Source: Chromatiales bacterium (GTDB lineage: Bacteria; Pseudomonadota; Gammaproteobacteria; Chromatiales; Chromatiaceae). Taken from it: DNA of 64,000 bases. Positions within the stretch are counted from its first letter, which is position 1. Each line of letters begins with the position of its first letter. The stretch lies in NCBI GenBank assembly GCA_022360905.1, contig JAKSBX010000217.1, forward strand, positions 54,094 to 118,093. Reading direction: 5' to 3'. Below are positions 1-64,000 of the stretch, piece after piece. Below the pieces are notes generated by a model. The model had not been told where the DNA came from, made no database searches, and saw nothing but the letters and a program-made list of their open reading frames with translations. The position numbers were made by a program, and so were the translations under genes.

Positions 1-1
1 G

Positions 2-592
2 GCGAGCCAGTTGCAACAGGCAAACTACAGTGTGATCAGCTGGAGTGCGGCCGAATTCGATGTGCCACACGCAGAACTCTCCATTCTGGGTTTCGTGGAA
101 TTGGCAAAAACACTGAATGAAAAGTGCCGCAGCGCAGCACTGCCTCTGGCCGGCACACTCGCCGATATCACCAGCAACCAGGTTACGACCTGGCAGCTTG
201 GCTACCCCCTACGTACCCGGCTGCAGCGGGGCTATCCTGAACACGATCCGATACTCAATCGCTGGCAGGGTCTGATCGCTCGGGGAGAGAGCGATCTGTT
301 GCTCTGGACATCATCACTCTCACCACTGACGCCGCCACCGGACAGTGAGATTCCGACCATCGTCTTAGGACACCCGGGAATGAGTTTCAAAACGCCCCCG
401 TCAGTCTATATTCCTGTGGGTATACCAGGCATTGACCATCACGGTCATTGGTATCGTAGTGATGCGGTCTGCCCATTGCCACTGAGCAAATTGAGACGCA
501 GTAAGCTGCCATCCGTTGCGGACATCGCGAACCTATTGAGCAGGCAGTTGCTGACCGCCTCCGGCGTTTCTGAGAGGGGTGTCAGATGTTGA
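2..592 (+). CDS. fhcB: Formylmethanofuran dehydrogenase subunit B-like (FhcB), C-terminal part; truncated by window start
   Basis: Frame is open to the window edge; directly upstream of and overlapping fhcA; followed by fhcD and fhcC. Confidence 0.75.
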   Translation, partial: ASQLQQANYSVISWSAAEFDVPHAELSILGFVELAKTLNEKCRSAALPLAGTLADITSNQVTTWQLGYPLRTRLQRGYPEHDPILNRWQGLIARGESDLLLWTSSLSPLTPPPDSEIPTIVLGHPGMSFKTPPSVYIPVGIPGIDHHGHWYRSDAVCPLPLSKLRRSKLPSVADIANLLSRQLLTASGVSERGVRC

Positions 593-2250
593 TCAAACTT
601 GCCGGTGCTACCGTTTACGATCCAGCCAACAACATCGATGGCGAAATCCGTGATATCTATATCCGTGACGACAAAATCGTCGCCACACCGCAAACGGGTG
701 AGACGATTCATCAAACCTACGCTCTTGACGGTAAAATTGTCATGGCGGGCGCCATCGATCTGCACACCCATATCGGCGGCGGCAAGGTCAATATCGCTCG
801 TACCATGCTGCCGGAAGACCAACGGGGAAGCGCCAGAGCGCGTACTGAATTGACTCGTTCAGGCGGCGGACATGCTGCGCCTTCGACCCTGTCAGCCGGA
901 TACCGCTATGCAGAAATGGGTTACACCAGCTGTTTCGAACCGGCGATTCTTCCAGTCAACGCCAGGCAGGCCCATATGGAGATGGCCGATACGCCGATGC
1001 TCGACACCGGTGGTTATGCCATGCTCGGAAACGATGATCTACTGTTGCAACTGATTGCCGAAGGTGCCGAACAACAGACAATCAATGACTATGTCGGTTG
1101 GATTTTGAAAGCTACACAGTGCATCGGCATAAAAGTGGTCAATCCTGGCGGGATCAGTGCCTTTAAATTCAACCAGCGGGCCCTGGATGTTGATGATCTG
1201 CATAGCCATTACCAGATCTCACCGCGAGATATCGTGCGCAAATTGAGTCGGGCCCTGAATGAACTTTCAGTACCCCACCCGCTGCATGTCCATGCCAGCA
1301 ATCTGGGGGTACCGGGCAACTATCGATCAACCCTGGCAACCATGGATGCCGCAGAAGGATTCCCCATCCATCTGACTCACATCCAATTTCACAGCTATGG
1401 TACCGAAGGTGACAGACATTTCTCTTCGGCAGCCGCCGATATCGCCGAAGCGGTAAACAGCAGGACCAATATCTCCATTGACGTGGGACAGGTGATGTTC
1501 GGGCAGACTGTGACCGTCTCCGGCGATGTCATGGCACAACATGCCAATCATCGTCACGCTCATCCCAACAAGTGGACCTGCATGGATATCGAATGCGATG
1601 CGGGCTGTGGCGTTGTACCGTTTCGCTATCGAGACAAGAATTTCGTCAATGCCCTGCAATGGGCCATCGGCTTAGAACTGTTTCTGATGGTGGATGATCC
1701 CTGGCGGATCTTTCTTACCACGGATCATCCCAATGGCGCGCCGTTTACCAGCTATCCCCATTTGATCCGGCTGCTTATGGAGCGTAGTTTCCGTAACGAT
1801 CTGCTGTCTCAAATCAATCCGGACGCCGCCGCTGCCAGCCATTTGCAGAGCCTGGATCGGGAATATTCGCTCTACGAGATTGCCATTATGACCCGCGCAG
1901 CGCCGGCAAGAATCCTCGGCATGACCGATCGGGGTCAGCTTGGCCCTGGTGCCATGGCTGATATTACCGTCTATCATCCGGGAGGAGATCCAGAACAGAT
2001 GTTTGAGCGCCCCATGCTGGTTTTCAAGGCGGGGCAGCCTATTGTCGAGGAGGGTCGAATCAGCCAACCGGTGGCGGGAAAAACCCAGGTAATCCGACCG
2101 GAGTTTGACGAAGATATTGAGAAACGGATAAAACCCTGGTTCGATCGCTACCAAACCACCGCTATGGAGAACTTTATCATTTCTGATGACGAGATGGCAG
2201 AAGGCATCGGCAGCCCGATCAACATCCACCCTTGTAGGCAAAGCAGCTGA
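586..2250 (+). CDS. fhcA: Formyltransferase/hydrolase complex subunit A (formylmethanofuran dehydrogenase subunit A family)
   Basis: Amidohydrolase-type metal motif DLHTHIGGGK; FhcA-like sequence; operon context. Confidence 0.92.
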   Translation: MLIKLAGATVYDPANNIDGEIRDIYIRDDKIVATPQTGETIHQTYALDGKIVMAGAIDLHTHIGGGKVNIARTMLPEDQRGSARARTELTRSGGGHAAPSTLSAGYRYAEMGYTSCFEPAILPVNARQAHMEMADTPMLDTGGYAMLGNDDLLLQLIAEGAEQQTINDYVGWILKATQCIGIKVVNPGGISAFKFNQRALDVDDLHSHYQISPRDIVRKLSRALNELSVPHPLHVHASNLGVPGNYRSTLATMDAAEGFPIHLTHIQFHSYGTEGDRHFSSAAADIAEAVNSRTNISIDVGQVMFGQTVTVSGDVMAQHANHRHAHPNKWTCMDIECDAGCGVVPFRYRDKNFVNALQWAIGLELFLMVDDPWRIFLTTDHPNGAPFTSYPHLIRLLMERSFRNDLLSQINPDAAAASHLQSLDREYSLYEIAIMTRAAPARILGMTDRGQLGPGAMADITVYHPGGDPEQMFERPMLVFKAGQPIVEEGRISQPVAGKTQVIRPEFDEDIEKRIKPWFDRYQTTAMENFIISDDEMAEGIGSPINIHPCRQSS

Positions 2251-2284
2251 CGATCAACATCCACCTTTGTAGGCAAAACAGCTG

Positions 2285-3181
2285 ATGATCATTAACGGTA
2301 CCGAAATCGAAGAGACTTTTGCAGAAGCATTCGGCATGAGTGCAACCCGGATCATCATCACGGCGATCGATGCAAAATGGGCCCGTATCGCCGGAGAAAC
2401 CATGACAGGATTTGCCACCTCGGTGATCGGTTGCGGTGTTGAGGCCGGTATCGAAACGGAACTATCCCCCGAACAGACGCCGGATGGGCGCCATGGGGTT
2501 TCCGTACTGCTTTTCGCCATGTCCGGCAAGGCACTGGCAAAACAGCTGGAGACCCGGGTGGGCCAGTGCGTTCTAACCTGTCCCACCACGGCGGTCTTTT
2601 CAGGCATGCAGGGGGAGAAGCAGATGCCACTGGGTAAGAACCTGCGATTTTTCGGTGATGGCTATCAGATTTCCAAACAGATCGGAGCGAACCGCTATTG
2701 GCGGGTGCCAGTAATGGACGGCGAGTTTCTCTGTGAAGAGCGTGTCGCCAGAACAGGCGCGGTCGGTGGCGGTAATTTTCTGGTGCTGGCGAATCATCAG
2801 CAGCAGGCGTTAACCGCCTGTGAAAAGGCGATTGTTGAAATGCGTAAGCTGCCGAATGTGATCATGCCTTTCCCGGGTGGCATTGTACGCTCCGGCTCCA
2901 AAGTCGGCTCGAAATACAAAGGCCTGATGGCTTCAACCAATGACGCTTACTGCCCCACCCTAAGAGGCCTGGTGAATAGTAATCTAGACAACGATATTGG
3001 TGCGGTAATGGAAATCGTCATCAACGGCCTGACCGATGAGGATGTTCGATTGGCTACCCGCACCGGTATCTCAGCCGTCTGTGAGCTGGGTGCAGCCGGT
3101 GGTATCAAACGGATTTCGGCGGGAAATTACGGAGGAAAATTGGGTCAATTCCACTTTCATCTGCGGGAGGTGATGGCATGA
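2285..3181 (+). CDS. fhcD: Formylmethanofuran--tetrahydromethanopterin formyltransferase
   Basis: FTR-family sequence (MIINGTEIEETFAEAFGMSATRIIITA..., PFPGGIVRSGSKVGSKYKGLMASTND). Confidence 0.95.
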   Translation: MIINGTEIEETFAEAFGMSATRIIITAIDAKWARIAGETMTGFATSVIGCGVEAGIETELSPEQTPDGRHGVSVLLFAMSGKALAKQLETRVGQCVLTCPTTAVFSGMQGEKQMPLGKNLRFFGDGYQISKQIGANRYWRVPVMDGEFLCEERVARTGAVGGGNFLVLANHQQQALTACEKAIVEMRKLPNVIMPFPGGIVRSGSKVGSKYKGLMASTNDAYCPTLRGLVNSNLDNDIGAVMEIVINGLTDEDVRLATRTGISAVCELGAAGGIKRISAGNYGGKLGQFHFHLREVMA

Positions 3182-3993
3182 GTATGCCAACCCTTAAGCT
3201 GCGCGCTCCTCTCAACCGTCGAATTGACATGTCCCCCTTCATCCCGGAGCTTATTGCCGACAAATCGGCTGATGAGATTGCTCGCATCCCGGTTTGGCTG
3301 GGCAACCGACAGGTGGATACGGGAGAGCTGTTTGAAATCAGTGGCAACCCATCAGAGGTTCTGCTGATCCAGTCAGAGAGTGATAAGCTCGATATGATCG
3401 GCGCCGCGATGAAGCAGGGTTCCATCCTGGTCGAAGGCAATGCTGGAGCCTATCTGGGATGCGCCATGGCTGGTGGGGAGATTCGGGTCACCGGTGATAC
3501 GGGAACAGCAGCCGGGTGTGCCATGAGAGCCGGTGATCTGGCCGTAGAAGGCAATGCCGGGGACTTTCTCGGAGGTGCACTGACCGGTGAACGACAGGGT
3601 ATGCGCGGTGGCAGGATCTCGGTTCAAGGCGATAGCGGGGATCGGGCTGGCGATTTGATGCGGCGCGGGACAATCCTGATTGGCGGAAATACTGGGGATT
3701 ATTGTGCCTCACGGATGGTTGCGGGAACGATTATCGCAATCGGCCAGTGTGGTCGGCACACGGGTACCGCCATGCGTCGCGGCACGCTGATCACCTCAAA
3801 CAAACCGGCCAGCTTACCCGCCACGTTCAATAGCAACGGTATCCATTCGTTGAGTTTTCTCACCCTCCTGAGGCAGCAAGTAGCCACCCTAGCAGGCTTT
3901 TCCGGTTTAACTGAGATGGGTGTTGAGGTGGAACGATGGGTGGGAGACCTCAGTTGTGATGGCAAGGGAGAGATACTGATCTGGCAAAGCTGA
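3178..3993 (+). CDS. fhcC: Formylmethanofuran dehydrogenase subunit C
   Basis: Gly-rich beta-helix repeats (GxxxGxxMxxGxIxVxGxxG) typical of FhcC/FwdC; overlaps fhcD end. Confidence 0.92.
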   Translation: MSMPTLKLRAPLNRRIDMSPFIPELIADKSADEIARIPVWLGNRQVDTGELFEISGNPSEVLLIQSESDKLDMIGAAMKQGSILVEGNAGAYLGCAMAGGEIRVTGDTGTAAGCAMRAGDLAVEGNAGDFLGGALTGERQGMRGGRISVQGDSGDRAGDLMRRGTILIGGNTGDYCASRMVAGTIIAIGQCGRHTGTAMRRGTLITSNKPASLPATFNSNGIHSLSFLTLLRQQVATLAGFSGLTEMGVEVERWVGDLSCDGKGEILIWQS

Positions 3994-4255
3994 GCAGGCA
4001 ATCTTTAGGGCCTGTTAAAGCTAATCCAATCGACCCTGTTGTATCGACAACTGTACCTAATGTGGCACACAGCCTGTGCCAATTACCCACTGATCCTCTT
4101 CATGCTCGGGAAAAAATCCCAGAGGAATTGATCCATAGTTGTTGTCGAACCCATAGACATGCCGAAAAGTGTGTATGTGAGCAGATATTTTGTGCAAAGG
4201 CACGTTTGTTGCTAATAGGTCTAAGCATACTGTCCGATGAACAAGCATAAGACAG

Positions 4256-4271
4256 TGGCATTTTAAATGCG
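4256..4271 (+). promoter_or_regulatory. Candidate sigma54 -24/-12 promoter upstream of pqqA
   Basis: TGGCAT-TTTAA-ATGCG; GG-N10-GC spacing correct, two core mismatches. Confidence 0.4.
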
Positions 4272-4311
4272 CATCAAGCGCAATTGATACAGCAACCGAG
4301 GAGTGATGTTT

Positions 4312-4386
4312 ATGAAATGGTCTACCCCTTCCTATGAAGATCTGCGTTTTGGTTTTGAGATCAATCTCTATATCAATAACCGCTAG
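4312..4386 (+). CDS. pqqA: PQQ precursor peptide PqqA (24 aa: MKWSTPSYEDLRFGFEINLYINNR)
   Basis: Conserved E-x3-Y (FEINLY) core; GAGGAG RBS at 4298-4303; immediately upstream of pqqB; absent from the ORF track because of its length. Confidence 0.93.
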   Translation: MKWSTPSYEDLRFGFEINLYINNR

Positions 4387-4398
4387 CAGGTAACCGAA

Positions 4399-4425
4399 GT
4401 TACCACCTGCTCAGCAGGTGGTAAC
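4399..4425 (+). promoter_or_regulatory. Perfect 12-bp hairpin (3-nt loop) between pqqA and pqqB
   Basis: gttaccacctgc-tca-gcaggtggtaac; no following T-tract. Confidence 0.75.
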
Positions 4426-4445
4426 GGATATAACAATAAAATCAC

Positions 4446-5360
4446 ATGCTGATACATATCCTCGGTTCCGGTGCCGGTGGTGGCTTTCCCCAATGGAACT
4501 GTAACTGTTCAAACTGCCAGGGAGTCAGATCGGGCAGTATTAACGCGATGCCCAGGACACAATCATCCATAGCAATCAGTGCAGACGGTCAGGAGTGGGT
4601 ACTCTTCAACGCCTCCCCCGATATACGAGCACAGCTGGAAGCCTTTCCCACCCTACAACCCGGTCGCGCCATTCGGGATACCGCAATCCGCGCCATTCTC
4701 TTGGTTGATGCGCAAATCGATCATACGACAGGACTGCTGCTGCTCAGAGAGCATACTGAACCCTGGGACGTCTACTGTACTCAAGCGGTCCATGAGGATT
4801 TAACCAGCGGTTATCCGATTTTTAACATCCTGGGACATTTCAGGGGTGTGAACTGGCATGAAGTAAAAACCGATCAATCGAGTTTCACCATTCCAGGTAT
4901 AGAAGGTCTGAGATTCACCGCTGTACCACTGAAGAGTGAAGCACCACCCTACTCGCCCCATCGACATAATACAGTTCCGGGTGACAATATCGGCGTACGT
5001 GTCGAGAACACTGAAAGCGGACGCAATCTCTTCTACGCACCAGGGCTGGGATCGATGGAACCCCACATACTGCCCTATATGCAGCAGGCCGATGTGGTAC
5101 TGGTTGACGGTACGCTCTGGACCGACAATGAAATGGTTCAGGCCGGAATCAGTAAAAAACTGGGCAGTGAAATGGGCCACCTGGATCAGTCCGGTAAAGG
5201 CGGCATTATCGAAATTCTCAGTAGCCTGACAAAACCGCGAAAGATACTCATCCATATCAACAACACCAATCCGATCCTGGTGGATGACTCAAAAGAGCGC
5301 CTCGCATTGACAGAAGCCGGTATCGAGGTATCAGCGGATGGCATGCAACTTGAACTTTAA
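4446..5360 (+). CDS. pqqB: PQQ biosynthesis protein PqqB
   Basis: [27 protein letters not shown]-terminus typical of PqqB; operon context. Confidence 0.97.
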
Positions 5361-5374
5361 TTTAGAGAAATATC

Positions 5375-6106
5375 ATGAGTCCGAATAAAAATGCCCCCTG
5401 GTCAAAACAGGAGTTTGAAAAAAAACTCAGAGAAAAAGAGAAGTACTACCACATCAATCATGAATTTCATCTGCTGATGAACAGCGGCAAACTCGACAAA
5501 CCGGCCATCCAGGGATGGGTTGCCAACCGTTTTTACTACCAGGTAATCATTCCGGTAAAAGATGCGGCGATCATGGCCAACTGTCCAGAGCGGGATGTCC
5601 GTCGACATTGGATTCAACGCATAATCGATCATGACGGTACCCAGGGCGATGAGGGGGGAATTGAAGCCTGGTTGCTGTTAGGTGAAGCTGTGGATCTCCC
5701 CAGAGAGGAGTTATTGAGCCACAAACATCTGTTACCAGGAGTCAAATTTGCAATCGATGCCTATGTCAATTTTGCCCGTCAGCAACCCTGGGAGATTGCC
5801 GCCAGCTCCTCGTTGACAGAGTTGTTCGCCCCAACCATACATCAGAAAAGGCTCGATAACTGGCCGCAATACTATCCTTGGATCGATGAACGGGGATACC
5901 ACTACTTTCGTAAACGCTTGACCGAAGCGAGACGTGATGTGAAGTATGGGCTGGATATCACTTTAAATTACTACAAGACCCGTGAACAACAGGAGAAAAT
6001 GTTGGAAGTACTGCAGTTCAAGCTCGATATACTCTGGACCATGCTCGATTGCATGTGGATGGCCTATGTCGAAAACAAACCGCCGTATCACAACATTGAA
6101 AGCTGA
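5375..6106 (+). CDS. pqqC: Pyrroloquinoline-quinone synthase PqqC
   Basis: PqqC family sequence ([16 protein letters not shown]...[12 protein letters not shown]). Confidence 0.97.
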
Positions 6107-6109
6107 TCG

Positions 6110-6394
6110 ATGAGCAACCATTTCAAAGCGGATGATATCCCGCAGATCTCAGCCACCTTTCGTTTTCAGTGGGAAGAGGCGCAAGGTTGCCATGTGCTTC
6201 TCTATCCTGAGGGCATGGTTAAATTGAATCTCGCCGCCGGTGAAATATTGAAACGCTGTGACGGCATTAACAGTGTCGACCTGATCATAAAGGATTTGAA
6301 ATCAGCCTATCCCGATGCCGATCTGGATAGCGACGTTTATCATTTTCTGGATACCGCTTATGACAACCAATGGATCCGACACAAGTCCGCCTAA
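6110..6394 (+). CDS. pqqD: PQQ biosynthesis peptide chaperone PqqD
   Basis: Small RRE-type protein between pqqC and pqqE. Confidence 0.95.
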
Positions 6395-7517
6395 ACCCCT
6401 CTGGCTACTGGCGGAATTGACTTACAAATGCCCGTTGCAATGCCCATACTGCTCCAATCCGATGGACATTGCGCGCTACACGGACGAACTGTCGACCGAA
6501 GAGTGGATCCGGGTTTTCAAGGAAGCCCGTGCTTTAGGTGCAGTTCAACTCGGTTTTTCAGGCGGTGAAGCATTAGTACGCAAGGATCTGGAGGTCCTGA
6601 TCGCTGAAGCGCATAAGCTGGGCTACTATACCAACCTGCTGACCTCGGGAGTAGGCATGGATGAAGCGCGTATCAAAGCGTTTAAAGAGGCTGGCCTTGA
6701 CCATATCCAGGTCAGTTTTCAAGCCAGCAGTGAAGAGCTGAATAACTATATTGCCGGCAACAACTCATTTGAGCACAAACTTGAAATGGCCCGGCTGGTA
6801 AAAAAATATGACTATCCGATGGTTCTCTGTTTCGTGCTGCATCGGCACAATGAGGATCAGGTAGAGCAGATCCTCGAGATGTCTCATGCCCTTGAAGCTG
6901 ACTATGTGGAACTGGCAACTACCCAATACTACGGCTGGGCACTGCATAATCGTGACCAACTGATTCCAAGCCAGGCTCAAGTAGAAGCGGCTGAGGCTGT
7001 AGCGCATCGATACCAGGAAAAGTACAAAGGTAAAATGCGGATTTTCTATGTCGTTCCTGATTATCATGAAGATCGTCCCAAGGCCTGCATGAATGGCTGG
7101 GGCGCTGTTTTTCTTACGATTGCACCTGACGGTACCGCACTCCCCTGTCATGCCGCCAGTGAGCTTCCCGGACTGACGTTTCCCAACGTACGCGATCACA
7201 CGATTGAATGGATATGGAACGATTCAAACGATTTCAACAAATTCAGAGGGTTTGGCTGGATGAAAGAACCCTGCCGGGACTGCTCGGAAAAGGAAAAGGA
7301 TTTTGGTGGTTGTCGTTGCCAGGCCTACCTGCTGACAGGTGATGCGACCAATGCAGATCCAGTCTGTAGTAAGTCTCCCCATCATGGGCAGATGGTTCAG
7401 CTGGTCAAACAAGCTAATATGGAAACCAAGCCTAATACAGCACCACTGGTTTTCCGCAATATGCGTAACTCGAAAAAACTAACCGCGCACAAGTGGCCGG
7501 CAACGAGCAAATCCTGA
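6360..7517 (+). CDS. pqqE: PqqA peptide cyclase PqqE (radical SAM)
   Basis: [11 protein letters not shown] radical-SAM motif and SPASM cysteines; ATG at 6360 fits better than the ORF-track start 6315; overlaps pqqD. Confidence 0.96.
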
Positions 7518-7565
7518 TCGATCCGGGTAACCCTGGTTAGTAAAACCAGTTCAGCTTCAACACCA

Positions 7566-8546
7566 TCATAACAATCCTAACAACTTGTCCCGCATCGCAT
7601 CTGTCTCTTTAACCAATGCAGCGACCATCGCAGGATCATCAATCAGATGGCCTGCTTGTGGCAATCGAGTGAATCTTGAGTCCGGTATTGATTGATGAAG
7701 CTGCCAGGCAGCTTGCAGTCTACAGGTGATATCCAATACCCCGTGTACGATTGCTACTGGCATTGGCGGCAATCGTGACATTCGTTTTAAAAGTTCATCA
7801 TCAGACAGAAAATAGCCATGTTTTGCATAGTGGGTTTCTAGCTTCACCTTTGCCAGCAGGCGTTGATTCTGTTGTTCGATTTGCTCATCTTGCCCGGAAG
7901 TTTTCTGCAATTTACCTGGGAGGTGCCAATTGGCCACATTTGCCCCCCACTCCGCCCACTTGTTCGCAGCGGATAAGGCGACCTCAACACTACCCTGATG
8001 GACAGCTGTGTGATACCAGTTGATCAGATCGGCAGCAGATCTGCAGGGATAGACGTCCTCTGTAAATTTTTTCCAGGCTGCCGGCAGCAGCTGCTGGAGC
8101 TCGTAAAAAAACCACTCCAAGTCACTCATTCTGGCGAGAAAAACACCTCTGAGGATCATTCCCAATATTTTTTCGTGATGCTTTTGGGCATAGGCCAGGC
8201 TCAATGTTGCTCCCCAAGAACCGCCAAACAGTAACCATCTGTTGATACCAAGATATTCACGAATCGTTTCAAGGTCTTCAATAAGATCCTGAGTCGTGTT
8301 ATTGGCCGTTTCGCCAAGTGGTTCTGATTTACCGGCTCCGCGCTGGTCAAACAAAATGACCCGATAGGCTCGCGGGTCGAAAAACCTTCTGTGAGCAGAA
8401 TTGCAACCCGAGCCTGGTCCACCATGCAGAAAAACAACCGGAATACCCTGCTCCGACCCTGATTCTTCAACATACACTTTGTGGCTCATGTCGACAGAGA
8501 TTTTGTGCTCCGCATAAGCTTCAGATGAAGAGTAGAGGGATTTCAT
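7566..8546 (-). CDS. pip: Proline iminopeptidase (alpha/beta hydrolase, S33 family)
   Basis: HGGPGSG, DQRGAGKS and GGSWGATLSLAY motifs. Confidence 0.92.
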   Translation of the reverse strand: MKSLYSSSEAYAEHKISVDMSHKVYVEESGSEQGIPVVFLHGGPGSGCNSAHRRFFDPRAYRVILFDQRGAGKSEPLGETANNTTQDLIEDLETIREYLGINRWLLFGGSWGATLSLAYAQKHHEKILGMILRGVFLARMSDLEWFFYELQQLLPAAWKKFTEDVYPCRSAADLINWYHTAVHQGSVEVALSAANKWAEWGANVANWHLPGKLQKTSGQDEQIEQQNQRLLAKVKLETHYAKHGYFLSDDELLKRMSRLPPMPVAIVHGVLDITCRLQAAWQLHQSIPDSRFTRLPQAGHLIDDPAMVAALVKETDAMRDKLLGLL

Positions 8547-8703
8547 GATAGTGCCACCTGGCAGTGCAATGTGTGACTATTACTAATCAGACCATAAGTA
8601 TATCGCTTTCAGCTGCCCTGTGCCTGCCCACAGCAAGGCATCAAAACATTGATGGATGGAAAATGAGCCTCAGCCCCAATGGTCTATCAATAAGGGAGGT
8701 TGC

Positions 8704-8792
8704 GCCTGAAAAAGCTCAACTCGGCGTTGCTCGTCGCTCATTTAGAACAACCAAACTACGCTCATCGCGCTTTGATTGGCGCTTTTTCAGGC
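8704..8792. repeat. Palindromic intergenic element with 12-bp perfect terminal inverted repeats
   Basis: gcctgaaaaagc (8704-8715) and gctttttcaggc (8781-8792). Confidence 0.6.
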
Positions 8793-9391
8793 ACAGCAGG
8801 GCGCATTGGATTAGTATTATCAGGCCCTAATACGGCTTGCTTCTGAGACACAATCTTAGATCGCTTGAAGAGGCAAAATATGGCTGAAATAAAGTGTCCC
8901 AGAGGTGACACACAGTAAATCTTCAGGCCGAAAAAATGAATCACATCATATTTTCAGACTGATCTCTGATAATCCGCTTAGTAACTTCAATAGAAGAAAA
9001 TAATCGAGGCAATTCTTAAACTTTCTTAAGGATTACAATTAATGATAAATACAATTTTAAAATCAAATAATTAAGCCAACCACTTGATGCTTGCACTCAA
9101 TATCTTTTCAAGTCACGAATTAATCATTTGTTCGTTTCTTTGGCCGCCGTGGGCAGAGCAAAATCAGTAATTTTCCAATTTAATTCAGTCGCTTATCACA
9201 AATACACAGCAACTATCGACTTAATAATCAATTTCAGTTTTGCTCAATCCCTCAGAGAGATCCCACAACGCTTCTCTACATACGGTAACAGGCATAAAAC
9301 AGGCTGAACATTAGCCGGGGCGAGCCAAACTGCATTTCAGCCGCTTGTTATCGCTCAACAAATAGCACCGGCCTAAAACGAAATTATCTGT

Positions 9392-9408
9392 TTGGCACAC
9401 AAGTTGCT
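9392..9408 (+). promoter_or_regulatory. Sigma54 -24/-12 promoter upstream of xoxF
   Basis: TTGGCAC-ACAAG-TTGCT, a full match to TGGCAC-N5-TTGCW. Confidence 0.82.
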
Positions 9409-9617
9409 CAACTCTCTTTGTCGCCTGATAGGACTGCCTGTACTGACGCGACATAATTTTCACTTATAGAAAAAATTAGGAGCTGTTAATTGATCGTAAT
9501 GGAGGAGTAATACCGAGTATTTCGATTCAGACTCTGCAGTATTGTCACTTTTTTAGAATCGTCCGATATCTCTTTTGAGGCAGTCTCACTAATGAATAAA
9601 ACCCGAGGATAGAAACT

Positions 9618-11420
9618 ATGGTAACAGCAAAACGCAAAGTTCTCGCGATATGCTTCACTGCCTCTGCCATGCTAGCTGCTGCAGGTGGTGTAACAGCTAA
9701 TTCAGAGCTATTGAAGATGCAAAAAAATGCGGATGACTGGGTGATGCCTAACGGCAACTACGCCAGTACTCGCTATAGTGAATTAAATCAGATCACTGCA
9801 AACAACGTTAAAGATCTGCAAGTTGCCTGGACCTTTTCAACCGGCGTTCTGCGTGGTCACGAAGGTGGTCCCCTTGTAATGGGCGATGTGATGTATATTC
9901 ACACACCATTTCCAAATAAGGTCTTCGCATTAGACCTGAATGAAGACGGTAGAATCATCTGGAAATACGAACCACGGCAGGATACCAGTGTCATCCCTGT
10001 GATGTGCTGTGACACCGTCAATCGTGGCCTGGCCTATGGTGACGGCAAAATCATCCTGTCTCAGGCAGATACCACACTGGTCGCTCTGGATGCCAAAACC
10101 GGTAAAAAGATCTGGTCTGTTAAAAACGGTGATCCAAGCAAAGGTGAAACATCCACCGCAGCACCCATGGTGGTTAAGGATAAAGTCTACATTGGTATCT
10201 CTGGGGGTGAATTCGGTGTACGTGGATCGTTAACGGCCTACAGTCTGAAAGACGGTAAGCTGGTTTGGCGAGGCTACTCCATGGGACCGGACAGCGACAC
10301 CCTGATCGATCCAAACAAAACCACCCATCTTGGTAAGCCTGTTGGTAAAGATTCAGGCATCAACACCTGGCAGGGTGACCAATGGAAGATTGGTGGCGGC
10401 GCCACTTGGGGCTGGTACTCATATGATCCAGATGAAAATCTCGTCTATTACGGGTCCGGAAATCCAAGTACTTGGAACCCTGTTCAACGTCCTGGTGATA
10501 ACCGCTGGTCAATGACCATTTTCGCCCGCGATGCCGATTCAGGCATGACCCGCTGGCTCTATCAAATGACTCCTCATGACGAATGGGACTATGATGGCAT
10601 CAATGAGATGATCCTGGTCGACAAAAAGATCAAGGGTAAGATGCGTAAAGCCTTGGTTCATTTTGATCGTAACGGTTTTGGCTACACCATGGACAGGATT
10701 ACCGGTGAGTTGTTGGTGGCGGAAAAGTTTGATCCTGCCGTCAACTGGGCAACCCATGTGGACATGAAGACCGGTCGTCCACAAGTCGTCGCTAAATATT
10801 CAACTCACCAGAATGGTGAAGATGTCAATTCAACTGGAATCTGCCCGGCAGCATTGGGTACCAAAGATCAGCAACCGGCGAGCTACTCACCGCGCACTGG
10901 TCTGTTCTATGTTCCAACCAATCATGTCTGCATGGACTATGAGCCTTTTGAAGTCTCATACACCGCAGGTCAGCCTTATGTAGGTGCGACCCTTTCCATG
11001 TATCCGGCACCAGGCGGCACCAACCTTGGTAACTTTATCGCATGGGATGCTGACAAGGGCAAGATTGTCTGGTCCAACGAAGAACCCTTCTCAGTATGGA
11101 GTGGTGCACTCTCCACAGCAGGTGACGTTGTTTTCTACGGCACACTGGAAGGTTACCTGAAAGCGGTTGATGCCAAGTCTGGTAAAGAGCTGTATCGCTT
11201 CAAGACACCGTCAGGCATCATCGGTAACGTCAATACCTATATGCACAACGGTAAGCAGTATATCGCCGTGCTATCAGGCCTTGGCGGTTGGGCTGGAATC
11301 GGTATGGCCGCTGGTCTGACCGATCCTACAGCAGGGCTTGGTGCAGTAGGTGCCTATGCTTCACTAAGCGATTACACCCAACTCGGCGGTACATTGACTG
11401 TTTTTTCACTGCCTGATTAA
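9618..11420 (+). CDS. xoxF: Lanthanide-dependent PQQ methanol dehydrogenase XoxF
   Basis: PQQ-ADH fold; vicinal Cys [20 protein letters not shown] carries the extra Asp typical of XoxF (Ala in MxaF). Confidence 0.95.
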
Positions 11421-11441
11421 TGAGCTGAAGTATCGCTCCGC

Positions 11442-11468
11442 ACCGCCACCCGCCCAGCGGGTGGCGGT
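11442..11468 (+). promoter_or_regulatory. Perfect 12-bp hairpin between xoxF and xoxG
   Basis: accgccacccgc-cca-gcgggtggcggt; no T-tract. Confidence 0.75.
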
Positions 11469-11504
11469 AACACTTCAACAGAGAATAGAACCATATGGTT
11501 TTTT

Positions 11505-11987
11505 ATGAGGCTCAATATGCTGCACTTCAGACTTAGTAAACCCATCCTTCTTGCCACCCTTGCACTCACCTACTCGATTACATGTTATGCAACACCAAGC
11601 AAGGCTGACTACAAAAGCTTCCAACCGTCACCCGATCAACCCTACTACTTTGAAGACGGTAAGGTAGACTTTGGCACATATAATGGGTTTCGTCGTTACC
11701 ATGCTGATTGCCATGTATGCCATGGCCCTGCAGGATTGGGCAGTAGCTATGCACCGGCACTAATCGAATCCCTGAAAGTCATGAGCTGGGGTGACTTTGT
11801 CAATGTGGTAATCAGTGGTCGTGAAGGAAGAGATAACATGATCATGCCTTCATTTGCGAAAAATGTAGACATCGTAACCAATCTCTCCGATATCTATGCC
11901 TATTTAAAGGCACGTGCCGATGGTGTGATTGGAGCAAACAGACCGGCTAAGTTTCCAAAAGTTAAAAAGTTGATTGCCGACAAATAA
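11505..11987 (+). CDS. xoxG: XoxG-type cytochrome c
   Basis: Signal peptide and single CHVCH heme motif; between xoxF and xoxJ. Confidence 0.9.
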   Translation: MRLNMLHFRLSKPILLATLALTYSITCYATPSKADYKSFQPSPDQPYYFEDGKVDFGTYNGFRRYHADCHVCHGPAGLGSSYAPALIESLKVMSWGDFVNVVISGREGRDNMIMPSFAKNVDIVTNLSDIYAYLKARADGVIGANRPAKFPKVKKLIADK

Positions 11988-12090
11988 TCTGGCTGCCGAT
12001 AACAACCAAGACATGGAGTTTCCATGATAAAATAAGGCCAGTTAGTGGCAAAATCGAATTGCTGCAATCATTTCTGCAGTGGAGGTCAAA

Positions 12091-12948
12091 ATGCAAAAAA
12101 CAGGTTCTTCGTCTTACTTTAGTGCGCAGAACCTGTTTTTTTTATGCTGTTGTTTCGTCATACAGTTATCGATCACTTTACCCAGTGAAGCCAAAAACAC
12201 ATTCGAGGCTCGCAACAAAAGTTACCTGACCGTATGCGGTGATCCCAATCACCTGCCCTTTTCAAACCAAAAGATGCAGGGATTTGAAAACCGTATTGCA
12301 CAATTGATCGCCGACGACCTGGAACGCACCTTACGTTACCACTGGTGGCCACAAACTATCGGTTTTGTGCGAAACACACTGAAAGTAAGGCTCTGTGACT
12401 TAATCATGGGTGTTACTTCCGTCAACGAGATGTTACAAAACACCAACCCCTATTATCGTTCTGTCTACACTCTGGTCTACCGTGCGGAGTCTGGCCTGAA
12501 GATCACTACCCTGAGTGACCCGGTGTTAAAACAGCTTCGCATCGGTGTGGTGGCAGGCACACCACCGGCAACCGTGTTAACAAACAAAGGCTTAATGGAT
12601 AAGGTGAAGTCTTACCACCGCACTGTGGATACCAGGTTGTTTTCTCCTGCAACCCGCGCGGTTGAGGATGTTGCTTTGGATAGAATAGATATCGCTGTAA
12701 TCTGGGGACCAATTGCCGGTTATACAGCAAAAAATCAAGAGATACCGCTTACTGTAGTGCCTTTACCTGCAAAAATTGACAATGTGCCATTGGCCTTCAA
12801 TGTCTCCATGGGTATCAGGCGACGAGAACATAACTGGAAACAGCAGCTAAATCTGGAACTGGAAAAACTGGCGCCCGAAATAGAGAAAATTCTGCTCGAT
12901 TACCAGATACCGCTACTCGATGCCAACGACAACCTGATCAAGCCTTGA
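12091..12948 (+). CDS. xoxJ: XoxJ/MxaJ-type periplasmic solute-binding protein
   Basis: Signal peptide, SBP family 3-like sequence (LTVCGDPNHLPFSNQ); ATG 12091 has GGAGG RBS at 12081-12085 (track start is GTG 12079). Confidence 0.9.
   Translation: MQKTGSSSYFSAQNLFFLCCCFVIQLSITLPSEAKNTFEARNKSYLTVCGDPNHLPFSNQKMQGFENRIAQLIADDLERTLRYHWWPQTIGFVRNTLKVRLCDLIMGVTSVNEMLQNTNPYYRSVYTLVYRAESGLKITTLSDPVLKQLRIGVVAGTPPATVLTNKGLMDKVKSYHRTVDTRLFSPATRAVEDVALDRIDIAVIWGPIAGYTAKNQEIPLTVVPLPAKIDNVPLAFNVSMGIRRREHNWKQQLNLELEKLAPEIEKILLDYQIPLLDANDNLIKP
12095..12143 (+). terminator. Terminator-like hairpin plus T-tract inside the 5' end of xoxJ
   Basis: 14-bp perfect stem aaaaaacaggttct / agaacctgtttttt, 19-nt loop, 8-T run at 12136-12143. 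Confidence 0.55.
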
Positions 12949-13559
12949 CGCAGATGATAAACCTGCACTCTCTGCGACGATTTTCAACTAATAGGATGCT
13001 GTTGACATTGTTTGGGGCTTGCCTGTTTTGTCACCATCTTATTGCCTCCGAAGCTCAATCGGAACTTTTCTCTGCAGAAGGTTATCGCATGTCAGAGTTC
13101 CGCGCTCCTGTTCCTGAATCGCTCCCCTCGGTCTCGACACTGACAACAGAGCAGCTTCAGCAGTTAATTGCAGAACAGACTGTGCTGTTAATCGATGTCT
13201 TACCTACCCCGGTCAAGCCGAAAGATCGCCCTGACCACCTTTTGTGGTTTCCCCCAGAGAGAAGTAATATTCCTGAATCCTATTGGTTGCCGAATGTGGG
13301 GTTTGGCGCACTTTCTGCTGAACTCGATCGCTATTTCAGGGAAAACCTGGCAAGGCTGAGTGAACAGGATAAGACGCTGGCGATAGTCATCTACTGTCTG
13401 GCTGACTGCTGGATGTCATGGAACGCTGCCAGGCGGGCTGCGATTGAATATGGTTACACTAACATTTACTGGTACCCGGATGGCACCACCGGGTGGGAAG
13501 CCCAGCAACTACCACTGCAACAGAGTCAACCCATACCGCTTGATGACGTGGAAGAGTGA
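12945..13559 (+). CDS. PQQ-dependent catabolism-associated CXXCW-motif protein (rhodanese-like)
   Basis: YCLADCW motif in a rhodanese-like fold; signal peptide; next to xoxJ. Confidence 0.85.
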   Translation: MTQMINLHSLRRFSTNRMLLTLFGACLFCHHLIASEAQSELFSAEGYRMSEFRAPVPESLPSVSTLTTEQLQQLIAEQTVLLIDVLPTPVKPKDRPDHLLWFPPERSNIPESYWLPNVGFGALSAELDRYFRENLARLSEQDKTLAIVIYCLADCWMSWNAARRAAIEYGYTNIYWYPDGTTGWEAQQLPLQQSQPIPLDDVEE

Positions 13560-13573
13560 GTCAATTATTACCA

Positions 13574-14200
13574 TCAATCGAGGTAGTAGGCGATCGTACG
13601 AGCCAAAACACCGAGTTTTTCCTCAACCAGTCTTGGCCTGGTACAGAGGTGTTGGATGAAGGACTCACGCTCATCGAACATCCGCTGTTTGATCTCCATC
13701 TCATTTTGCATTATCGCCAGGCGCTGTTGTGCTTCAGGTGAACCATCTTCCTGTAATCGCACCATCTCATCGAGCTCTTCACTAAGCTGATTGGCCCTTT
13801 CTGCCTGGCCGTTGGCATAGCGGATAATGCCATTGAGCGCCTTTTGACGCTGTATATTCAACTGGGATATGATGCCGGCGAACAGTAGGGTAAGCTTCCG
13901 ATCCTTGACCTCAGGCCGTTGTTTTTCAGCAAACCCGGCAATATGCTTGTCTGCCATCTCGATTTCATATTCAGGCGAGACCAGCTGTCTGACCAAGACT
14001 TCAACAGCTTGGTCTTTGTCCCAACTCTGTTCCAATCCGACAATCTCCGGCCCGGCCCAAACAACAGCGGCGGGAACCTCTGCAACAAACGCTTGCTCGC
14101 AGGGCCAGTTCGTCAATTCATCTGCTTGTAACAGCGAATTTGTAGAAGCTGCAATTACAAATGTTGCTGTTAGCTGTCTGAAAGTCATCTTTTTCAACAT
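13574..14200 (-). CDS. Uncharacterised exported protein at the end of the PQQ-associated ABC operon
   Basis: N-terminal signal sequence; adjacent to the ABC permease gene, same strand. Confidence 0.7.
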   Translation of the reverse strand: MLKKMTFRQLTATFVIAASTNSLLQADELTNWPCEQAFVAEVPAAVVWAGPEIVGLEQSWDKDQAVEVLVRQLVSPEYEIEMADKHIAGFAEKQRPEVKDRKLTLLFAGIISQLNIQRQKALNGIIRYANGQAERANQLSEELDEMVRLQEDGSPEAQQRLAIMQNEMEIKQRMFDERESFIQHLCTRPRLVEEKLGVLARTIAYYLD

Positions 14201-15007
14201 TTAACCTGCTCCCTGTTTTCTACTCATTAAACCTCTTGCAGGATCGTAACCATAAAGCGCACCGGCCAGAAAAAACAACAGGGAACCGACGACTGCAAAA
14301 AATGCGACCCAACCTATTTGACCATAGAGTGAGAACCTGATCAGTTCGACGGCATGTGTAAACGGGTTGAAGCGACAGATCTCATAGAGAAGCAGGCTCG
14401 AATCCTTGATTCTCCAGAGTGGATAGAGTGCTGAGGAGGCGAAAAACATGGGGAAAATCACAAAATTCATCACCCCGGCAAAGTTCTCAAGCTGTTTTAT
14501 GGCTGAAGAGAGTAGCAAACCTAAGGCTCCCAGCATCAGCCCGGATAAAAGGAGGGCGGGAAATGCCAGTAGATAACCCATCAGCGGTGGTTGTACGTCC
14601 CAAAACCAGGCTATACCAAGAAAAAGATAGACCTGGGCAATGGCAACCAGTGTTCCTGCGGTCAACTTGCAGAGTAGAAGATACCATCGGGGAAAAGGAC
14701 TCACCATCAGCATACGCATACTGCCCATCTCCCTGTCGTAGACCATGGAGAGTGAGCTCTGCATACCGCTAAACAGTAGGATCATCGCTGCCAGACCTGG
14801 AACGATATACTCTTCATAAAGGATGTAGGTCTCATAAGGTGGAATGATAGAGACACCCAGAACTGAGCGAAATCCTGCAGCAAAGATAAACAACCACACC
14901 AGAGGCCGGACCAAGGCACCGAAAAACCGTTCACGCTGATGCAGAAAGCGTAAGGCTTCCCGAACGAAGATACCCCACATGCAACGGTAATATTGGACGG
15001 CTTTCAT
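14201..15007 (-). CDS. ABC-2 type permease, PQQ-associated/LutF-like
   Basis: Hydrophobic ABC-2 membrane protein, overlapping the ATPase gene. Confidence 0.88.
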   Translation of the reverse strand: MKAVQYYRCMWGIFVREALRFLHQRERFFGALVRPLVWLFIFAAGFRSVLGVSIIPPYETYILYEEYIVPGLAAMILLFSGMQSSLSMVYDREMGSMRMLMVSPFPRWYLLLCKLTAGTLVAIAQVYLFLGIAWFWDVQPPLMGYLLAFPALLLSGLMLGALGLLLSSAIKQLENFAGVMNFVIFPMFFASSALYPLWRIKDSSLLLYEICRFNPFTHAVELIRFSLYGQIGWVAFFAVVGSLLFFLAGALYGYDPARGLMSRKQGAG

Positions 15008-15741
15008 GATGACTCACTGCGTGTGAGGTGATTGAACGCCTGTTTTACACTGTCTGTTCCAGTCTGCTGCATAATCTGTTTTGCACTACCCCTGGCAAGG
15101 ATTTTTCCGCCATGAAGTATCACCAATTGATCCTCAGGCTCTACCTCGTCGACCAGATGAGTCGCCCATAAAACCCCAATGCCATCTGCGCTGCAGCGGT
15201 TTCTTACCTGTTGCAGGATAGCCTGGCGGCTATGGATATCGAGTCCTACTGTCGGCTCGTCAGCCAAGAGCAATTGTGGTTGATGTAACAGTGCCCTTAC
15301 CAGCTCGACCCGCCGTCTTTGTCCACCGCTCAACGTGCGCACTCGATCTGCAGCACGATCTGCCAGCCCGACCTCCTCCATTGCCAACTGCAATCGATCG
15401 GCTATTTTACTGGGATTGATCCCCTGAAGTGCGCAGTGGTAGTGGAGATTCTGTATGAGTGACAGGTCCAGATCCAGAGTGGGCTGCTGAAAAACAACCC
15501 CAAGTTGGGCAAGTGCCTTTCGACTCTGATGTTTCAAGTCATAGCCATAGATACTGATTGAGCCCCGGGGACTGACGAATAGCCGGGTGATCAATGAGAA
15601 AAGCGTTGTTTTACCTGCTCCATTAACCCCCAGTAAGACACAGAACTCACCTGGATCAAGGGTAAAGCTGACCTGATCCAACACCGGCCGTTTGGTGTAT
15701 GAAAAGCTGACGTCCAACAATCTAAGTGCGGCTTCACTCAT
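15004..15741 (-). CDS. ABC transporter ATP-binding protein, PQQ-associated/LutE-like
   Basis: Walker A GVNGAGKTT, LSGGQRRR, LLADEPTVGLD. Confidence 0.92.
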   Translation of the reverse strand: MSEAALRLLDVSFSYTKRPVLDQVSFTLDPGEFCVLLGVNGAGKTTLFSLITRLFVSPRGSISIYGYDLKHQSRKALAQLGVVFQQPTLDLDLSLIQNLHYHCALQGINPSKIADRLQLAMEEVGLADRAADRVRTLSGGQRRRVELVRALLHQPQLLLADEPTVGLDIHSRQAILQQVRNRCSADGIGVLWATHLVDEVEPEDQLVILHGGKILARGSAKQIMQQTGTDSVKQAFNHLTRSESS

Positions 15742-16739
15742 TGCCGTACCACGATCCCCCAGGGCAGGCGCCCTACTCTGATCGATTTTTTCACTTTTAA
15801 GCGCCCGACATCGATGACTGAAACATCGTTACTCACCCCATTGGTGGTAAAGACAAATTTCTCATCGGGAGAAAAGGCGAGATTCCAAACCCTTTGACCG
15901 ACAAGAAGATATTTTTCAATCTCAAAGGAACTCGTATCAATTACCGCGACCCTGGCCGCCGGTCCCAAGGCAATAAACGCCTGTTTGCCATCGTCGGTTA
16001 TTTTAATACCTACCGGTTGGATCAAATCCTTGTGTATTCCAGGAATCTTAAATTTGATTTTTTTTAGGATTTTTCTGCTCTGTGTATCGATCACACTGAC
16101 CGTACCGCCAATCTCGGATGAAACCCAAACCTGTTTCCCATCATTTGAAAACTGCGCGACTCTAGGTCGTTGATCCACAAGTACGTTATCCTCCACTTTC
16201 ATGTTTTGCAAATTGATGAAGTGAGCCATATTAGTTGTTTCAGAGGTGTTGACCAGCCATTTACCGTCGGGACTTATACCCATCCCTTCAGGCTCCACAC
16301 CGACCTGTATCTCAGTGACTTTCACCCGTTTTTCGATATCCACCATGGTAACCATATTGTCATCTTCATTAGCCGCATAGAGATACTTATCCTGCGGACC
16401 AATCACCAACAGTTCCGGGTCCGGACCGGATGGAAGTGTGTGAGTGACCTTCATCGTCTGCAGATCCAGTACTTCGATATGATCCGCATCACTAGTACAG
16501 ATATAGAGGGTTTTTCCGTCATTGCTGAGAGCGATACCACGGGGGCGTTCACCAACGGATACCTCATCAACTACCTTCAGGCTGTCGCCATCGATGACCG
16601 TTATTTTATTGTCTTTCTCACTACTTACATAGATTGTGTAAGCGGATACCGGTGTACTCAATAAAACAAACAGAATCGATCCAATGATGGGTTGAAGAAA
16701 GCTATCTAAAAATCCGTTTTGAGAAGTTTTGAATAACAT
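15738..16739 (-). CDS. PQQ-dependent catabolism-associated YVTN beta-propeller protein (LutD-like)
   Basis: Repeated YVTN-type blades (VSSEKDNKITVIDGDSL..., ANEDDNMVTMVDI). Confidence 0.88.
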   Translation of the reverse strand: MLFKTSQNGFLDSFLQPIIGSILFVLLSTPVSAYTIYVSSEKDNKITVIDGDSLKVVDEVSVGERPRGIALSNDGKTLYICTSDADHIEVLDLQTMKVTHTLPSGPDPELLVIGPQDKYLYAANEDDNMVTMVDIEKRVKVTEIQVGVEPEGMGISPDGKWLVNTSETTNMAHFINLQNMKVEDNVLVDQRPRVAQFSNDGKQVWVSSEIGGTVSVIDTQSRKILKKIKFKIPGIHKDLIQPVGIKITDDGKQAFIALGPAARVAVIDTSSFEIEKYLLVGQRVWNLAFSPDEKFVFTTNGVSNDVSVIDVGRLKVKKSIRVGRLPWGIVVRQ

Positions 16740-16787
16740 AGGATGACTCCCCGTTTACTGTTCTATATCTGGATATAGCAAAATGCA

Positions 16788-18011
16788 CTATTTCTTACAC
16801 CTACTCTCAGGACGGTCGTAACCCAAAGTATCGAGGGTTGTAAACTGATGAAGAAAACCCTTCTGGGGTGAAACCGAGATCATTATTTTCGCTGAGGTGA
16901 TAAGCAGGGGTTGCCGTAGTTGATTACTCCAGTCACGAAAGCTGACCGGTCTACCTTTAAAAGCGGCGAGACTGAACTCAGGACCGATGATGTAGGGTAT
17001 TAGTTTGTCCACCTGACCACTGGATGTGCGCGTAGCCGCTTCACCGATGGTGCGGACTGCCAACCATGCAGAGAAGTCACGATCCGTCATCCAGCGATTA
17101 TGCTGTTCATTGAAGCGACGTTGAAATTGGGTCGCCCCCCACTGTTCATGGACCCCACTCCAGGCCGCAGGAGAAAGACCTTGTGTGCCACCAACAGGTC
17201 TTGGGCGATAAGTACGGTAAGTAAGAAATTCGCCAAATTCCTTCGACTCATCGGCGACAATCAGAATATCGTAATCTCCGACCTGGCTGAACTCGTTGAC
17301 CACTTGCTGTTCCCGGTTATGGCCTGAATCTGTACGTCTCGCCCCCGGCTCGAAAGTCCACTGTTTCTGCTCGACGATTTTATGCCCAAAACGCTTGGCG
17401 GCACGTTTCAGGGCCTCGGCATAGGCTTTGTCCCTCGGATGACGACCGACCACCAAAAACCACTCTGTCCAGCGTTTCCAGGCTAGATATTGGGCGAGGG
17501 CGTCAGCCAGCATGGCCCGGCTTGGCATAGTGTGCAGCAGATTTGCTCGGCACTCGTTCAGCCTTAGATTGTCATCTGTGGCGCCGATGTTGAAGAGCAA
17601 GCTCGCTTTGGCATCTGGGTGATCGGCTATTTCGAGTAGCTTTTTAGCGGGTAAATTGAGTAGAAAAAGCCTGATACCCTGCTTGTGCAGTTTTCTGAAG
17701 GCCTGGATGACCGGTCCATCGGGTTTTACTTTTTCGACAGTGAGCGTAAACGACTGCCCGGTGAAACGCCCGGTAGTATTATTGTCATGAATACCCTGCA
17801 ATGCACCGGCCTCACCGATATCTTCGATTACCGGCTGCAAGAGTGACAAGGGAATATGACGCCCCTCCTCTTCGGTGATCAAGCCGATGGGTATATCAAG
17901 CGTATCAGCATGGAGAGGCTCCAGGTAGATCGCACCCAATAAAAAAATGGCTAATAGGATACTCATCATTACGGATTCAACATTATTATTCTTGGACAAC
18001 GGTTGTTTCAA
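16788..18011 (-). CDS. ABC substrate-binding protein, PQQ-dependent alcohol dehydrogenase system (LutA-like)
   Basis: Signal peptide, type-I periplasmic binding fold sequence; first gene of the operon. Confidence 0.82.
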   Translation of the reverse strand: MKQPLSKNNNVESVMMSILLAIFLLGAIYLEPLHADTLDIPIGLITEEEGRHIPLSLLQPVIEDIGEAGALQGIHDNNTTGRFTGQSFTLTVEKVKPDGPVIQAFRKLHKQGIRLFLLNLPAKKLLEIADHPDAKASLLFNIGATDDNLRLNECRANLLHTMPSRAMLADALAQYLAWKRWTEWFLVVGRHPRDKAYAEALKRAAKRFGHKIVEQKQWTFEPGARRTDSGHNREQQVVNEFSQVGDYDILIVADESKEFGEFLTYRTYRPRPVGGTQGLSPAAWSGVHEQWGATQFQRRFNEQHNRWMTDRDFSAWLAVRTIGEAATRTSSGQVDKLIPYIIGPEFSLAAFKGRPVSFRDWSNQLRQPLLITSAKIMISVSPQKGFLHQFTTLDTLGYDRPESRCKK

Positions 18012-18053
18012 AGCATCTCCATTCGTTCATAGAGCATTCTAGTCAATCAATTT

Positions 18054-18069
18054 TGCAAATTTTGTACCA
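18054..18069 (-). promoter_or_regulatory. Candidate sigma54 promoter of the PQQ/Lut-like ABC operon
   Basis: Minus strand TGGTAC-AAAAT-TTGCA, one mismatch to consensus, about 45 nt upstream of the start codon. Confidence 0.65.
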
Positions 18070-18384
18070 TGGACAATTTAGAGACCCGCGCTGGTAACTA
18101 AAGGTTTTGATCACTGGTCCCCTGAGTACTCTCTGGTGAATCAATCAGTGTCATCATTGACACACACTGTCGAATCATCTGTTTCAGCTGGTCAGTGCAT
18201 TTCAACCATTACATCACCTGGTAGCCTCATCATAGTCTAACTATTAAAAGGTCAAGAAGGGATTTTATCCCGAGAAGGTTATTAGAATATAAGCGTAGCT
18301 TTATAGACCCAAGAATCGGGCATGAATATTGCTGGAATTGATTCACTTGTGAGATCAATAACCTGTCACATCCTGGAGGTCCGC

Positions 18385-18918
18385 GTGAAAAGATGGTGCT
18401 TACTGCTTTTCGTTCTACTGTTTAGTTGCACTTTAGCTGCCAATGCCCATGGCCCAACTCGACAAAAAGTTACCGTAAAACAGCAGATCTCTGCACCACC
18501 GGAAGCGGTATGGGAGAGGGTAAAGAATTTTCATGACATGAGCTGGCACCCGATTGTTGCAAAGACCGAGGGCAATGGCGGTAACGATAAGGGGGCCACC
18601 AGAATACTGACCCTGGTCAACGGTGGCATTATCAATGAAGAGTTGAAGAAGTACGATGCAGCGAAGCAGAGTTTCAAGTACAAGATCAACTCTGTAGACG
18701 TTAAGATTCTACCGGTTACCAACTACTCTTCAACATTGACCGTGAAGGCTGGCGAGAATGGTGGTTCTCAGATCGTATGGAAAGGCGCCTTCTATCGAGG
18801 TTACCCCAACAATGACCCGCCTCCGGAGCTTAACGATCAGGCAGCAAAAGAGGCCGTCACCGGGGTCTATAAAAGCGGCCTGGAAAATCTTAAAAAGCTG
18901 TTGGAAAAGGGTTCTTAA
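18385..18918 (+). CDS. Exported SRPBCC/polyketide-cyclase-like protein
   Basis: Signal peptide after GTG 18385 with GGAGG RBS; SRPBCC-type N-terminus (QISAPPEAVWERVKNFHDMSWHP). Confidence 0.75.
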   Translation: MKRWCLLLFVLLFSCTLAANAHGPTRQKVTVKQQISAPPEAVWERVKNFHDMSWHPIVAKTEGNGGNDKGATRILTLVNGGIINEELKKYDAAKQSFKYKINSVDVKILPVTNYSSTLTVKAGENGGSQIVWKGAFYRGYPNNDPPPELNDQAAKEAVTGVYKSGLENLKKLLEKGS

Positions 18919-18929
18919 GATATTCAACG

Positions 18930-19892
18930 ATGAGCAAAGCGATTCCGACAATCCTATTTTTGATATTTGCGGTAGTTTGCAGTCAATATATTCAGGCGGA
19001 CTCTTTTGCTTTCATAACCAACCAAGGTGACGACACGGTCTCAGTTATCAACCTCAACAGTCTGAAACAGACAGCCACCATCAAGGTTGGCAGCAAACCT
19101 GCTGGTATTGCTGTGTCCAATGATGGCAAGCACGTCTATGTAACCAATCCGGAAAGTCGAGATGTCTATCTGATTGATGGTGAGACATTGACCAGGGTAT
19201 CACGCCAGTCTGTCGGAGAGGGACCATTGGGCATTGCCCTGAGTAGTGATAACAGCCGGGTCTATGTTGCTGATTGGTATGAAGATCTGATCTATGTTCT
19301 CGATGCTTACAGCCTCAGAATTGTCGCTGAGATTCCAGTAGGCAATTCACCTTCCGGATTAGCGATCAGCAAAGATGGTCAACGGCTCTATGTAGCAGAA
19401 CGGGATGACAATAGAATCTCAGTTGTTGATACTGAAAAGAATCGGATCATTTCCCGAGTTGAAGTCGGTAAACGTCCCTTTGGTATACGTCTGGATCCTG
19501 AGGATAAAAGGCTCTATGTTGCCAATGTTGCGAGCAATGATGTCAGTGTGATCGATCTTTCTTCTCTAAGCGTAATTTCAACCATCCCGGTTGGCAGCAC
19601 CCCCTATGGCATAGCCGTCACAGCGGATAATGATCGTGTATTTGTTACTAATCAACACGATAACAGCCTGTCCGTCATCGACCCTGACGAACTAAAGGAA
19701 TCCCATAGACTCGAAATCGGTGAGTATCCGGAAGGAATCGTTGCAGATCCGACCGATGACCGGATCTACATAGCCAACTGGTTTGATAATGAACTCGTAG
19801 TCGTTGACAGTAAATCTTTGAAAATACTTAAACAAATACCTACAGGCGAAAGCCCTCGAGCCTTTGGCGTATTTGTAGCTGGTGGATCGTAA
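18930..19892 (+). CDS. Exported YVTN-family beta-propeller protein
   Basis: At least six YVTN-type repeats; signal peptide. Confidence 0.9.
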   Translation: MSKAIPTILFLIFAVVCSQYIQADSFAFITNQGDDTVSVINLNSLKQTATIKVGSKPAGIAVSNDGKHVYVTNPESRDVYLIDGETLTRVSRQSVGEGPLGIALSSDNSRVYVADWYEDLIYVLDAYSLRIVAEIPVGNSPSGLAISKDGQRLYVAERDDNRISVVDTEKNRIISRVEVGKRPFGIRLDPEDKRLYVANVASNDVSVIDLSSLSVISTIPVGSTPYGIAVTADNDRVFVTNQHDNSLSVIDPDELKESHRLEIGEYPEGIVADPTDDRIYIANWFDNELVVVDSKSLKILKQIPTGESPRAFGVFVAGGS

Positions 19893-19999
19893 AAACGTGG
19901 AAGGAACCGTGCACAGTCTCTCGCTATTACTGGTGTCGCACTATCAGCAGGCAAGAGAGCGAAACGAATGAGTTAAACCTATCACAAGAGGAGCAGACC

Positions 20000-20275
20000 A
20001 TGCATGCCGCAAGCTTTCCTGAAGACTCCACTCTGAAGCGTCACTTTGAATCAACTGTTGAAATGAAACGCCAAAGATGGTTACAGATACCACCGTCAGA
20101 CTCCATCTTAAGACGACACATTCTCTCGCAAAGGAATCAATCGGCATCGACTTCAGACCATGCAACAGTGGCAAAACGAAGTGCATCCGTTGTTTCGATC
20201 GGATCGAGCACCCGAGTTGAAGAAAAACCCAAGGGATTTTTGGCCAGGTTTTTTAGCCTGTTCAGTAAAAATTGA
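20000..20275 (+). CDS. Small basic hypothetical protein
   Basis: 91 aa; AAGAGGAG RBS; ends KPKGFLARFFSLFSKN. Confidence 0.55.
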   Translation: MHAASFPEDSTLKRHFESTVEMKRQRWLQIPPSDSILRRHILSQRNQSASTSDHATVAKRSASVVSIGSSTRVEEKPKGFLARFFSLFSKN

Positions 20276-20328
20276 TCCTATCGGGCCCTGTTACTCAGGT
20301 GGTTGCAATAAGAACAACTAACAGCTGA

Positions 20329-20358
20329 GACTGAAGCTATCATTCGATAGCTTCAGTC
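20329..20358. other. Perfect 13-bp hairpin with tetraloop upstream of the 20395 gene
   Basis: gactgaagctatc-attc-gatagcttcagtc. Confidence 0.7.
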
Positions 20359-20394
20359 AACATGCTGATCATATCGCGATAGGAGTTTCCGCTC

Positions 20395-21081
20395 ATGCTT
20401 ATGCGTAGCTTTATTTTTACTATTATGTTCACACTTTTATGCTCTACTCCGATGCTGGCAGAAACTAAAATATTGCCACCACCCGACTTGAATGAAGCGC
20501 AAAAACTGATTTTCTTTAAAGATCACCTACAAGGTGTAACCAAAGGCAGTCAACTGAGCTATGACTTTACAAGCAGAACGGATAAACAGCGATTCCAGGA
20601 TAAGATCATCATCCGTGTCACCAACATAGTAAGCCAGGGTAAACGTGATCTTGAATTTGATTTCCTCAGCGGCGAAAATCACATCGATTTCACACCGGCT
20701 AAATCATATACGGGTAATCCCGTCATCATTCATTTCCTAGAGAGGGATATTTCTCTAATGTCAAAGGACACCGGCGGATGGAATGGCTATTTCCGCAATA
20801 GAATTCGGAACTCATTCAGAAAACCGGCGCAAATGGACGAAATAACATTCGACTTTAATGGAAAAATGGTAAAAGGTACTGAAATTGTGGTCACACCCTT
20901 TGTTGGCGATCCAAACTCAAACAATTTCAAGTTGTACGCGAATAAGCGCTACGAGTTTCTCTTCTCTGATAAAGTCCCAGGCGGCATTTTCCGTATTCGT
21001 ACCCAAGTTCTCAGTGAGAACGGTGAGCAAACGTTAATCGATGAAAACATGACATTCAAAGAAATTACCCCCGGCGCTTAG
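20395..21081 (+). CDS. Uncharacterised periplasmic protein
   Basis: Signal peptide; mature region has beta-rich composition. Confidence 0.75.
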   Translation: MLMRSFIFTIMFTLLCSTPMLAETKILPPPDLNEAQKLIFFKDHLQGVTKGSQLSYDFTSRTDKQRFQDKIIIRVTNIVSQGKRDLEFDFLSGENHIDFTPAKSYTGNPVIIHFLERDISLMSKDTGGWNGYFRNRIRNSFRKPAQMDEITFDFNGKMVKGTEIVVTPFVGDPNSNNFKLYANKRYEFLFSDKVPGGIFRIRTQVLSENGEQTLIDENMTFKEITPGA

Positions 21082-21094
21082 GGCCACTATATTT

Positions 21095-21481
21095 ATGGGA
21101 AGATCATCCATGTATAAAATACCAAAGTTAGTCTATCTGCTTGTACTGGGGTTTCTCCATATTCCTGCAGATGCACTATCTGATGAATGTAATAAAGCCA
21201 GTCAACAAAACTACCCGACATCGGCTAAAGTCGACTATGTCATCGGATGTATGGCCTCGAATGGTCAATCGCATGAGATTATGCAAAAGTGTTCATGCAG
21301 TATCGACTTGATCGAGCAGAAGATCCCTTATGATGAGTATGTGCAGATATCAACCCTGCTCAGTCTTCAGCAGATGAGTAATTCAGGAAGAAATGCGATC
21401 TATAAAAACTCCACATGGTCTCAAAAAGCAGTGGCCAAATTGAGAGATATACAAGCCGATTCAACCTTGCGCTGTTTTTAA
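21095..21481 (+). CDS. Uncharacterised Cys-containing exported protein (start may be 21110)
   Basis: Signal peptide; five Cys in the mature part (DEC, IGC, CSC, RCF). Confidence 0.7.
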   Translation: MGRSSMYKIPKLVYLLVLGFLHIPADALSDECNKASQQNYPTSAKVDYVIGCMASNGQSHEIMQKCSCSIDLIEQKIPYDEYVQISTLLSLQQMSNSGRNAIYKNSTWSQKAVAKLRDIQADSTLRCF

Positions 21482-21544
21482 TTAATCAAACCGAGTTACC
21501 TGAGATCGGCTGTGCGCAAATCATTAAGGATATGGCTGGATATA

Positions 21545-21567
21545 TAGCTGCCCAGTGTGGGCAGCTA
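21545..21567. terminator. Possible bidirectional terminator between convergent genes
   Basis: tagctgccca-gtg-tgggcagcta, 10-bp perfect stem. Confidence 0.5.
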
Positions 21568-21602
21568 GGGTCTGTTAACACACCGATTGTATATTAAACC
21601 AC

Positions 21603-22448
21603 TCAAGATCTCTGCTCAGGTAGATTCATACTATGTGTAAATGTTCTGCCTTTCGAGTCTTTTACATGGACCTGTAAGACACCGGACTCTTCCGGAGCAA
21701 AACCAAATCGAATACTCGGATCCTCACTGATCGAGATATCGGTATCCGCTGTAAACACCTCCTCTCCGTTATAGGTGACCTGGATGGTCCGTACAAAATC
21801 GGCAGGAATATAGAACCGTGAGACCTGATCAAACTGTAAACCTGAATTATTCGGATGCTTTATCATTAATTGGGTCGGTATTAGATCCCCTGCGGTAAAT
21901 GATTCCGGCAAACGGAATTTGATGCGTCCCAGCTGGGCAGCGGCCGCCGCCGGATCCTTCAATGATGGCGCAGAACAACCGCCGGATGCTTTAACATAAT
22001 TGTTCACCATGTAGAGGTTGCCATCACTGATTTCCGCGATTGCCCGTAAATCCGTATAGGCATTTATTCGCACTCTGGTTGATAGGCTTTTCCAATTGTG
22101 ATTTCCAGGAAAAGAAAAAACAGCGGCAACCGGTGAAGGATTGTTGTCGATTACAATATAGAGTTTTTTGATATATCGCTCAGGGGTTTGATCAAATTTC
22201 GATTCGATGGTAATCGGAACGATCGCCGCATCCATAGCCCTTTTCGGTGTATCGAGGCCAAGTATTTCCTGGCCATCCTGAATATGGTTATCCCCAATCA
22301 GGGAGCTTTTAATCTGGAACCACCGATTTTCATCCCCAGTTGCCCCAGCCTGTGTCGGCATTAATAAAATAAGCGCAGATACCACTGTCAATACAGCAAA
22401 ACTATTGCAAAGCCTGTGTATCTGGTTAATAGATGAGACAACTGTCAT
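21603..22448 (-). CDS. Quinoprotein dehydrogenase-associated SoxYZ-like carrier protein
   Basis: SoxY-like SGGCSAPSLKDP segment followed by a SoxZ-like domain; start re-placed to ATG 22448. Confidence 0.88.
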   Translation of the reverse strand: MTVVSSINQIHRLCNSFAVLTVVSALILLMPTQAGATGDENRWFQIKSSLIGDNHIQDGQEILGLDTPKRAMDAAIVPITIESKFDQTPERYIKKLYIVIDNNPSPVAAVFSFPGNHNWKSLSTRVRINAYTDLRAIAEISDGNLYMVNNYVKASGGCSAPSLKDPAAAAAQLGRIKFRLPESFTAGDLIPTQLMIKHPNNSGLQFDQVSRFYIPADFVRTIQVTYNGEEVFTADTDISISEDPSIRFGFAPEESGVLQVHVKDSKGRTFTHSMNLPEQRS

Positions 22449-22694
22449 AGTAGTATCCTCGATAGGTGTGAGTTTGTGCCCAACACAGGCAGATAGCACG
22501 TATTGTGTTAGATACTTATTTTAAAAGGGCGTTCCTGGGGCTAACCGGAAATGGTCTGCTCGAAATGTTCAGCCGATTCAACGTATCAGTTGGATGCGTA
22601 TTCCCGCCTATTTCTGTTTCAGAATTGACAGGCCCAGACATCAACCTTACAAACTTCAGGTCATTATTTCGCTTGGTCATGCACCATATACCCC

Positions 22695-23882
22695 CTATTC
22701 CCACTCCAGCTCAGCAAATGCTGCGGTGACGTTACGACCATGATATTCATTAAAAAGCAACCAGTTGCCCTCTTCCTCCAGTCCAACAGTTTCAACAGCC
22801 TGAGCAATGGTGCCACCCTCACTGATAATCTGCCGAATCTGATTGGCGATTAGATCAAGATAACGACGCTGTGTTGCCAACGCCGACCGCCAGGCGGTCA
22901 CCACGGGACCATGACCCGGCACAACTTGACTTATTGGCTGACACGGCTGCTGATTTTGATTATGGCGGGTAGTTGATAGATCTCTGTTTTCAATGGTTAA
23001 ATTATGGCAATTTGAAGCAATCAGCCCGTCCATTACCTTTAACCACCCCAACAAACTGCCATCCATGACAGGTATTCGTTCTACGAAAAGCAGATCAGAT
23101 AACCACAATGTGCCCGATTGAGTGTCAAACACACTCAAGTCATTGTTGGTGTGTGCTGTTGGATAGGCTTTCAATTCCAACCAACGATCCCCTAGATCCA
23201 AACGCATCCCCTGAGTGACTGATACGGAATGTGAGGGCATGACAAGTTGTGTATGTTCAGAACTATCTCCTAATAAACGCTTCATATTATTGAGATAGGT
23301 GGTCTTGCGTCTTGCCAATGCATCGGCAAGATTCTGATGACCAATCACCGTCGGATTATCCTCGTTGAAGGCTGCCGTACCCAACGCATGATCCGGATGC
23401 ATATGGGTAAGTATGACGTAGGCAATAGGCAGATCAGTCACAGCCCTGATATGCTCTCTGAGACGCAGACCTTGCTGGAAGCTGCTTCCAGTATCGATAA
23501 CTGCCACACGTTCGCTGCCGACGATAAATCCAGTGTTCGCTATCCGGCCTTTGTTGGATCGGGAGAAATCCTCATGCACACCAAGCCAGAGATAGATACC
23601 TGGAGCGATCTTTTGTAAATCTTCACCAGCCGCCACTCCCGTTGATGAGAGGGCAAGAAGAAGTACAATCCATGACTGGCTGAAACAGGCCGAACTATAT
23701 TGAATATTGAGTATCTTCTGAAATAGTAAACTAGTATCAAGCTGGAGCAGATTGGCATATATTTTGCCAAAATTAATAAACATGCCGTGTTGACGAGTTG
23801 TTATGACTTGTTTCATTTCTGGCAGAGATAGCAAAAAAAATAGTTCAACCTGTTGGAGGAAAAATGAATCCTGGTAAGGCAT
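22695..23882 (-). CDS. Quinoprotein relay system zinc metallohydrolase (MBL fold); start uncertain
   Basis: THMHPDH metallo-beta-lactamase motif; next to the SoxYZ-like carrier. Confidence 0.88.
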   Translation of the reverse strand: MPYQDSFFLQQVELFFLLSLPEMKQVITTRQHGMFINFGKIYANLLQLDTSLLFQKILNIQYSSACFSQSWIVLLLALSSTGVAAGEDLQKIAPGIYLWLGVHEDFSRSNKGRIANTGFIVGSERVAVIDTGSSFQQGLRLREHIRAVTDLPIAYVILTHMHPDHALGTAAFNEDNPTVIGHQNLADALARRKTTYLNNMKRLLGDSSEHTQLVMPSHSVSVTQGMRLDLGDRWLELKAYPTAHTNNDLSVFDTQSGTLWLSDLLFVERIPVMDGSLLGWLKVMDGLIASNCHNLTIENRDLSTTRHNQNQQPCQPISQVVPGHGPVVTAWRSALATQRRYLDLIANQIRQIISEGGTIAQAVETVGLEEEGNWLLFNEYHGRNVTAAFAELEWE

Positions 23883-24883
23883 TGGTTGGCAGAAAAATCG
23901 CTCAGATCATCACGGCTAAGGGACCACTGATTGTTGCATTAATCCTTTTGTTCCATACGACATGCACTTTTTCTGCCAACAGCATAAAAATGGCAGTGTT
24001 AAAGTTTGGTACAGTCAACTGGGAACTCGATGTTATAAAACGGCACGATCTGGATCGTCAGCAGGGTTTCAGCTTGGACGTTGTAGAAATGGCCGGTAAA
24101 CAGGCAACCATGGTTGCACTTCAGGCTGGATCCGTCGATATCGCGGTCAGTGACTGGATCTGGGTCTCAAGGCAACGTAATGAGGGTAAGGCTTTCACCT
24201 TCGTCCCCTACTCCACTGCACTCGGTGCCCTGGTAGTCCCTCAGGACTCCCCGGTCCGTGAGATCAAGGAGCTGCAGGGATTACGGCTGGGTATCGCCGG
24301 TGGACCGTTGGACAAGAGTTGGTTGCTGTTACAGGCACTGGCTTTGCAGCAATCCGGGATTGAACTCGATAAAAATTTAAGCCCGGTATTTGCCGCCCCA
24401 CCACTGCTCAATCAGCAACTGAAGCAGGGACGTATCGATGCCGTTCTCAATTTCTGGCCCTATGTTGCCAGGCTTGAAGCGATTGGCATGCGGCAGCTTA
24501 TCAGCGTGCAGGATGTTTCCCGGGGGTTGGGGATCCGCAGTCAGGTACCTTTTGTCGGTTATGTATTCGATGAACAGTGGGCGAATCAACATCAAAATCT
24601 CATTCAGGCTTTTATCCGCGCAGCCACGAAAGCAAAACAGATCATGCTGAATTCTGACCAGGAGTGGGAAAAGCTGAGACCCTTGATGAAAGCCCCGGAT
24701 GAAGCCACATTTCTCGCTTTACGCGATGGATTCAGAGCGGGCATTCCCAATCAGTGGGGTGCGGCCGAACAGAATGATGCAAAGCAACTGTTTGATATAC
24801 TTTTCAAATTGGGTGGTAAAAAGCTCGTTGGTAATACCACTCAACTTGCAGAGGGTACATTCTGGTCAGGCACTGTAGAGTAG
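23864..24883 (+). CDS. NitT/TauT-type ABC substrate-binding protein
   Basis: SsuA/TauA-like sequence; followed by permease and ATPase. Confidence 0.85.
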   Translation: MNPGKALVGRKIAQIITAKGPLIVALILLFHTTCTFSANSIKMAVLKFGTVNWELDVIKRHDLDRQQGFSLDVVEMAGKQATMVALQAGSVDIAVSDWIWVSRQRNEGKAFTFVPYSTALGALVVPQDSPVREIKELQGLRLGIAGGPLDKSWLLLQALALQQSGIELDKNLSPVFAAPPLLNQQLKQGRIDAVLNFWPYVARLEAIGMRQLISVQDVSRGLGIRSQVPFVGYVFDEQWANQHQNLIQAFIRAATKAKQIMLNSDQEWEKLRPLMKAPDEATFLALRDGFRAGIPNQWGAAEQNDAKQLFDILFKLGGKKLVGNTTQLAEGTFWSGTVE

Positions 24884-24887
24884 GATC

Positions 24888-25634
24888 TTGAACTTTCCTA
24901 TATACATACGACAGTTCTCTTCCATATTACTGTTGCTGCTGATATGGCATGTAGCAGCCATATTGTGGCAGAACAGTATGCTGCCTTCTCCCAGTTCAGT
25001 CGTCACCCTGATCTGGCAGGAAATGCTCAATGGTCAGCTCTGGTTTCACCTCGGTGCAACCCTATTGCGGGTATTGGTCTCTTTTATTGTTGCCATGCTG
25101 ATAGGCAGCGTTATCGGAATCATTATGGGCCGATCACGGGTCACGGATCAGTTTCTGGATCCCTGGTTGATTATCTTTCTCAACATACCCGCTTTGGTGA
25201 TCATCATCCTGGCTTATGTCTGGTTTGGTCTGGAGGAACTTACTGCGATATTTGCAATTGCCATTAACAAGATACCCAATGTGATCGTGACAATGCGTGA
25301 AGGCGCGCGTACCCTGGATGAAGATTACAATCAGATGGCGCATAGCTTCAATCTCGGCCGGCGTAAGATACTCTTTTACATCACCCTGCCCCAGTTACTG
25401 CCATTTTTTGCCGTTGCAGCCCGTTCCGGAATCGCATTGATATGGAAAATTGTGCTAGTGGTGGAACTATTGGGTCGAAGCAATGGGGTAGGTTTTCAGC
25501 TACATCTCTATTTTCAGCTGTTTGATGTTACCGGGATAATGGCCTACAGCTTCTCCTTCATCCTCATCATGTTGACCATTGAATATGCACTCCTGCAGCC
25601 CTTAGAGCGCAAAGTCAATCGCTGGCGTGGATAA
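24888..25634 (+). CDS. NitT/TauT-type ABC permease
   Basis: BPD_transp_1-like membrane protein. Confidence 0.9.
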   Translation: MNFPIYIRQFSSILLLLLIWHVAAILWQNSMLPSPSSVVTLIWQEMLNGQLWFHLGATLLRVLVSFIVAMLIGSVIGIIMGRSRVTDQFLDPWLIIFLNIPALVIIILAYVWFGLEELTAIFAIAINKIPNVIVTMREGARTLDEDYNQMAHSFNLGRRKILFYITLPQLLPFFAVAARSGIALIWKIVLVVELLGRSNGVGFQLHLYFQLFDVTGIMAYSFSFILIMLTIEYALLQPLERKVNRWRG

Positions 25635-26376
25635 TTCTATGTTAGAAATCGAAGTTAGAAACAAAAGCTTCATCCAATCAGACTCAGAGACTCCGCTCTC
25701 GGTTCTGACTGACATACAGATCGAGCTCAATGAGGGAGAATTTGTCGCTTTGGTAGGCCCATCCGGTTGTGGCAAAAGCACATTATTGCAAATCATTTCA
25801 GGATTGGATAAAGATTTCGAGGGGGCGATTCGCTGGCAGAATGGCGCCAGTCAACATTTGGAGAAGCTGGGTTACGTTTTTCAGAATCCCAGACTACTGC
25901 CCTGGCTCAATCTCTACGACAATATCGCTCTGGTACTGAACAACCCAGTTGCCAAACAAGCAGAGATTGCCGCTCTGTTAGACGCGACCGGTCTCAGTGC
26001 ATTCACAACTTACCACCCGGCCCAGCTTTCAATCGGCATGCAGAGGCGAGCCGCTCTGGCCCGTGCCTTTGTCATCGAGCCTTCTCTATTGATCATGGAT
26101 GAACCGTTCGTCTCTCTGGATCGACCTACCGCTGTCCAGCTCAGAGCGCTGTTGCTGGAGATTTTGGCCGTCAGACGCACAACTGTAATCTTTGTCACCC
26201 ATGATCTGTATGAAGCCACCCAGCTCGCCGACCGTATCCTCTTCCTTTCGACTTCCCCCGCCAAAGTGATCGGTGAGACGCCAGTGACCCTGGCGCGGGA
26301 TCAGCGTGGTGATGAAACGGCGGTGAATCAAAAATATGCAGAGATCAGGACGTTGTTTACTCGTTTATACCCATAA
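25627..26376 (+). CDS. NitT/TauT-type ABC ATP-binding protein
   Basis: GPSGCGKST, LLIMDEPF; ABC signature reads LSIGMQRR. Confidence 0.9.
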   Translation: MDNSMLEIEVRNKSFIQSDSETPLSVLTDIQIELNEGEFVALVGPSGCGKSTLLQIISGLDKDFEGAIRWQNGASQHLEKLGYVFQNPRLLPWLNLYDNIALVLNNPVAKQAEIAALLDATGLSAFTTYHPAQLSIGMQRRAALARAFVIEPSLLIMDEPFVSLDRPTAVQLRALLLEILAVRRTTVIFVTHDLYEATQLADRILFLSTSPAKVIGETPVTLARDQRGDETAVNQKYAEIRTLFTRLYP

Positions 26377-26595
26377 TAATCACGGTTAATCCGATTCCTG
26401 CTGTTTGTATGGAAGATGTCTTGTTGAAGTGACAGGCTGATGTCACTGTGCCAGAAAAGTGGAGCACTGCCTGAACCCGGATTCCGCCTGCAAAGGTAAG
26501 GGTTATTGATCCGTCGATGAGTAAAGGGGTGAGAGGGACTTACCACCAAAGCTTCGATCAGAACGGCAGATTGATTGGCATGGGCACCAACCAAA

Positions 26596-26611
26596 TGGCA
26601 CATGAATTGCA
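26596..26611 (+). promoter_or_regulatory. Sigma54 -24/-12 promoter of the formate dehydrogenase operon
   Basis: TGGCAC-ATGAA-TTGCA, perfect consensus. Confidence 0.82.
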
Positions 26612-26655
26612 GATACTGGTTTATAAAATCAGAAATCACCCCAAGAGAAATTCAC

Positions 26656-28365
26656 TTGTCACCTTCATCAAAACCACAAAAGCGCCGTTTTGGTCAAAAC
26701 AAAGGCCGCCATATCGATCCTAGCGCCCGGCAAACTGTTCGTCAGTTATTGGACAACATGCCGCGTCGGGCCGATCTGCTCATCGAAGCACTACACAAGT
26801 TACAGGATCATCTGGGTTACATCTCTAAGGATCTACTGAGTGCGCTCGCTGATGAGATGAATCTGTCCAGTGCTGAAGTCTATGAAGTAGCCAGCTTCTA
26901 CCACCATTTTGATCTGGTGGCTGAGGGTCAGCAACCGCCTCCTCCCTTGACAATCCGGGTCTGTGAATCCATTTCATGCAATCTTGCCGGTGCTGAAAAA
27001 CTGATTGACGCGCTGAGTAAGGCACTGGGTGACAAGCTGAGAATCCAGCGGGTTCCCTGTGTCGGACGGTGCCAGAGTGCACCGGTTGCGGTCGTCGGAA
27101 AATTACCGGTTTCTCAAGCTGATGTGAATAAAGTCCGTCAATTGGTTGAAACTGGCCAGACTGAACCCGATCTGCCCGATGGCTACATCAACTACAAAGC
27201 CTATTGTACGCAAGGTGGGTACAAGCTGCTGCAACAGATTCAGAGCAGCGAAACCGACAGTGATGAGCACTATCCATTATCCATAGAGCAGGTGATAGAG
27301 ACGCTGGAGAGTGCCAACTTGAGAGGCCTGGGTGGCGCCGGGTTTCCGGCTGGCCGAAAATGGCGAATTCTCAGAGATCAGCCTGCCCCCCGGTTGTTGG
27401 CAGTCAATATCGATGAGGGGGAACCCGGTACCTTTAAAGACCGTTTCTACCTGGAACAGGATCCCCACAGATTTTTAGAAGGCACTCTGATTGCTGCCAA
27501 GGTTGTCGGCATCAGTGAAATCTATATCTATTTAAGGGATGAATACGCCGCAATCCGCCATATGCTGGAACGGGAAATAGCCACCCTGCAGGCAGACCCA
27601 CCCTCTCCCCTACCGCCGATACATCTGCGCCGGGGTGCCGGTGCCTATATCTGCGGGGAAGAGTCGGCAATGATCGAGTCCATTGAGGGTAAGCGTGGCA
27701 TGCCTCGTCAGCGCCCCCCCTATGTGGCGCAGGTCGGTCTGTTTGGTCATCCGACCCTGGAACACAACATGGAAACGCTCTATTGGGTGCGTGAGCTATT
27801 GGAGAAAGGCGCCGACTGGTTTAGCCGACAGGGGCGAAATGGGCGGCATGGTCTGCGTAGTTTTTCAGTGAGTGGTCGAGTGAAAAATCCCGGCGTCTAT
27901 CTTGCACCGGCGGGCATCACTCTGTTGGAGCTGATTGATGAATACTGTGGCGGTATGCTCGAGGGTCATCAGCTCTACGCCTATTTTCCCGGAGGCGCAT
28001 CAGGCGGCATTCTGCCGGCATCTCTGGCAGATATTCCACTCGATTTCGATACTCTGCAACCCCACGGTTGTTTTATAGGTTCAGCCGCAATCATCGTGCT
28101 TTCACAACAGGATAGCGTACGAGATGCCGCGCTGAATGCGATGCGTTTTTTCGCTCACGAATCCTGCGGCCAGTGCACTCCTTGCCGGGTAGGTACAGAG
28201 AAGGCCGTTCACTTGATGGAGAAACAAACGTGGGACCGTAGCTTACTCGAAGAGCTCTCATCAGTCATGATCGACGCTTCAATTTGCGGTCTTGGCCAGG
28301 CCGCGCCTAACCCCATGCTGAGTGTCTTGAAATATTTTCCCCAGGAGTTCGATTATGGCGAGTGA
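26656..28365 (+). CDS. NAD-dependent formate dehydrogenase beta subunit, NuoE/NuoF fusion type
   Basis: NuoE-like 2Fe-2S domain, then NuoF-like FMN/NAD and 4Fe-4S domain; start moved to TTG 26656 because the promoter lies inside the track ORF. Confidence 0.88.
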   Translation: MSPSSKPQKRRFGQNKGRHIDPSARQTVRQLLDNMPRRADLLIEALHKLQDHLGYISKDLLSALADEMNLSSAEVYEVASFYHHFDLVAEGQQPPPPLTIRVCESISCNLAGAEKLIDALSKALGDKLRIQRVPCVGRCQSAPVAVVGKLPVSQADVNKVRQLVETGQTEPDLPDGYINYKAYCTQGGYKLLQQIQSSETDSDEHYPLSIEQVIETLESANLRGLGGAGFPAGRKWRILRDQPAPRLLAVNIDEGEPGTFKDRFYLEQDPHRFLEGTLIAAKVVGISEIYIYLRDEYAAIRHMLEREIATLQADPPSPLPPIHLRRGAGAYICGEESAMIESIEGKRGMPRQRPPYVAQVGLFGHPTLEHNMETLYWVRELLEKGADWFSRQGRNGRHGLRSFSVSGRVKNPGVYLAPAGITLLELIDEYCGGMLEGHQLYAYFPGGASGGILPASLADIPLDFDTLQPHGCFIGSAAIIVLSQQDSVRDAALNAMRFFAHESCGQCTPCRVGTEKAVHLMEKQTWDRSLLEELSSVMIDASICGLGQAAPNPMLSVLKYFPQEFDYGE

Positions 28366-31096
28366 CTCAAAGTCGGCACCAGCCTCAGTAAACTTTACGC
28401 TGGATGGCAACTCCATCAGAGCCATGCCTGGTGAAACGGTATTGAATGCAGCCCAACGGGCAGGTATCGAAATACCGCACCTCTGCTATAAGGAGGGTTT
28501 GAGAGCTGATGGAAACTGCCGTGCCTGTGTGGTTGAGATTGAAGGCGAGCGCGCCCTGGCCGCCTCATGCTGCAGGACGCCCACTGAGGGAATGGTGATC
28601 AACAGTCAAAGTAAACGGCCACGCAATGCCCAAAAACTGGTACTGGAACTGCTAAAATCGGATGTTGGGAAGAGTGACTACACACCCAACAATGAACTCG
28701 ACCATTGGTCGAAATTTCTGCAAGTCGGCAAACCCCGCTTCCCCACACGTCACCAACCTGCCCCTGATCACTCCCATCCAGCCATTGCAGTCAATCTCGA
28801 TGCCTGCATACAGTGCACCAGATGCTTGCGTGCCTGCCGTGAGATTCAGGTCAACAATGTCATTGGATATGCCCGACGGGGTTCCGCTTCTACGATTGTC
28901 TTCGATAGCGAAGAGCCGTTGGCCAACAGTAGCTGTGTAGCCTGTGGCGAGTGCGTGCAGGCCTGCCCCACCGGAGCATTGATGCCGGCGAAAGAGGCGG
29001 GCAAGGTAGAGACTGAAAAGCAGGTTGATTCCATCTGTCCATATTGCGGTGTTGGCTGCCAACTCACCTTCCATATCGATGAGAATCGCATCCGGTTTGT
29101 CACTGGGCGTGATGGTCCCGCCAATAAAAATCGGCTCTGTGTCAAAGGACGTTATGGATTCGATTACATCCACCACAAACATCGTCTGACGGTTCCGCTG
29201 ATTAGACGCGATGATGTGCCGAAACAAGCCGTACTGGCGCTCGATCACGAGAATCCTTTCGCAGATTTTCGCGAGGCCAGCTGGGAGGAGGCCCTCTCAT
29301 TTGCGGCCCAAGGTCTACGCAAGCTACGTGACACCCAAGGTCCTTCCGCATTGGCTGGATTCGGTTCGGCGAAAGGCTCAAACGAAGAGGCATATCTGTT
29401 TCAGAAACTGGTTCGGACCGGTTTCGGCAGCAACAATGTTGATCACTGCACCCGTCTATGTCACGCCTCGTCCGTGGTGGCGTTACTGGAAATGATCGGC
29501 TCTGGAGCCGTATCAAATCCAGTGGCAGATGTGGAGGATGCGGAAGTGATTCTGATCGTTGGTTCCAATACCACTGAGAATCATCCGGTCGCCGCCACTT
29601 TTATCAAGAACCAGGTAAAGGCGGGCAAGACACTGATCGTAATGGATCCCCGGCGTACCGCCATCGCCGGCCATGCCAGCCATTTTCTACAGTTCAAACC
29701 GGATACCGATGTCGCTCTGTTGAATGCCATCATGCATGCAGTCATAGATGAGGATCTGGTGGATCATGCTTTTATCGAGCAGCGGACCACGGGTTACCAA
29801 GCGCTGGAATCTCACCTTCGCGACTTCACTCCGGAAGTCATGGCGCCCATTTGCGGTATCGATGCCGAGACCATTCGTCAGGTGGCGAAAATCTACGCCG
29901 CATCCAAAGCCTCGATCATTTTGTGGGGTATGGGGGTTTCACAGCATGTACATGGAACGGACAATGCGCGTGCACTGATCTCATTGGCACTGATGACCGG
30001 CCAAATCGGTAGGCCTGGCACTGGACTCCACCCACTGCGCGGTCAGAATAATGTTCAGGGCGCATCTGATGTTGGACTGATCCCGATGGTGTTTCCCGAC
30101 TATCAACGTGTCGACAACCCGGAGGTTCGCCAAAAATTCGAAAATCTCTGGCAGACGACCCTCGATCCAAAGCCCGGCTTGACGGTGGTTGAGATAATGC
30201 ATGCGATCACGGATCAAACCATCCGGGGTATGTACATCATGGGTGAAAATCCTGCCATGTCGGATCCCAATCTGAATCATGCCCGTAAAGCGCTATCAAG
30301 CCTCCAGCATCTGGTGGTACAGGACATCTTCATGACCGAAACGGCCTGGTACGCCGATGTCATTCTCCCCGCCTCCGCTTTCGCAGAGAAGACCGGCAGC
30401 TTTACCAATACCGACCGACGGGTTCAACTCGGCCGGCAGGCGATCGAGCCACCGGGGGAAGCCCGACAGGATCTGCAGATCATCCAAGAGATGGCAAACA
30501 GAATGGGACTCGACTGGCACTATGAGCATCCCAAACAGGTGTTCGATGAGATGCGCCGGGCGATGCCAAGTATTGCCGGAATCAGCTGGGAACGCCTGCA
30601 GCAGAATGGCTCGGTCACCTACCCCTGTGAAGATGAAAATGATCCCGGTCAGGCTGTGATCTTTACCGAAACTTTTCCCACACCCTCCGGCAAAGCGAGC
30701 TTTACCCCCGCTCCATTTACTAACGCCGACGAACTGCCGGACCAGGAGTACCCCTGGGTGCTGATCACCGGCCGACAATTGGAGCATTGGCATACCGGCG
30801 CAATGACCCGTCGTGCCGAGATGCTGGACAAGATCGAGCCAGTTCCAGTGGCCAGTCTGCACCCTGAGGAGCTTTCGAGGCTGGCCATATCACCGGGCAG
30901 TCCGATCAAGCTTCAGTCCAGACGGGGCGTAGTCACTGCCTATGCTCGTGCAGACCAGGGCATCTCAAAGGGTCAGGTGTTCCTGCCGTTCTGCTATCAC
31001 GAGGCTGCAGCCAATCTGTTGACCAATGAAGCACTCGATCCATCCGCCAAAATCCCTGAGTTCAAATTCTGCGCAATTCAGGTTGCAGCGGGTTAA
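28355..31096 (+). CDS. Formate dehydrogenase alpha subunit (Mo/W-bis-MGD; Cys type)
   Basis: N-terminal 2Fe-2S and 4Fe-4S clusters, CPYCGVGC motif, HCTRLCHASS catalytic-Cys region. Confidence 0.93.
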   Translation: MASDSKSAPASVNFTLDGNSIRAMPGETVLNAAQRAGIEIPHLCYKEGLRADGNCRACVVEIEGERALAASCCRTPTEGMVINSQSKRPRNAQKLVLELLKSDVGKSDYTPNNELDHWSKFLQVGKPRFPTRHQPAPDHSHPAIAVNLDACIQCTRCLRACREIQVNNVIGYARRGSASTIVFDSEEPLANSSCVACGECVQACPTGALMPAKEAGKVETEKQVDSICPYCGVGCQLTFHIDENRIRFVTGRDGPANKNRLCVKGRYGFDYIHHKHRLTVPLIRRDDVPKQAVLALDHENPFADFREASWEEALSFAAQGLRKLRDTQGPSALAGFGSAKGSNEEAYLFQKLVRTGFGSNNVDHCTRLCHASSVVALLEMIGSGAVSNPVADVEDAEVILIVGSNTTENHPVAATFIKNQVKAGKTLIVMDPRRTAIAGHASHFLQFKPDTDVALLNAIMHAVIDEDLVDHAFIEQRTTGYQALESHLRDFTPEVMAPICGIDAETIRQVAKIYAASKASIILWGMGVSQHVHGTDNARALISLALMTGQIGRPGTGLHPLRGQNNVQGASDVGLIPMVFPDYQRVDNPEVRQKFENLWQTTLDPKPGLTVVEIMHAITDQTIRGMYIMGENPAMSDPNLNHARKALSSLQHLVVQDIFMTETAWYADVILPASAFAEKTGSFTNTDRRVQLGRQAIEPPGEARQDLQIIQEMANRMGLDWHYEHPKQVFDEMRRAMPSIAGISWERLQQNGSVTYPCEDENDPGQAVIFTETFPTPSGKASFTPAPFTNADELPDQEYPWVLITGRQLEHWHTGAMTRRAEMLDKIEPVPVASLHPEELSRLAISPGSPIKLQSRRGVVTAYARADQGISKGQVFLPFCYHEAAANLLTNEALDPSAKIPEFKFCAIQVAAG

Positions 31097-31263
31097 CCGG
31101 ACGATGGGAAATTACAAACATGAGACAAAAAAAAACAGTTGTGGCATTTCTGTTACAGTTTTTCAGCTTAGATACAACAGATCATGGAACAGCAGAAATT
31201 TCGTAATTGGAAATGAAGTTTAAATACTTTGCAATCAACAAGTTATGAGATTTTGCCCCAGGT

Positions 31264-31279
31264 TGGCCCATAATCTGCC
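31264..31279 (+). promoter_or_regulatory. Weak candidate sigma54 promoter upstream of the porin
   Basis: TGGCCC-ATAAT-CTGCC; correct GG-N10-GC spacing, two mismatches. Confidence 0.35.
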
Positions 31280-31354
31280 TTCGGAATGAAATACGCCAAA
31301 AAAATGTAACTCACTATGGCGTTGTAAATCACCAATATTTCCGGAGAAGCGAAC

Positions 31355-32530
31355 GTGACCAGCAAGAAAATTTCACTCATATTGAGCAGTACAGTGCTAA
31401 CAGCTTTTTCAATCTCTGCCCAGGCAGTTTCATGGGACACAGGAGATTGGAAATTGAGTCTAGCGGGCAATGTAAATGCACATTATGTGTATACCACGTG
31501 TGATGCCGGCGATCTTCAGAGTGGTGGCACTACTTTAACGAGTCTTCAGTGCGCAGGGGCGGTGGATGAAGACGGAAACCCAGATGATGTTTCCTCTGTA
31601 CAGAATGGTCTTTTACCCGCTGCGTTAGTATTCAGTGCGGGCACCAATCAAGATGGTTACGATCTGAATGCAACCATCGGTGTGTTCTATGGCACCAACA
31701 GTAACGAAGCCTTAGGTTTCTCTACGGTTGATGCCCGTCAGGTATTTCTGACCTTCGGTAATGAGGGCATGGGTAGTTTTAAATTCGGCCGAGACTTCGG
31801 CCTTTACGGTTTCGATGCAATAATCGCAGATATGTCTTTGATCGGTATCGGTGCCGGCTTCACACCAGCAGAGCCGGGGCACACCACGTTGGGTGGCTTA
31901 GGCTTCGGATATGTCTATGTCGACCGCCTGACACAGATCAACTATACAACTCCATCGCTCAACGGACTGACCGGTACCATCGGTATCTTTCAGCCAATGG
32001 ATGCAAATGGAGGCGAAAGCGGCAGCAACCCGGGGTTCCACGGTAAGGTTGCTTACGGTTGGAAGGGATCCGTTCCCGGAAACGTCTCCGCAACTTTTCT
32101 TACCCAGGATATCATTACCGATGCAGGCACATCAGAATCGATTACCGGTTTCGATCTGTTTGGTAAAGTCGATGTCGGCGACGTCGGTGTAGCTGCCTCC
32201 TTCTTCAGCGGTGAAGGCATGAGTACACTGGCTCTTGGCGGACTGGTTCTACCAGGTTTCGATGCAACAGACGGCACCCCAGAAGAATCACAGGGCTATA
32301 TGTTGCAGGGCACCTATAAACTTAACAAAACCAAACTGGGCCTAAACTACTCTTTCAGCGAGAGTGATGAACTGGTTGAGGTTGAAAATACCCGTATCAC
32401 TGTTGGCGCATACCATAGCTTAACTTCCAATCTGACACTACTTGCCGAGTTCTCCTCACTGGAGAGCGAACTCTCTGCTGGTTCGGATGAATCTAACAGC
32501 TTCAATGTGGGTGCCTTCATGTCATTTTAA
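31355..32530 (+). CDS. Gram-negative porin
   Basis: Signal peptide; alternating beta-barrel sequence; ends in aromatic F (FNVGAFMSF). Confidence 0.88.
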   Translation: MTSKKISLILSSTVLTAFSISAQAVSWDTGDWKLSLAGNVNAHYVYTTCDAGDLQSGGTTLTSLQCAGAVDEDGNPDDVSSVQNGLLPAALVFSAGTNQDGYDLNATIGVFYGTNSNEALGFSTVDARQVFLTFGNEGMGSFKFGRDFGLYGFDAIIADMSLIGIGAGFTPAEPGHTTLGGLGFGYVYVDRLTQINYTTPSLNGLTGTIGIFQPMDANGGESGSNPGFHGKVAYGWKGSVPGNVSATFLTQDIITDAGTSESITGFDLFGKVDVGDVGVAASFFSGEGMSTLALGGLVLPGFDATDGTPEESQGYMLQGTYKLNKTKLGLNYSFSESDELVEVENTRITVGAYHSLTSNLTLLAEFSSLESELSAGSDESNSFNVGAFMSF

Positions 32531-32589
32531 GTGACCGAACAGATCGTGCTTATTAAGTAAATCGTAAACTATTCAGTTCCTCCACCCTT

Positions 32590-32636
32590 AATGCCCTCCT
32601 CATGACTTTCCCCAAGTCATGAAGGGCATTTTTTTT
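32590..32636 (+). terminator. Rho-independent terminator after the porin
   Basis: atgccct..tcatgactt / aagtcatga.agggcat followed by a T run. Confidence 0.88.
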
Positions 32637-32775
32637 GATAACAAGATAATCACTTTGAGTTTAAAGAACTCTCCAGCGATTACAGGTCCGTTCGTTGTGG
32701 TTAAAAATGTTAGTTGTCATTATTCTTAAATAATTAAATCATAATTGTCCTGACGTATACCGGATTAGGGCCTGC

Positions 32776-33618
32776 TTATTCAGATTTTTTCGAATCGGCA
32801 GCGAACTGCTGAACTGCCCAGGCAACATCTGCAGCTTGGCGGTTCTGCCACACATCATGGACACGGAACAGATCCACTCCGGCTATCACACCAAGTGCGG
32901 TAGTGCTACAAGTTGCCGGAATCAATTGATGGGGATTGCTGACCTCACAGAGTGACCCCATAAAACCCTTGCGACTGGCTCCCAGCATTAATGGATAGCC
33001 CATTGCCTTTAGCTGCTTAAGATGTGCAAGAAGTTGTAGGTTGTGTCTCCTTCCTTTGCCAAATCCGATACCAGGATCAATCACAATTGATTCTCTCGAT
33101 ACACCGGCTTTGACTGCGGCTTCGATTCTGCTTTCAAGAAATCTCATCACTTCGGATATCACGTCTTTGTAAACAGGGTTTCGCTGCATCATCTCCGGAC
33201 TGCCTTGCATATGCATCAGTACAATCGTTACACCGGTAGACGCCGCAAGGGCAAACATCTCAGGGTCGTCTCTTCCCGCAGAAATGTCATTGATCACTCC
33301 TGCCCCTTGCTCAATGGCTTTGGCAGCAACTTCACTCTTTGTGGTATCGATACTGATTGGGATATCGGCAGGGAGACGATCAGCTAAGCCGATTATGGTA
33401 TCGAGAACGCGATCAATCTGCTCCGCTACACTGATTCTTTTAGCGCCTGGCCTGGTGGACTCTCCGCCTATATCGATGATGTCCGCCCCCTCCCCGATCA
33501 TCTCCAAACCACGCGCTACAGCCTTGTCTGTGTCATAACGGCCCCCATCGGAAAAACTGTCTGGCGTGAGGTTCAGAACCCCCATAATTTGTGGGCGTGA
33601 AAATTCTTTAATGAACAT
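32776..33618 (-). CDS. folP: Dihydropteroate synthase
   Basis: MGVLNLTPDSFSDGG and IDIGGESTRPGA motifs. Confidence 0.95.
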   Translation of the reverse strand: MFIKEFSRPQIMGVLNLTPDSFSDGGRYDTDKAVARGLEMIGEGADIIDIGGESTRPGAKRISVAEQIDRVLDTIIGLADRLPADIPISIDTTKSEVAAKAIEQGAGVINDISAGRDDPEMFALAASTGVTIVLMHMQGSPEMMQRNPVYKDVISEVMRFLESRIEAAVKAGVSRESIVIDPGIGFGKGRRHNLQLLAHLKQLKAMGYPLMLGASRKGFMGSLCEVSNPHQLIPATCSTTALGVIAGVDLFRVHDVWQNRQAADVAWAVQQFAADSKKSE

Positions 33619-33783
33619 AGGGTTAACCCTAATTTATCACGGAATTACATTTGTCAATTTAGTGAACTTGTCATAAACTTGATACTCAATTGAAGATATA
33701 CATTCTTTATATTAATAAAACAAAAAATTCATAACTACGGATAGACGATTTGTATTTTTTATACCGGTAATTAGGAGAGAATT

Positions 33784-35742
33784 GTGGAGAGTTCCATCCT
33801 TCATAAGGATATCAGTAGTCATGAAGATCTGGTGCGGGCCGCTTTGAGTGGTAGCCACGTCGTTCAGTCTGCCGATATCGATGAGATCACTCTCCGTTCC
33901 TGGCGTCGTTGCACAGACGAATACGGTCTCGATCCGGGCACTTCACCCGATCCTGTTATCATCGATCGCCAAGATCTGCGTGAGCGCCTGCAGAAGTACG
34001 AGCGATTACTGGATATAGCTCGTATTGAGATGACCGATCTCTATCAGCAACTGGCGGGTTCCGGTCATGCAATCATGCTGACTGACAAGGATGGCATTCT
34101 GTTGAACTTCATCGGTGATCCACAGTTTACCGACGCGGCAGCCCATGCAGGCATGCAACTAGGTGCTGTGTGGAGCGAAACGGTTCAAGGCACCAATGGC
34201 ATGGGAACCTGCCTGATCGAACAGAAACCTCTGGTCATCCATAAGCAATCCCATTTTTTTGCCCGCAATGCCAGTTTGACCTGCTCCGCTGCACCGATCT
34301 TCGATCCTCATGGAGAAATTCTCGCGGTACTCGATGCCTCCAGTGAATCTAAAATGGCCCAACAACATACCATGGTGTTGTTGAACATGTCGGCCCAGGT
34401 AATCGAAAACCGGGTCTTCTTCTGTGCCATGAAAGAGGCCTTTGTACTGCGCTTTCACTCTCGCTCCGAATTTATCAGCACACTCGGTGAAGGTGCCATT
34501 GCATTCAATACCGAAGGGGAAATTCAGGCGATCAACAGAAGCGCCATGTTTCAGCTTAATTTAGATTCACCACATGATATTGTCGGTCACCATATACAAC
34601 AACATTTCACGACATCGCTTACATCTTTACTAAAACAGGCGAATACTCACGCATTCCCGATTCGAGAGACACAGCATGGCAAGCGTTTCTTCGCCACGCT
34701 CCAATTACCTGAAAAGACCTGCCGCAAACAACAACGTGCTGCCCCCTGGGAAGCCAAAAGTTCACAGCTAAAAACCACATCCAGGCCTGCTCCTGACGCT
34801 TTGAACGCACTGCATTTCAATGAACCGCGCATGGCCCGCAATGTGAAAACAGCGGTCAAACTGATAGAACGGGATATTCCCTGCATGCTGTTTGGCGAGA
34901 CAGGCACAGGCAAGGAGATGTTTGCGCGCGCACTGCATAATACCAGTTCGCGTTACAACAATGCCTTCGTTGCAGTCAACTGCGCCTCTTTGCCTGAAAG
35001 CCTGATTGAGAGTGAGCTGTTTGGTTATCGGCCAGGTGCATTTACTGGCGCAAACCGTGAAGGCAGCCGGGGTAAAATACTTCAGGCAGATGGCGGCACC
35101 CTGTTTCTGGATGAAATCGGTGATATGCCCTTGCACCTTCAAGCCAGATTGCTGAGAGTGCTTGAGGAGCGTGAGGTCACACCACTCGGCGGAGAAAAAC
35201 CCGTCAGAGTTTCCATAAAGTTGATCAGTGCCACCCACCATGATATTCAAAGCATGGTCGAAGACGGGACGTTTCGCGAAGACCTCTACTACCGTTTACA
35301 TGGCCTCTCCCTAACCATGCCTGCGCTGAGAGATCGAACCGACAAGGTTGATCTGATCAAACATCTCGGTCAGCTGGAAGCCGGTACAAATGAAGCATTA
35401 CAATGGGACCCGGAGGCACTGAAAATACTTGAAAACTTCCGTTGGCCCGGCAACATCAGGCAGCTACGAAACGTCATGCGTACCGTTACCGCACTATGTG
35501 AAGACAACAGGGTAACCCCGGATGACTTACCGGATGAAGTTCGGGAAACCACTTTCTACGATGAGCTATCGGAAAGCTCAGAGGCCCCCCTCAATGCACT
35601 GGCAATTGCAGAAAGGGATGCCTTGTTGGTCGAACTGGAAGAGATGCACTGGAATATCAGCCGGGTTGCCAAAAAGCTCGATCTGAGCAGGAATACACTC
35701 TACCGGCGGATGAAGAGATTTGGTATATCACCACCCAGATAG
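33784..35742 (+). CDS. Sigma54-dependent Fis-family activator (AcoR-like)
   Basis: GAF-like N-terminus, AAA+ GETGTGKE, GAFTGA, Fis HTH at C-terminus. Confidence 0.93.
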   Translation: MESSILHKDISSHEDLVRAALSGSHVVQSADIDEITLRSWRRCTDEYGLDPGTSPDPVIIDRQDLRERLQKYERLLDIARIEMTDLYQQLAGSGHAIMLTDKDGILLNFIGDPQFTDAAAHAGMQLGAVWSETVQGTNGMGTCLIEQKPLVIHKQSHFFARNASLTCSAAPIFDPHGEILAVLDASSESKMAQQHTMVLLNMSAQVIENRVFFCAMKEAFVLRFHSRSEFISTLGEGAIAFNTEGEIQAINRSAMFQLNLDSPHDIVGHHIQQHFTTSLTSLLKQANTHAFPIRETQHGKRFFATLQLPEKTCRKQQRAAPWEAKSSQLKTTSRPAPDALNALHFNEPRMARNVKTAVKLIERDIPCMLFGETGTGKEMFARALHNTSSRYNNAFVAVNCASLPESLIESELFGYRPGAFTGANREGSRGKILQADGGTLFLDEIGDMPLHLQARLLRVLEEREVTPLGGEKPVRVSIKLISATHHDIQSMVEDGTFREDLYYRLHGLSLTMPALRDRTDKVDLIKHLGQLEAGTNEALQWDPEALKILENFRWPGNIRQLRNVMRTVTALCEDNRVTPDDLPDEVRETTFYDELSESSEAPLNALAIAERDALLVELEEMHWNISRVAKKLDLSRNTLYRRMKRFGISPPR

Positions 35743-36130
35743 CGAGCTCAAACTCTCCCATAACAGATTCAAGACTCATACCACCCACTTCAGCGATTCC
35801 CGTTGATTGTGTCTTACTTTTCAGTTCTGGGCCATTCAAACCATTGAGAACCGCCAGTCCAACCAGGATTGCGTCGCCATTGGCCTTATTATTGCTGCGG
35901 CATATTCATAGTGGCTGGTAGACTGATAAATCTAACCAGCAGCTGACGATGTATGAGAACTTTATACATAAAAAAACAGATGATTAGACCAATAGATAGT
36001 TATCGTTCACAGTAATAGAGTAACCGCAATCATCAAATCACCAATTGGGCGCCTCGATTAATAACTGTAGATATCTTTGATTAACAAGCGATTTTCGATA
36101 AGAACAATGAAACTATGAGATGTAAATACC

Positions 36131-36661
36131 ATGGCTAAATATGACCGACCAAGAGAAGCTTGGGCGATTACCGGGTCCGGACACTACCTCAAAGAGTCTC
36201 TGGCACTGGCAGCACAACGCCCTAAGGTCGATTTGTTTCTCAGTAAGGCAGCTGCTGAAGTGTTGCCGATGTATGACATTGATATGCAGGTGTTACGCGA
36301 ACGATTCACCTGTTTTCGTGATACCACGGCAAGCGCATCACCTGTTGGACTGTTTTACCAGGGCCGCTATGATCGATTGATCATCGCCCCGGCGACATCA
36401 AATACGGTAGCGAAAATGGTTTGGGGAATCGCAGACACTCTGGTTACCAACATCTATGCCCAGGCAGGCAAATGCCGTATACCCAGCATCGTCTTTGCCT
36501 GTGATACCGAACCTGAGATGATGACAGAAGCACCAGGTGGCCAGGTGCCTGTCTACCCGAGAAAGATCGATCTGGAGAATGTTACCCGTCTCATGTCGTT
36601 TGAATATACCACGGTAGCCACCAGTTACAATCAACTGGTAACTGCGCTGGATAATTATTAG
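36131..36661 (+). CDS. Flavoprotein, dihydromethanopterin reductase (DmrB/AfpA)-like
   Basis: Ser-Lys-Ala-Ala and APATSNTVAKM flavoprotein motifs; located in an H4MPT-pathway island. Confidence 0.75.
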   Translation: MAKYDRPREAWAITGSGHYLKESLALAAQRPKVDLFLSKAAAEVLPMYDIDMQVLRERFTCFRDTTASASPVGLFYQGRYDRLIIAPATSNTVAKMVWGIADTLVTNIYAQAGKCRIPSIVFACDTEPEMMTEAPGGQVPVYPRKIDLENVTRLMSFEYTTVATSYNQLVTALDNY

Positions 36662-36711
36662 CGGGTATTTATTAGACCCAGCCGATATCTTGCAGTGGAT
36701 AGCTTGCTATT

Positions 36712-36820
36712 GGCCGCCAATGGACGCTAATCACCGCAAATAGCCGCCAATACAAAAATTGAAGATGACCCTTCATTTCTATTTGCGAGTGTTTGCGGTG
36801 ATTAGCGTCCATTCGCGGCC
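36712..36820. repeat. Long inverted repeat, 28 of 29 bp arms
   Basis: ggccgccaatggacgctaatcaccgcaaa (36712-36740) vs tttgcggtgattagcgtccattcgcggcc (36792-36820). Confidence 0.85.
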
Positions 36821-36862
36821 ATAAATCCACGAGCTACTTTCAGAAAATTCCACTCTCCAATC

Positions 36863-37786
36863 TCAGCTTTCTTCTTCGAGTTTTGTCGCCCCATTATCCA
36901 GAACCATCTGCTCCATCAGGTCGATGAATTTCTTCTGGTAGCGGCGTAGATATTTGTCTTTGTGGTAGGCCACCCAGGTGGTCTCCCAAGGCAGCATATG
37001 ACTCAAATCCCTTGTCTCTAGGTCAGGGTCGAGTTCAGGGGAGTAGGCCATACTGGCGATCAGCCCAACCCCCATTCCCTCTCGTACATAGGTCTTGATC
37101 ACATCGGTATCGGCTGCCGTCAACACCACGTTGGGTTGCAGTCCTGCTCGGGCGAAGGTGGTCTGCATATGATTGGCGCCGGTAAATCCAAAGGTATAGG
37201 TAATCAGCGGATAGTTACAGATACGCTCCAGGGAAAGAGGCTTTTCAGACAACACCGGATGTCCCTTCAAGGCAATCAGACTCCGATTCCAGCGATAGCA
37301 GGGAATTGCTGTAAGTGTCGAGTGCTCCCCGAGCTCTTCCGTGCAGATTGAGAAGTCGACCCGGTCAGTGACAACCAGTTCAACCAGCTGTTGAGGTGTC
37401 CCCTGGTTTATCTGCAGATTCACCTGGGGAAATAGCTTGCGAAATGCCCGGATGACAGCAGGCAGAACATAACAGGCCTGAGTATGGGTGGTACCGATGC
37501 GCAGCACACCGCTACCCTCTTCCACATGTTCCCGGCCAACATCGAGAATGTTTTCACGAATGGCCAGCGCCTGGCGGGCATAGTTGAGTACCTCCTCACC
37601 TGCCGCTGTGAGCCCGATCAAGCGTTTGCCCTTGCGCATAAACAGCTGAGTACCCAACTCCTGCTCCAGCTGTGCAAGATGCTGAGAGACGGCCGACTGC
37701 ACCAAAAACAGCTGCTTGGCAGCCAGGGTGACATTAAAGCCCGTCTCTTCCAGCGCAACCAGAGAGGTTAATTGCCTCAGCTCCAT
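36863..37786 (-). CDS. LysR-family regulator, CysB-like
   Basis: CysB-like HTH and TTHTQACYVLP; cys genes occur downstream in the window. Confidence 0.85.
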   Translation of the reverse strand: MELRQLTSLVALEETGFNVTLAAKQLFLVQSAVSQHLAQLEQELGTQLFMRKGKRLIGLTAAGEEVLNYARQALAIRENILDVGREHVEEGSGVLRIGTTHTQACYVLPAVIRAFRKLFPQVNLQINQGTPQQLVELVVTDRVDFSICTEELGEHSTLTAIPCYRWNRSLIALKGHPVLSEKPLSLERICNYPLITYTFGFTGANHMQTTFARAGLQPNVVLTAADTDVIKTYVREGMGVGLIASMAYSPELDPDLETRDLSHMLPWETTWVAYHKDKYLRRYQKKFIDLMEQMVLDNGATKLEEES

Positions 37787-38163
37787 ATCTTATTTCTTGA
37801 TCATGTATCTAAATAGATTAAATAATATGATAATATTGGTTGTTCAATATTGCTATCCGGTATCCCCATAAATCGGCTCTGGATTTTGTCGTGAGTCCAT
37901 TCACCACAGGTCTCCGCATGGCAGGCACATCGGACCATCGATTTCCACCAATCTCATTGACAGTGGACAAGCCAGGTGCTCTGATTGAGTAATACGGATT
38001 CGCTAGCTCAATAACCGCTGATTGTGTTGTTACAATGCCTCACCTCTTACATTATAAATGCTATATATCATACTGTATTAAATATAATTTATGGTTATAA
38101 TCACTAACCAATCATAACAATCCATTCGCTCCGGCTCCGTCAAATAGAGTTTTCACAACGAAT

Positions 38164-40044
38164 ATGTCTAACCCTCTTATCAATGCTGAACGCAAACTCA
38201 AACAGGGCAAATTGGGCGAGGCGCACAAACTGCTCGTCAGGGCACTGAAGAAAGAACCCGATAATCCGAAAGTGCAATATCTCATTGGTGAAACACTGCT
38301 GCTGCAGAATCGTACCGATGAGTCGATCAACTATCTGATGAAAGCGGTTTCCAGCAGGCAGGCAGAGCCCTGTTGGTATGTGATGTGCGGCGTGGCGCTT
38401 GAGAGAAAAGGCCAGTACGCCGATGCGGAAAAATCCTACCGGTTTGCCGAGATGGCCGGTTGTGATAACGAGCGAATGTACTACATGATCGGCAACTTCA
38501 ACATCAATATCACCAAAAACTACAGCAAGGCGGAGATCTACCTCAGCAAGCTGATCGCCAAAAAGCCTGATGCCGCAATCGCCTATATGGCTCTGAGCAG
38601 GCTCTATATCCTGCAGGAGCGATATGAGGAAGCCCTGCAGGCACTCGATCAATGTTTACAACTGAAGTTTGAAACCCCGGAAGTCTATATCAATTTGAGT
38701 CACGCCCTCTCTCATCAGGGACGGCAGGATGAGGCACTGAGCTGTAATCAGAAAGCACTGGAACTCGATCCGAACAACACCATCGCCATACAGAACTATC
38801 TGGTGCAGCTGCTCTACACAGAGGACGATCAACAAAAGATCTACACTGAGGTGCGTAAACTCACCCACTCAATCAACAAGAGATCGAAAACCCTCTTTCC
38901 CGGCGCGCCCGACTGTACCGCAGAGCGCCAACTCACCGTTGGTTTCGTCTCGGCCGATTTGCGTCATCATGCAATCTCACACTATTTCAAACCGATACTA
39001 GAGTGTTTTGATCGAGAGCGGTTTTCACTCAATTTCTACTATAACAATCACGTCTATGACGATACGACCCATGCAATAAAAAAGCATGCCGATCTGTGGC
39101 GGGAAACAGCCCACCTGGATGATAAGGAACTGGTCAATCTGATTCGTGGGGACCAGGTCGATATTCTCATCGATCTCTCCAATCATACGGTGGGAAACCG
39201 GCTGCTGGCATTCACCCAAAGGCCGGCTCCGATGCAGGTATCCTGGATGGGACTACCGATAACCACCGGCCTTGACTGCATGGATTATGCGCTGAAGGAT
39301 CAGCTCACCATTGAGACCTGTCAGCTCGATAAGAACGCTTCGGAAAAGATGCTGCCGGTCGACAACCTGACCTTCTATAACCCGATATCCGAATTGCCCC
39401 CATTGAGTGAGCCTCCCTGCCTACGCAATGGTTATGTCACCTTCGGCTCATTCAACGTTTTAAGAAAAATCAATCAGCGCATCATGGAGACCTGGGCGAA
39501 AATAGTTCTTAAACTCCCCGAGTCACGTATAAGAATGGTCATCGAGGACTATAATAACGCCACGATGCAAGAACATATTTACGAGATTTTTGCCCAGCAT
39601 GGCGTGGATCGCTCAAGAGTTGAACTCAAACCGAGTCTGGCACTGTCAGACTACATGGCCTCCCATAACGAAGTGGATATCGCGCTGGACCCTTATCCCT
39701 ACCATGGCCAAACCACCAGTTTCAATTCCCTGCTGATGGGATTACCCCTAGTCTCCTGCTGTGGTAATTCTGTGGCCAGTAATTACTCGAGGCGTATTCT
39801 CAATGCCATCGACAAGCAAGCCTGGTTGGCAGAGAACCTTGAACAGTATGTCGATATTGCGCTGAGACTCGCGCAGGACAAGGAGAACTTGAGTAGACTG
39901 CGAAAAAATTTACGACAGGAGGTTCAGAATTCCAGTTTAACGGACTATCAACACCTTGCAAAAGATATCGAGTCGGCACTGCTGACCGGCTGGGATAATT
40001 TGTGCAAAGAAATCGGTACAGATCAAAACAACAACAGCAAATAA
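38164..40044 (+). CDS. TPR-repeat SPINDLY/O-GlcNAc transferase-like glycosyltransferase (GT41)
   Basis: N-terminal TPRs; VGFVSADLRHHAISH and PMQVSWMGLPITTGLDCMDY motifs. Confidence 0.9.
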   Translation: MSNPLINAERKLKQGKLGEAHKLLVRALKKEPDNPKVQYLIGETLLLQNRTDESINYLMKAVSSRQAEPCWYVMCGVALERKGQYADAEKSYRFAEMAGCDNERMYYMIGNFNINITKNYSKAEIYLSKLIAKKPDAAIAYMALSRLYILQERYEEALQALDQCLQLKFETPEVYINLSHALSHQGRQDEALSCNQKALELDPNNTIAIQNYLVQLLYTEDDQQKIYTEVRKLTHSINKRSKTLFPGAPDCTAERQLTVGFVSADLRHHAISHYFKPILECFDRERFSLNFYYNNHVYDDTTHAIKKHADLWRETAHLDDKELVNLIRGDQVDILIDLSNHTVGNRLLAFTQRPAPMQVSWMGLPITTGLDCMDYALKDQLTIETCQLDKNASEKMLPVDNLTFYNPISELPPLSEPPCLRNGYVTFGSFNVLRKINQRIMETWAKIVLKLPESRIRMVIEDYNNATMQEHIYEIFAQHGVDRSRVELKPSLALSDYMASHNEVDIALDPYPYHGQTTSFNSLLMGLPLVSCCGNSVASNYSRRILNAIDKQAWLAENLEQYVDIALRLAQDKENLSRLRKNLRQEVQNSSLTDYQHLAKDIESALLTGWDNLCKEIGTDQNNNSK

Positions 40045-40090
40045 CGATCACCTCGACCACTGCCACATCAATTTGGAGTACCCTGAAAAC

Positions 40091-41551
40091 ATGAACATGT
40101 CAGAGAAAGTTGATTCAATCGAGGCGACAATCCCGGAATTGGACACATTGTCCAGATTACGCAGATGGGCCAACGCACCAGACCGGCAGCTTGCAGCAAA
40201 AGAGGTTGATGCCTATACCGAACAGCTGATTGAACACAGCGGGCGCGGCATGGTATTGCGCGAAGCCGATCTACGCGGACTGAACCTGTCCGGGTTCAAT
40301 CTACGACTTGCGGTCCTCAACCGTGCCGTATTGCATGGCACCAACCTGAGTAACGCCAATCTGTCAGGCGCCTCGATTGTTTGTGCCGGCATGGAGCGGA
40401 CGATCCTCAAAGGTGCCAATCTCAGTGGTGTCTATATGCATGCCTTTGCGGCACAGGTATGTGACTTTACCGGTGCCGATATGAGCAATCTGACCGATGC
40501 CACAGGCAGTCTTTTCCATGGCTGTTTCATGGAAGGTGTGAAACTATCTGGATCGGCAATTGCCGGCACCAGCTTTTATCAATGCATTATGGACCGCGTC
40601 GATTTCAGCCGCAGTAATCTTCAAGGCTCGACGATCAACGAGTGCCATCTTGGCGAAGCGGAGTTTTCCGGTGCACAACTCTCTCAGTTGACAATCACCA
40701 AATGCAATCTGCGTAGTGCCATCTTATCCGATACCAGCGGTGAGGGACTGGTACTGCAACGTCTGTTGGATGCGGACGGTTTAACCCTCGCCCGCAGCAA
40801 CCTGCCTGGATTGAGAATTCGAAACAGCACCCTATCAAAACTGAATGCCTCGCACCTGGCGGCCAGAGAGGCCGATCTCGCTGCTGTTTCCATGCCGGCG
40901 GCAGATTTCGCTTGCGCCGATCTCGAGTATGCCCGTCTGTCGAATGTGAGTCTTGAAAACAGCAACTTCAGCGGTGCGAAACTCGATGGCGCCTTGATGG
41001 CCAACTGCATGGCCAACCAGAGTGATTTTTCCGGCGCCATGGGTGAGAACCTGTCGGTTCGGGAATCCTCTTTTCAAGCAGCGAACATGAACCGCTTTAC
41101 CGCCCGTTGCGCCCATTTCCGGGACTGCAATCTGGCCCATGCCTCGCTGCACAAGGCCTATCTCTATCGGGCCATGATCACCGGGGATCCGCCAAAATCC
41201 ATGTCTATGATGGGCGCCGATCTGTCCGAGTCCACACTGGTACAGGCTTACATTGCCGGGGATCTGACTGGCGCCAGACTGAATGGCGCGCTGATGGTCT
41301 ATGCACGTTTGAATCAGGCGGTATTGACCGATGCCGACCTGACCGGTGCCTCCCTGTTTGGCGCCAGTCTGGTCAAGACCATCTTCCATAACGCCTGCCT
41401 GGATGATGTGATCGGACCGGCCTTCAGCGATCGTTGCAACGGCCTGAGTGATGCACTCTCATCAGCGACAGGTGAAGAGAGCCAGCGTTTGGCAGACTTC
41501 GTCGATGGGCTGGAAGGCCTGCTGACCGATCAGCGCAGAGGTTCCACTTGA
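40091..41551 (+). CDS. Pentapeptide-repeat protein
   Basis: Repeated A(N/D)LxG-type motifs throughout; ATG 40091 likelier than TTG 40073. Confidence 0.9.
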   Translation: MNMSEKVDSIEATIPELDTLSRLRRWANAPDRQLAAKEVDAYTEQLIEHSGRGMVLREADLRGLNLSGFNLRLAVLNRAVLHGTNLSNANLSGASIVCAGMERTILKGANLSGVYMHAFAAQVCDFTGADMSNLTDATGSLFHGCFMEGVKLSGSAIAGTSFYQCIMDRVDFSRSNLQGSTINECHLGEAEFSGAQLSQLTITKCNLRSAILSDTSGEGLVLQRLLDADGLTLARSNLPGLRIRNSTLSKLNASHLAAREADLAAVSMPAADFACADLEYARLSNVSLENSNFSGAKLDGALMANCMANQSDFSGAMGENLSVRESSFQAANMNRFTARCAHFRDCNLAHASLHKAYLYRAMITGDPPKSMSMMGADLSESTLVQAYIAGDLTGARLNGALMVYARLNQAVLTDADLTGASLFGASLVKTIFHNACLDDVIGPAFSDRCNGLSDALSSATGEESQRLADFVDGLEGLLTDQRRGST

Positions 41552-42561
41552 GTGCATCCAGCGATGACATGACTAAGCTCAGTCTGGATGAGGTGAGTGA
41601 AACCTGTCACTCTGCACTGGCCCGATTCATGACACCGGAGCATGCCGCTGAAGAGGTCTTCAGGCAACTGCTCGATGCAGAGCTGAGAGGTAAACACTCC
41701 CATGGTCTGGTTCGAATTCCATGGATGTATGAACGACTGGGCGAAGTCAGCCACAGTAGACCTGAAGCTGAGCAGATTCTGCCCTGGTTCAGTCGCTTCG
41801 ATTGCAGTAACAGCATTGGATACATCGCCGCCCGGGAGGCACAAACCAGCTTACAAGTGACTTTGGCAAACAACCCATTCGGTGTAGCGATCTGCGCCAA
41901 TGCCTTTCCGACCGGAGTCATCGGCGACTATCTTCGCCCTTTGGCAGAGTCCGGCCTGGTGGCCATCGGTTTCGCAACCAGTCCGCCTCTGGTCACCCTG
42001 CCGCCAGGCAAATCCCCTCTGCTGGGGACCAATCCGATTTGTATCGCCTTACCCTCCAGTGAAGGACATCCGCCGTTTATCGCCGATGTGAGTCCCGCCC
42101 CCGCCACTTTCGGCCAACTGCTCTCCATGCTATACGGTTTTCCCGGCAAGCTGGACGAGCTGGATGTAACCACCCGCGCGGGAGAACCTCCGCAAAGTGC
42201 AGAGGCACTGTTTGACGATCGCATCCGCCTGACCGGCAAGATCGTGCAGCAGTTCGAGACACCGGCAAATAGGCGTCAGTACGCCCTCACCCTGGGTATC
42301 GAGCTGCTGACCACCCTGCTTGCCGGTAAAAATCCACGGGGCTCCCTGGTAATGGCCGCCATCGATCCTGCGCAAGTCGAGGGACTGCATCCTGATGCGG
42401 TTGCCGAAAAAATCGATCACATCGCAGCACAAACCGACTGGCGATCGATACCCGGTGCACATGGCGAGCGTAGCTTGCGTAAAAGTCAGGAGCAGGGCTG
42501 GATATCCCTGCCGAAGAAGCTGTGGGAGCGGTTACAACAGATGGCAGATATCAATCAATAG
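41548..42561 (+). CDS. Malate/L-lactate dehydrogenase (Ldh2) family oxidoreductase
   Basis: LRGKHSHGLVRIP and LLGTNPICIALP motifs. Confidence 0.9.
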   Translation: MSASSDDMTKLSLDEVSETCHSALARFMTPEHAAEEVFRQLLDAELRGKHSHGLVRIPWMYERLGEVSHSRPEAEQILPWFSRFDCSNSIGYIAAREAQTSLQVTLANNPFGVAICANAFPTGVIGDYLRPLAESGLVAIGFATSPPLVTLPPGKSPLLGTNPICIALPSSEGHPPFIADVSPAPATFGQLLSMLYGFPGKLDELDVTTRAGEPPQSAEALFDDRIRLTGKIVQQFETPANRRQYALTLGIELLTTLLAGKNPRGSLVMAAIDPAQVEGLHPDAVAEKIDHIAAQTDWRSIPGAHGERSLRKSQEQGWISLPKKLWERLQQMADINQ

Positions 42562-43244
42562 AAATGAGGTCCCAGTGCTACGTCCGTGTCGAGCGGATTC
42601 TCCTTGATGACTTTTGCAGGAGAGCCCACAGCGACAACGTTACTAGGAATATCCCGGGTCACGGTTGCACCCGCACCGATGACCGAATGTTCGCCTATAC
42701 TCACCTTCTCAATCACCTGACATCCCAAGCCCAGATAGCTCTCTTTGCCACACGCCACATCACCGGCGACACGACTGCCTGGTCCGGCGAATACAGCCCG
42801 ACCCAGGCGTGAACCATGCCCTACGGTCACTTGCCAGTCCAAGGCGACAAAATCATCCAGCCGGGCCGCGTGATTCACCGCGTTCATACCCATCAACAAT
42901 ACGCCAGCACCCAGACTGGCATCAGCCGAGACATAGGATGACGGGTTGATGATCGCCGGACAATCCGCCCCCTGGCGCAACAGCAGATCACCATAGCGAC
43001 TTCTTGCAACCGGGTTGCCGATACCGACGGCAAATTGATGGGCCTGAATGAAGCTACTGTCGAGCAGCAGATCATCGCCACCGAGAATCGGCAGGCCATT
43101 GATACTCGGTTTGTCAGTAGAGGTTCTGTCAATTGCACCGATGATATTGAAGCCGGCCAACAGTGCAATCTCCCGCAGACAAAAGGCGTGACCGCCGCTG
43201 CCTATGATCACCATAGGTTTGCTTGGATCATTTCTGCTCATCAT
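42555..43244 (-). CDS. NeuD/PglD-family sugar O-/N-acyltransferase
   Basis: PMVIIGSGGHAF N-terminus and left-handed beta-helix hexapeptide repeats. Confidence 0.88.
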   Translation of the reverse strand: MMSRNDPSKPMVIIGSGGHAFCLREIALLAGFNIIGAIDRTSTDKPSINGLPILGGDDLLLDSSFIQAHQFAVGIGNPVARSRYGDLLLRQGADCPAIINPSSYVSADASLGAGVLLMGMNAVNHAARLDDFVALDWQVTVGHGSRLGRAVFAGPGSRVAGDVACGKESYLGLGCQVIEKVSIGEHSVIGAGATVTRDIPSNVVAVGSPAKVIKENPLDTDVALGPHFY

Positions 43245-44568
43245 GATTTCCTGTACGATCGATCACCCGCCTCGCCTTGAAAGCGGTACGGGGAAAAGCG
43301 CCTGGCTGTTTACCTATCACTGAGACTCTCAAACCCAGGTTGGCCTCCAGTTTCTGTTCGACTATGGATTGATAATCGGCTGGTGCAAAAGCTCGATCCA
43401 CCTCCACTTCAACCGTCACTTCCTGCAAAGCCCCCTTCTCGTCAATCACGATTCTGAACTCGGTTCCCAGCCAGGAGATCGAACGCAGGATCGATTCGAT
43501 ATCCGAAGGATAGAACTTAACCCCACGTATGATCAGCATGTCGTCAAGTCGTCCGATAATGCCCTTGGGCATGCGTGGATAGCTCCTGCCGCAGGGACAC
43601 GGCTCATCGGTGATGATCGTCTCATCCCCTGGAAAATAGCGGATCATGGGCTGGGATTTTCGCCACAGATGGGTATACACCACCGCACCCTTCCGGTTAT
43701 AGCCCAAGGGTATGTTTGGATCGGCGGGGTCCACCACTTCGGTATAGTCGATATCCTGATAGACATGCATACCGGTTCTCTGATCACACTCCATGTTGGA
43801 ACAGGGATGGAGTTCCGCCACATTGCCGAAATCGATGGCCTTGATACCAAAACCGCTTTCGAGACGTTGTTTGACCCCGGCAATACCCGCCCCCGGTTCA
43901 CCGCCAAAAAAACCGAGCCGTAACGGGCCGGCCGCCAGATCAACCCCCATCTCCCGAGCCTTCTCCAAGATATGCAGACAGAAGCTGGGGGTACCGCATA
44001 TCACCGTGGAGCCAACCTGCTGCATCAGCATGATCTGACGCTCTGTATTACCGCCAGCCATTGGCAATACCTTGGCGCCGATTCTTTCCGCCGCACCCAA
44101 CAGCCCCCAGCCGCCGACATAGAGACTCAGGGGAAAGACGATCTGTACAATGTCATCCGGACGAAGTCCCGCCGCCCAACACTGCATGGCCTGAGCTTCG
44201 GATATCTCATCCCAGTCCCGGGCTGAAATGGCAAACAGGGTGGGTTCTCCTGTGGTGCCTGAAGTTCCTTGAATACGCACCACCTCTTCGAAGTCGACCC
44301 CGAGATAGTTACCGAACGGCGGATGATCACGCTGAGATTGTCTCAACATCGCCTTGGTCACCACCGGTATTCTGCGGCTGAAACTCTCGAGACTGTCTAT
44401 TTGCCGGGGCTCGACCCCGTGAGCCTGATAGAGTTGCCGGTAGAAAGGGATCTCTTCGTAGACATATTCCAGTTGGGCTTTGAGTCGTTCAAATATCACG
44501 CGCTGACGCTGTTCAGCCGGGCGCGTTTCCCGTACCTTGTCCCAATAGTAATCGTCGTTTGGATGCAT
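43228..44568 (-). CDS. Phenylacetate-CoA ligase-like adenylate-forming enzyme
   Basis: IQGTSGTTGEPT and GRLDDMLIIRGVKFYPSDIE motifs. Confidence 0.9.
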   Translation of the reverse strand: MHPNDDYYWDKVRETRPAEQRQRVIFERLKAQLEYVYEEIPFYRQLYQAHGVEPRQIDSLESFSRRIPVVTKAMLRQSQRDHPPFGNYLGVDFEEVVRIQGTSGTTGEPTLFAISARDWDEISEAQAMQCWAAGLRPDDIVQIVFPLSLYVGGWGLLGAAERIGAKVLPMAGGNTERQIMLMQQVGSTVICGTPSFCLHILEKAREMGVDLAAGPLRLGFFGGEPGAGIAGVKQRLESGFGIKAIDFGNVAELHPCSNMECDQRTGMHVYQDIDYTEVVDPADPNIPLGYNRKGAVVYTHLWRKSQPMIRYFPGDETIITDEPCPCGRSYPRMPKGIIGRLDDMLIIRGVKFYPSDIESILRSISWLGTEFRIVIDEKGALQEVTVEVEVDRAFAPADYQSIVEQKLEANLGLRVSVIGKQPGAFPRTAFKARRVIDRTGNHDEQK

Positions 44569-44821
44569 GCTGAATGGCGTTTTATGACAACCTGGAAGTC
44601 TCTCACTACTTTCTCACACTTAGAGTTCGGCGACCAACTATTTATGATGAAAATTGATACAATTCAACAACGATTCTGTTTCGCTGACCCAACAGAATCC
44701 GTTATCTACAAAACAACAAACCCTGTCATGGAGTCTATTTTATCAATGCCAGCCCTACTCAGAAGAAAACCGCTGCCAACGACTCAAGTCGGGCCAATGT
44801 CTTCAGGCTGAAGTTATCGCG

Positions 44822-45607
44822 ATGCACTGTCTCGTCTGTAACGCCGACACACACCACTACTTCAGCAAGCAGTTCGAAGAGTACGGCCTCGGCAAGGTCG
44901 ACTACGAGCGCTGCAGTCACTGCGGTACTGTGTTCGCCACCAGCCTACTGCAACTGCCTGAAGATGAATGGCAATCCCTGTGCAGTCGATACCATGGTCG
45001 CTATCGTAAGGATAATGAGAATCCTGACGATCCAAACTGGCGTCAACGACTGCAAAGTCAAAGTGAAGTTTTACTCGCCATGACAGAGTTGGGTCTACTG
45101 CCGAAACAGCACCACTGGTTGGACTATGGATGCGGTGAGGGTGAACTGGCGGGCTTACTGGGGCAGCAGGGTGTGCAGGTCGACTGCTATGACCGCTACT
45201 GGAAGAAAGATCACTATATCAACGAATCCCAGCTTCTATCCGACAGCTACCCTGTTGTCATCAATACGGCACTTTTTGAGCACTTGAGGGCACGTGCCGA
45301 AATGGATGCGATCATCGATCTACTCACACAGGGTGGCACTTTTGCCCTGCATACCCTGGTTCGTGGTGAGATACCGAAAGACCCTTCCTGGTTCTATCTA
45401 CTGCCGGTCCATACCATATTCTTTACCAATCAGGCGATGCGAATACTATTTCAGGCGTGGGGCTTTACAAGCTCACTCTATGCGGTTGATGCCCGTTTAT
45501 GGCTATGGTTCAGATCTTCAAAAGCGACTCTGCTCAAGCAACACCCAGGATTGGCCTCTGAATCCGATTGGAAGATCTGTGATGGATTTATGGCTTACTG
45601 GCCCTGA
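44822..45607 (+). CDS. Class I SAM-dependent methyltransferase with N-terminal zinc-binding-type CxxC motifs
   Basis: HCLVC...CSHCG, then WLDYGCGEGELAGLL. Confidence 0.85.
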   Translation: MHCLVCNADTHHYFSKQFEEYGLGKVDYERCSHCGTVFATSLLQLPEDEWQSLCSRYHGRYRKDNENPDDPNWRQRLQSQSEVLLAMTELGLLPKQHHWLDYGCGEGELAGLLGQQGVQVDCYDRYWKKDHYINESQLLSDSYPVVINTALFEHLRARAEMDAIIDLLTQGGTFALHTLVRGEIPKDPSWFYLLPVHTIFFTNQAMRILFQAWGFTSSLYAVDARLWLWFRSSKATLLKQHPGLASESDWKICDGFMAYWP

Positions 45608-45639
45608 TCTGGTATAACGAACAATTTAAGGCTGACCTT

Positions 45640-46668
45640 ATGTCCTACGAGTTGCGCAACGAAGTCAGAACTGAACCTTTTCGTCGAAACGATCGTCTCG
45701 AATCCCTTCTGCAACAACTGAACGAGATCTTACACGACGCCAGCAGCAAACAATCGGCACTTTTTGATTCCCCCAACTATCCGGTTGTTTTCGTTGTTGG
45801 CGGACCCAGGTCCGGCACCACCCTGATGATGCAGTGGCTGGCGTCAAGTGGTCTGTTTGGCTATCCATCCAACCTGATGGCCCGCTTCTACCGTGCACCT
45901 TATATCGGCGCATTGATCCATGAAATGATGTTCAATCCAGAATACCGATATAAGAATGACTTTTCCGACCTGCTCCCGTTCACACTGAAAAGCAGTTTTG
46001 AATCGGACCTGGGTAAAACCATCGGCACGTCAGCGCCCAATGTATTCTGGTACTTTTGGCGGCGCTTTTTCGATTTCGGTGATTGTCCATACCTGAATGA
46101 AGCACAACAACAGCGGGCGGACACAACCCGTTTTGTCAAAGAGCTGGCAGCCATCGAATCGGCTTTCAACAAGCCCTTTGCCTTGAAAGGGATCATTGTC
46201 AACTGGAACCTTGAGTTTATTGACCAATTATTTGAAAAAGCCCTGTTTATACATGTTCGACGTAATCCCGCCTACCAGATGAATTCAATACTCAAGGCAA
46301 GAGAACGTTTCAGGGGAGACAGAAAGCTCTGGTGGGGGTTCAAGACACCGGAATTCGAACATTTGAAATTCTCAACCCCTGAGGAAGAGGTTGCAGCACA
46401 GATTTTTTTCACCCGCAGAGCCATCTCAACCGCCTTTGACAATATGTCCGAAAATCGCTGGATGAGTGTCGACTACGAAGATTTCTGCTCCGAGCCTCAA
46501 CAGGTCTATGGTGAATTGGCCGATAAGCTGTCCAGTCAGGAGTATGATATTCCGAGCCAGTATCCTGGAACAGCCGGCTTTACCAACAGCAACGGCCCAG
46601 GCAGTCCAGAAATTGAAGCGTTCGACAAAATCTATTTGCAGTTTGAAAAAGCTCACACATCAAACTGA
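45640..46668 (+). CDS. Sulfotransferase-family protein
   Basis: PAPS-binding loop VVGGPRSGTTLMMQWL. Confidence 0.88.
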   Translation: MSYELRNEVRTEPFRRNDRLESLLQQLNEILHDASSKQSALFDSPNYPVVFVVGGPRSGTTLMMQWLASSGLFGYPSNLMARFYRAPYIGALIHEMMFNPEYRYKNDFSDLLPFTLKSSFESDLGKTIGTSAPNVFWYFWRRFFDFGDCPYLNEAQQQRADTTRFVKELAAIESAFNKPFALKGIIVNWNLEFIDQLFEKALFIHVRRNPAYQMNSILKARERFRGDRKLWWGFKTPEFEHLKFSTPEEEVAAQIFFTRRAISTAFDNMSENRWMSVDYEDFCSEPQQVYGELADKLSSQEYDIPSQYPGTAGFTNSNGPGSPEIEAFDKIYLQFEKAHTSN

Positions 46669-48009
46669 CGGTTGATCCACAGCAGCATCATCAAGCAAGA
46701 CCTGAAGAACGGATGCCACTGTATTGACACTCGCTCTATCCATACAGGGTCCAGTAGGCAATACGATAACCCGCTCAGAAACCTGCTCAGTGAAAGGTAG
46801 ACTCTGATTCGCCTCCGGATAGAGATCCCGGTAGGGTTTCATGTTGTGGCAACCCGGCCAGAAATAGCGCCTGGCCAGAATGTTTTCAGCATGCAGCACC
46901 TCTACGATCCTGTCCCGGCTGATGGGACAATCTTCGCTAATCTCCACGACTGCATACTGATAGTTGTTCGACTCGCTCTGATTGAACTCGAGCAGCTTTA
47001 AGCCTGAAATATCTGTCAGCGCCTGCCGATAGGCTTCATGGATTTGATGGTTATGTTTTACCACCTTTTCGATAGCCTGCAGGTTCGACACACCCATGGC
47101 TGCTGATATCTCTGTCATCTTTCCATTGGTACCGGGATAGATCACATTATCAACACCGGCAAAGCCGAAATTACGCATCAAACGCATCTTTTCAGCCAGC
47201 CGGGCATCATTGGTCAGCACCGCCCCACCCTCGAAGGTATGGAAGAACTTGGTGGCGTGAAAGCTCAGAACTTCGCAATCACCGAATGCCCCGACTTTGG
47301 TACCCTGGTGGGAACAACCGAATGCATGTGCCGCGTCGAATATCAGCTTTAATTGATGCTCAGTAGCAATCGCCTGCAAGGCTTCAACCGCGGCGGTTCT
47401 TCCCCAGAGATGAACGCCGATGATACCGGTTGTCTTATCGCTCAGTGCTCTTCTGACGGCAGCGGGATCAAGGTTGTGAGTCTTAGGGTCTATATCGGCA
47501 AACACCGGCCTGATGCCCTGCCAATGAAGCGCATGAGCCGTGGCAATATAGGTATAGGAGGGAACAACCACCTCGCCTGCAAGTTTCAAGGCACGGATGG
47601 CGATCTCCAGCGCGATCGTGCCGCTGCACATCGCGACACATTGGGTCACATTGTGGTATTCCGCGATTTTCTCTTCCAGTTCGCGCACAACGGGGCCGTT
47701 GTTGGTCAGCCACCGACTGTCGAGAATCTGCTCGGTGTACTGTAGGAACAGCTCACGATTCCCAATATTGGGTCGACCCACATGCAAAGGATCGCCGAAC
47801 GCCGGTTCAGCACCATTAATTGCCAAATCATCACGCTTTGTAATCGATTTGTTGTGGTTATTGATATTTTTATGGTTCATCCAGTCACTCGGATCTGTGT
47901 TAGGGCCTGGAAGATCTATCGCTGTCGCGGCTTCCGCGATCGTTGCGGCATGACCCCTTTCATGATTATGACACCGGTATGTCACCGGGGTCATTATCAA
48001 TCCCGACAC
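46660..48009 (-). CDS. DegT/DnrJ/EryC1/StrS-family aminotransferase
   Basis: SFHATKFFHTFEGGAV PLP-lysine region; SGTIALEIAIRAL. Confidence 0.92.
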   Translation of the reverse strand: MSGLIMTPVTYRCHNHERGHAATIAEAATAIDLPGPNTDPSDWMNHKNINNHNKSITKRDDLAINGAEPAFGDPLHVGRPNIGNRELFLQYTEQILDSRWLTNNGPVVRELEEKIAEYHNVTQCVAMCSGTIALEIAIRALKLAGEVVVPSYTYIATAHALHWQGIRPVFADIDPKTHNLDPAAVRRALSDKTTGIIGVHLWGRTAAVEALQAIATEHQLKLIFDAAHAFGCSHQGTKVGAFGDCEVLSFHATKFFHTFEGGAVLTNDARLAEKMRLMRNFGFAGVDNVIYPGTNGKMTEISAAMGVSNLQAIEKVVKHNHQIHEAYRQALTDISGLKLLEFNQSESNNYQYAVVEISEDCPISRDRIVEVLHAENILARRYFWPGCHNMKPYRDLYPEANQSLPFTEQVSERVIVLPTGPCMDRASVNTVASVLQVLLDDAAVDQPSV

Positions 48010-48549
48010 AGGCTTCCCCAGCTTGGTTCATTAACACCCTAAGCTTTACCCCACCCCTCAATCGCCAACCTGTTTGAAACTAGAAATATTCGGCTTGGAA
48101 AAGCTAGGCTTCCAGCCGACATCGAAGCACAACGAGCTGCAGATGGACTCTATTGCCAGCCACGGATAGAGGCATGACGGGTGTCAGCCTCAAACGTCCT
48201 AATAGAGCTCGCGGATCCATTCTACACTGACCAAAGTTTGATAAATATACTGAATTAACAACAAAGTAAACTCTATTATTAACTTAACTATTAAACTTTT
48301 AATAACATCATATGCAGATTACTGTCTCTGCAATGGAGCCCATGCTATACGTCCATCGATAAAACCCAATGGCAGGTGCTGACTACCGTAGTGATGCAGG
48401 TCCACCCCGGGGTGATGAGGCAATTTAAGGCTTCAGCTTTATATCTGTTATTTTGATTATTTATCATAATTTATTACTTCCAAAGATAACAGATCTCTTC
48501 CAATATTATTTTCCAATAGACCCGAAAATTAGATATTGGAGACATCCCG

Positions 48550-50331
48550 ATGGAAGTCGCAGTTAAAAACAGTGAGCGTTTTCCAGCACATCCACTGGAT
48601 GATTTACAGCTATCCCGTCTGCAACAGGCAATTGAAGGGCTCAACAGTGAGCAACTGGTTTGGGCCAGTGGATACCTCGCCGCTCTGGCCACCTATCCAC
48701 CCAAGCTCAAACAGGCTGCCAACGAATCGCCTGCGTTGACCCTGCTGTATGCCACCCAGAGTGGTAATGCCCGAAGTGTGGCGGAAGCGCTTGCGGATAG
48801 ATTTCAGGCATCGGGTTATACCCCTCGCTTGGTCTCAGCCGAAAACTACCGCCCCCGTGATCTTGCAAAAGAGAAAATACTCATCGTTGTGATCAGTACC
48901 CAGGGGGAAGGCGAACCACCAGAGAGTGCGTACGGTCTGTTCAGCTATCTGGAGGGTAAAAAAACATCCACCCTGTCAGATCTCCACTATGCCATATTTG
49001 GTTTGGGCGACTCCAGCTACGATCAATACTGCCAAGCCGGCAAGACGCTTGATCGCCTGCTTGATGAACACGGTGCAAAGCGACTGCTCGACAGAGTCGA
49101 TGCAGATGTGGATTTCCAACCACAAGCCGAAACCTGGCAGCAGCAGATCCATGACGTGGTGAAACAGCATCAACCGGAAGATCAGGCGCTGGTTATCCCA
49201 CTGCAACGATCAACGCCAGTCCGATATGACCGCAACAACCCCTATCAGGCAGAGCTGATTGAGCGCCGCCGTATCACCACGGACGATGCACTGTCTGAGG
49301 TCCACCACCTGAATCTTGAGATCGATCCACAACGGATTCGCTTTCAACCCGGTGATGCCCTGGGCCTCTACTTTCGCAATGATCCGGCGATGATCGAGGA
49401 ACTTCTCTCACTTACCGGCCTGTCCGGCGAGGCAAAGGTAACGCTAGGCAGTGAGGAGATGAGATTGAATCAGGCACTGGCCGAACGGCTTGAGTTGACT
49501 CAGCTCCATCCCAGTGTGGTCAGAGCCTGGTCATCTCTGACTGAAGACCGTCGCTTGAGCGACCTGAGTGAAAACATTGAACAGCTGCGGAAGTTTGTCA
49601 GCGACCGACAGTTGATCGATCTGGTATCCGCCTTTCCGGCAGAAGTGGATGAACAAGGCCTGGTGAAACTCCTGCACCATCAGCAATCCCGACTCTACTC
49701 CATTGCCTCCAGCCAGCGTGCCATTGAAGATGAGATACATCTGACAGTTGCCACACTGAAATACCAGAGTCATGGCCGCAACCACCTCGGTGGTGCTTCA
49801 GGGGATCTGACACATCGAATCGAGGAGACAGACCGAGTCGGGGTTTATGTCGTTGAGAATCCAAGTTTCAGACTCCCGGCTTCACCTGACACGCCCATGA
49901 TCATGGTCGGTGCCGGTACCGGCGTCGCGCCCTACCGGGCATTTCTGCAGCAGCAGGAGAGCCTTGGCACGCATGGCCGCAACTGGCTGGTGTTCGGTAA
50001 CCGCCACTTTCACCGGGATTTTCTCTACCAGACCGACTGGCTCGGCTACCGCAAGTCGGGCTTGCTGGAACGTATCAGCCTGGCCTTCTCACGGGACAAC
50101 CAGGAACGCACCTATGTCCAGGCCCGCCTCTATGAAGAGGGAGCCGAACTCTACCACTGGCTGCAGGAGGGTGCCCATCTCTATGTCTGTGGCGGTGTTG
50201 AGATGGAGCGTGGGGTCTACCAATCCCTGCTCGCTATCGCCCAGACCCATGGCGGGCACGACGAAGCGTCGGCTGCTGAATACATTGAATCCCTGCGCAC
50301 CCAGGGACGCTACCAGAGAGACGTCTACTGA
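48550..50331 (+). CDS. cysJ: Sulfite reductase flavoprotein alpha subunit
   Basis: Flavodoxin domain and FNR domain; followed by cysI. Confidence 0.95.
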   Translation: MEVAVKNSERFPAHPLDDLQLSRLQQAIEGLNSEQLVWASGYLAALATYPPKLKQAANESPALTLLYATQSGNARSVAEALADRFQASGYTPRLVSAENYRPRDLAKEKILIVVISTQGEGEPPESAYGLFSYLEGKKTSTLSDLHYAIFGLGDSSYDQYCQAGKTLDRLLDEHGAKRLLDRVDADVDFQPQAETWQQQIHDVVKQHQPEDQALVIPLQRSTPVRYDRNNPYQAELIERRRITTDDALSEVHHLNLEIDPQRIRFQPGDALGLYFRNDPAMIEELLSLTGLSGEAKVTLGSEEMRLNQALAERLELTQLHPSVVRAWSSLTEDRRLSDLSENIEQLRKFVSDRQLIDLVSAFPAEVDEQGLVKLLHHQQSRLYSIASSQRAIEDEIHLTVATLKYQSHGRNHLGGASGDLTHRIEETDRVGVYVVENPSFRLPASPDTPMIMVGAGTGVAPYRAFLQQQESLGTHGRNWLVFGNRHFHRDFLYQTDWLGYRKSGLLERISLAFSRDNQERTYVQARLYEEGAELYHWLQEGAHLYVCGGVEMERGVYQSLLAIAQTHGGHDEASAAEYIESLRTQGRYQRDVY

Positions 50332-52019
50332 TGGATATCAAGGTCAACCCCAATGAACTGATCAAGGCGAACAGCCGCTACTTGCGTGGCACTTTGAAAA
50401 AGAGCATGGCGGATCAGGCAACCGGCGCCCTGTCAGCGGATGATGCCCAAATCAGTAAATTTCACGGCTTCTACGAACAGGACAACCGGGACTTGCGACT
50501 GTCGAGACAGCAGCAGTTCCTCGAGCCCTACTACAGCTTCATGTTAAGGGCGCGCCTTCCCGGTGGTGTCTGCACCCCCCAGCAGTGGCTGACCATCGAT
50601 AGCGTTGGACGGGAGCTGGGTAACGGCACCGTCCGCCTCACCACCCGCCAGACTTTTCAGTACCACGGTATTCTGAAAGCCAACCTGAAACCACTGATCA
50701 AACGAATCAATCAGGTGATGATCGACTCCATCGGCGGTTGTGGCGACGTGAATCGCAATGTGTTGTGCAATCCCAATCCACATAACTCCTCATTGCATCG
50801 AGAGGTACACCAGTGGGCGAAACGGATCAGCGAGCATCTGCTACCGAAAACCAGGGCCTATCATGAAATCTGGCTTGATGGTGAGGCTGTAGCCGGCGGT
50901 GAATCCGAGCCGCTCTACGGAGAGACCTACCTGCCGCGCAAATTCAAGACAGCAGTTGCGATACCACCGCATAACGATGTGGATGTCTATACCAATGATC
51001 TCGGCTTTGTCGCAATAGCCGACGCTGATCGTCTGCTGGGCTTCAATGTCCTGGCGGGGGGCGGTATGGGCGCTACCCATGATGACAATACAACCTTTCC
51101 CCGCTTGGCGGATGAGCTGGGTTTTATCTCACCTGAAGATACCCTAGCGGTCGCGGAAGCTGTCGTTACTGTGCAGCGTGATTTCGGTGATCGTGTCAGC
51201 CGTCGCCACGCCCGACTCAAGTACACCATTGAGCGGATGGGTTTGTCAGCCTTCAAAGCCGAAGTGGAGAAGCGTGCCGGTATTCGTTTCGATGCGCTGA
51301 AACCGGTCAAATTCACCAGTCAAGGCGATCGCTATGGTTGGGTGGAAGATAGCACCGGTCAATGGCATTTGACCCTGTACATAGAGAATGGACGCATTGC
51401 CGACACACCCGAAGCAACATTGATGAGTGGCCTACGGGAGATTGCCGCCATCCACCAGGGAGATTTCCGCATTACGCCGAACCAGAATCTGATTGTTGCC
51501 AGCGTGCCTGAGCCACAAAAAGATCGTATTGAACAACTGGCCCGCCAGCACGGTCTGTTGAGCGATCGGCAAAGCCCAACCCGCCTGGCCAGCATCGCCT
51601 GTGTCGCCCTACCCACCTGCCCCCAGGCAATGGCTGAAGGAGAGCGCTATTTTCCAGAGCTGATGAACCGGATTGAGCAGATCACCGATAACTATGGCAT
51701 CGATAAAAACGCCATTGTGATGCGAATGACTGGCTGCCCCAATGGTTGTGCACGCCCCTATGTGGCTGAGATAGGTCTGATCGGCAAAGGTCCTGGCCGT
51801 TACAACCTGCAATTGGGTGGGGACGGTATCGGATTGAGGCTGAATCGTCTCTATCGTAAAAACCTCAATGAGCATGAACTGCTGAAAACTCTGGATAGCC
51901 TGTTCAAGCTCTATGCCGAAAAACGATTGGCCAATGAAGGTTTCGGTAACTTTACGATTCGCTACGGCCTGGTCAAGCCGGTGATCAATCCAGCTGAGGA
52001 CTACCATGACACACCTTGA
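50331..52019 (+). CDS. cysI: Sulfite reductase hemoprotein beta subunit
   Basis: [12 protein letters not shown] siroheme/4Fe-4S motif. Confidence 0.96.
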
Positions 52020-52728
52020 ATCGATTACCGCTCCGGAGATGGTTGATGAGCGATATCTAGAGCACCTCAACCAGGAACTCGAAAAGCGAACGGCTGAGAA
52101 ACGCTTGGAATGGGCCTTGGAGTATCTGCCCGGCAATCATGTGCTCACCTCAAGTTTCGGCATACAGTCGGCACTGATGCTGCATATGGCCACAGAAATC
52201 CAAGCGAATATTCCAGTGATTCTGGTGGATACCGGTTATCTCTTTCCAGAGACCTACAACTTCATCGATCAGCTGACAGAACGGCTGAAGTTAAACCTGC
52301 ATATCCACCGTCCTGTTCATTCACCGGCTTGGCAGGAAGCTCGATACGGTCGTCTTTGGCAACAGGGTCTGGCGGGTATTGATCGCTACAACTGGATTAA
52401 CAAAGTTGAACCGCTACAACATGCATTGAACACACTCGACGTCGGCTGCTGGTTCGCCGGGTTACGCCGCCAGCAATCCACAAGCCGATCCTCCCTGCCG
52501 GTGGTGCGAATTCAGGATAGACGTTTCAAGGTCCACCCGGTAATCGATTGGCATAACCGGGACGTACATCGCTATCTGCAGAAATATAACCTGCCATACC
52601 ATCCGCTGTGGGAACAGGGATACGCCTCAGTCGGTGATCATCACACCAGCCAACCGCTGAAGCTGGGTATGCAGGAGGAAGAGACTCGGTTTTTCGGATT
52701 GAAGCGGGAGTGTGGCATTCACGAATAG
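52006..52728 (+). CDS. cysH: Phosphoadenylylsulfate (PAPS) reductase
   Basis: [11 protein letters not shown]-terminal ECGIHE; lacks the paired Cys of APS reductases. Confidence 0.93.
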
Positions 52729-52761
52729 TCCATTTGATTGATCAATAATCACTTTACCATC

Positions 52762-52870
52762 CCGGCGCATGCCGGATAAAAGCGCGAAACGCATTGCACG
52801 ACTGAAAGTCGTGCCCAAAGGATGAAGCGAGTAATCCAGGAAACCAGATACTAGATCCGGCATGCGCCGG
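52762..52870. repeat. Palindromic element with 15-bp perfect terminal inverted repeats and internal hairpin
   Basis: ccggcgcatgccgga ... tccggcatgcgccgg; internal gcacgact-gaa-agtcgtgc (52796-52814). Confidence 0.8.
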
Positions 52871-52929
52871 ACTGACAGATTAATCAGAGCATCCAAAATA
52901 TTGTAAGAAACCTAAGGAGACAACCCAAA

Positions 52930-53559
52930 ATGAGCAACAGTAATATCGTCTGGCACTCGCACCCCGTGGACCAGCAAACCCGATCCGATCAGAAATCCCA
53001 GCGACCTCTGGTTATCTGGTTTACCGGTCTCAGCGCTTCTGGAAAATCGACCATCGCCGGCGCCTTGGAGCAGATCCTCACCGGCCAGGGTTACCACACC
53101 TATCTGCTTGATGGAGACAATGTACGCCATGGCTTATGCAATGACCTGGGCTTCAGTGACGACGATCGCCAGGAGAACATCCGCCGGGTAGGCGAAGTAG
53201 CAAAACTGATGGCAGATGCCGGACTGATCACCCTCGCTGCATTCATCTCACCCTTCCGGGATGACCGCCGGCTGGTCAGGGAAATTCTACCGGAGAGTCA
53301 ATTCATTGAAGTCTATGTGGATGCCGATCTGGAGGTTTGTCAGGCACGTGACCCCAAAGGGTTATACGCCAAAGCCCAACGGGGTGAAATCAAACAGTTT
53401 ACCGGTATCGACAGTCCATACGAAGTCCCTGAAAAACCGGAGGTCCATATTCAAGCCGATCAGATCAGTGTCGCTGAGGCGGTCAACCAGCTGCTCTCCT
53501 ATTTACATGAGATCGGCGCACTGCAGGCTGGGTATGAACCCATCGCCATAGGAGCTTAG
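52930..53559 (+). CDS. cysC: Adenylylsulfate kinase
   Basis: [15 protein letters not shown] and [21 protein letters not shown]. Confidence 0.96.
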
Positions 53560-53674
53560 TTTTTTAATTGATATGGAGCATGGACGCTCCTCATTGAAAT
53601 TGCCATTTCAGATACAGTGCTTTTTTTGAGTAGGTTCAAGTGCCTTTTGTAGATCAGTACAAATTCAATCGTCC

Positions 53675-54178
53675 CTAAAAGCCTTGTTTCATAATGTTTC
53701 TGATTCTGGCCTTAACCGATGGCGCCTCATCCCTCATGGCCATTTCAAAAAAGGATTTTGTCTCTTCCATATATTGAGGATGTTGGATCGCCAGCTCATA
53801 AAATCCGTTATAGGCCCAGGCTCTGACAAATTTGTTGCTGCTCGTTAAACACGCCCTTAAAAACAGCTCTAACTTTCTCTTATTGGCTTTCGATATTTTA
53901 AAATAGCTTAAGCATTGAAGCAGGTGTAACTTCGACTGCCAGTGATTCAAACTGGCAAGACTTTTAAAAACCTCATCCAGAGACGAATCATCGATACGCT
54001 TATTATCTTCCAGGTATCGTTTCAGTAACCAGGTCGCCCCGGATTCGCAATCCGGTTGCTTGAACAGTGGAATAATGATAGTGACAAATGCGTCATCAGT
54101 TCGATAGAGGTCATACAATCTGCTGATATCATCAACGGATTTGCCGTTCCATTTTTCCAACGCTTTCCTGATATTCAT
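53675..54178 (-). CDS. HEAT-repeat-like hypothetical protein
   Basis: Helical repeat-like sequence. Confidence 0.55.
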   Translation of the reverse strand: MNIRKALEKWNGKSVDDISRLYDLYRTDDAFVTIIIPLFKQPDCESGATWLLKRYLEDNKRIDDSSLDEVFKSLASLNHWQSKLHLLQCLSYFKISKANKRKLELFLRACLTSSNKFVRAWAYNGFYELAIQHPQYMEETKSFFEMAMRDEAPSVKARIRNIMKQGF

Positions 54179-54483
54179 AACGACCCATCAAACCCAGTCT
54201 GGCACTCTGTTTTTAGTTTGGTTTTCCATCGACTTCTACCAGTCGGCTAACCTGAAGCGGGGCTTATTTCCAGCTTCGTAAAACAGCTCAAACCTATCAC
54301 ATTTTCTAGCTTTCCAAAGTGGCGGATTCAAGCCATGGGAAATATAAAACAGCAGAGTAGAACCATGAGTAATTATATCAATAGTTGATCTCATTTTTCT
54401 AATAATTACATAGTATTAGATAATTAACTTGATAATTCACTGGATAATGCATTAAATACCCAGAATAGTACTTTATTTCCTAT

Positions 54484-54534
54484 ATGTCATATAGCTGTAA
54501 TATTACTAGCATATTATTGTAATCTTTCTGTAAT
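54484..54534 (+). promoter_or_regulatory. Two candidate Pho boxes upstream of pstS
   Basis: ATGTCAT-ATAG-CTGTAAT (54484-54501) and TTGTAAT-CTTT-CTGTAAT (54517-54534); 7-mers spaced 11 bp. Confidence 0.72.
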
Positions 54535-54671
54535 ATTGGTTATCACAGTCGCACCCTCTCCTATAGGGAATTCAAAGTGGGTCCTGTCCTAACAGACAAC
54601 CGTTACAGTGAAAAACAAAGAGGCTTTCTGAAAAAGCTCGTTTTCAACAAACCAACCGTCTGAGGGGAAAC

Positions 54672-55556
54672 ATGAAGATTCTAAGATCCACTGCCCTACC
54701 AATGGCAGCCGCTCTCTTATTGTTCTCTGCACAAGCTGTAAAGGCTGCTGATCGCACTGTCATTCAGAACAAAGGTTCAGATACGCTCGTGAACGTTGCC
54801 CAGGCGTGGGCTGAAGAGTATGGAAAGGTCGATGCCAATGTGGCGATCGCCGTATCCGGCGGCGGATCGGGCACTGGTATTGCCTCGATGATCAACGGCA
54901 CTGTCGATATCGCCAACGCCAGCCGAAAGATGAAATCGAAAGAGATCAAGCTGGCTGAGAAAAAAGGCCAGAATCCCGTAGAACATGTGGTCGGCTACGA
55001 TGCCCTAGCTGTCTTCATTCACAGCAACAATCCGGCAACTGAGTTCAGTTACGACCAGTTGAAAGCGGTGTTTGCCCGTGGCGGTAATGCCACCAAGTGG
55101 TCTGATCTGGGCCTGAGTGTACCGGGATGTAAGAGTGATAAAATTGTGGTCGTCAGTAGACAGAACAACTCGGGCACCTACGCCTATTTTAAAAAGGCCG
55201 TACTCGGCAAGCGGGGTAAGTTCCGTCAGGGCACACTCGACATGCACGGCTCTAAAGATGTGGTCGACCTGGTAGAGAAAACCCCATGCGCCATCGGCTA
55301 CAGCGGTCTGGCCTATGCGACCGATCACATCAAAATGGCCTGTATCACCAAACAGGCAGGTCAAGCCTGTGTCAAGCCAACTGTTTCAACCGCCAGTGAT
55401 CGCAGCTACCCGATTGCCCGCCCCCTGCTAATGTACACCAATGGTGAGCCTGCAGGCAAAATCAAAGAGTATATGGACTGGGTAAAAAGTGATGAGGGCC
55501 AATGCATCCTGAAGAATAAAGGCTACGCCCCAATAAAAGATTTGAGTTGCAGCTGA
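54672..55556 (+). CDS. pstS: Phosphate ABC transporter substrate-binding protein
   Basis: NKGSDTLVNVAQAWAEEY, SGGGSGTGI; first gene of the pst operon. Confidence 0.93.
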   Translation: MKILRSTALPMAAALLLFSAQAVKAADRTVIQNKGSDTLVNVAQAWAEEYGKVDANVAIAVSGGGSGTGIASMINGTVDIANASRKMKSKEIKLAEKKGQNPVEHVVGYDALAVFIHSNNPATEFSYDQLKAVFARGGNATKWSDLGLSVPGCKSDKIVVVSRQNNSGTYAYFKKAVLGKRGKFRQGTLDMHGSKDVVDLVEKTPCAIGYSGLAYATDHIKMACITKQAGQACVKPTVSTASDRSYPIARPLLMYTNGEPAGKIKEYMDWVKSDEGQCILKNKGYAPIKDLSCS

Positions 55557-55705
55557 TAGTTGTTGCATCAGACTCTGCATAATGTCGGATAGGTTGTTGT
55601 TCTGTCTGTCATGGCAACTGAAGCCTGCGCATTCAGAATCTAACCGATCCGGCATGAACGGCATATAAATAAGATGACAAACGGTCTACCACGGAGCATT
55701 AATCA

Positions 55706-56779
55706 ATGTCCCATCTTGAAGAACGATTAGAACGAGACCTCAATGATCTACACGACCGAGTCGCCAAAATGGGGGCACAGGTTCAGGAGGCGGTTAAAAA
55801 CTCTGTGTACGCCTTACAAACCGGTAATCGAAAACTCGCCTTTACTACGGTATTGAATGACAACCCGATCAATCGCTGCATGCGGGAGATCGACCGGATC
55901 TGTCACCGTTTTTTTGCTATTCATATCCCCAGCGGCGGCCATTTGCGCCTGCTCTCATCGGTGATCCGCGCCAATATAGAGCTGGAGAGGATCGGTGATT
56001 ATGCGGTTACCATCGCCCGGGAATCGGCGCAACTCTCGGAACCCCCTAGCGGTAACCTCGGCAGAGAGTTGGACCGGGTTGCCGGTGAAACCATGCTGAT
56101 GCTGAAACAGTCGATCAAGGCATTTACCGAGCTGAATGCGGAACTGGCGAAAAGCACCATGGTCATGGCGGATGAACTGGAACACAATCTGGACGTTGTC
56201 TATACCGAGATGATGGCCAACGACGATCGACAACGGGTTGCTGAGGTGCTGGCGATCTTCGTCGTCTTCACCCAGCTCAAACGTGTTGCCGATCAGTCCA
56301 AAAACCTCTGTGAAGACACGATATTTGCGGTCACCGGTGAGCAGAAGAAACCCAAAGTCTTCAACATTCTGTTCATCGATGAAGACAACAGCTGTCACTC
56401 CCAACTGGCAGAAGCGATTGCCCGTCGCAATCACCCCGAGGTGGGTAGATACCGCAGTGCCGGGAGAGTCGCAACCGGAGAGATCAACAGCAATCTTGCC
56501 GCCTTTCTGGAAAACAAAAGCATCGACTACAGTCAGGCGAGTCTCAAATCCCTCGATCAGCTGACTGAAAAAGAGATCTCCGAGCAACATGTGATTATCA
56601 GTCTGCAAGGTAATATTGAATCCTATCTGCCGAAGCTGCCGTTCCACACCTCGGCTCTGGAGTGGGACCTGGGTGAAATCCCCCATGATGAGGACAGTCA
56701 TGACTTCGATCATCTATACCACCAGCTCGCCGTACTGATTAAGGACCTGATGGAACTGCTTCGTGGGGAGGGTGCCTGA
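55706..56779 (+). CDS. phoU: PhoU fused to a C-terminal LMW-phosphatase/ArsC-like domain
   Basis: PhoU repeats (ANIELERIGDYAV), then ILFIDEDNSCHSQLAEAIARR. Confidence 0.9.
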   Translation: MSHLEERLERDLNDLHDRVAKMGAQVQEAVKNSVYALQTGNRKLAFTTVLNDNPINRCMREIDRICHRFFAIHIPSGGHLRLLSSVIRANIELERIGDYAVTIARESAQLSEPPSGNLGRELDRVAGETMLMLKQSIKAFTELNAELAKSTMVMADELEHNLDVVYTEMMANDDRQRVAEVLAIFVVFTQLKRVADQSKNLCEDTIFAVTGEQKKPKVFNILFIDEDNSCHSQLAEAIARRNHPEVGRYRSAGRVATGEINSNLAAFLENKSIDYSQASLKSLDQLTEKEISEQHVIISLQGNIESYLPKLPFHTSALEWDLGEIPHDEDSHDFDHLYHQLAVLIKDLMELLRGEGA

Positions 56780-56780
56780 G

Positions 56781-57713
56781 ATGCCAGAAGCCATCCCACT
56801 GAAGTTATCCAGCACCAAGGACTTCGACCGCCGGGACCTGGATTGGTACATCGATAAGTTTGTTCAGCTTATCGTCTTTATTGCCGGTATCTCCGCCATC
56901 ATCTTCATTATCGGTATCTTTATCTTCATCACGATGGAGGGACTTGGGTTTCTGTTTGAGGATTTCACCTTCAGGGAGTTTTTCCTCTCACCCTTCTGGG
57001 AGCCTTCTGATGAGGATGCACCGGAGTACGGTATCCTGGCACTGATTGCCGGCACCGCCAGTGTCACCGGTCTGGCAATGATTGTTGCCATCCCCTTTTC
57101 TCTTGGCGCTGCCATCTATATCGGTGAGTTCGCCACCGGTAAAGTCCGCGAGACCCTCAAGGTACTGGTTGAGCTGTTGGCCGCCATTCCATCGGTCGTC
57201 TGGGGCTTCATCGGTTTGTCGATCATGAATCCGCTGATTATCGATCTGTTCGATGTGCCGGTCGGCCTGAATGTCTTGAACGCCGGTGTCATCCTCGGAC
57301 TGATGGCGGCACCGATCATGACATCGATCGCGGAAGACGCGCTAAAAGCGGTACCTGATCGTTACCGGGAAGCCGCAGAAGCCCTGGGAGCAACCCGCTG
57401 GCAGGTGATCTTCAAGACGGTTCTACCAGCCGCGAAAAACGGCTTGCTGGGTGCAGTGCTGCTCGGTGTCGGCCGTGGCTTCGGTGAGACCATGGCGGTC
57501 CTTATGGCCACCGGCCATGCGGTGAACATTCCTGGCAGTCTGTTCGATCCGGTGCGGGCGCTGACCGCCACCATCGCCGCAGAACTGGGTGAAACCGCTG
57601 TGGGCTCGCCTCACTATCAGGCGCTGTTCACCATCGGCATCTTCCTCTTCATCATTACTTTTCTGATCAACCTGACTGCGGACCTGATTGTCCGTGGCAT
57701 CCGTAAGGGGTAA
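56781..57713 (+). CDS. pstC: Phosphate ABC transporter permease PstC
   Basis: Membrane permease with AEALGATRWQVIFKTVLPAAKNG EAA loop; ATG 56781 preferred. Confidence 0.93.
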   Translation: MPEAIPLKLSSTKDFDRRDLDWYIDKFVQLIVFIAGISAIIFIIGIFIFITMEGLGFLFEDFTFREFFLSPFWEPSDEDAPEYGILALIAGTASVTGLAMIVAIPFSLGAAIYIGEFATGKVRETLKVLVELLAAIPSVVWGFIGLSIMNPLIIDLFDVPVGLNVLNAGVILGLMAAPIMTSIAEDALKAVPDRYREAAEALGATRWQVIFKTVLPAAKNGLLGAVLLGVGRGFGETMAVLMATGHAVNIPGSLFDPVRALTATIAAELGETAVGSPHYQALFTIGIFLFIITFLINLTADLIVRGIRKG

Positions 57714-57718
57714 GGCAG

Positions 57719-58588
57719 ATGTTTGCAGAATCCGATCTGAATGCCAGAAACAAACGGGTACAAGGCCTGTTTCGCATGCTTTTTCTCATGATGACCATAC
57801 TGCTGATCGTACCGGTGGCGATTATTCTGTTCACCCTGGTTTCAAAAGGCGGCAGTGTTATCTCAATCGATTTCCTGTTTACCAATCCCACCGACGGGAT
57901 GACGGCCGGCGGTATCTTTCCCGCTCTGTTGGGAACCGTATGGATCGTCGCAGTTGCCCTGCTCGCCTCTGTTCCACTGGGGGTGGCGGCAGCCATCTAT
58001 CTGAACGAGTATGCCGGCGACAACTGGTTTACCCGCCTCATCCAGTTGGCCATCATCAACCTGGCCGGTGTGCCGTCCATTGTTCACGCGCTCTTCGGGG
58101 TCGGCGCCTTCGTCATTTTCTTCGGCTTTGGCACCAGCATACTGGCGGCCAGTCTAACCCTGGCCATCATGACCCTGCCGATTGTCATCGTGTCAACCCG
58201 TGAGTCACTGAGAGCGGTGCCACAGGCGTTTCGTGAAGCCTGTTGGAATATGGGTGCGACCCGATGGCAGACCATCCGACGGATTGTGCTGCCGAATGCG
58301 GTCAGCGGCATATTGACCGGTGTGATTCTCGAAGTCTCGCGCACCACCGGCGAGACCGCACCGATCATGTTTACCGGCGCGGCTTTCTTTCTGCCATTCC
58401 TGCCTCAGGGCGTATTCGATCAGACCATGGCGATGTCGCTGCATCTGTTTGTGGTGGCAACCCAAGTACCAGGCGTACCGGAAGAGCTGCCCTTTGGTGT
58501 GGCGCTAGTGTTGATCGCCATGGTGCTGATCATGAACAGCATCTCGATCGCCTTCCGCATGTATCTGCGAGGTAAAAAGAAATGGTAA
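57719..58588 (+). CDS. pstA: Phosphate ABC transporter permease PstA
   Basis: EACWNMGATRWQTIRRIVLPNAVSG EAA loop. Confidence 0.94.
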   Translation: MFAESDLNARNKRVQGLFRMLFLMMTILLIVPVAIILFTLVSKGGSVISIDFLFTNPTDGMTAGGIFPALLGTVWIVAVALLASVPLGVAAAIYLNEYAGDNWFTRLIQLAIINLAGVPSIVHALFGVGAFVIFFGFGTSILAASLTLAIMTLPIVIVSTRESLRAVPQAFREACWNMGATRWQTIRRIVLPNAVSGILTGVILEVSRTTGETAPIMFTGAAFFLPFLPQGVFDQTMAMSLHLFVVATQVPGVPEELPFGVALVLIAMVLIMNSISIAFRMYLRGKKKW

Positions 58589-59397
58589 ATCCCAATACCA
58601 ATCTCAAAGTGGACACAGAACAGGTTGCCGTCGCGGAAGAGGCCCCGGTCAAACTGGCGATCAATGACCTGACCATAAAGTATGGCCAACACACTGCCCT
58701 GCAGGGTGTCAACCTGGAGATTCGCGAACATGAGGTGTTCGGCATCATCGGCCCGGCCAATGCAGGTAAAACCTCGTTCCTGAAATCGATCAACCGCATG
58801 GACACTTTTGACAGCAACATGTCGGTTGAGGGAGAAATCAGATTCAACGGTCTCGATATTCAGAACCTGAAAAACATCTACGCGCTGCGCAGCCGGATCG
58901 GTGTGGTGTTCCCCCTGCCGGTCGGACTGCCACTGACGATCTATGAGAACGTCGCCCTCTCACCCAGACTCCGGGGCATAAAGAAGCAGAGCGAACTCGA
59001 CATCATCGTCGAACGTTGTCTTACCCGTGCCGCACTTTGGGATGAGGTGAAAGACCGTTTGAACTCACTGGGCAGCCTGCTCTCCGGTGGGCAGCAACAG
59101 CGTCTGACGATTGCCAGAGCACTCTCACAGGATCCGGACCTGTTGATGTTGGATGAATTCTCGATCGCCGTCGACCCGGTCACCACCATGCGTATCGAGG
59201 ATGTGCTCAAAGAGCTGAAAAAGGATATGACCATCATCCTGGTCACCAATCTGGTTCAACAGGCAAGACGCCTGGCCGACCGAACCGCCTTTTTCCTCGA
59301 AAGCGAATGTGTCGAGGTAGGCAACACCGAGGATCTGTTCACCGGCGAGGTCAAGGATCAGAGAACCCGTGACTACGTTGAGGGTAAGTTCGGCTGA
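58582..59397 (+). CDS. pstB: Phosphate ABC ATPase PstB paralog 1 (Q-loop and H-loop altered)
   Basis: GPANAGKTS; VVFPLPVG (Q to P); LSGGQQQR intact; VTNLVQQA (H to N). Confidence 0.92.
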   Translation: MVNPNTNLKVDTEQVAVAEEAPVKLAINDLTIKYGQHTALQGVNLEIREHEVFGIIGPANAGKTSFLKSINRMDTFDSNMSVEGEIRFNGLDIQNLKNIYALRSRIGVVFPLPVGLPLTIYENVALSPRLRGIKKQSELDIIVERCLTRAALWDEVKDRLNSLGSLLSGGQQQRLTIARALSQDPDLLMLDEFSIAVDPVTTMRIEDVLKELKKDMTIILVTNLVQQARRLADRTAFFLESECVEVGNTEDLFTGEVKDQRTRDYVEGKFG

Positions 59398-59439
59398 TAC
59401 CGCCGCTTAGCGCCTGTTAACACGAATACGAAAACCAAT

Positions 59440-60231
59440 ATGAATGCCATTGTGAACCAAGACGACAACCAATCCCCTGAGTATGCCATTCATACCCGGA
59501 AGCTGAACCTGTGGTATGGCACCTTTCAAGCCCTGTTCGATGTGGATCTGAACATTCGAAACGGCATGATCACCTCGCTGATCGGCCCATCCGGCTGTGG
59601 CAAATCGACCTTTCTGCGCAGTGTCAACCGCATCAACGAGCGCTTGGGTTACGTGCGTATCGAGGGTGACATCGAGGTCCTGAACAACAATATCTACGAC
59701 CCGGGCGTCGAACTGGTACAGGTCAGAAAGCAGATCGGCATGGTATTCCAACGCCCTAACCCTTTGCCGATTTCGATCCGTGACAACATTCTGTTCGGCC
59801 ATCGGCTGCACAACAAAGGCTCCAAAGCCGATCAGGATGAGATCCTCGAGTCCGCACTCAAGCAGGTACTACTCTGGGACAAGGTCAAGGATCGTTTAAA
59901 TAACAAGGGCACCGAACTCTCCCTTGAGGAGCAACAGAAACTCTGCATTGCCCGGTTACTGCCGGTGAAACCCAGCGTACTCTTGATGGATGAGCCCTGC
60001 TCCGCTCTGGACCCAAAGGGAACCGCCGCGGTTGAAGAGTTAATCTGGGAGTTGCGTGGTGAATATACCATTCTGATTGTGACCCACAACATGGCGCAGG
60101 CCAGACGCGCCAGCGAAGAGTGTATCTTCATGCTGATGGGTAAAGTGATCGAGCATCAGGCCACGGAAGATCTGTTTGTTACACCGGCACAGAAAGAGAC
60201 GGCGGATTATATTGAAGGGCGGTATGGTTGA
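59440..60231 (+). CDS. pstB: Phosphate ABC ATPase PstB paralog 2 (degenerate signature motif)
   Basis: GPSGCGKST, MVFQRPNP and VTHNMAQA intact; signature reads LSLEEQQKL. Confidence 0.92.
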   Translation: MNAIVNQDDNQSPEYAIHTRKLNLWYGTFQALFDVDLNIRNGMITSLIGPSGCGKSTFLRSVNRINERLGYVRIEGDIEVLNNNIYDPGVELVQVRKQIGMVFQRPNPLPISIRDNILFGHRLHNKGSKADQDEILESALKQVLLWDKVKDRLNNKGTELSLEEQQKLCIARLLPVKPSVLLMDEPCSALDPKGTAAVEELIWELRGEYTILIVTHNMAQARRASEECIFMLMGKVIEHQATEDLFVTPAQKETADYIEGRYG

Positions 60232-60500
60232 TAATCGATTTTAATCTTACGTTATAAACAGAAGAAAAAAGTCCGCAAATGAACACCAATTAACGCAAAT
60301 AGGTGTTATTTTGCTCAAGTATGTTTTTACATATATTTCTTAATTTCTGGATGACAAGAACCTGCATTGGGCAAAGCAACGGATGAGTGCACAACTTCGT
60401 AGATAACAATAACGAGTATGAGCTGAACGGCCCGACGCATTGGCCGGGCTGTCCAGCTTGTTGTGCTATGGCCGTTTACTTTTATAAGGCCATCCTACGA

Positions 60501-62837
60501 TCAATCATCATCCTCCTCATCATCACCGCTACAAGGTGCACAGACCACTGGTGCCACATCCAAGGCAAATGCGGCATTGTCATGATCCCAACTAAAGCTT
60601 AGATCATCACCATCGGTGCGCTTGTTGTAGGTTGTCAGGAACACCGTGAAGGCACACTTGGTTCGTGGCGGTGTCGATGGTGTGGGATGATTCAACATAT
60701 GGCCGAACGTATGGGTTGGGCTCGCACCTTCCGCCCCAGGAGGGACGCCCACGTTATTCGTGCTGTTGTGCATGGTATCGCTGCCGCCGCTCAAGCCCCG
60801 CCTCCAGGAGATCACATGGTTTTTCTGGAACATCTCCCAAGGGTGATAGGCCCGGTATCCGATGCCGAATGTGGAACTCTCTGTGCCATTCATGAACTGG
60901 CACTCCTCATCCGAGGCCACACCATTCATTCTCAGATCCTCGATGCTGGCTATCACGTCTCTGTTATCCCACCAGAACAGGTGGCTCAAGGCACCGTACG
61001 GCACCATATTGGTGGGTCCGGTATCCTGAATCTTCCGGCGATAGGTAAATCCAGCTTCGACCTCAGCTCCCGGAAGACCCGAGGGAGGGGTACCGTTGGG
61101 CCGCAGACGCTCTCCGGCTGCATTGAAAACCTCGATGGTCACCAGATGACGCTTGGCAGGCTGACCGGTATCGGCATCAGGATCGCTCCACTGTTTGGTT
61201 ACGTCCCGGGTATTGAGATAAGCATGGTACTGATCCGCTTCCCAATCCGCATTGGTTCCCAGATCGCCATCAAATGGGATCAGATAGAGATTGTCTTGAG
61301 GTTCGTCGGGCGCCGATGTGCTGACAGGACCCAGGCTTTCAGATACCACGTCGACACCACCAGGCACAGCGACCGCCTTATTCCATGAAAGCCCACTCGT
61401 GACATATTCGGGTGATCCGACCGGATTGCCGTTGCTATCGGCCTCAGTCACACTCACCCGATAATACTTGGCACCCGTGTCGCGCATGCTTTCGGAAAAC
61501 ATGATCGCAAGTTTGAGGGTACCGCCCCAGTTTCGATCATGGGCCCCATTACCCGCCGGGCCGCCGCTGGGAAAAGCTACACCACCGTTCGAACCCGGTG
61601 AAGCCACCGAGGTGGCCGATGTCTGATCGGGTGTATTGAGCAATGACGAATCCGTATCGCCGATCTCATCCAGATAGACGAAGGCATCGCCTTCACCACC
61701 ATTGTCACGACAGGCAACAGCCAGAGGGTGGTAGGAACTAAGCACTGGATTGTCATCGATATCGTACCAGTGGCCTGCGTTAACACCATTGTAGATAGTG
61801 ATGGTAAATGGACCAAAACGCTGTTTGACCTTGTAGGCATACTCTTCATGGCATCCTCTGCGCAGCAATACAGGGAACTCGTGCCAACAGATATTGAATC
61901 GGCCATCGGCACCAATCGTACCCTCGGCCACCTTAACCGGTGCGCTGCACTCATAGCGCCGACATAACAGGTAGGGTCTGGCATTGATGTATTCGGCAAC
62001 CCGCTCAACGGGTAGTGTGCGCAAGGCATGCAGATCTTCTCCGGCATGCAGCACGCGCTCGTCCAGGGCACCCTCCTGTAATATTGCTCGTTGGAAAGGT
62101 GCCGGATCGGGACCAGGTCCTGGGGGATCGGGAAAATCGGGCACTTCAGGAATCCGTTCAAGTAACTCCTCCAATTCCCTGATCAAGCGCTCCAACCGAT
62201 GATCAGTGAATACCCAGGGTTCACAGCAGCATATGCGCCGGTAAACTTCGATGGTGCCCAAACAGATGGGGGTGCAGCGGATCGGCCAGGCTATAATTTC
62301 ACCCAACTCCAGGACACTGGATAAACCCGCGACGGCTGTCGGTTGTAGAGCGGTAGCCAGACGATTCAGCTGAAATCTTGTGCCGGTTTGAGCCAACGGA
62401 CGCCTGACTGCACCAGCCAACTCTCGGTACCACCAAGGAGAGGGACGACATCGACGGACACTTCCCGATACACAGCGGTAACGAAACAACCATTCCCGCC
62501 ACACACTGCGACCAATATCCAACACACCCTGCTCCAGCCGCGCTACAAAGTCTGCTACACGATAGTTAAGAAACAGGGAACCTGGGGCCTCTCCACCCAC
62601 GGCTTCCACAGTGGGACCAACCCGAATACGATGGGCTTTCTCGATGGCGCCCAGGGGCAAACCAAAGGCGCCATCTTCCGCGATCTGCACAGTCTCAAAT
62701 ACTTTACCTTGTCGATCGATCAGTGTGATCTCGACCTGAGGTTTTTCATCTCCCTTGTTGAGTCCTCTAAGAACTAGTTTGGAATTGATTCCCTTGCCGC
62801 TACCTGAACCTTTCTGCTCACTTGCCATATCGGTCAC
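60501..62837 (-). CDS. Large uncharacterised protein with Cys-rich segments and acidic C-terminus
   Basis: Single 778-aa ORF; CCEPW, CRRYEC, CAPCSGDDEEDDD; no recognised domain. Confidence 0.7.
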   Translation of the reverse strand: MTDMASEQKGSGSGKGINSKLVLRGLNKGDEKPQVEITLIDRQGKVFETVQIAEDGAFGLPLGAIEKAHRIRVGPTVEAVGGEAPGSLFLNYRVADFVARLEQGVLDIGRSVWREWLFRYRCVSGSVRRCRPSPWWYRELAGAVRRPLAQTGTRFQLNRLATALQPTAVAGLSSVLELGEIIAWPIRCTPICLGTIEVYRRICCCEPWVFTDHRLERLIRELEELLERIPEVPDFPDPPGPGPDPAPFQRAILQEGALDERVLHAGEDLHALRTLPVERVAEYINARPYLLCRRYECSAPVKVAEGTIGADGRFNICWHEFPVLLRRGCHEEYAYKVKQRFGPFTITIYNGVNAGHWYDIDDNPVLSSYHPLAVACRDNGGEGDAFVYLDEIGDTDSSLLNTPDQTSATSVASPGSNGGVAFPSGGPAGNGAHDRNWGGTLKLAIMFSESMRDTGAKYYRVSVTEADSNGNPVGSPEYVTSGLSWNKAVAVPGGVDVVSESLGPVSTSAPDEPQDNLYLIPFDGDLGTNADWEADQYHAYLNTRDVTKQWSDPDADTGQPAKRHLVTIEVFNAAGERLRPNGTPPSGLPGAEVEAGFTYRRKIQDTGPTNMVPYGALSHLFWWDNRDVIASIEDLRMNGVASDEECQFMNGTESSTFGIGYRAYHPWEMFQKNHVISWRRGLSGGSDTMHNSTNNVGVPPGAEGASPTHTFGHMLNHPTPSTPPRTKCAFTVFLTTYNKRTDGDDLSFSWDHDNAAFALDVAPVVCAPCSGDDEEDDD

Positions 62838-63609
62838 TCCTTGATGATTGGTAGGAATCCATAAAGGCGGAGACTACTCCGTTAATCCGATAAATCCCGT
62901 CACACTGGCAGTAGTAACAACATCCTTATTTATTCCTAAATTCAGAAAAACACCACGTCCACCAGTAAAACTATTAGCCGTAGTTTTGTACCTATCAAGA
63001 GTAAAATAATGAAAATGGTATTATTACCAATTCAGTTGACAACCGAGTCTAAGCTAGGTATCCGATAAGTTTTTTATAAAGCAGGTCATTTTCAGAATGA
63101 GACTGCAAGGCCATTGAGGCGAAGCTTCTCGGTGAGCCACGCCTTGATCAAGGAGAGGCTTGAAGCCCTGAGGGGGAGCCATTTCGTCGCCAGGTTTAAA
63201 GTAGTGGTAAACAAGCCGTTCGACATACGTTGATGAATAATATTCCCATGGCTTGGTAGGGTGAGGATCAACAACCCTATGATCACAAATTTGAGCAGAA
63301 TTCCTGCACTTAGGTATTCATCTTAATTTTCCAGACGGTTAATGGTTTTGTCAGAGGAATCGGGCCAACAAATGTGACAGACGCAGCAATCTCGGCTTTA
63401 TCTTTCACTAACTCACTAACCGTCAGCCGCAACCTTGTGGTATATGTCGTTAAACCTGTATCCAAATCGCATTAGTCGTGAAGTTTTATTGAGGCTATTT
63501 ATCTCCTGGATCACGCATGGAGAACAGGGTCTTCTGTTGCCTAGCACAGAATATTGAGAATGGAGTCGGAGTATCTGCATACTCCCATGATTAAGGTACA
63601 CACTATTAT

Positions 63610-64000
63610 GGATAATACTCGCTATCATCTTCACACCCCCCGTTTATCTCGTCTATTTGTATTGGGGCTTCTGATATTCGCTCATGCCGCCTATAGCGAC
63701 TACATACCGCCACTTGGCGTGCCTGCACCAGATTTCGGCATCGACAATGTTGCCCCTGCGCTACCTACGAATTGGGGCTCGAATCAAGATGGTTTCTACT
63801 ATGTGAGATCGGGTGGGGGGAATAGCGGCAACGGCTATCCCGATGATCCCCGCTCGACCATTCCCGATCCCATACCGGCTGGGTCTGTCGTCGTTATCGA
63901 AGGCACTTATACTACCAAGCACGAATCCAATCCTTTGACCGCAAACGGTACCTCTGATCAACCGGTATATATCCGGGGGATAGATGAAGCCAATCATGCC
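63610..64000 (+). CDS. Exported beta-helix/pectate-lyase-like protein, truncated by window end
   Basis: Signal peptide; YVRSGGGNSGNGYPDDPRSTI...IPAGSVVVIEGTY, typical start of a right-handed beta-helix. Confidence 0.65.

Follow-up and report, generated by a model that had tools for sequence, protein, structure and literature searches.

We analysed a window of 64 kb, the whole stretch of DNA presented above, which carries a methylotrophy island. The xoxF gene (9618-11420, + strand) encodes a PQQ methanol dehydrogenase of the lanthanide type: its product matches TIGR03075 with 778.6 bits (cut-off 480) and has the extra Asp of the DYD motif (WDYDGINE), from which lanthanide dependence is predicted. 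It is followed on the same strand by a gene for a xoxG-like cytochrome c (11505-11987), which matches TIGR03874 with an E-value of 7.6e-40 and 136 bits, below the cut-off of 161.75, and by a gene for a xoxJ-like periplasmic protein (12079-12948; TIGR03871, above cut-off). On the - strand, an operon at 13574-18011 encodes PedC, PedA, a beta-propeller protein and a PQQ_ABC_bind protein, with matches above cut-off to TIGR03861, TIGR03864, TIGR03866 and TIGR03863 (the families PedC, PQQ_ABC_ATP, PQQ_ABC_repeats and PQQ_ABC_bind). This is a putative PedABC-type ABC transporter for a lanthanide or an alcohol; PedA1A2BC of P. putida has been described as a lanthanide transporter (PMC12997753). An SRPBCC gene is divergent from this operon.

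The + strand further encodes fdhB/fdhA, an NAD-linked formate dehydrogenase operon (26575-31096; TIGR01591, 777 bits), a GAF-AAA+-Fis sigma54 activator (bEBP) of 652 aa (33784-35742), and afpA, a dihydromethanopterin-reductase-like flavoprotein (36131-36661) that is a stable neighbour of the bEBP. Upstream of the fdh operon lies an NMT1-type ABC transporter (binding protein, permease and ATPase, 23864-26376). It is missing from the islands of several congeners, adjoins the bEBP in other genera (G091, G211, G166, G181), and is possibly linked to C1 compounds or to lanthanides. The block at 36863-53559, with a LysR regulator, a TPR glycosyltransferase-like ORF and others, had no counterpart in the islands of the relatives compared and looks like an insertion into the methylotrophy island.

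The -24/-12 site upstream of xoxF

The initial annotation described a full -24/-12 match at 9392-9408, about 210 nt upstream of the XoxF start. The match (TTGGCACACAAGTTGCT, + strand) is indeed without mismatch: it fits GG-N10-GC and the consensus YTGGCACR-N4-TTGCW, reaches the maximal matrix score, and is separated from the xoxF ATG at 9618 by 209 nt. Counting from the C of the -12 element (9407), the predicted +1 is at about 9419. The genome has rpoN (PF00309, 69.1 bits, C86). No other zero-mismatch match to TTGGCAC-N5-TTGCT was found on either strand of the window, where mononucleotide composition predicts 0.007. Since about 0.5 exact matches are expected by the same composition in the whole genome, the motif in one genome is suggestive and no proof of function. 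Allowing up to two mismatches, the window has 15 matches where 7.0 are expected, so its weaker -24/-12 matches are mostly noise.

We compared 22 genomes of the genus, 12 of which have a xoxF ortholog (84-100% protein identity). When the upstream regions are aligned in one orientation, TGGCACACA[AT]GTTGC is identical in all 12. Genome scans found this 15-mer in exactly these xoxF carriers and in none of the 10 genomes without xoxF. The DNA flanking the promoter is unalignable among congeners, including the stretch between the promoter and the far upstream region. Across eight distinct genomes, the invariant runs of at least 4 nt from -230 to the ATG are TGGCACACA, GTTGC, TGTCGC, GACTGCCTGTA, GCGACA, CAGTC, AATAAA and the ribosome-binding run GAGGAT. 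The -24/-12 elements are the sole conserved promoter-like block 5' of the predicted +1.

The site is also found beyond the genus. In five other genera of the family, seven genomes have a XoxF with 82-86% identity, and in each of them -24/-12 matches lie at plausible distances upstream of the gene (e.g., CTGGCACATAAGTTGCT, CTGGCACAGGGTTTGCT and GTGGCATAACAATTGCT). Their promoter scores are 13.5-15.2. The 52 xoxF upstream regions that served as negatives reach at most 13.7, and one of them overlaps the range of the relatives (51/52 are below). Alphaproteobacterial xoxF upstream regions showed no comparable sites. The half match expected per genome could by itself have produced a functionless chance match at 9392-9408, but the conservation in 12/12 congeners within unalignable DNA and the good matches in five other genera make this reading extremely improbable; as far as comparative evidence goes, it is refuted.

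One could also envisage that the main promoter of xoxF is of the sigma70 type, or constitutive, and that the sigma54 site is secondary. Multiple promoters are common among genes, and Ca. Thiodiazotropha has methanol dehydrogenase among its most abundant transcripts in both seasons (PMC12172469). We regard this as quite unlikely, because the -24/-12 block has no conserved promoter-like competitor and because a simple consensus scan of the + strand from 9072 to the ATG, of a kind that can miss sigma70 sites, reported no sigma70-like site.

The leader of xoxF has a second invariant element. A dyad (TGTCGC-N23-GCGACA, 9419-9453, + strand), with loop GACTGCCTGTA, begins exactly at the predicted +1; it is conserved in the 12 congeners, where the 11-nt block of its loop is invariant, and was not seen in other genera. 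Another block, GGCAGTCTCAC (9579-9589, + strand), lies about 30 nt 5' of the ATG and is a partial complement of the dyad loop; its CAGTC core is invariant. A pseudoknot between the loop and this block was considered and rejected: the pairs never covary, the wider pairing does not hold in three genomes, and the folding stability of the 5' UTR does not exceed that of shuffled sequences (z +0.85). The pairs of the dyad stem itself never vary among congeners, and thus show no covariation, and the dyad had no match in Rfam. Given these invariant pairs, the ordinary stability of the leader and the lack of an Rfam family, we ascribe to it no function at the RNA or the DNA level, be it as a 5' mRNA hairpin or as a protein site.

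The upstream palindrome and the island activator

A palindrome (GTGTCCCAGAGGTGACAC, 8894-8911) lies about 480 bp 5' of the -24 box in the window. Its genus consensus is GTGTCAC-N4-GTGACAC, and it is present in all 12 congeners with xoxF and in the seven genomes of the five other family genera. The distance to the promoter is long and variable (about 150-510 bp); in the genus, it ranges from 257 to about 515 bp. With a matrix built from the genus only, the seven relatives score 9.6-29 bits, whereas none of the 52 negatives exceeds 8.0; the lowest margin is that of L226, which is just above. An unrelated gammaproteobacterial contig (L109) has the promoter and a bEBP ortholog (52% identity), and no significant palindrome by the matrix upstream of its xoxF; a palindrome picked out there by eye was dropped, as the matrix does not support it. 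About 40 bp 3' of the palindrome is another conserved block (8937-8947), which reads TGAATCACATC in 9/12 congeners and TGGACCACATC in the other three. Position and conservation make the distal dyad a good candidate enhancer (UAS) for the bEBP, and the xoxF-side palindrome (GTGTCACAGCAGTGACAC) a candidate target of its Fis domain. Elsewhere in the genome, palindrome matches are intragenic, in coding sequence, or without a nearby -24/-12 site, and we therefore claim no wider regulon.

The product of 33784-35742 has the domains of a competent activator: a Sigma54_activat AAA+ domain with Walker A (GETGTGKE) and GAFTGA motifs, and a Fis-type HTH. The initial annotation called it AcoR-like, which holds for its AcoR/DhaR-like architecture and not for membership in a curated family. 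Its best NCBIfam match, nearly full length, is DhaR (NF008485), with 321.5 bits for a cut-off of 551, and we rejected this assignment as below the curated threshold. We also rejected a role as AcoR acetoin regulator, since most genera have afpA, fhcA, fdh or further C1 genes next to the bEBP rather than acetoin dehydrogenase genes. Outside the genus, whether xoxF is present or not, the bEBP usually adjoins afpA and is often near fhcA or fdh, which points to a C1-metabolic signal. Four genomes without a strict xoxF match (G024, G149, G144 and G221; L252, L253, L260 and L261) have the ortholog beside afpA and fhcA, which suggests an original role in the H4MPT C1 pathway. The domain search found no receiver domain in the protein, and no histidine kinase was found near xoxF among the window genes scanned; the locus thus has neither the receiver domain nor the adjacent kinase of a two-component lanthanide switch. 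The lack of a receiver domain makes direct ligand gating likelier than control by phosphorelay.

The distribution of the activator follows that of xoxF. Orthologs with 74-96% identity are found in 12/12 congeners with xoxF and in 0/10 without. Order-wide, an ortholog (at least 57% identity in the xoxF genomes) occurs in 19/19 genomes with xoxF versus 13/193 without, a co-occurrence confounded by shared ancestry and by the inheritance of the island partly as a block. All six xoxF genera are among the 11 genera with the activator, out of 62 (hypergeometric 7.5e-6, computed by hand and uncorrected for shared ancestry). A further 19 xoxF genomes without a convincing promoter site have no ortholog: where there is a match at all, it is a paralog of at most 40%. 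In one genome (G224), some 860 kb separate the bEBP from xoxF, and mere linkage does not account for the association in that case.

The genome has about 18 bEBP-like matches. One of them, a second AcoR-like protein with 43% identity to the island bEBP, adjoins a second PQQ alcohol dehydrogenase that has the DYD motif and is about 41% identical to XoxF (G000:C271, L159, 92-4731); the pair is also present in congeners lacking xoxF. A sigma54-dependent xoxF could hence be served by another activator, either this AcoR-like paralog or a lanthanide-sensing two-component bEBP, all the more as the core of the recognition helix (SRNTLYR) is common to bEBP paralogs. However, the paralog persists in two genomes devoid of xoxF (G016 and G008), the palindrome is absent from the second-dehydrogenase loci, and it is the orthologs of the island bEBP that track the xoxF promoter across genera. 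We thus find control by another activator unlikely, and favour the island bEBP.

Further sigma54-type sites and the proposed regulon

Several other operons of the island have conserved sigma54-type sites. The Ped-type operon is preceded by ATGGTACAAAATTTGCA (18054-18070, - strand), a -24/-12 site present in 9/9 genomes compared. The divergent SRPBCC gene is preceded by CGGGCATGAATATTGCT (18317-18333, + strand; 8/8 genomes compared), and between the two genes is a palindrome, GTGTCA-N4-TGACAC (18148-18163; 9/9), a candidate UAS whose spacing is 2 bp shorter than that of the xoxF palindrome. The formate dehydrogenase operon has ATGGCACATGAATTGCA (26595-26611, + strand) in 10/10 genomes and also in two other genera (G096 and G089); no clear copy of the xoxF-type or Ped-type palindrome was found upstream of it. 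Two of these sites overlap mechanically called starts: the SRPBCC site that of 18322, for which the likely true start is a GTG at 18385, and the fdh site falls within the called ORF 26575-28365. Both starts should therefore be moved downstream. A sigma54-like sequence before pqqA/pqqB (AAGGCACGTTTGTTGCT, 4197-4213) is clear in 3/5 genomes compared.

The proposal that a sigma54 promoter drives xoxF is therefore supported at the level of comparative sequence analysis, by a promoter kept amid unalignable DNA, a conserved upstream palindrome and a co-occurring bEBP. We consider it probable that sigma54-RNA polymerase transcribes xoxF and that the bEBP of the island, gated by a ligand, activates a sigma54 regulon that serves the periplasmic oxidation of methanol and the oxidation of formate. 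Transcription would proceed from 9392-9408 and start near 9419. The bEBP most likely binds GTGTCAC-N4-GTGACAC about 480 bp upstream, and its GAF domain would bind a small signal molecule, for which methanol, formaldehyde, formate or another C1 metabolite is the probable candidate. The signal-bound protein would then loop over and use ATP to open the xoxF promoter. Probable further targets of the same bEBP are the formate dehydrogenase operon and the divergent PedABC-type and SRPBCC genes, which would give a methanol-to-CO2 regulon. Given that fdh lacks a clear palindrome and that the genome has many other bEBPs, a single activator for all four promoters is probable, yet unproven.

A more elaborate scheme would have two layers of xoxF control: the C1-ligand-gated sigma54 regulon (xoxF, formate dehydrogenase and the PedABC-type transporter) and, on top of it, the conserved 5' element at +1, acting as an RNA or DNA regulatory site of a kind not described before and conceivably as an entry point for lanthanide or PQQ status. 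We regard this addition as speculative and rather doubtful.

Known systems and the probable host

The lanthanide switches described so far are two-component systems: PedS2/PedR2, MxbDM/MxcQE/MxaB and MxaY (PMC6115532). They likewise control lanthanide-type PQQ dehydrogenases, including XoxF, but they consist of a histidine kinase and a response regulator, whereas we find here a one-component GAF bEBP without receiver domain, predicted to act with sigma54. This part of the contrast drawn by the initial annotation stands. Its novelty is narrower than first implied, because there is a precedent for a PQQ alcohol dehydrogenase run by sigma54: exaA of Azospirillum brasilense Sp7 is reported to depend on sigma54 and a LuxR-type regulator (Singh et al. 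2017, J Bacteriol 199:e00035-17, as cited in PMC6115532 and PMC12826043). As far as these citing accounts go, that system concerns a glycerol-induced ExaA with a LuxR-type partner in an alphaproteobacterium, in contrast with XoxF, a GAF-AAA+ bEBP and a palindromic candidate enhancer here. Soluble methane monooxygenase operons are under MmoR/RpoN (PMC5874634) and resemble our locus in that a one-carbon oxidation operon has a sigma54 promoter and is clustered with a bEBP gene; the target of MmoR is methane monooxygenase, whereas here the targets would be methanol dehydrogenase, formate dehydrogenase and the PedABC-type transporter. Finally, bEBPs of the DhaR/AcoR family have the GAF-AAA+-Fis architecture in common with the island bEBP, but they relate to dihydroxyacetone or acetoin, whereas its neighbourhood is one of H4MPT/formate C1 metabolism. 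The literature searched, which covered few subscription papers, contained no account of xoxF being under sigma54.

Ca. Thiodiazotropha, symbionts of lucinids, have a xoxF-like methanol dehydrogenase, pqq genes and, close by, the H4MPT pathway (PMC8307296). The gene content of the source genome matches theirs, and it probably comes from a lucinid-clam symbiont. In Ca. Thiodiazotropha, genes for most methanol-oxidation steps and for formate dehydrogenase rise together, seasonally, before upwelling (PMC12172469), as one regulon would predict. The analysis supplies concrete sites and a concrete regulator that are testable in a cultivable relative. If true, a GAF-gated sigma54 regulon would be a separate solution to the control of lanthanide methanol oxidation in sulfur-oxidising gammaproteobacteria. 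A single C1 signal would then govern XoxF, the PedABC-type transporter and formate oxidation alike, which could account for the concerted seasonal increase reported for methanol-oxidation genes in such symbionts.
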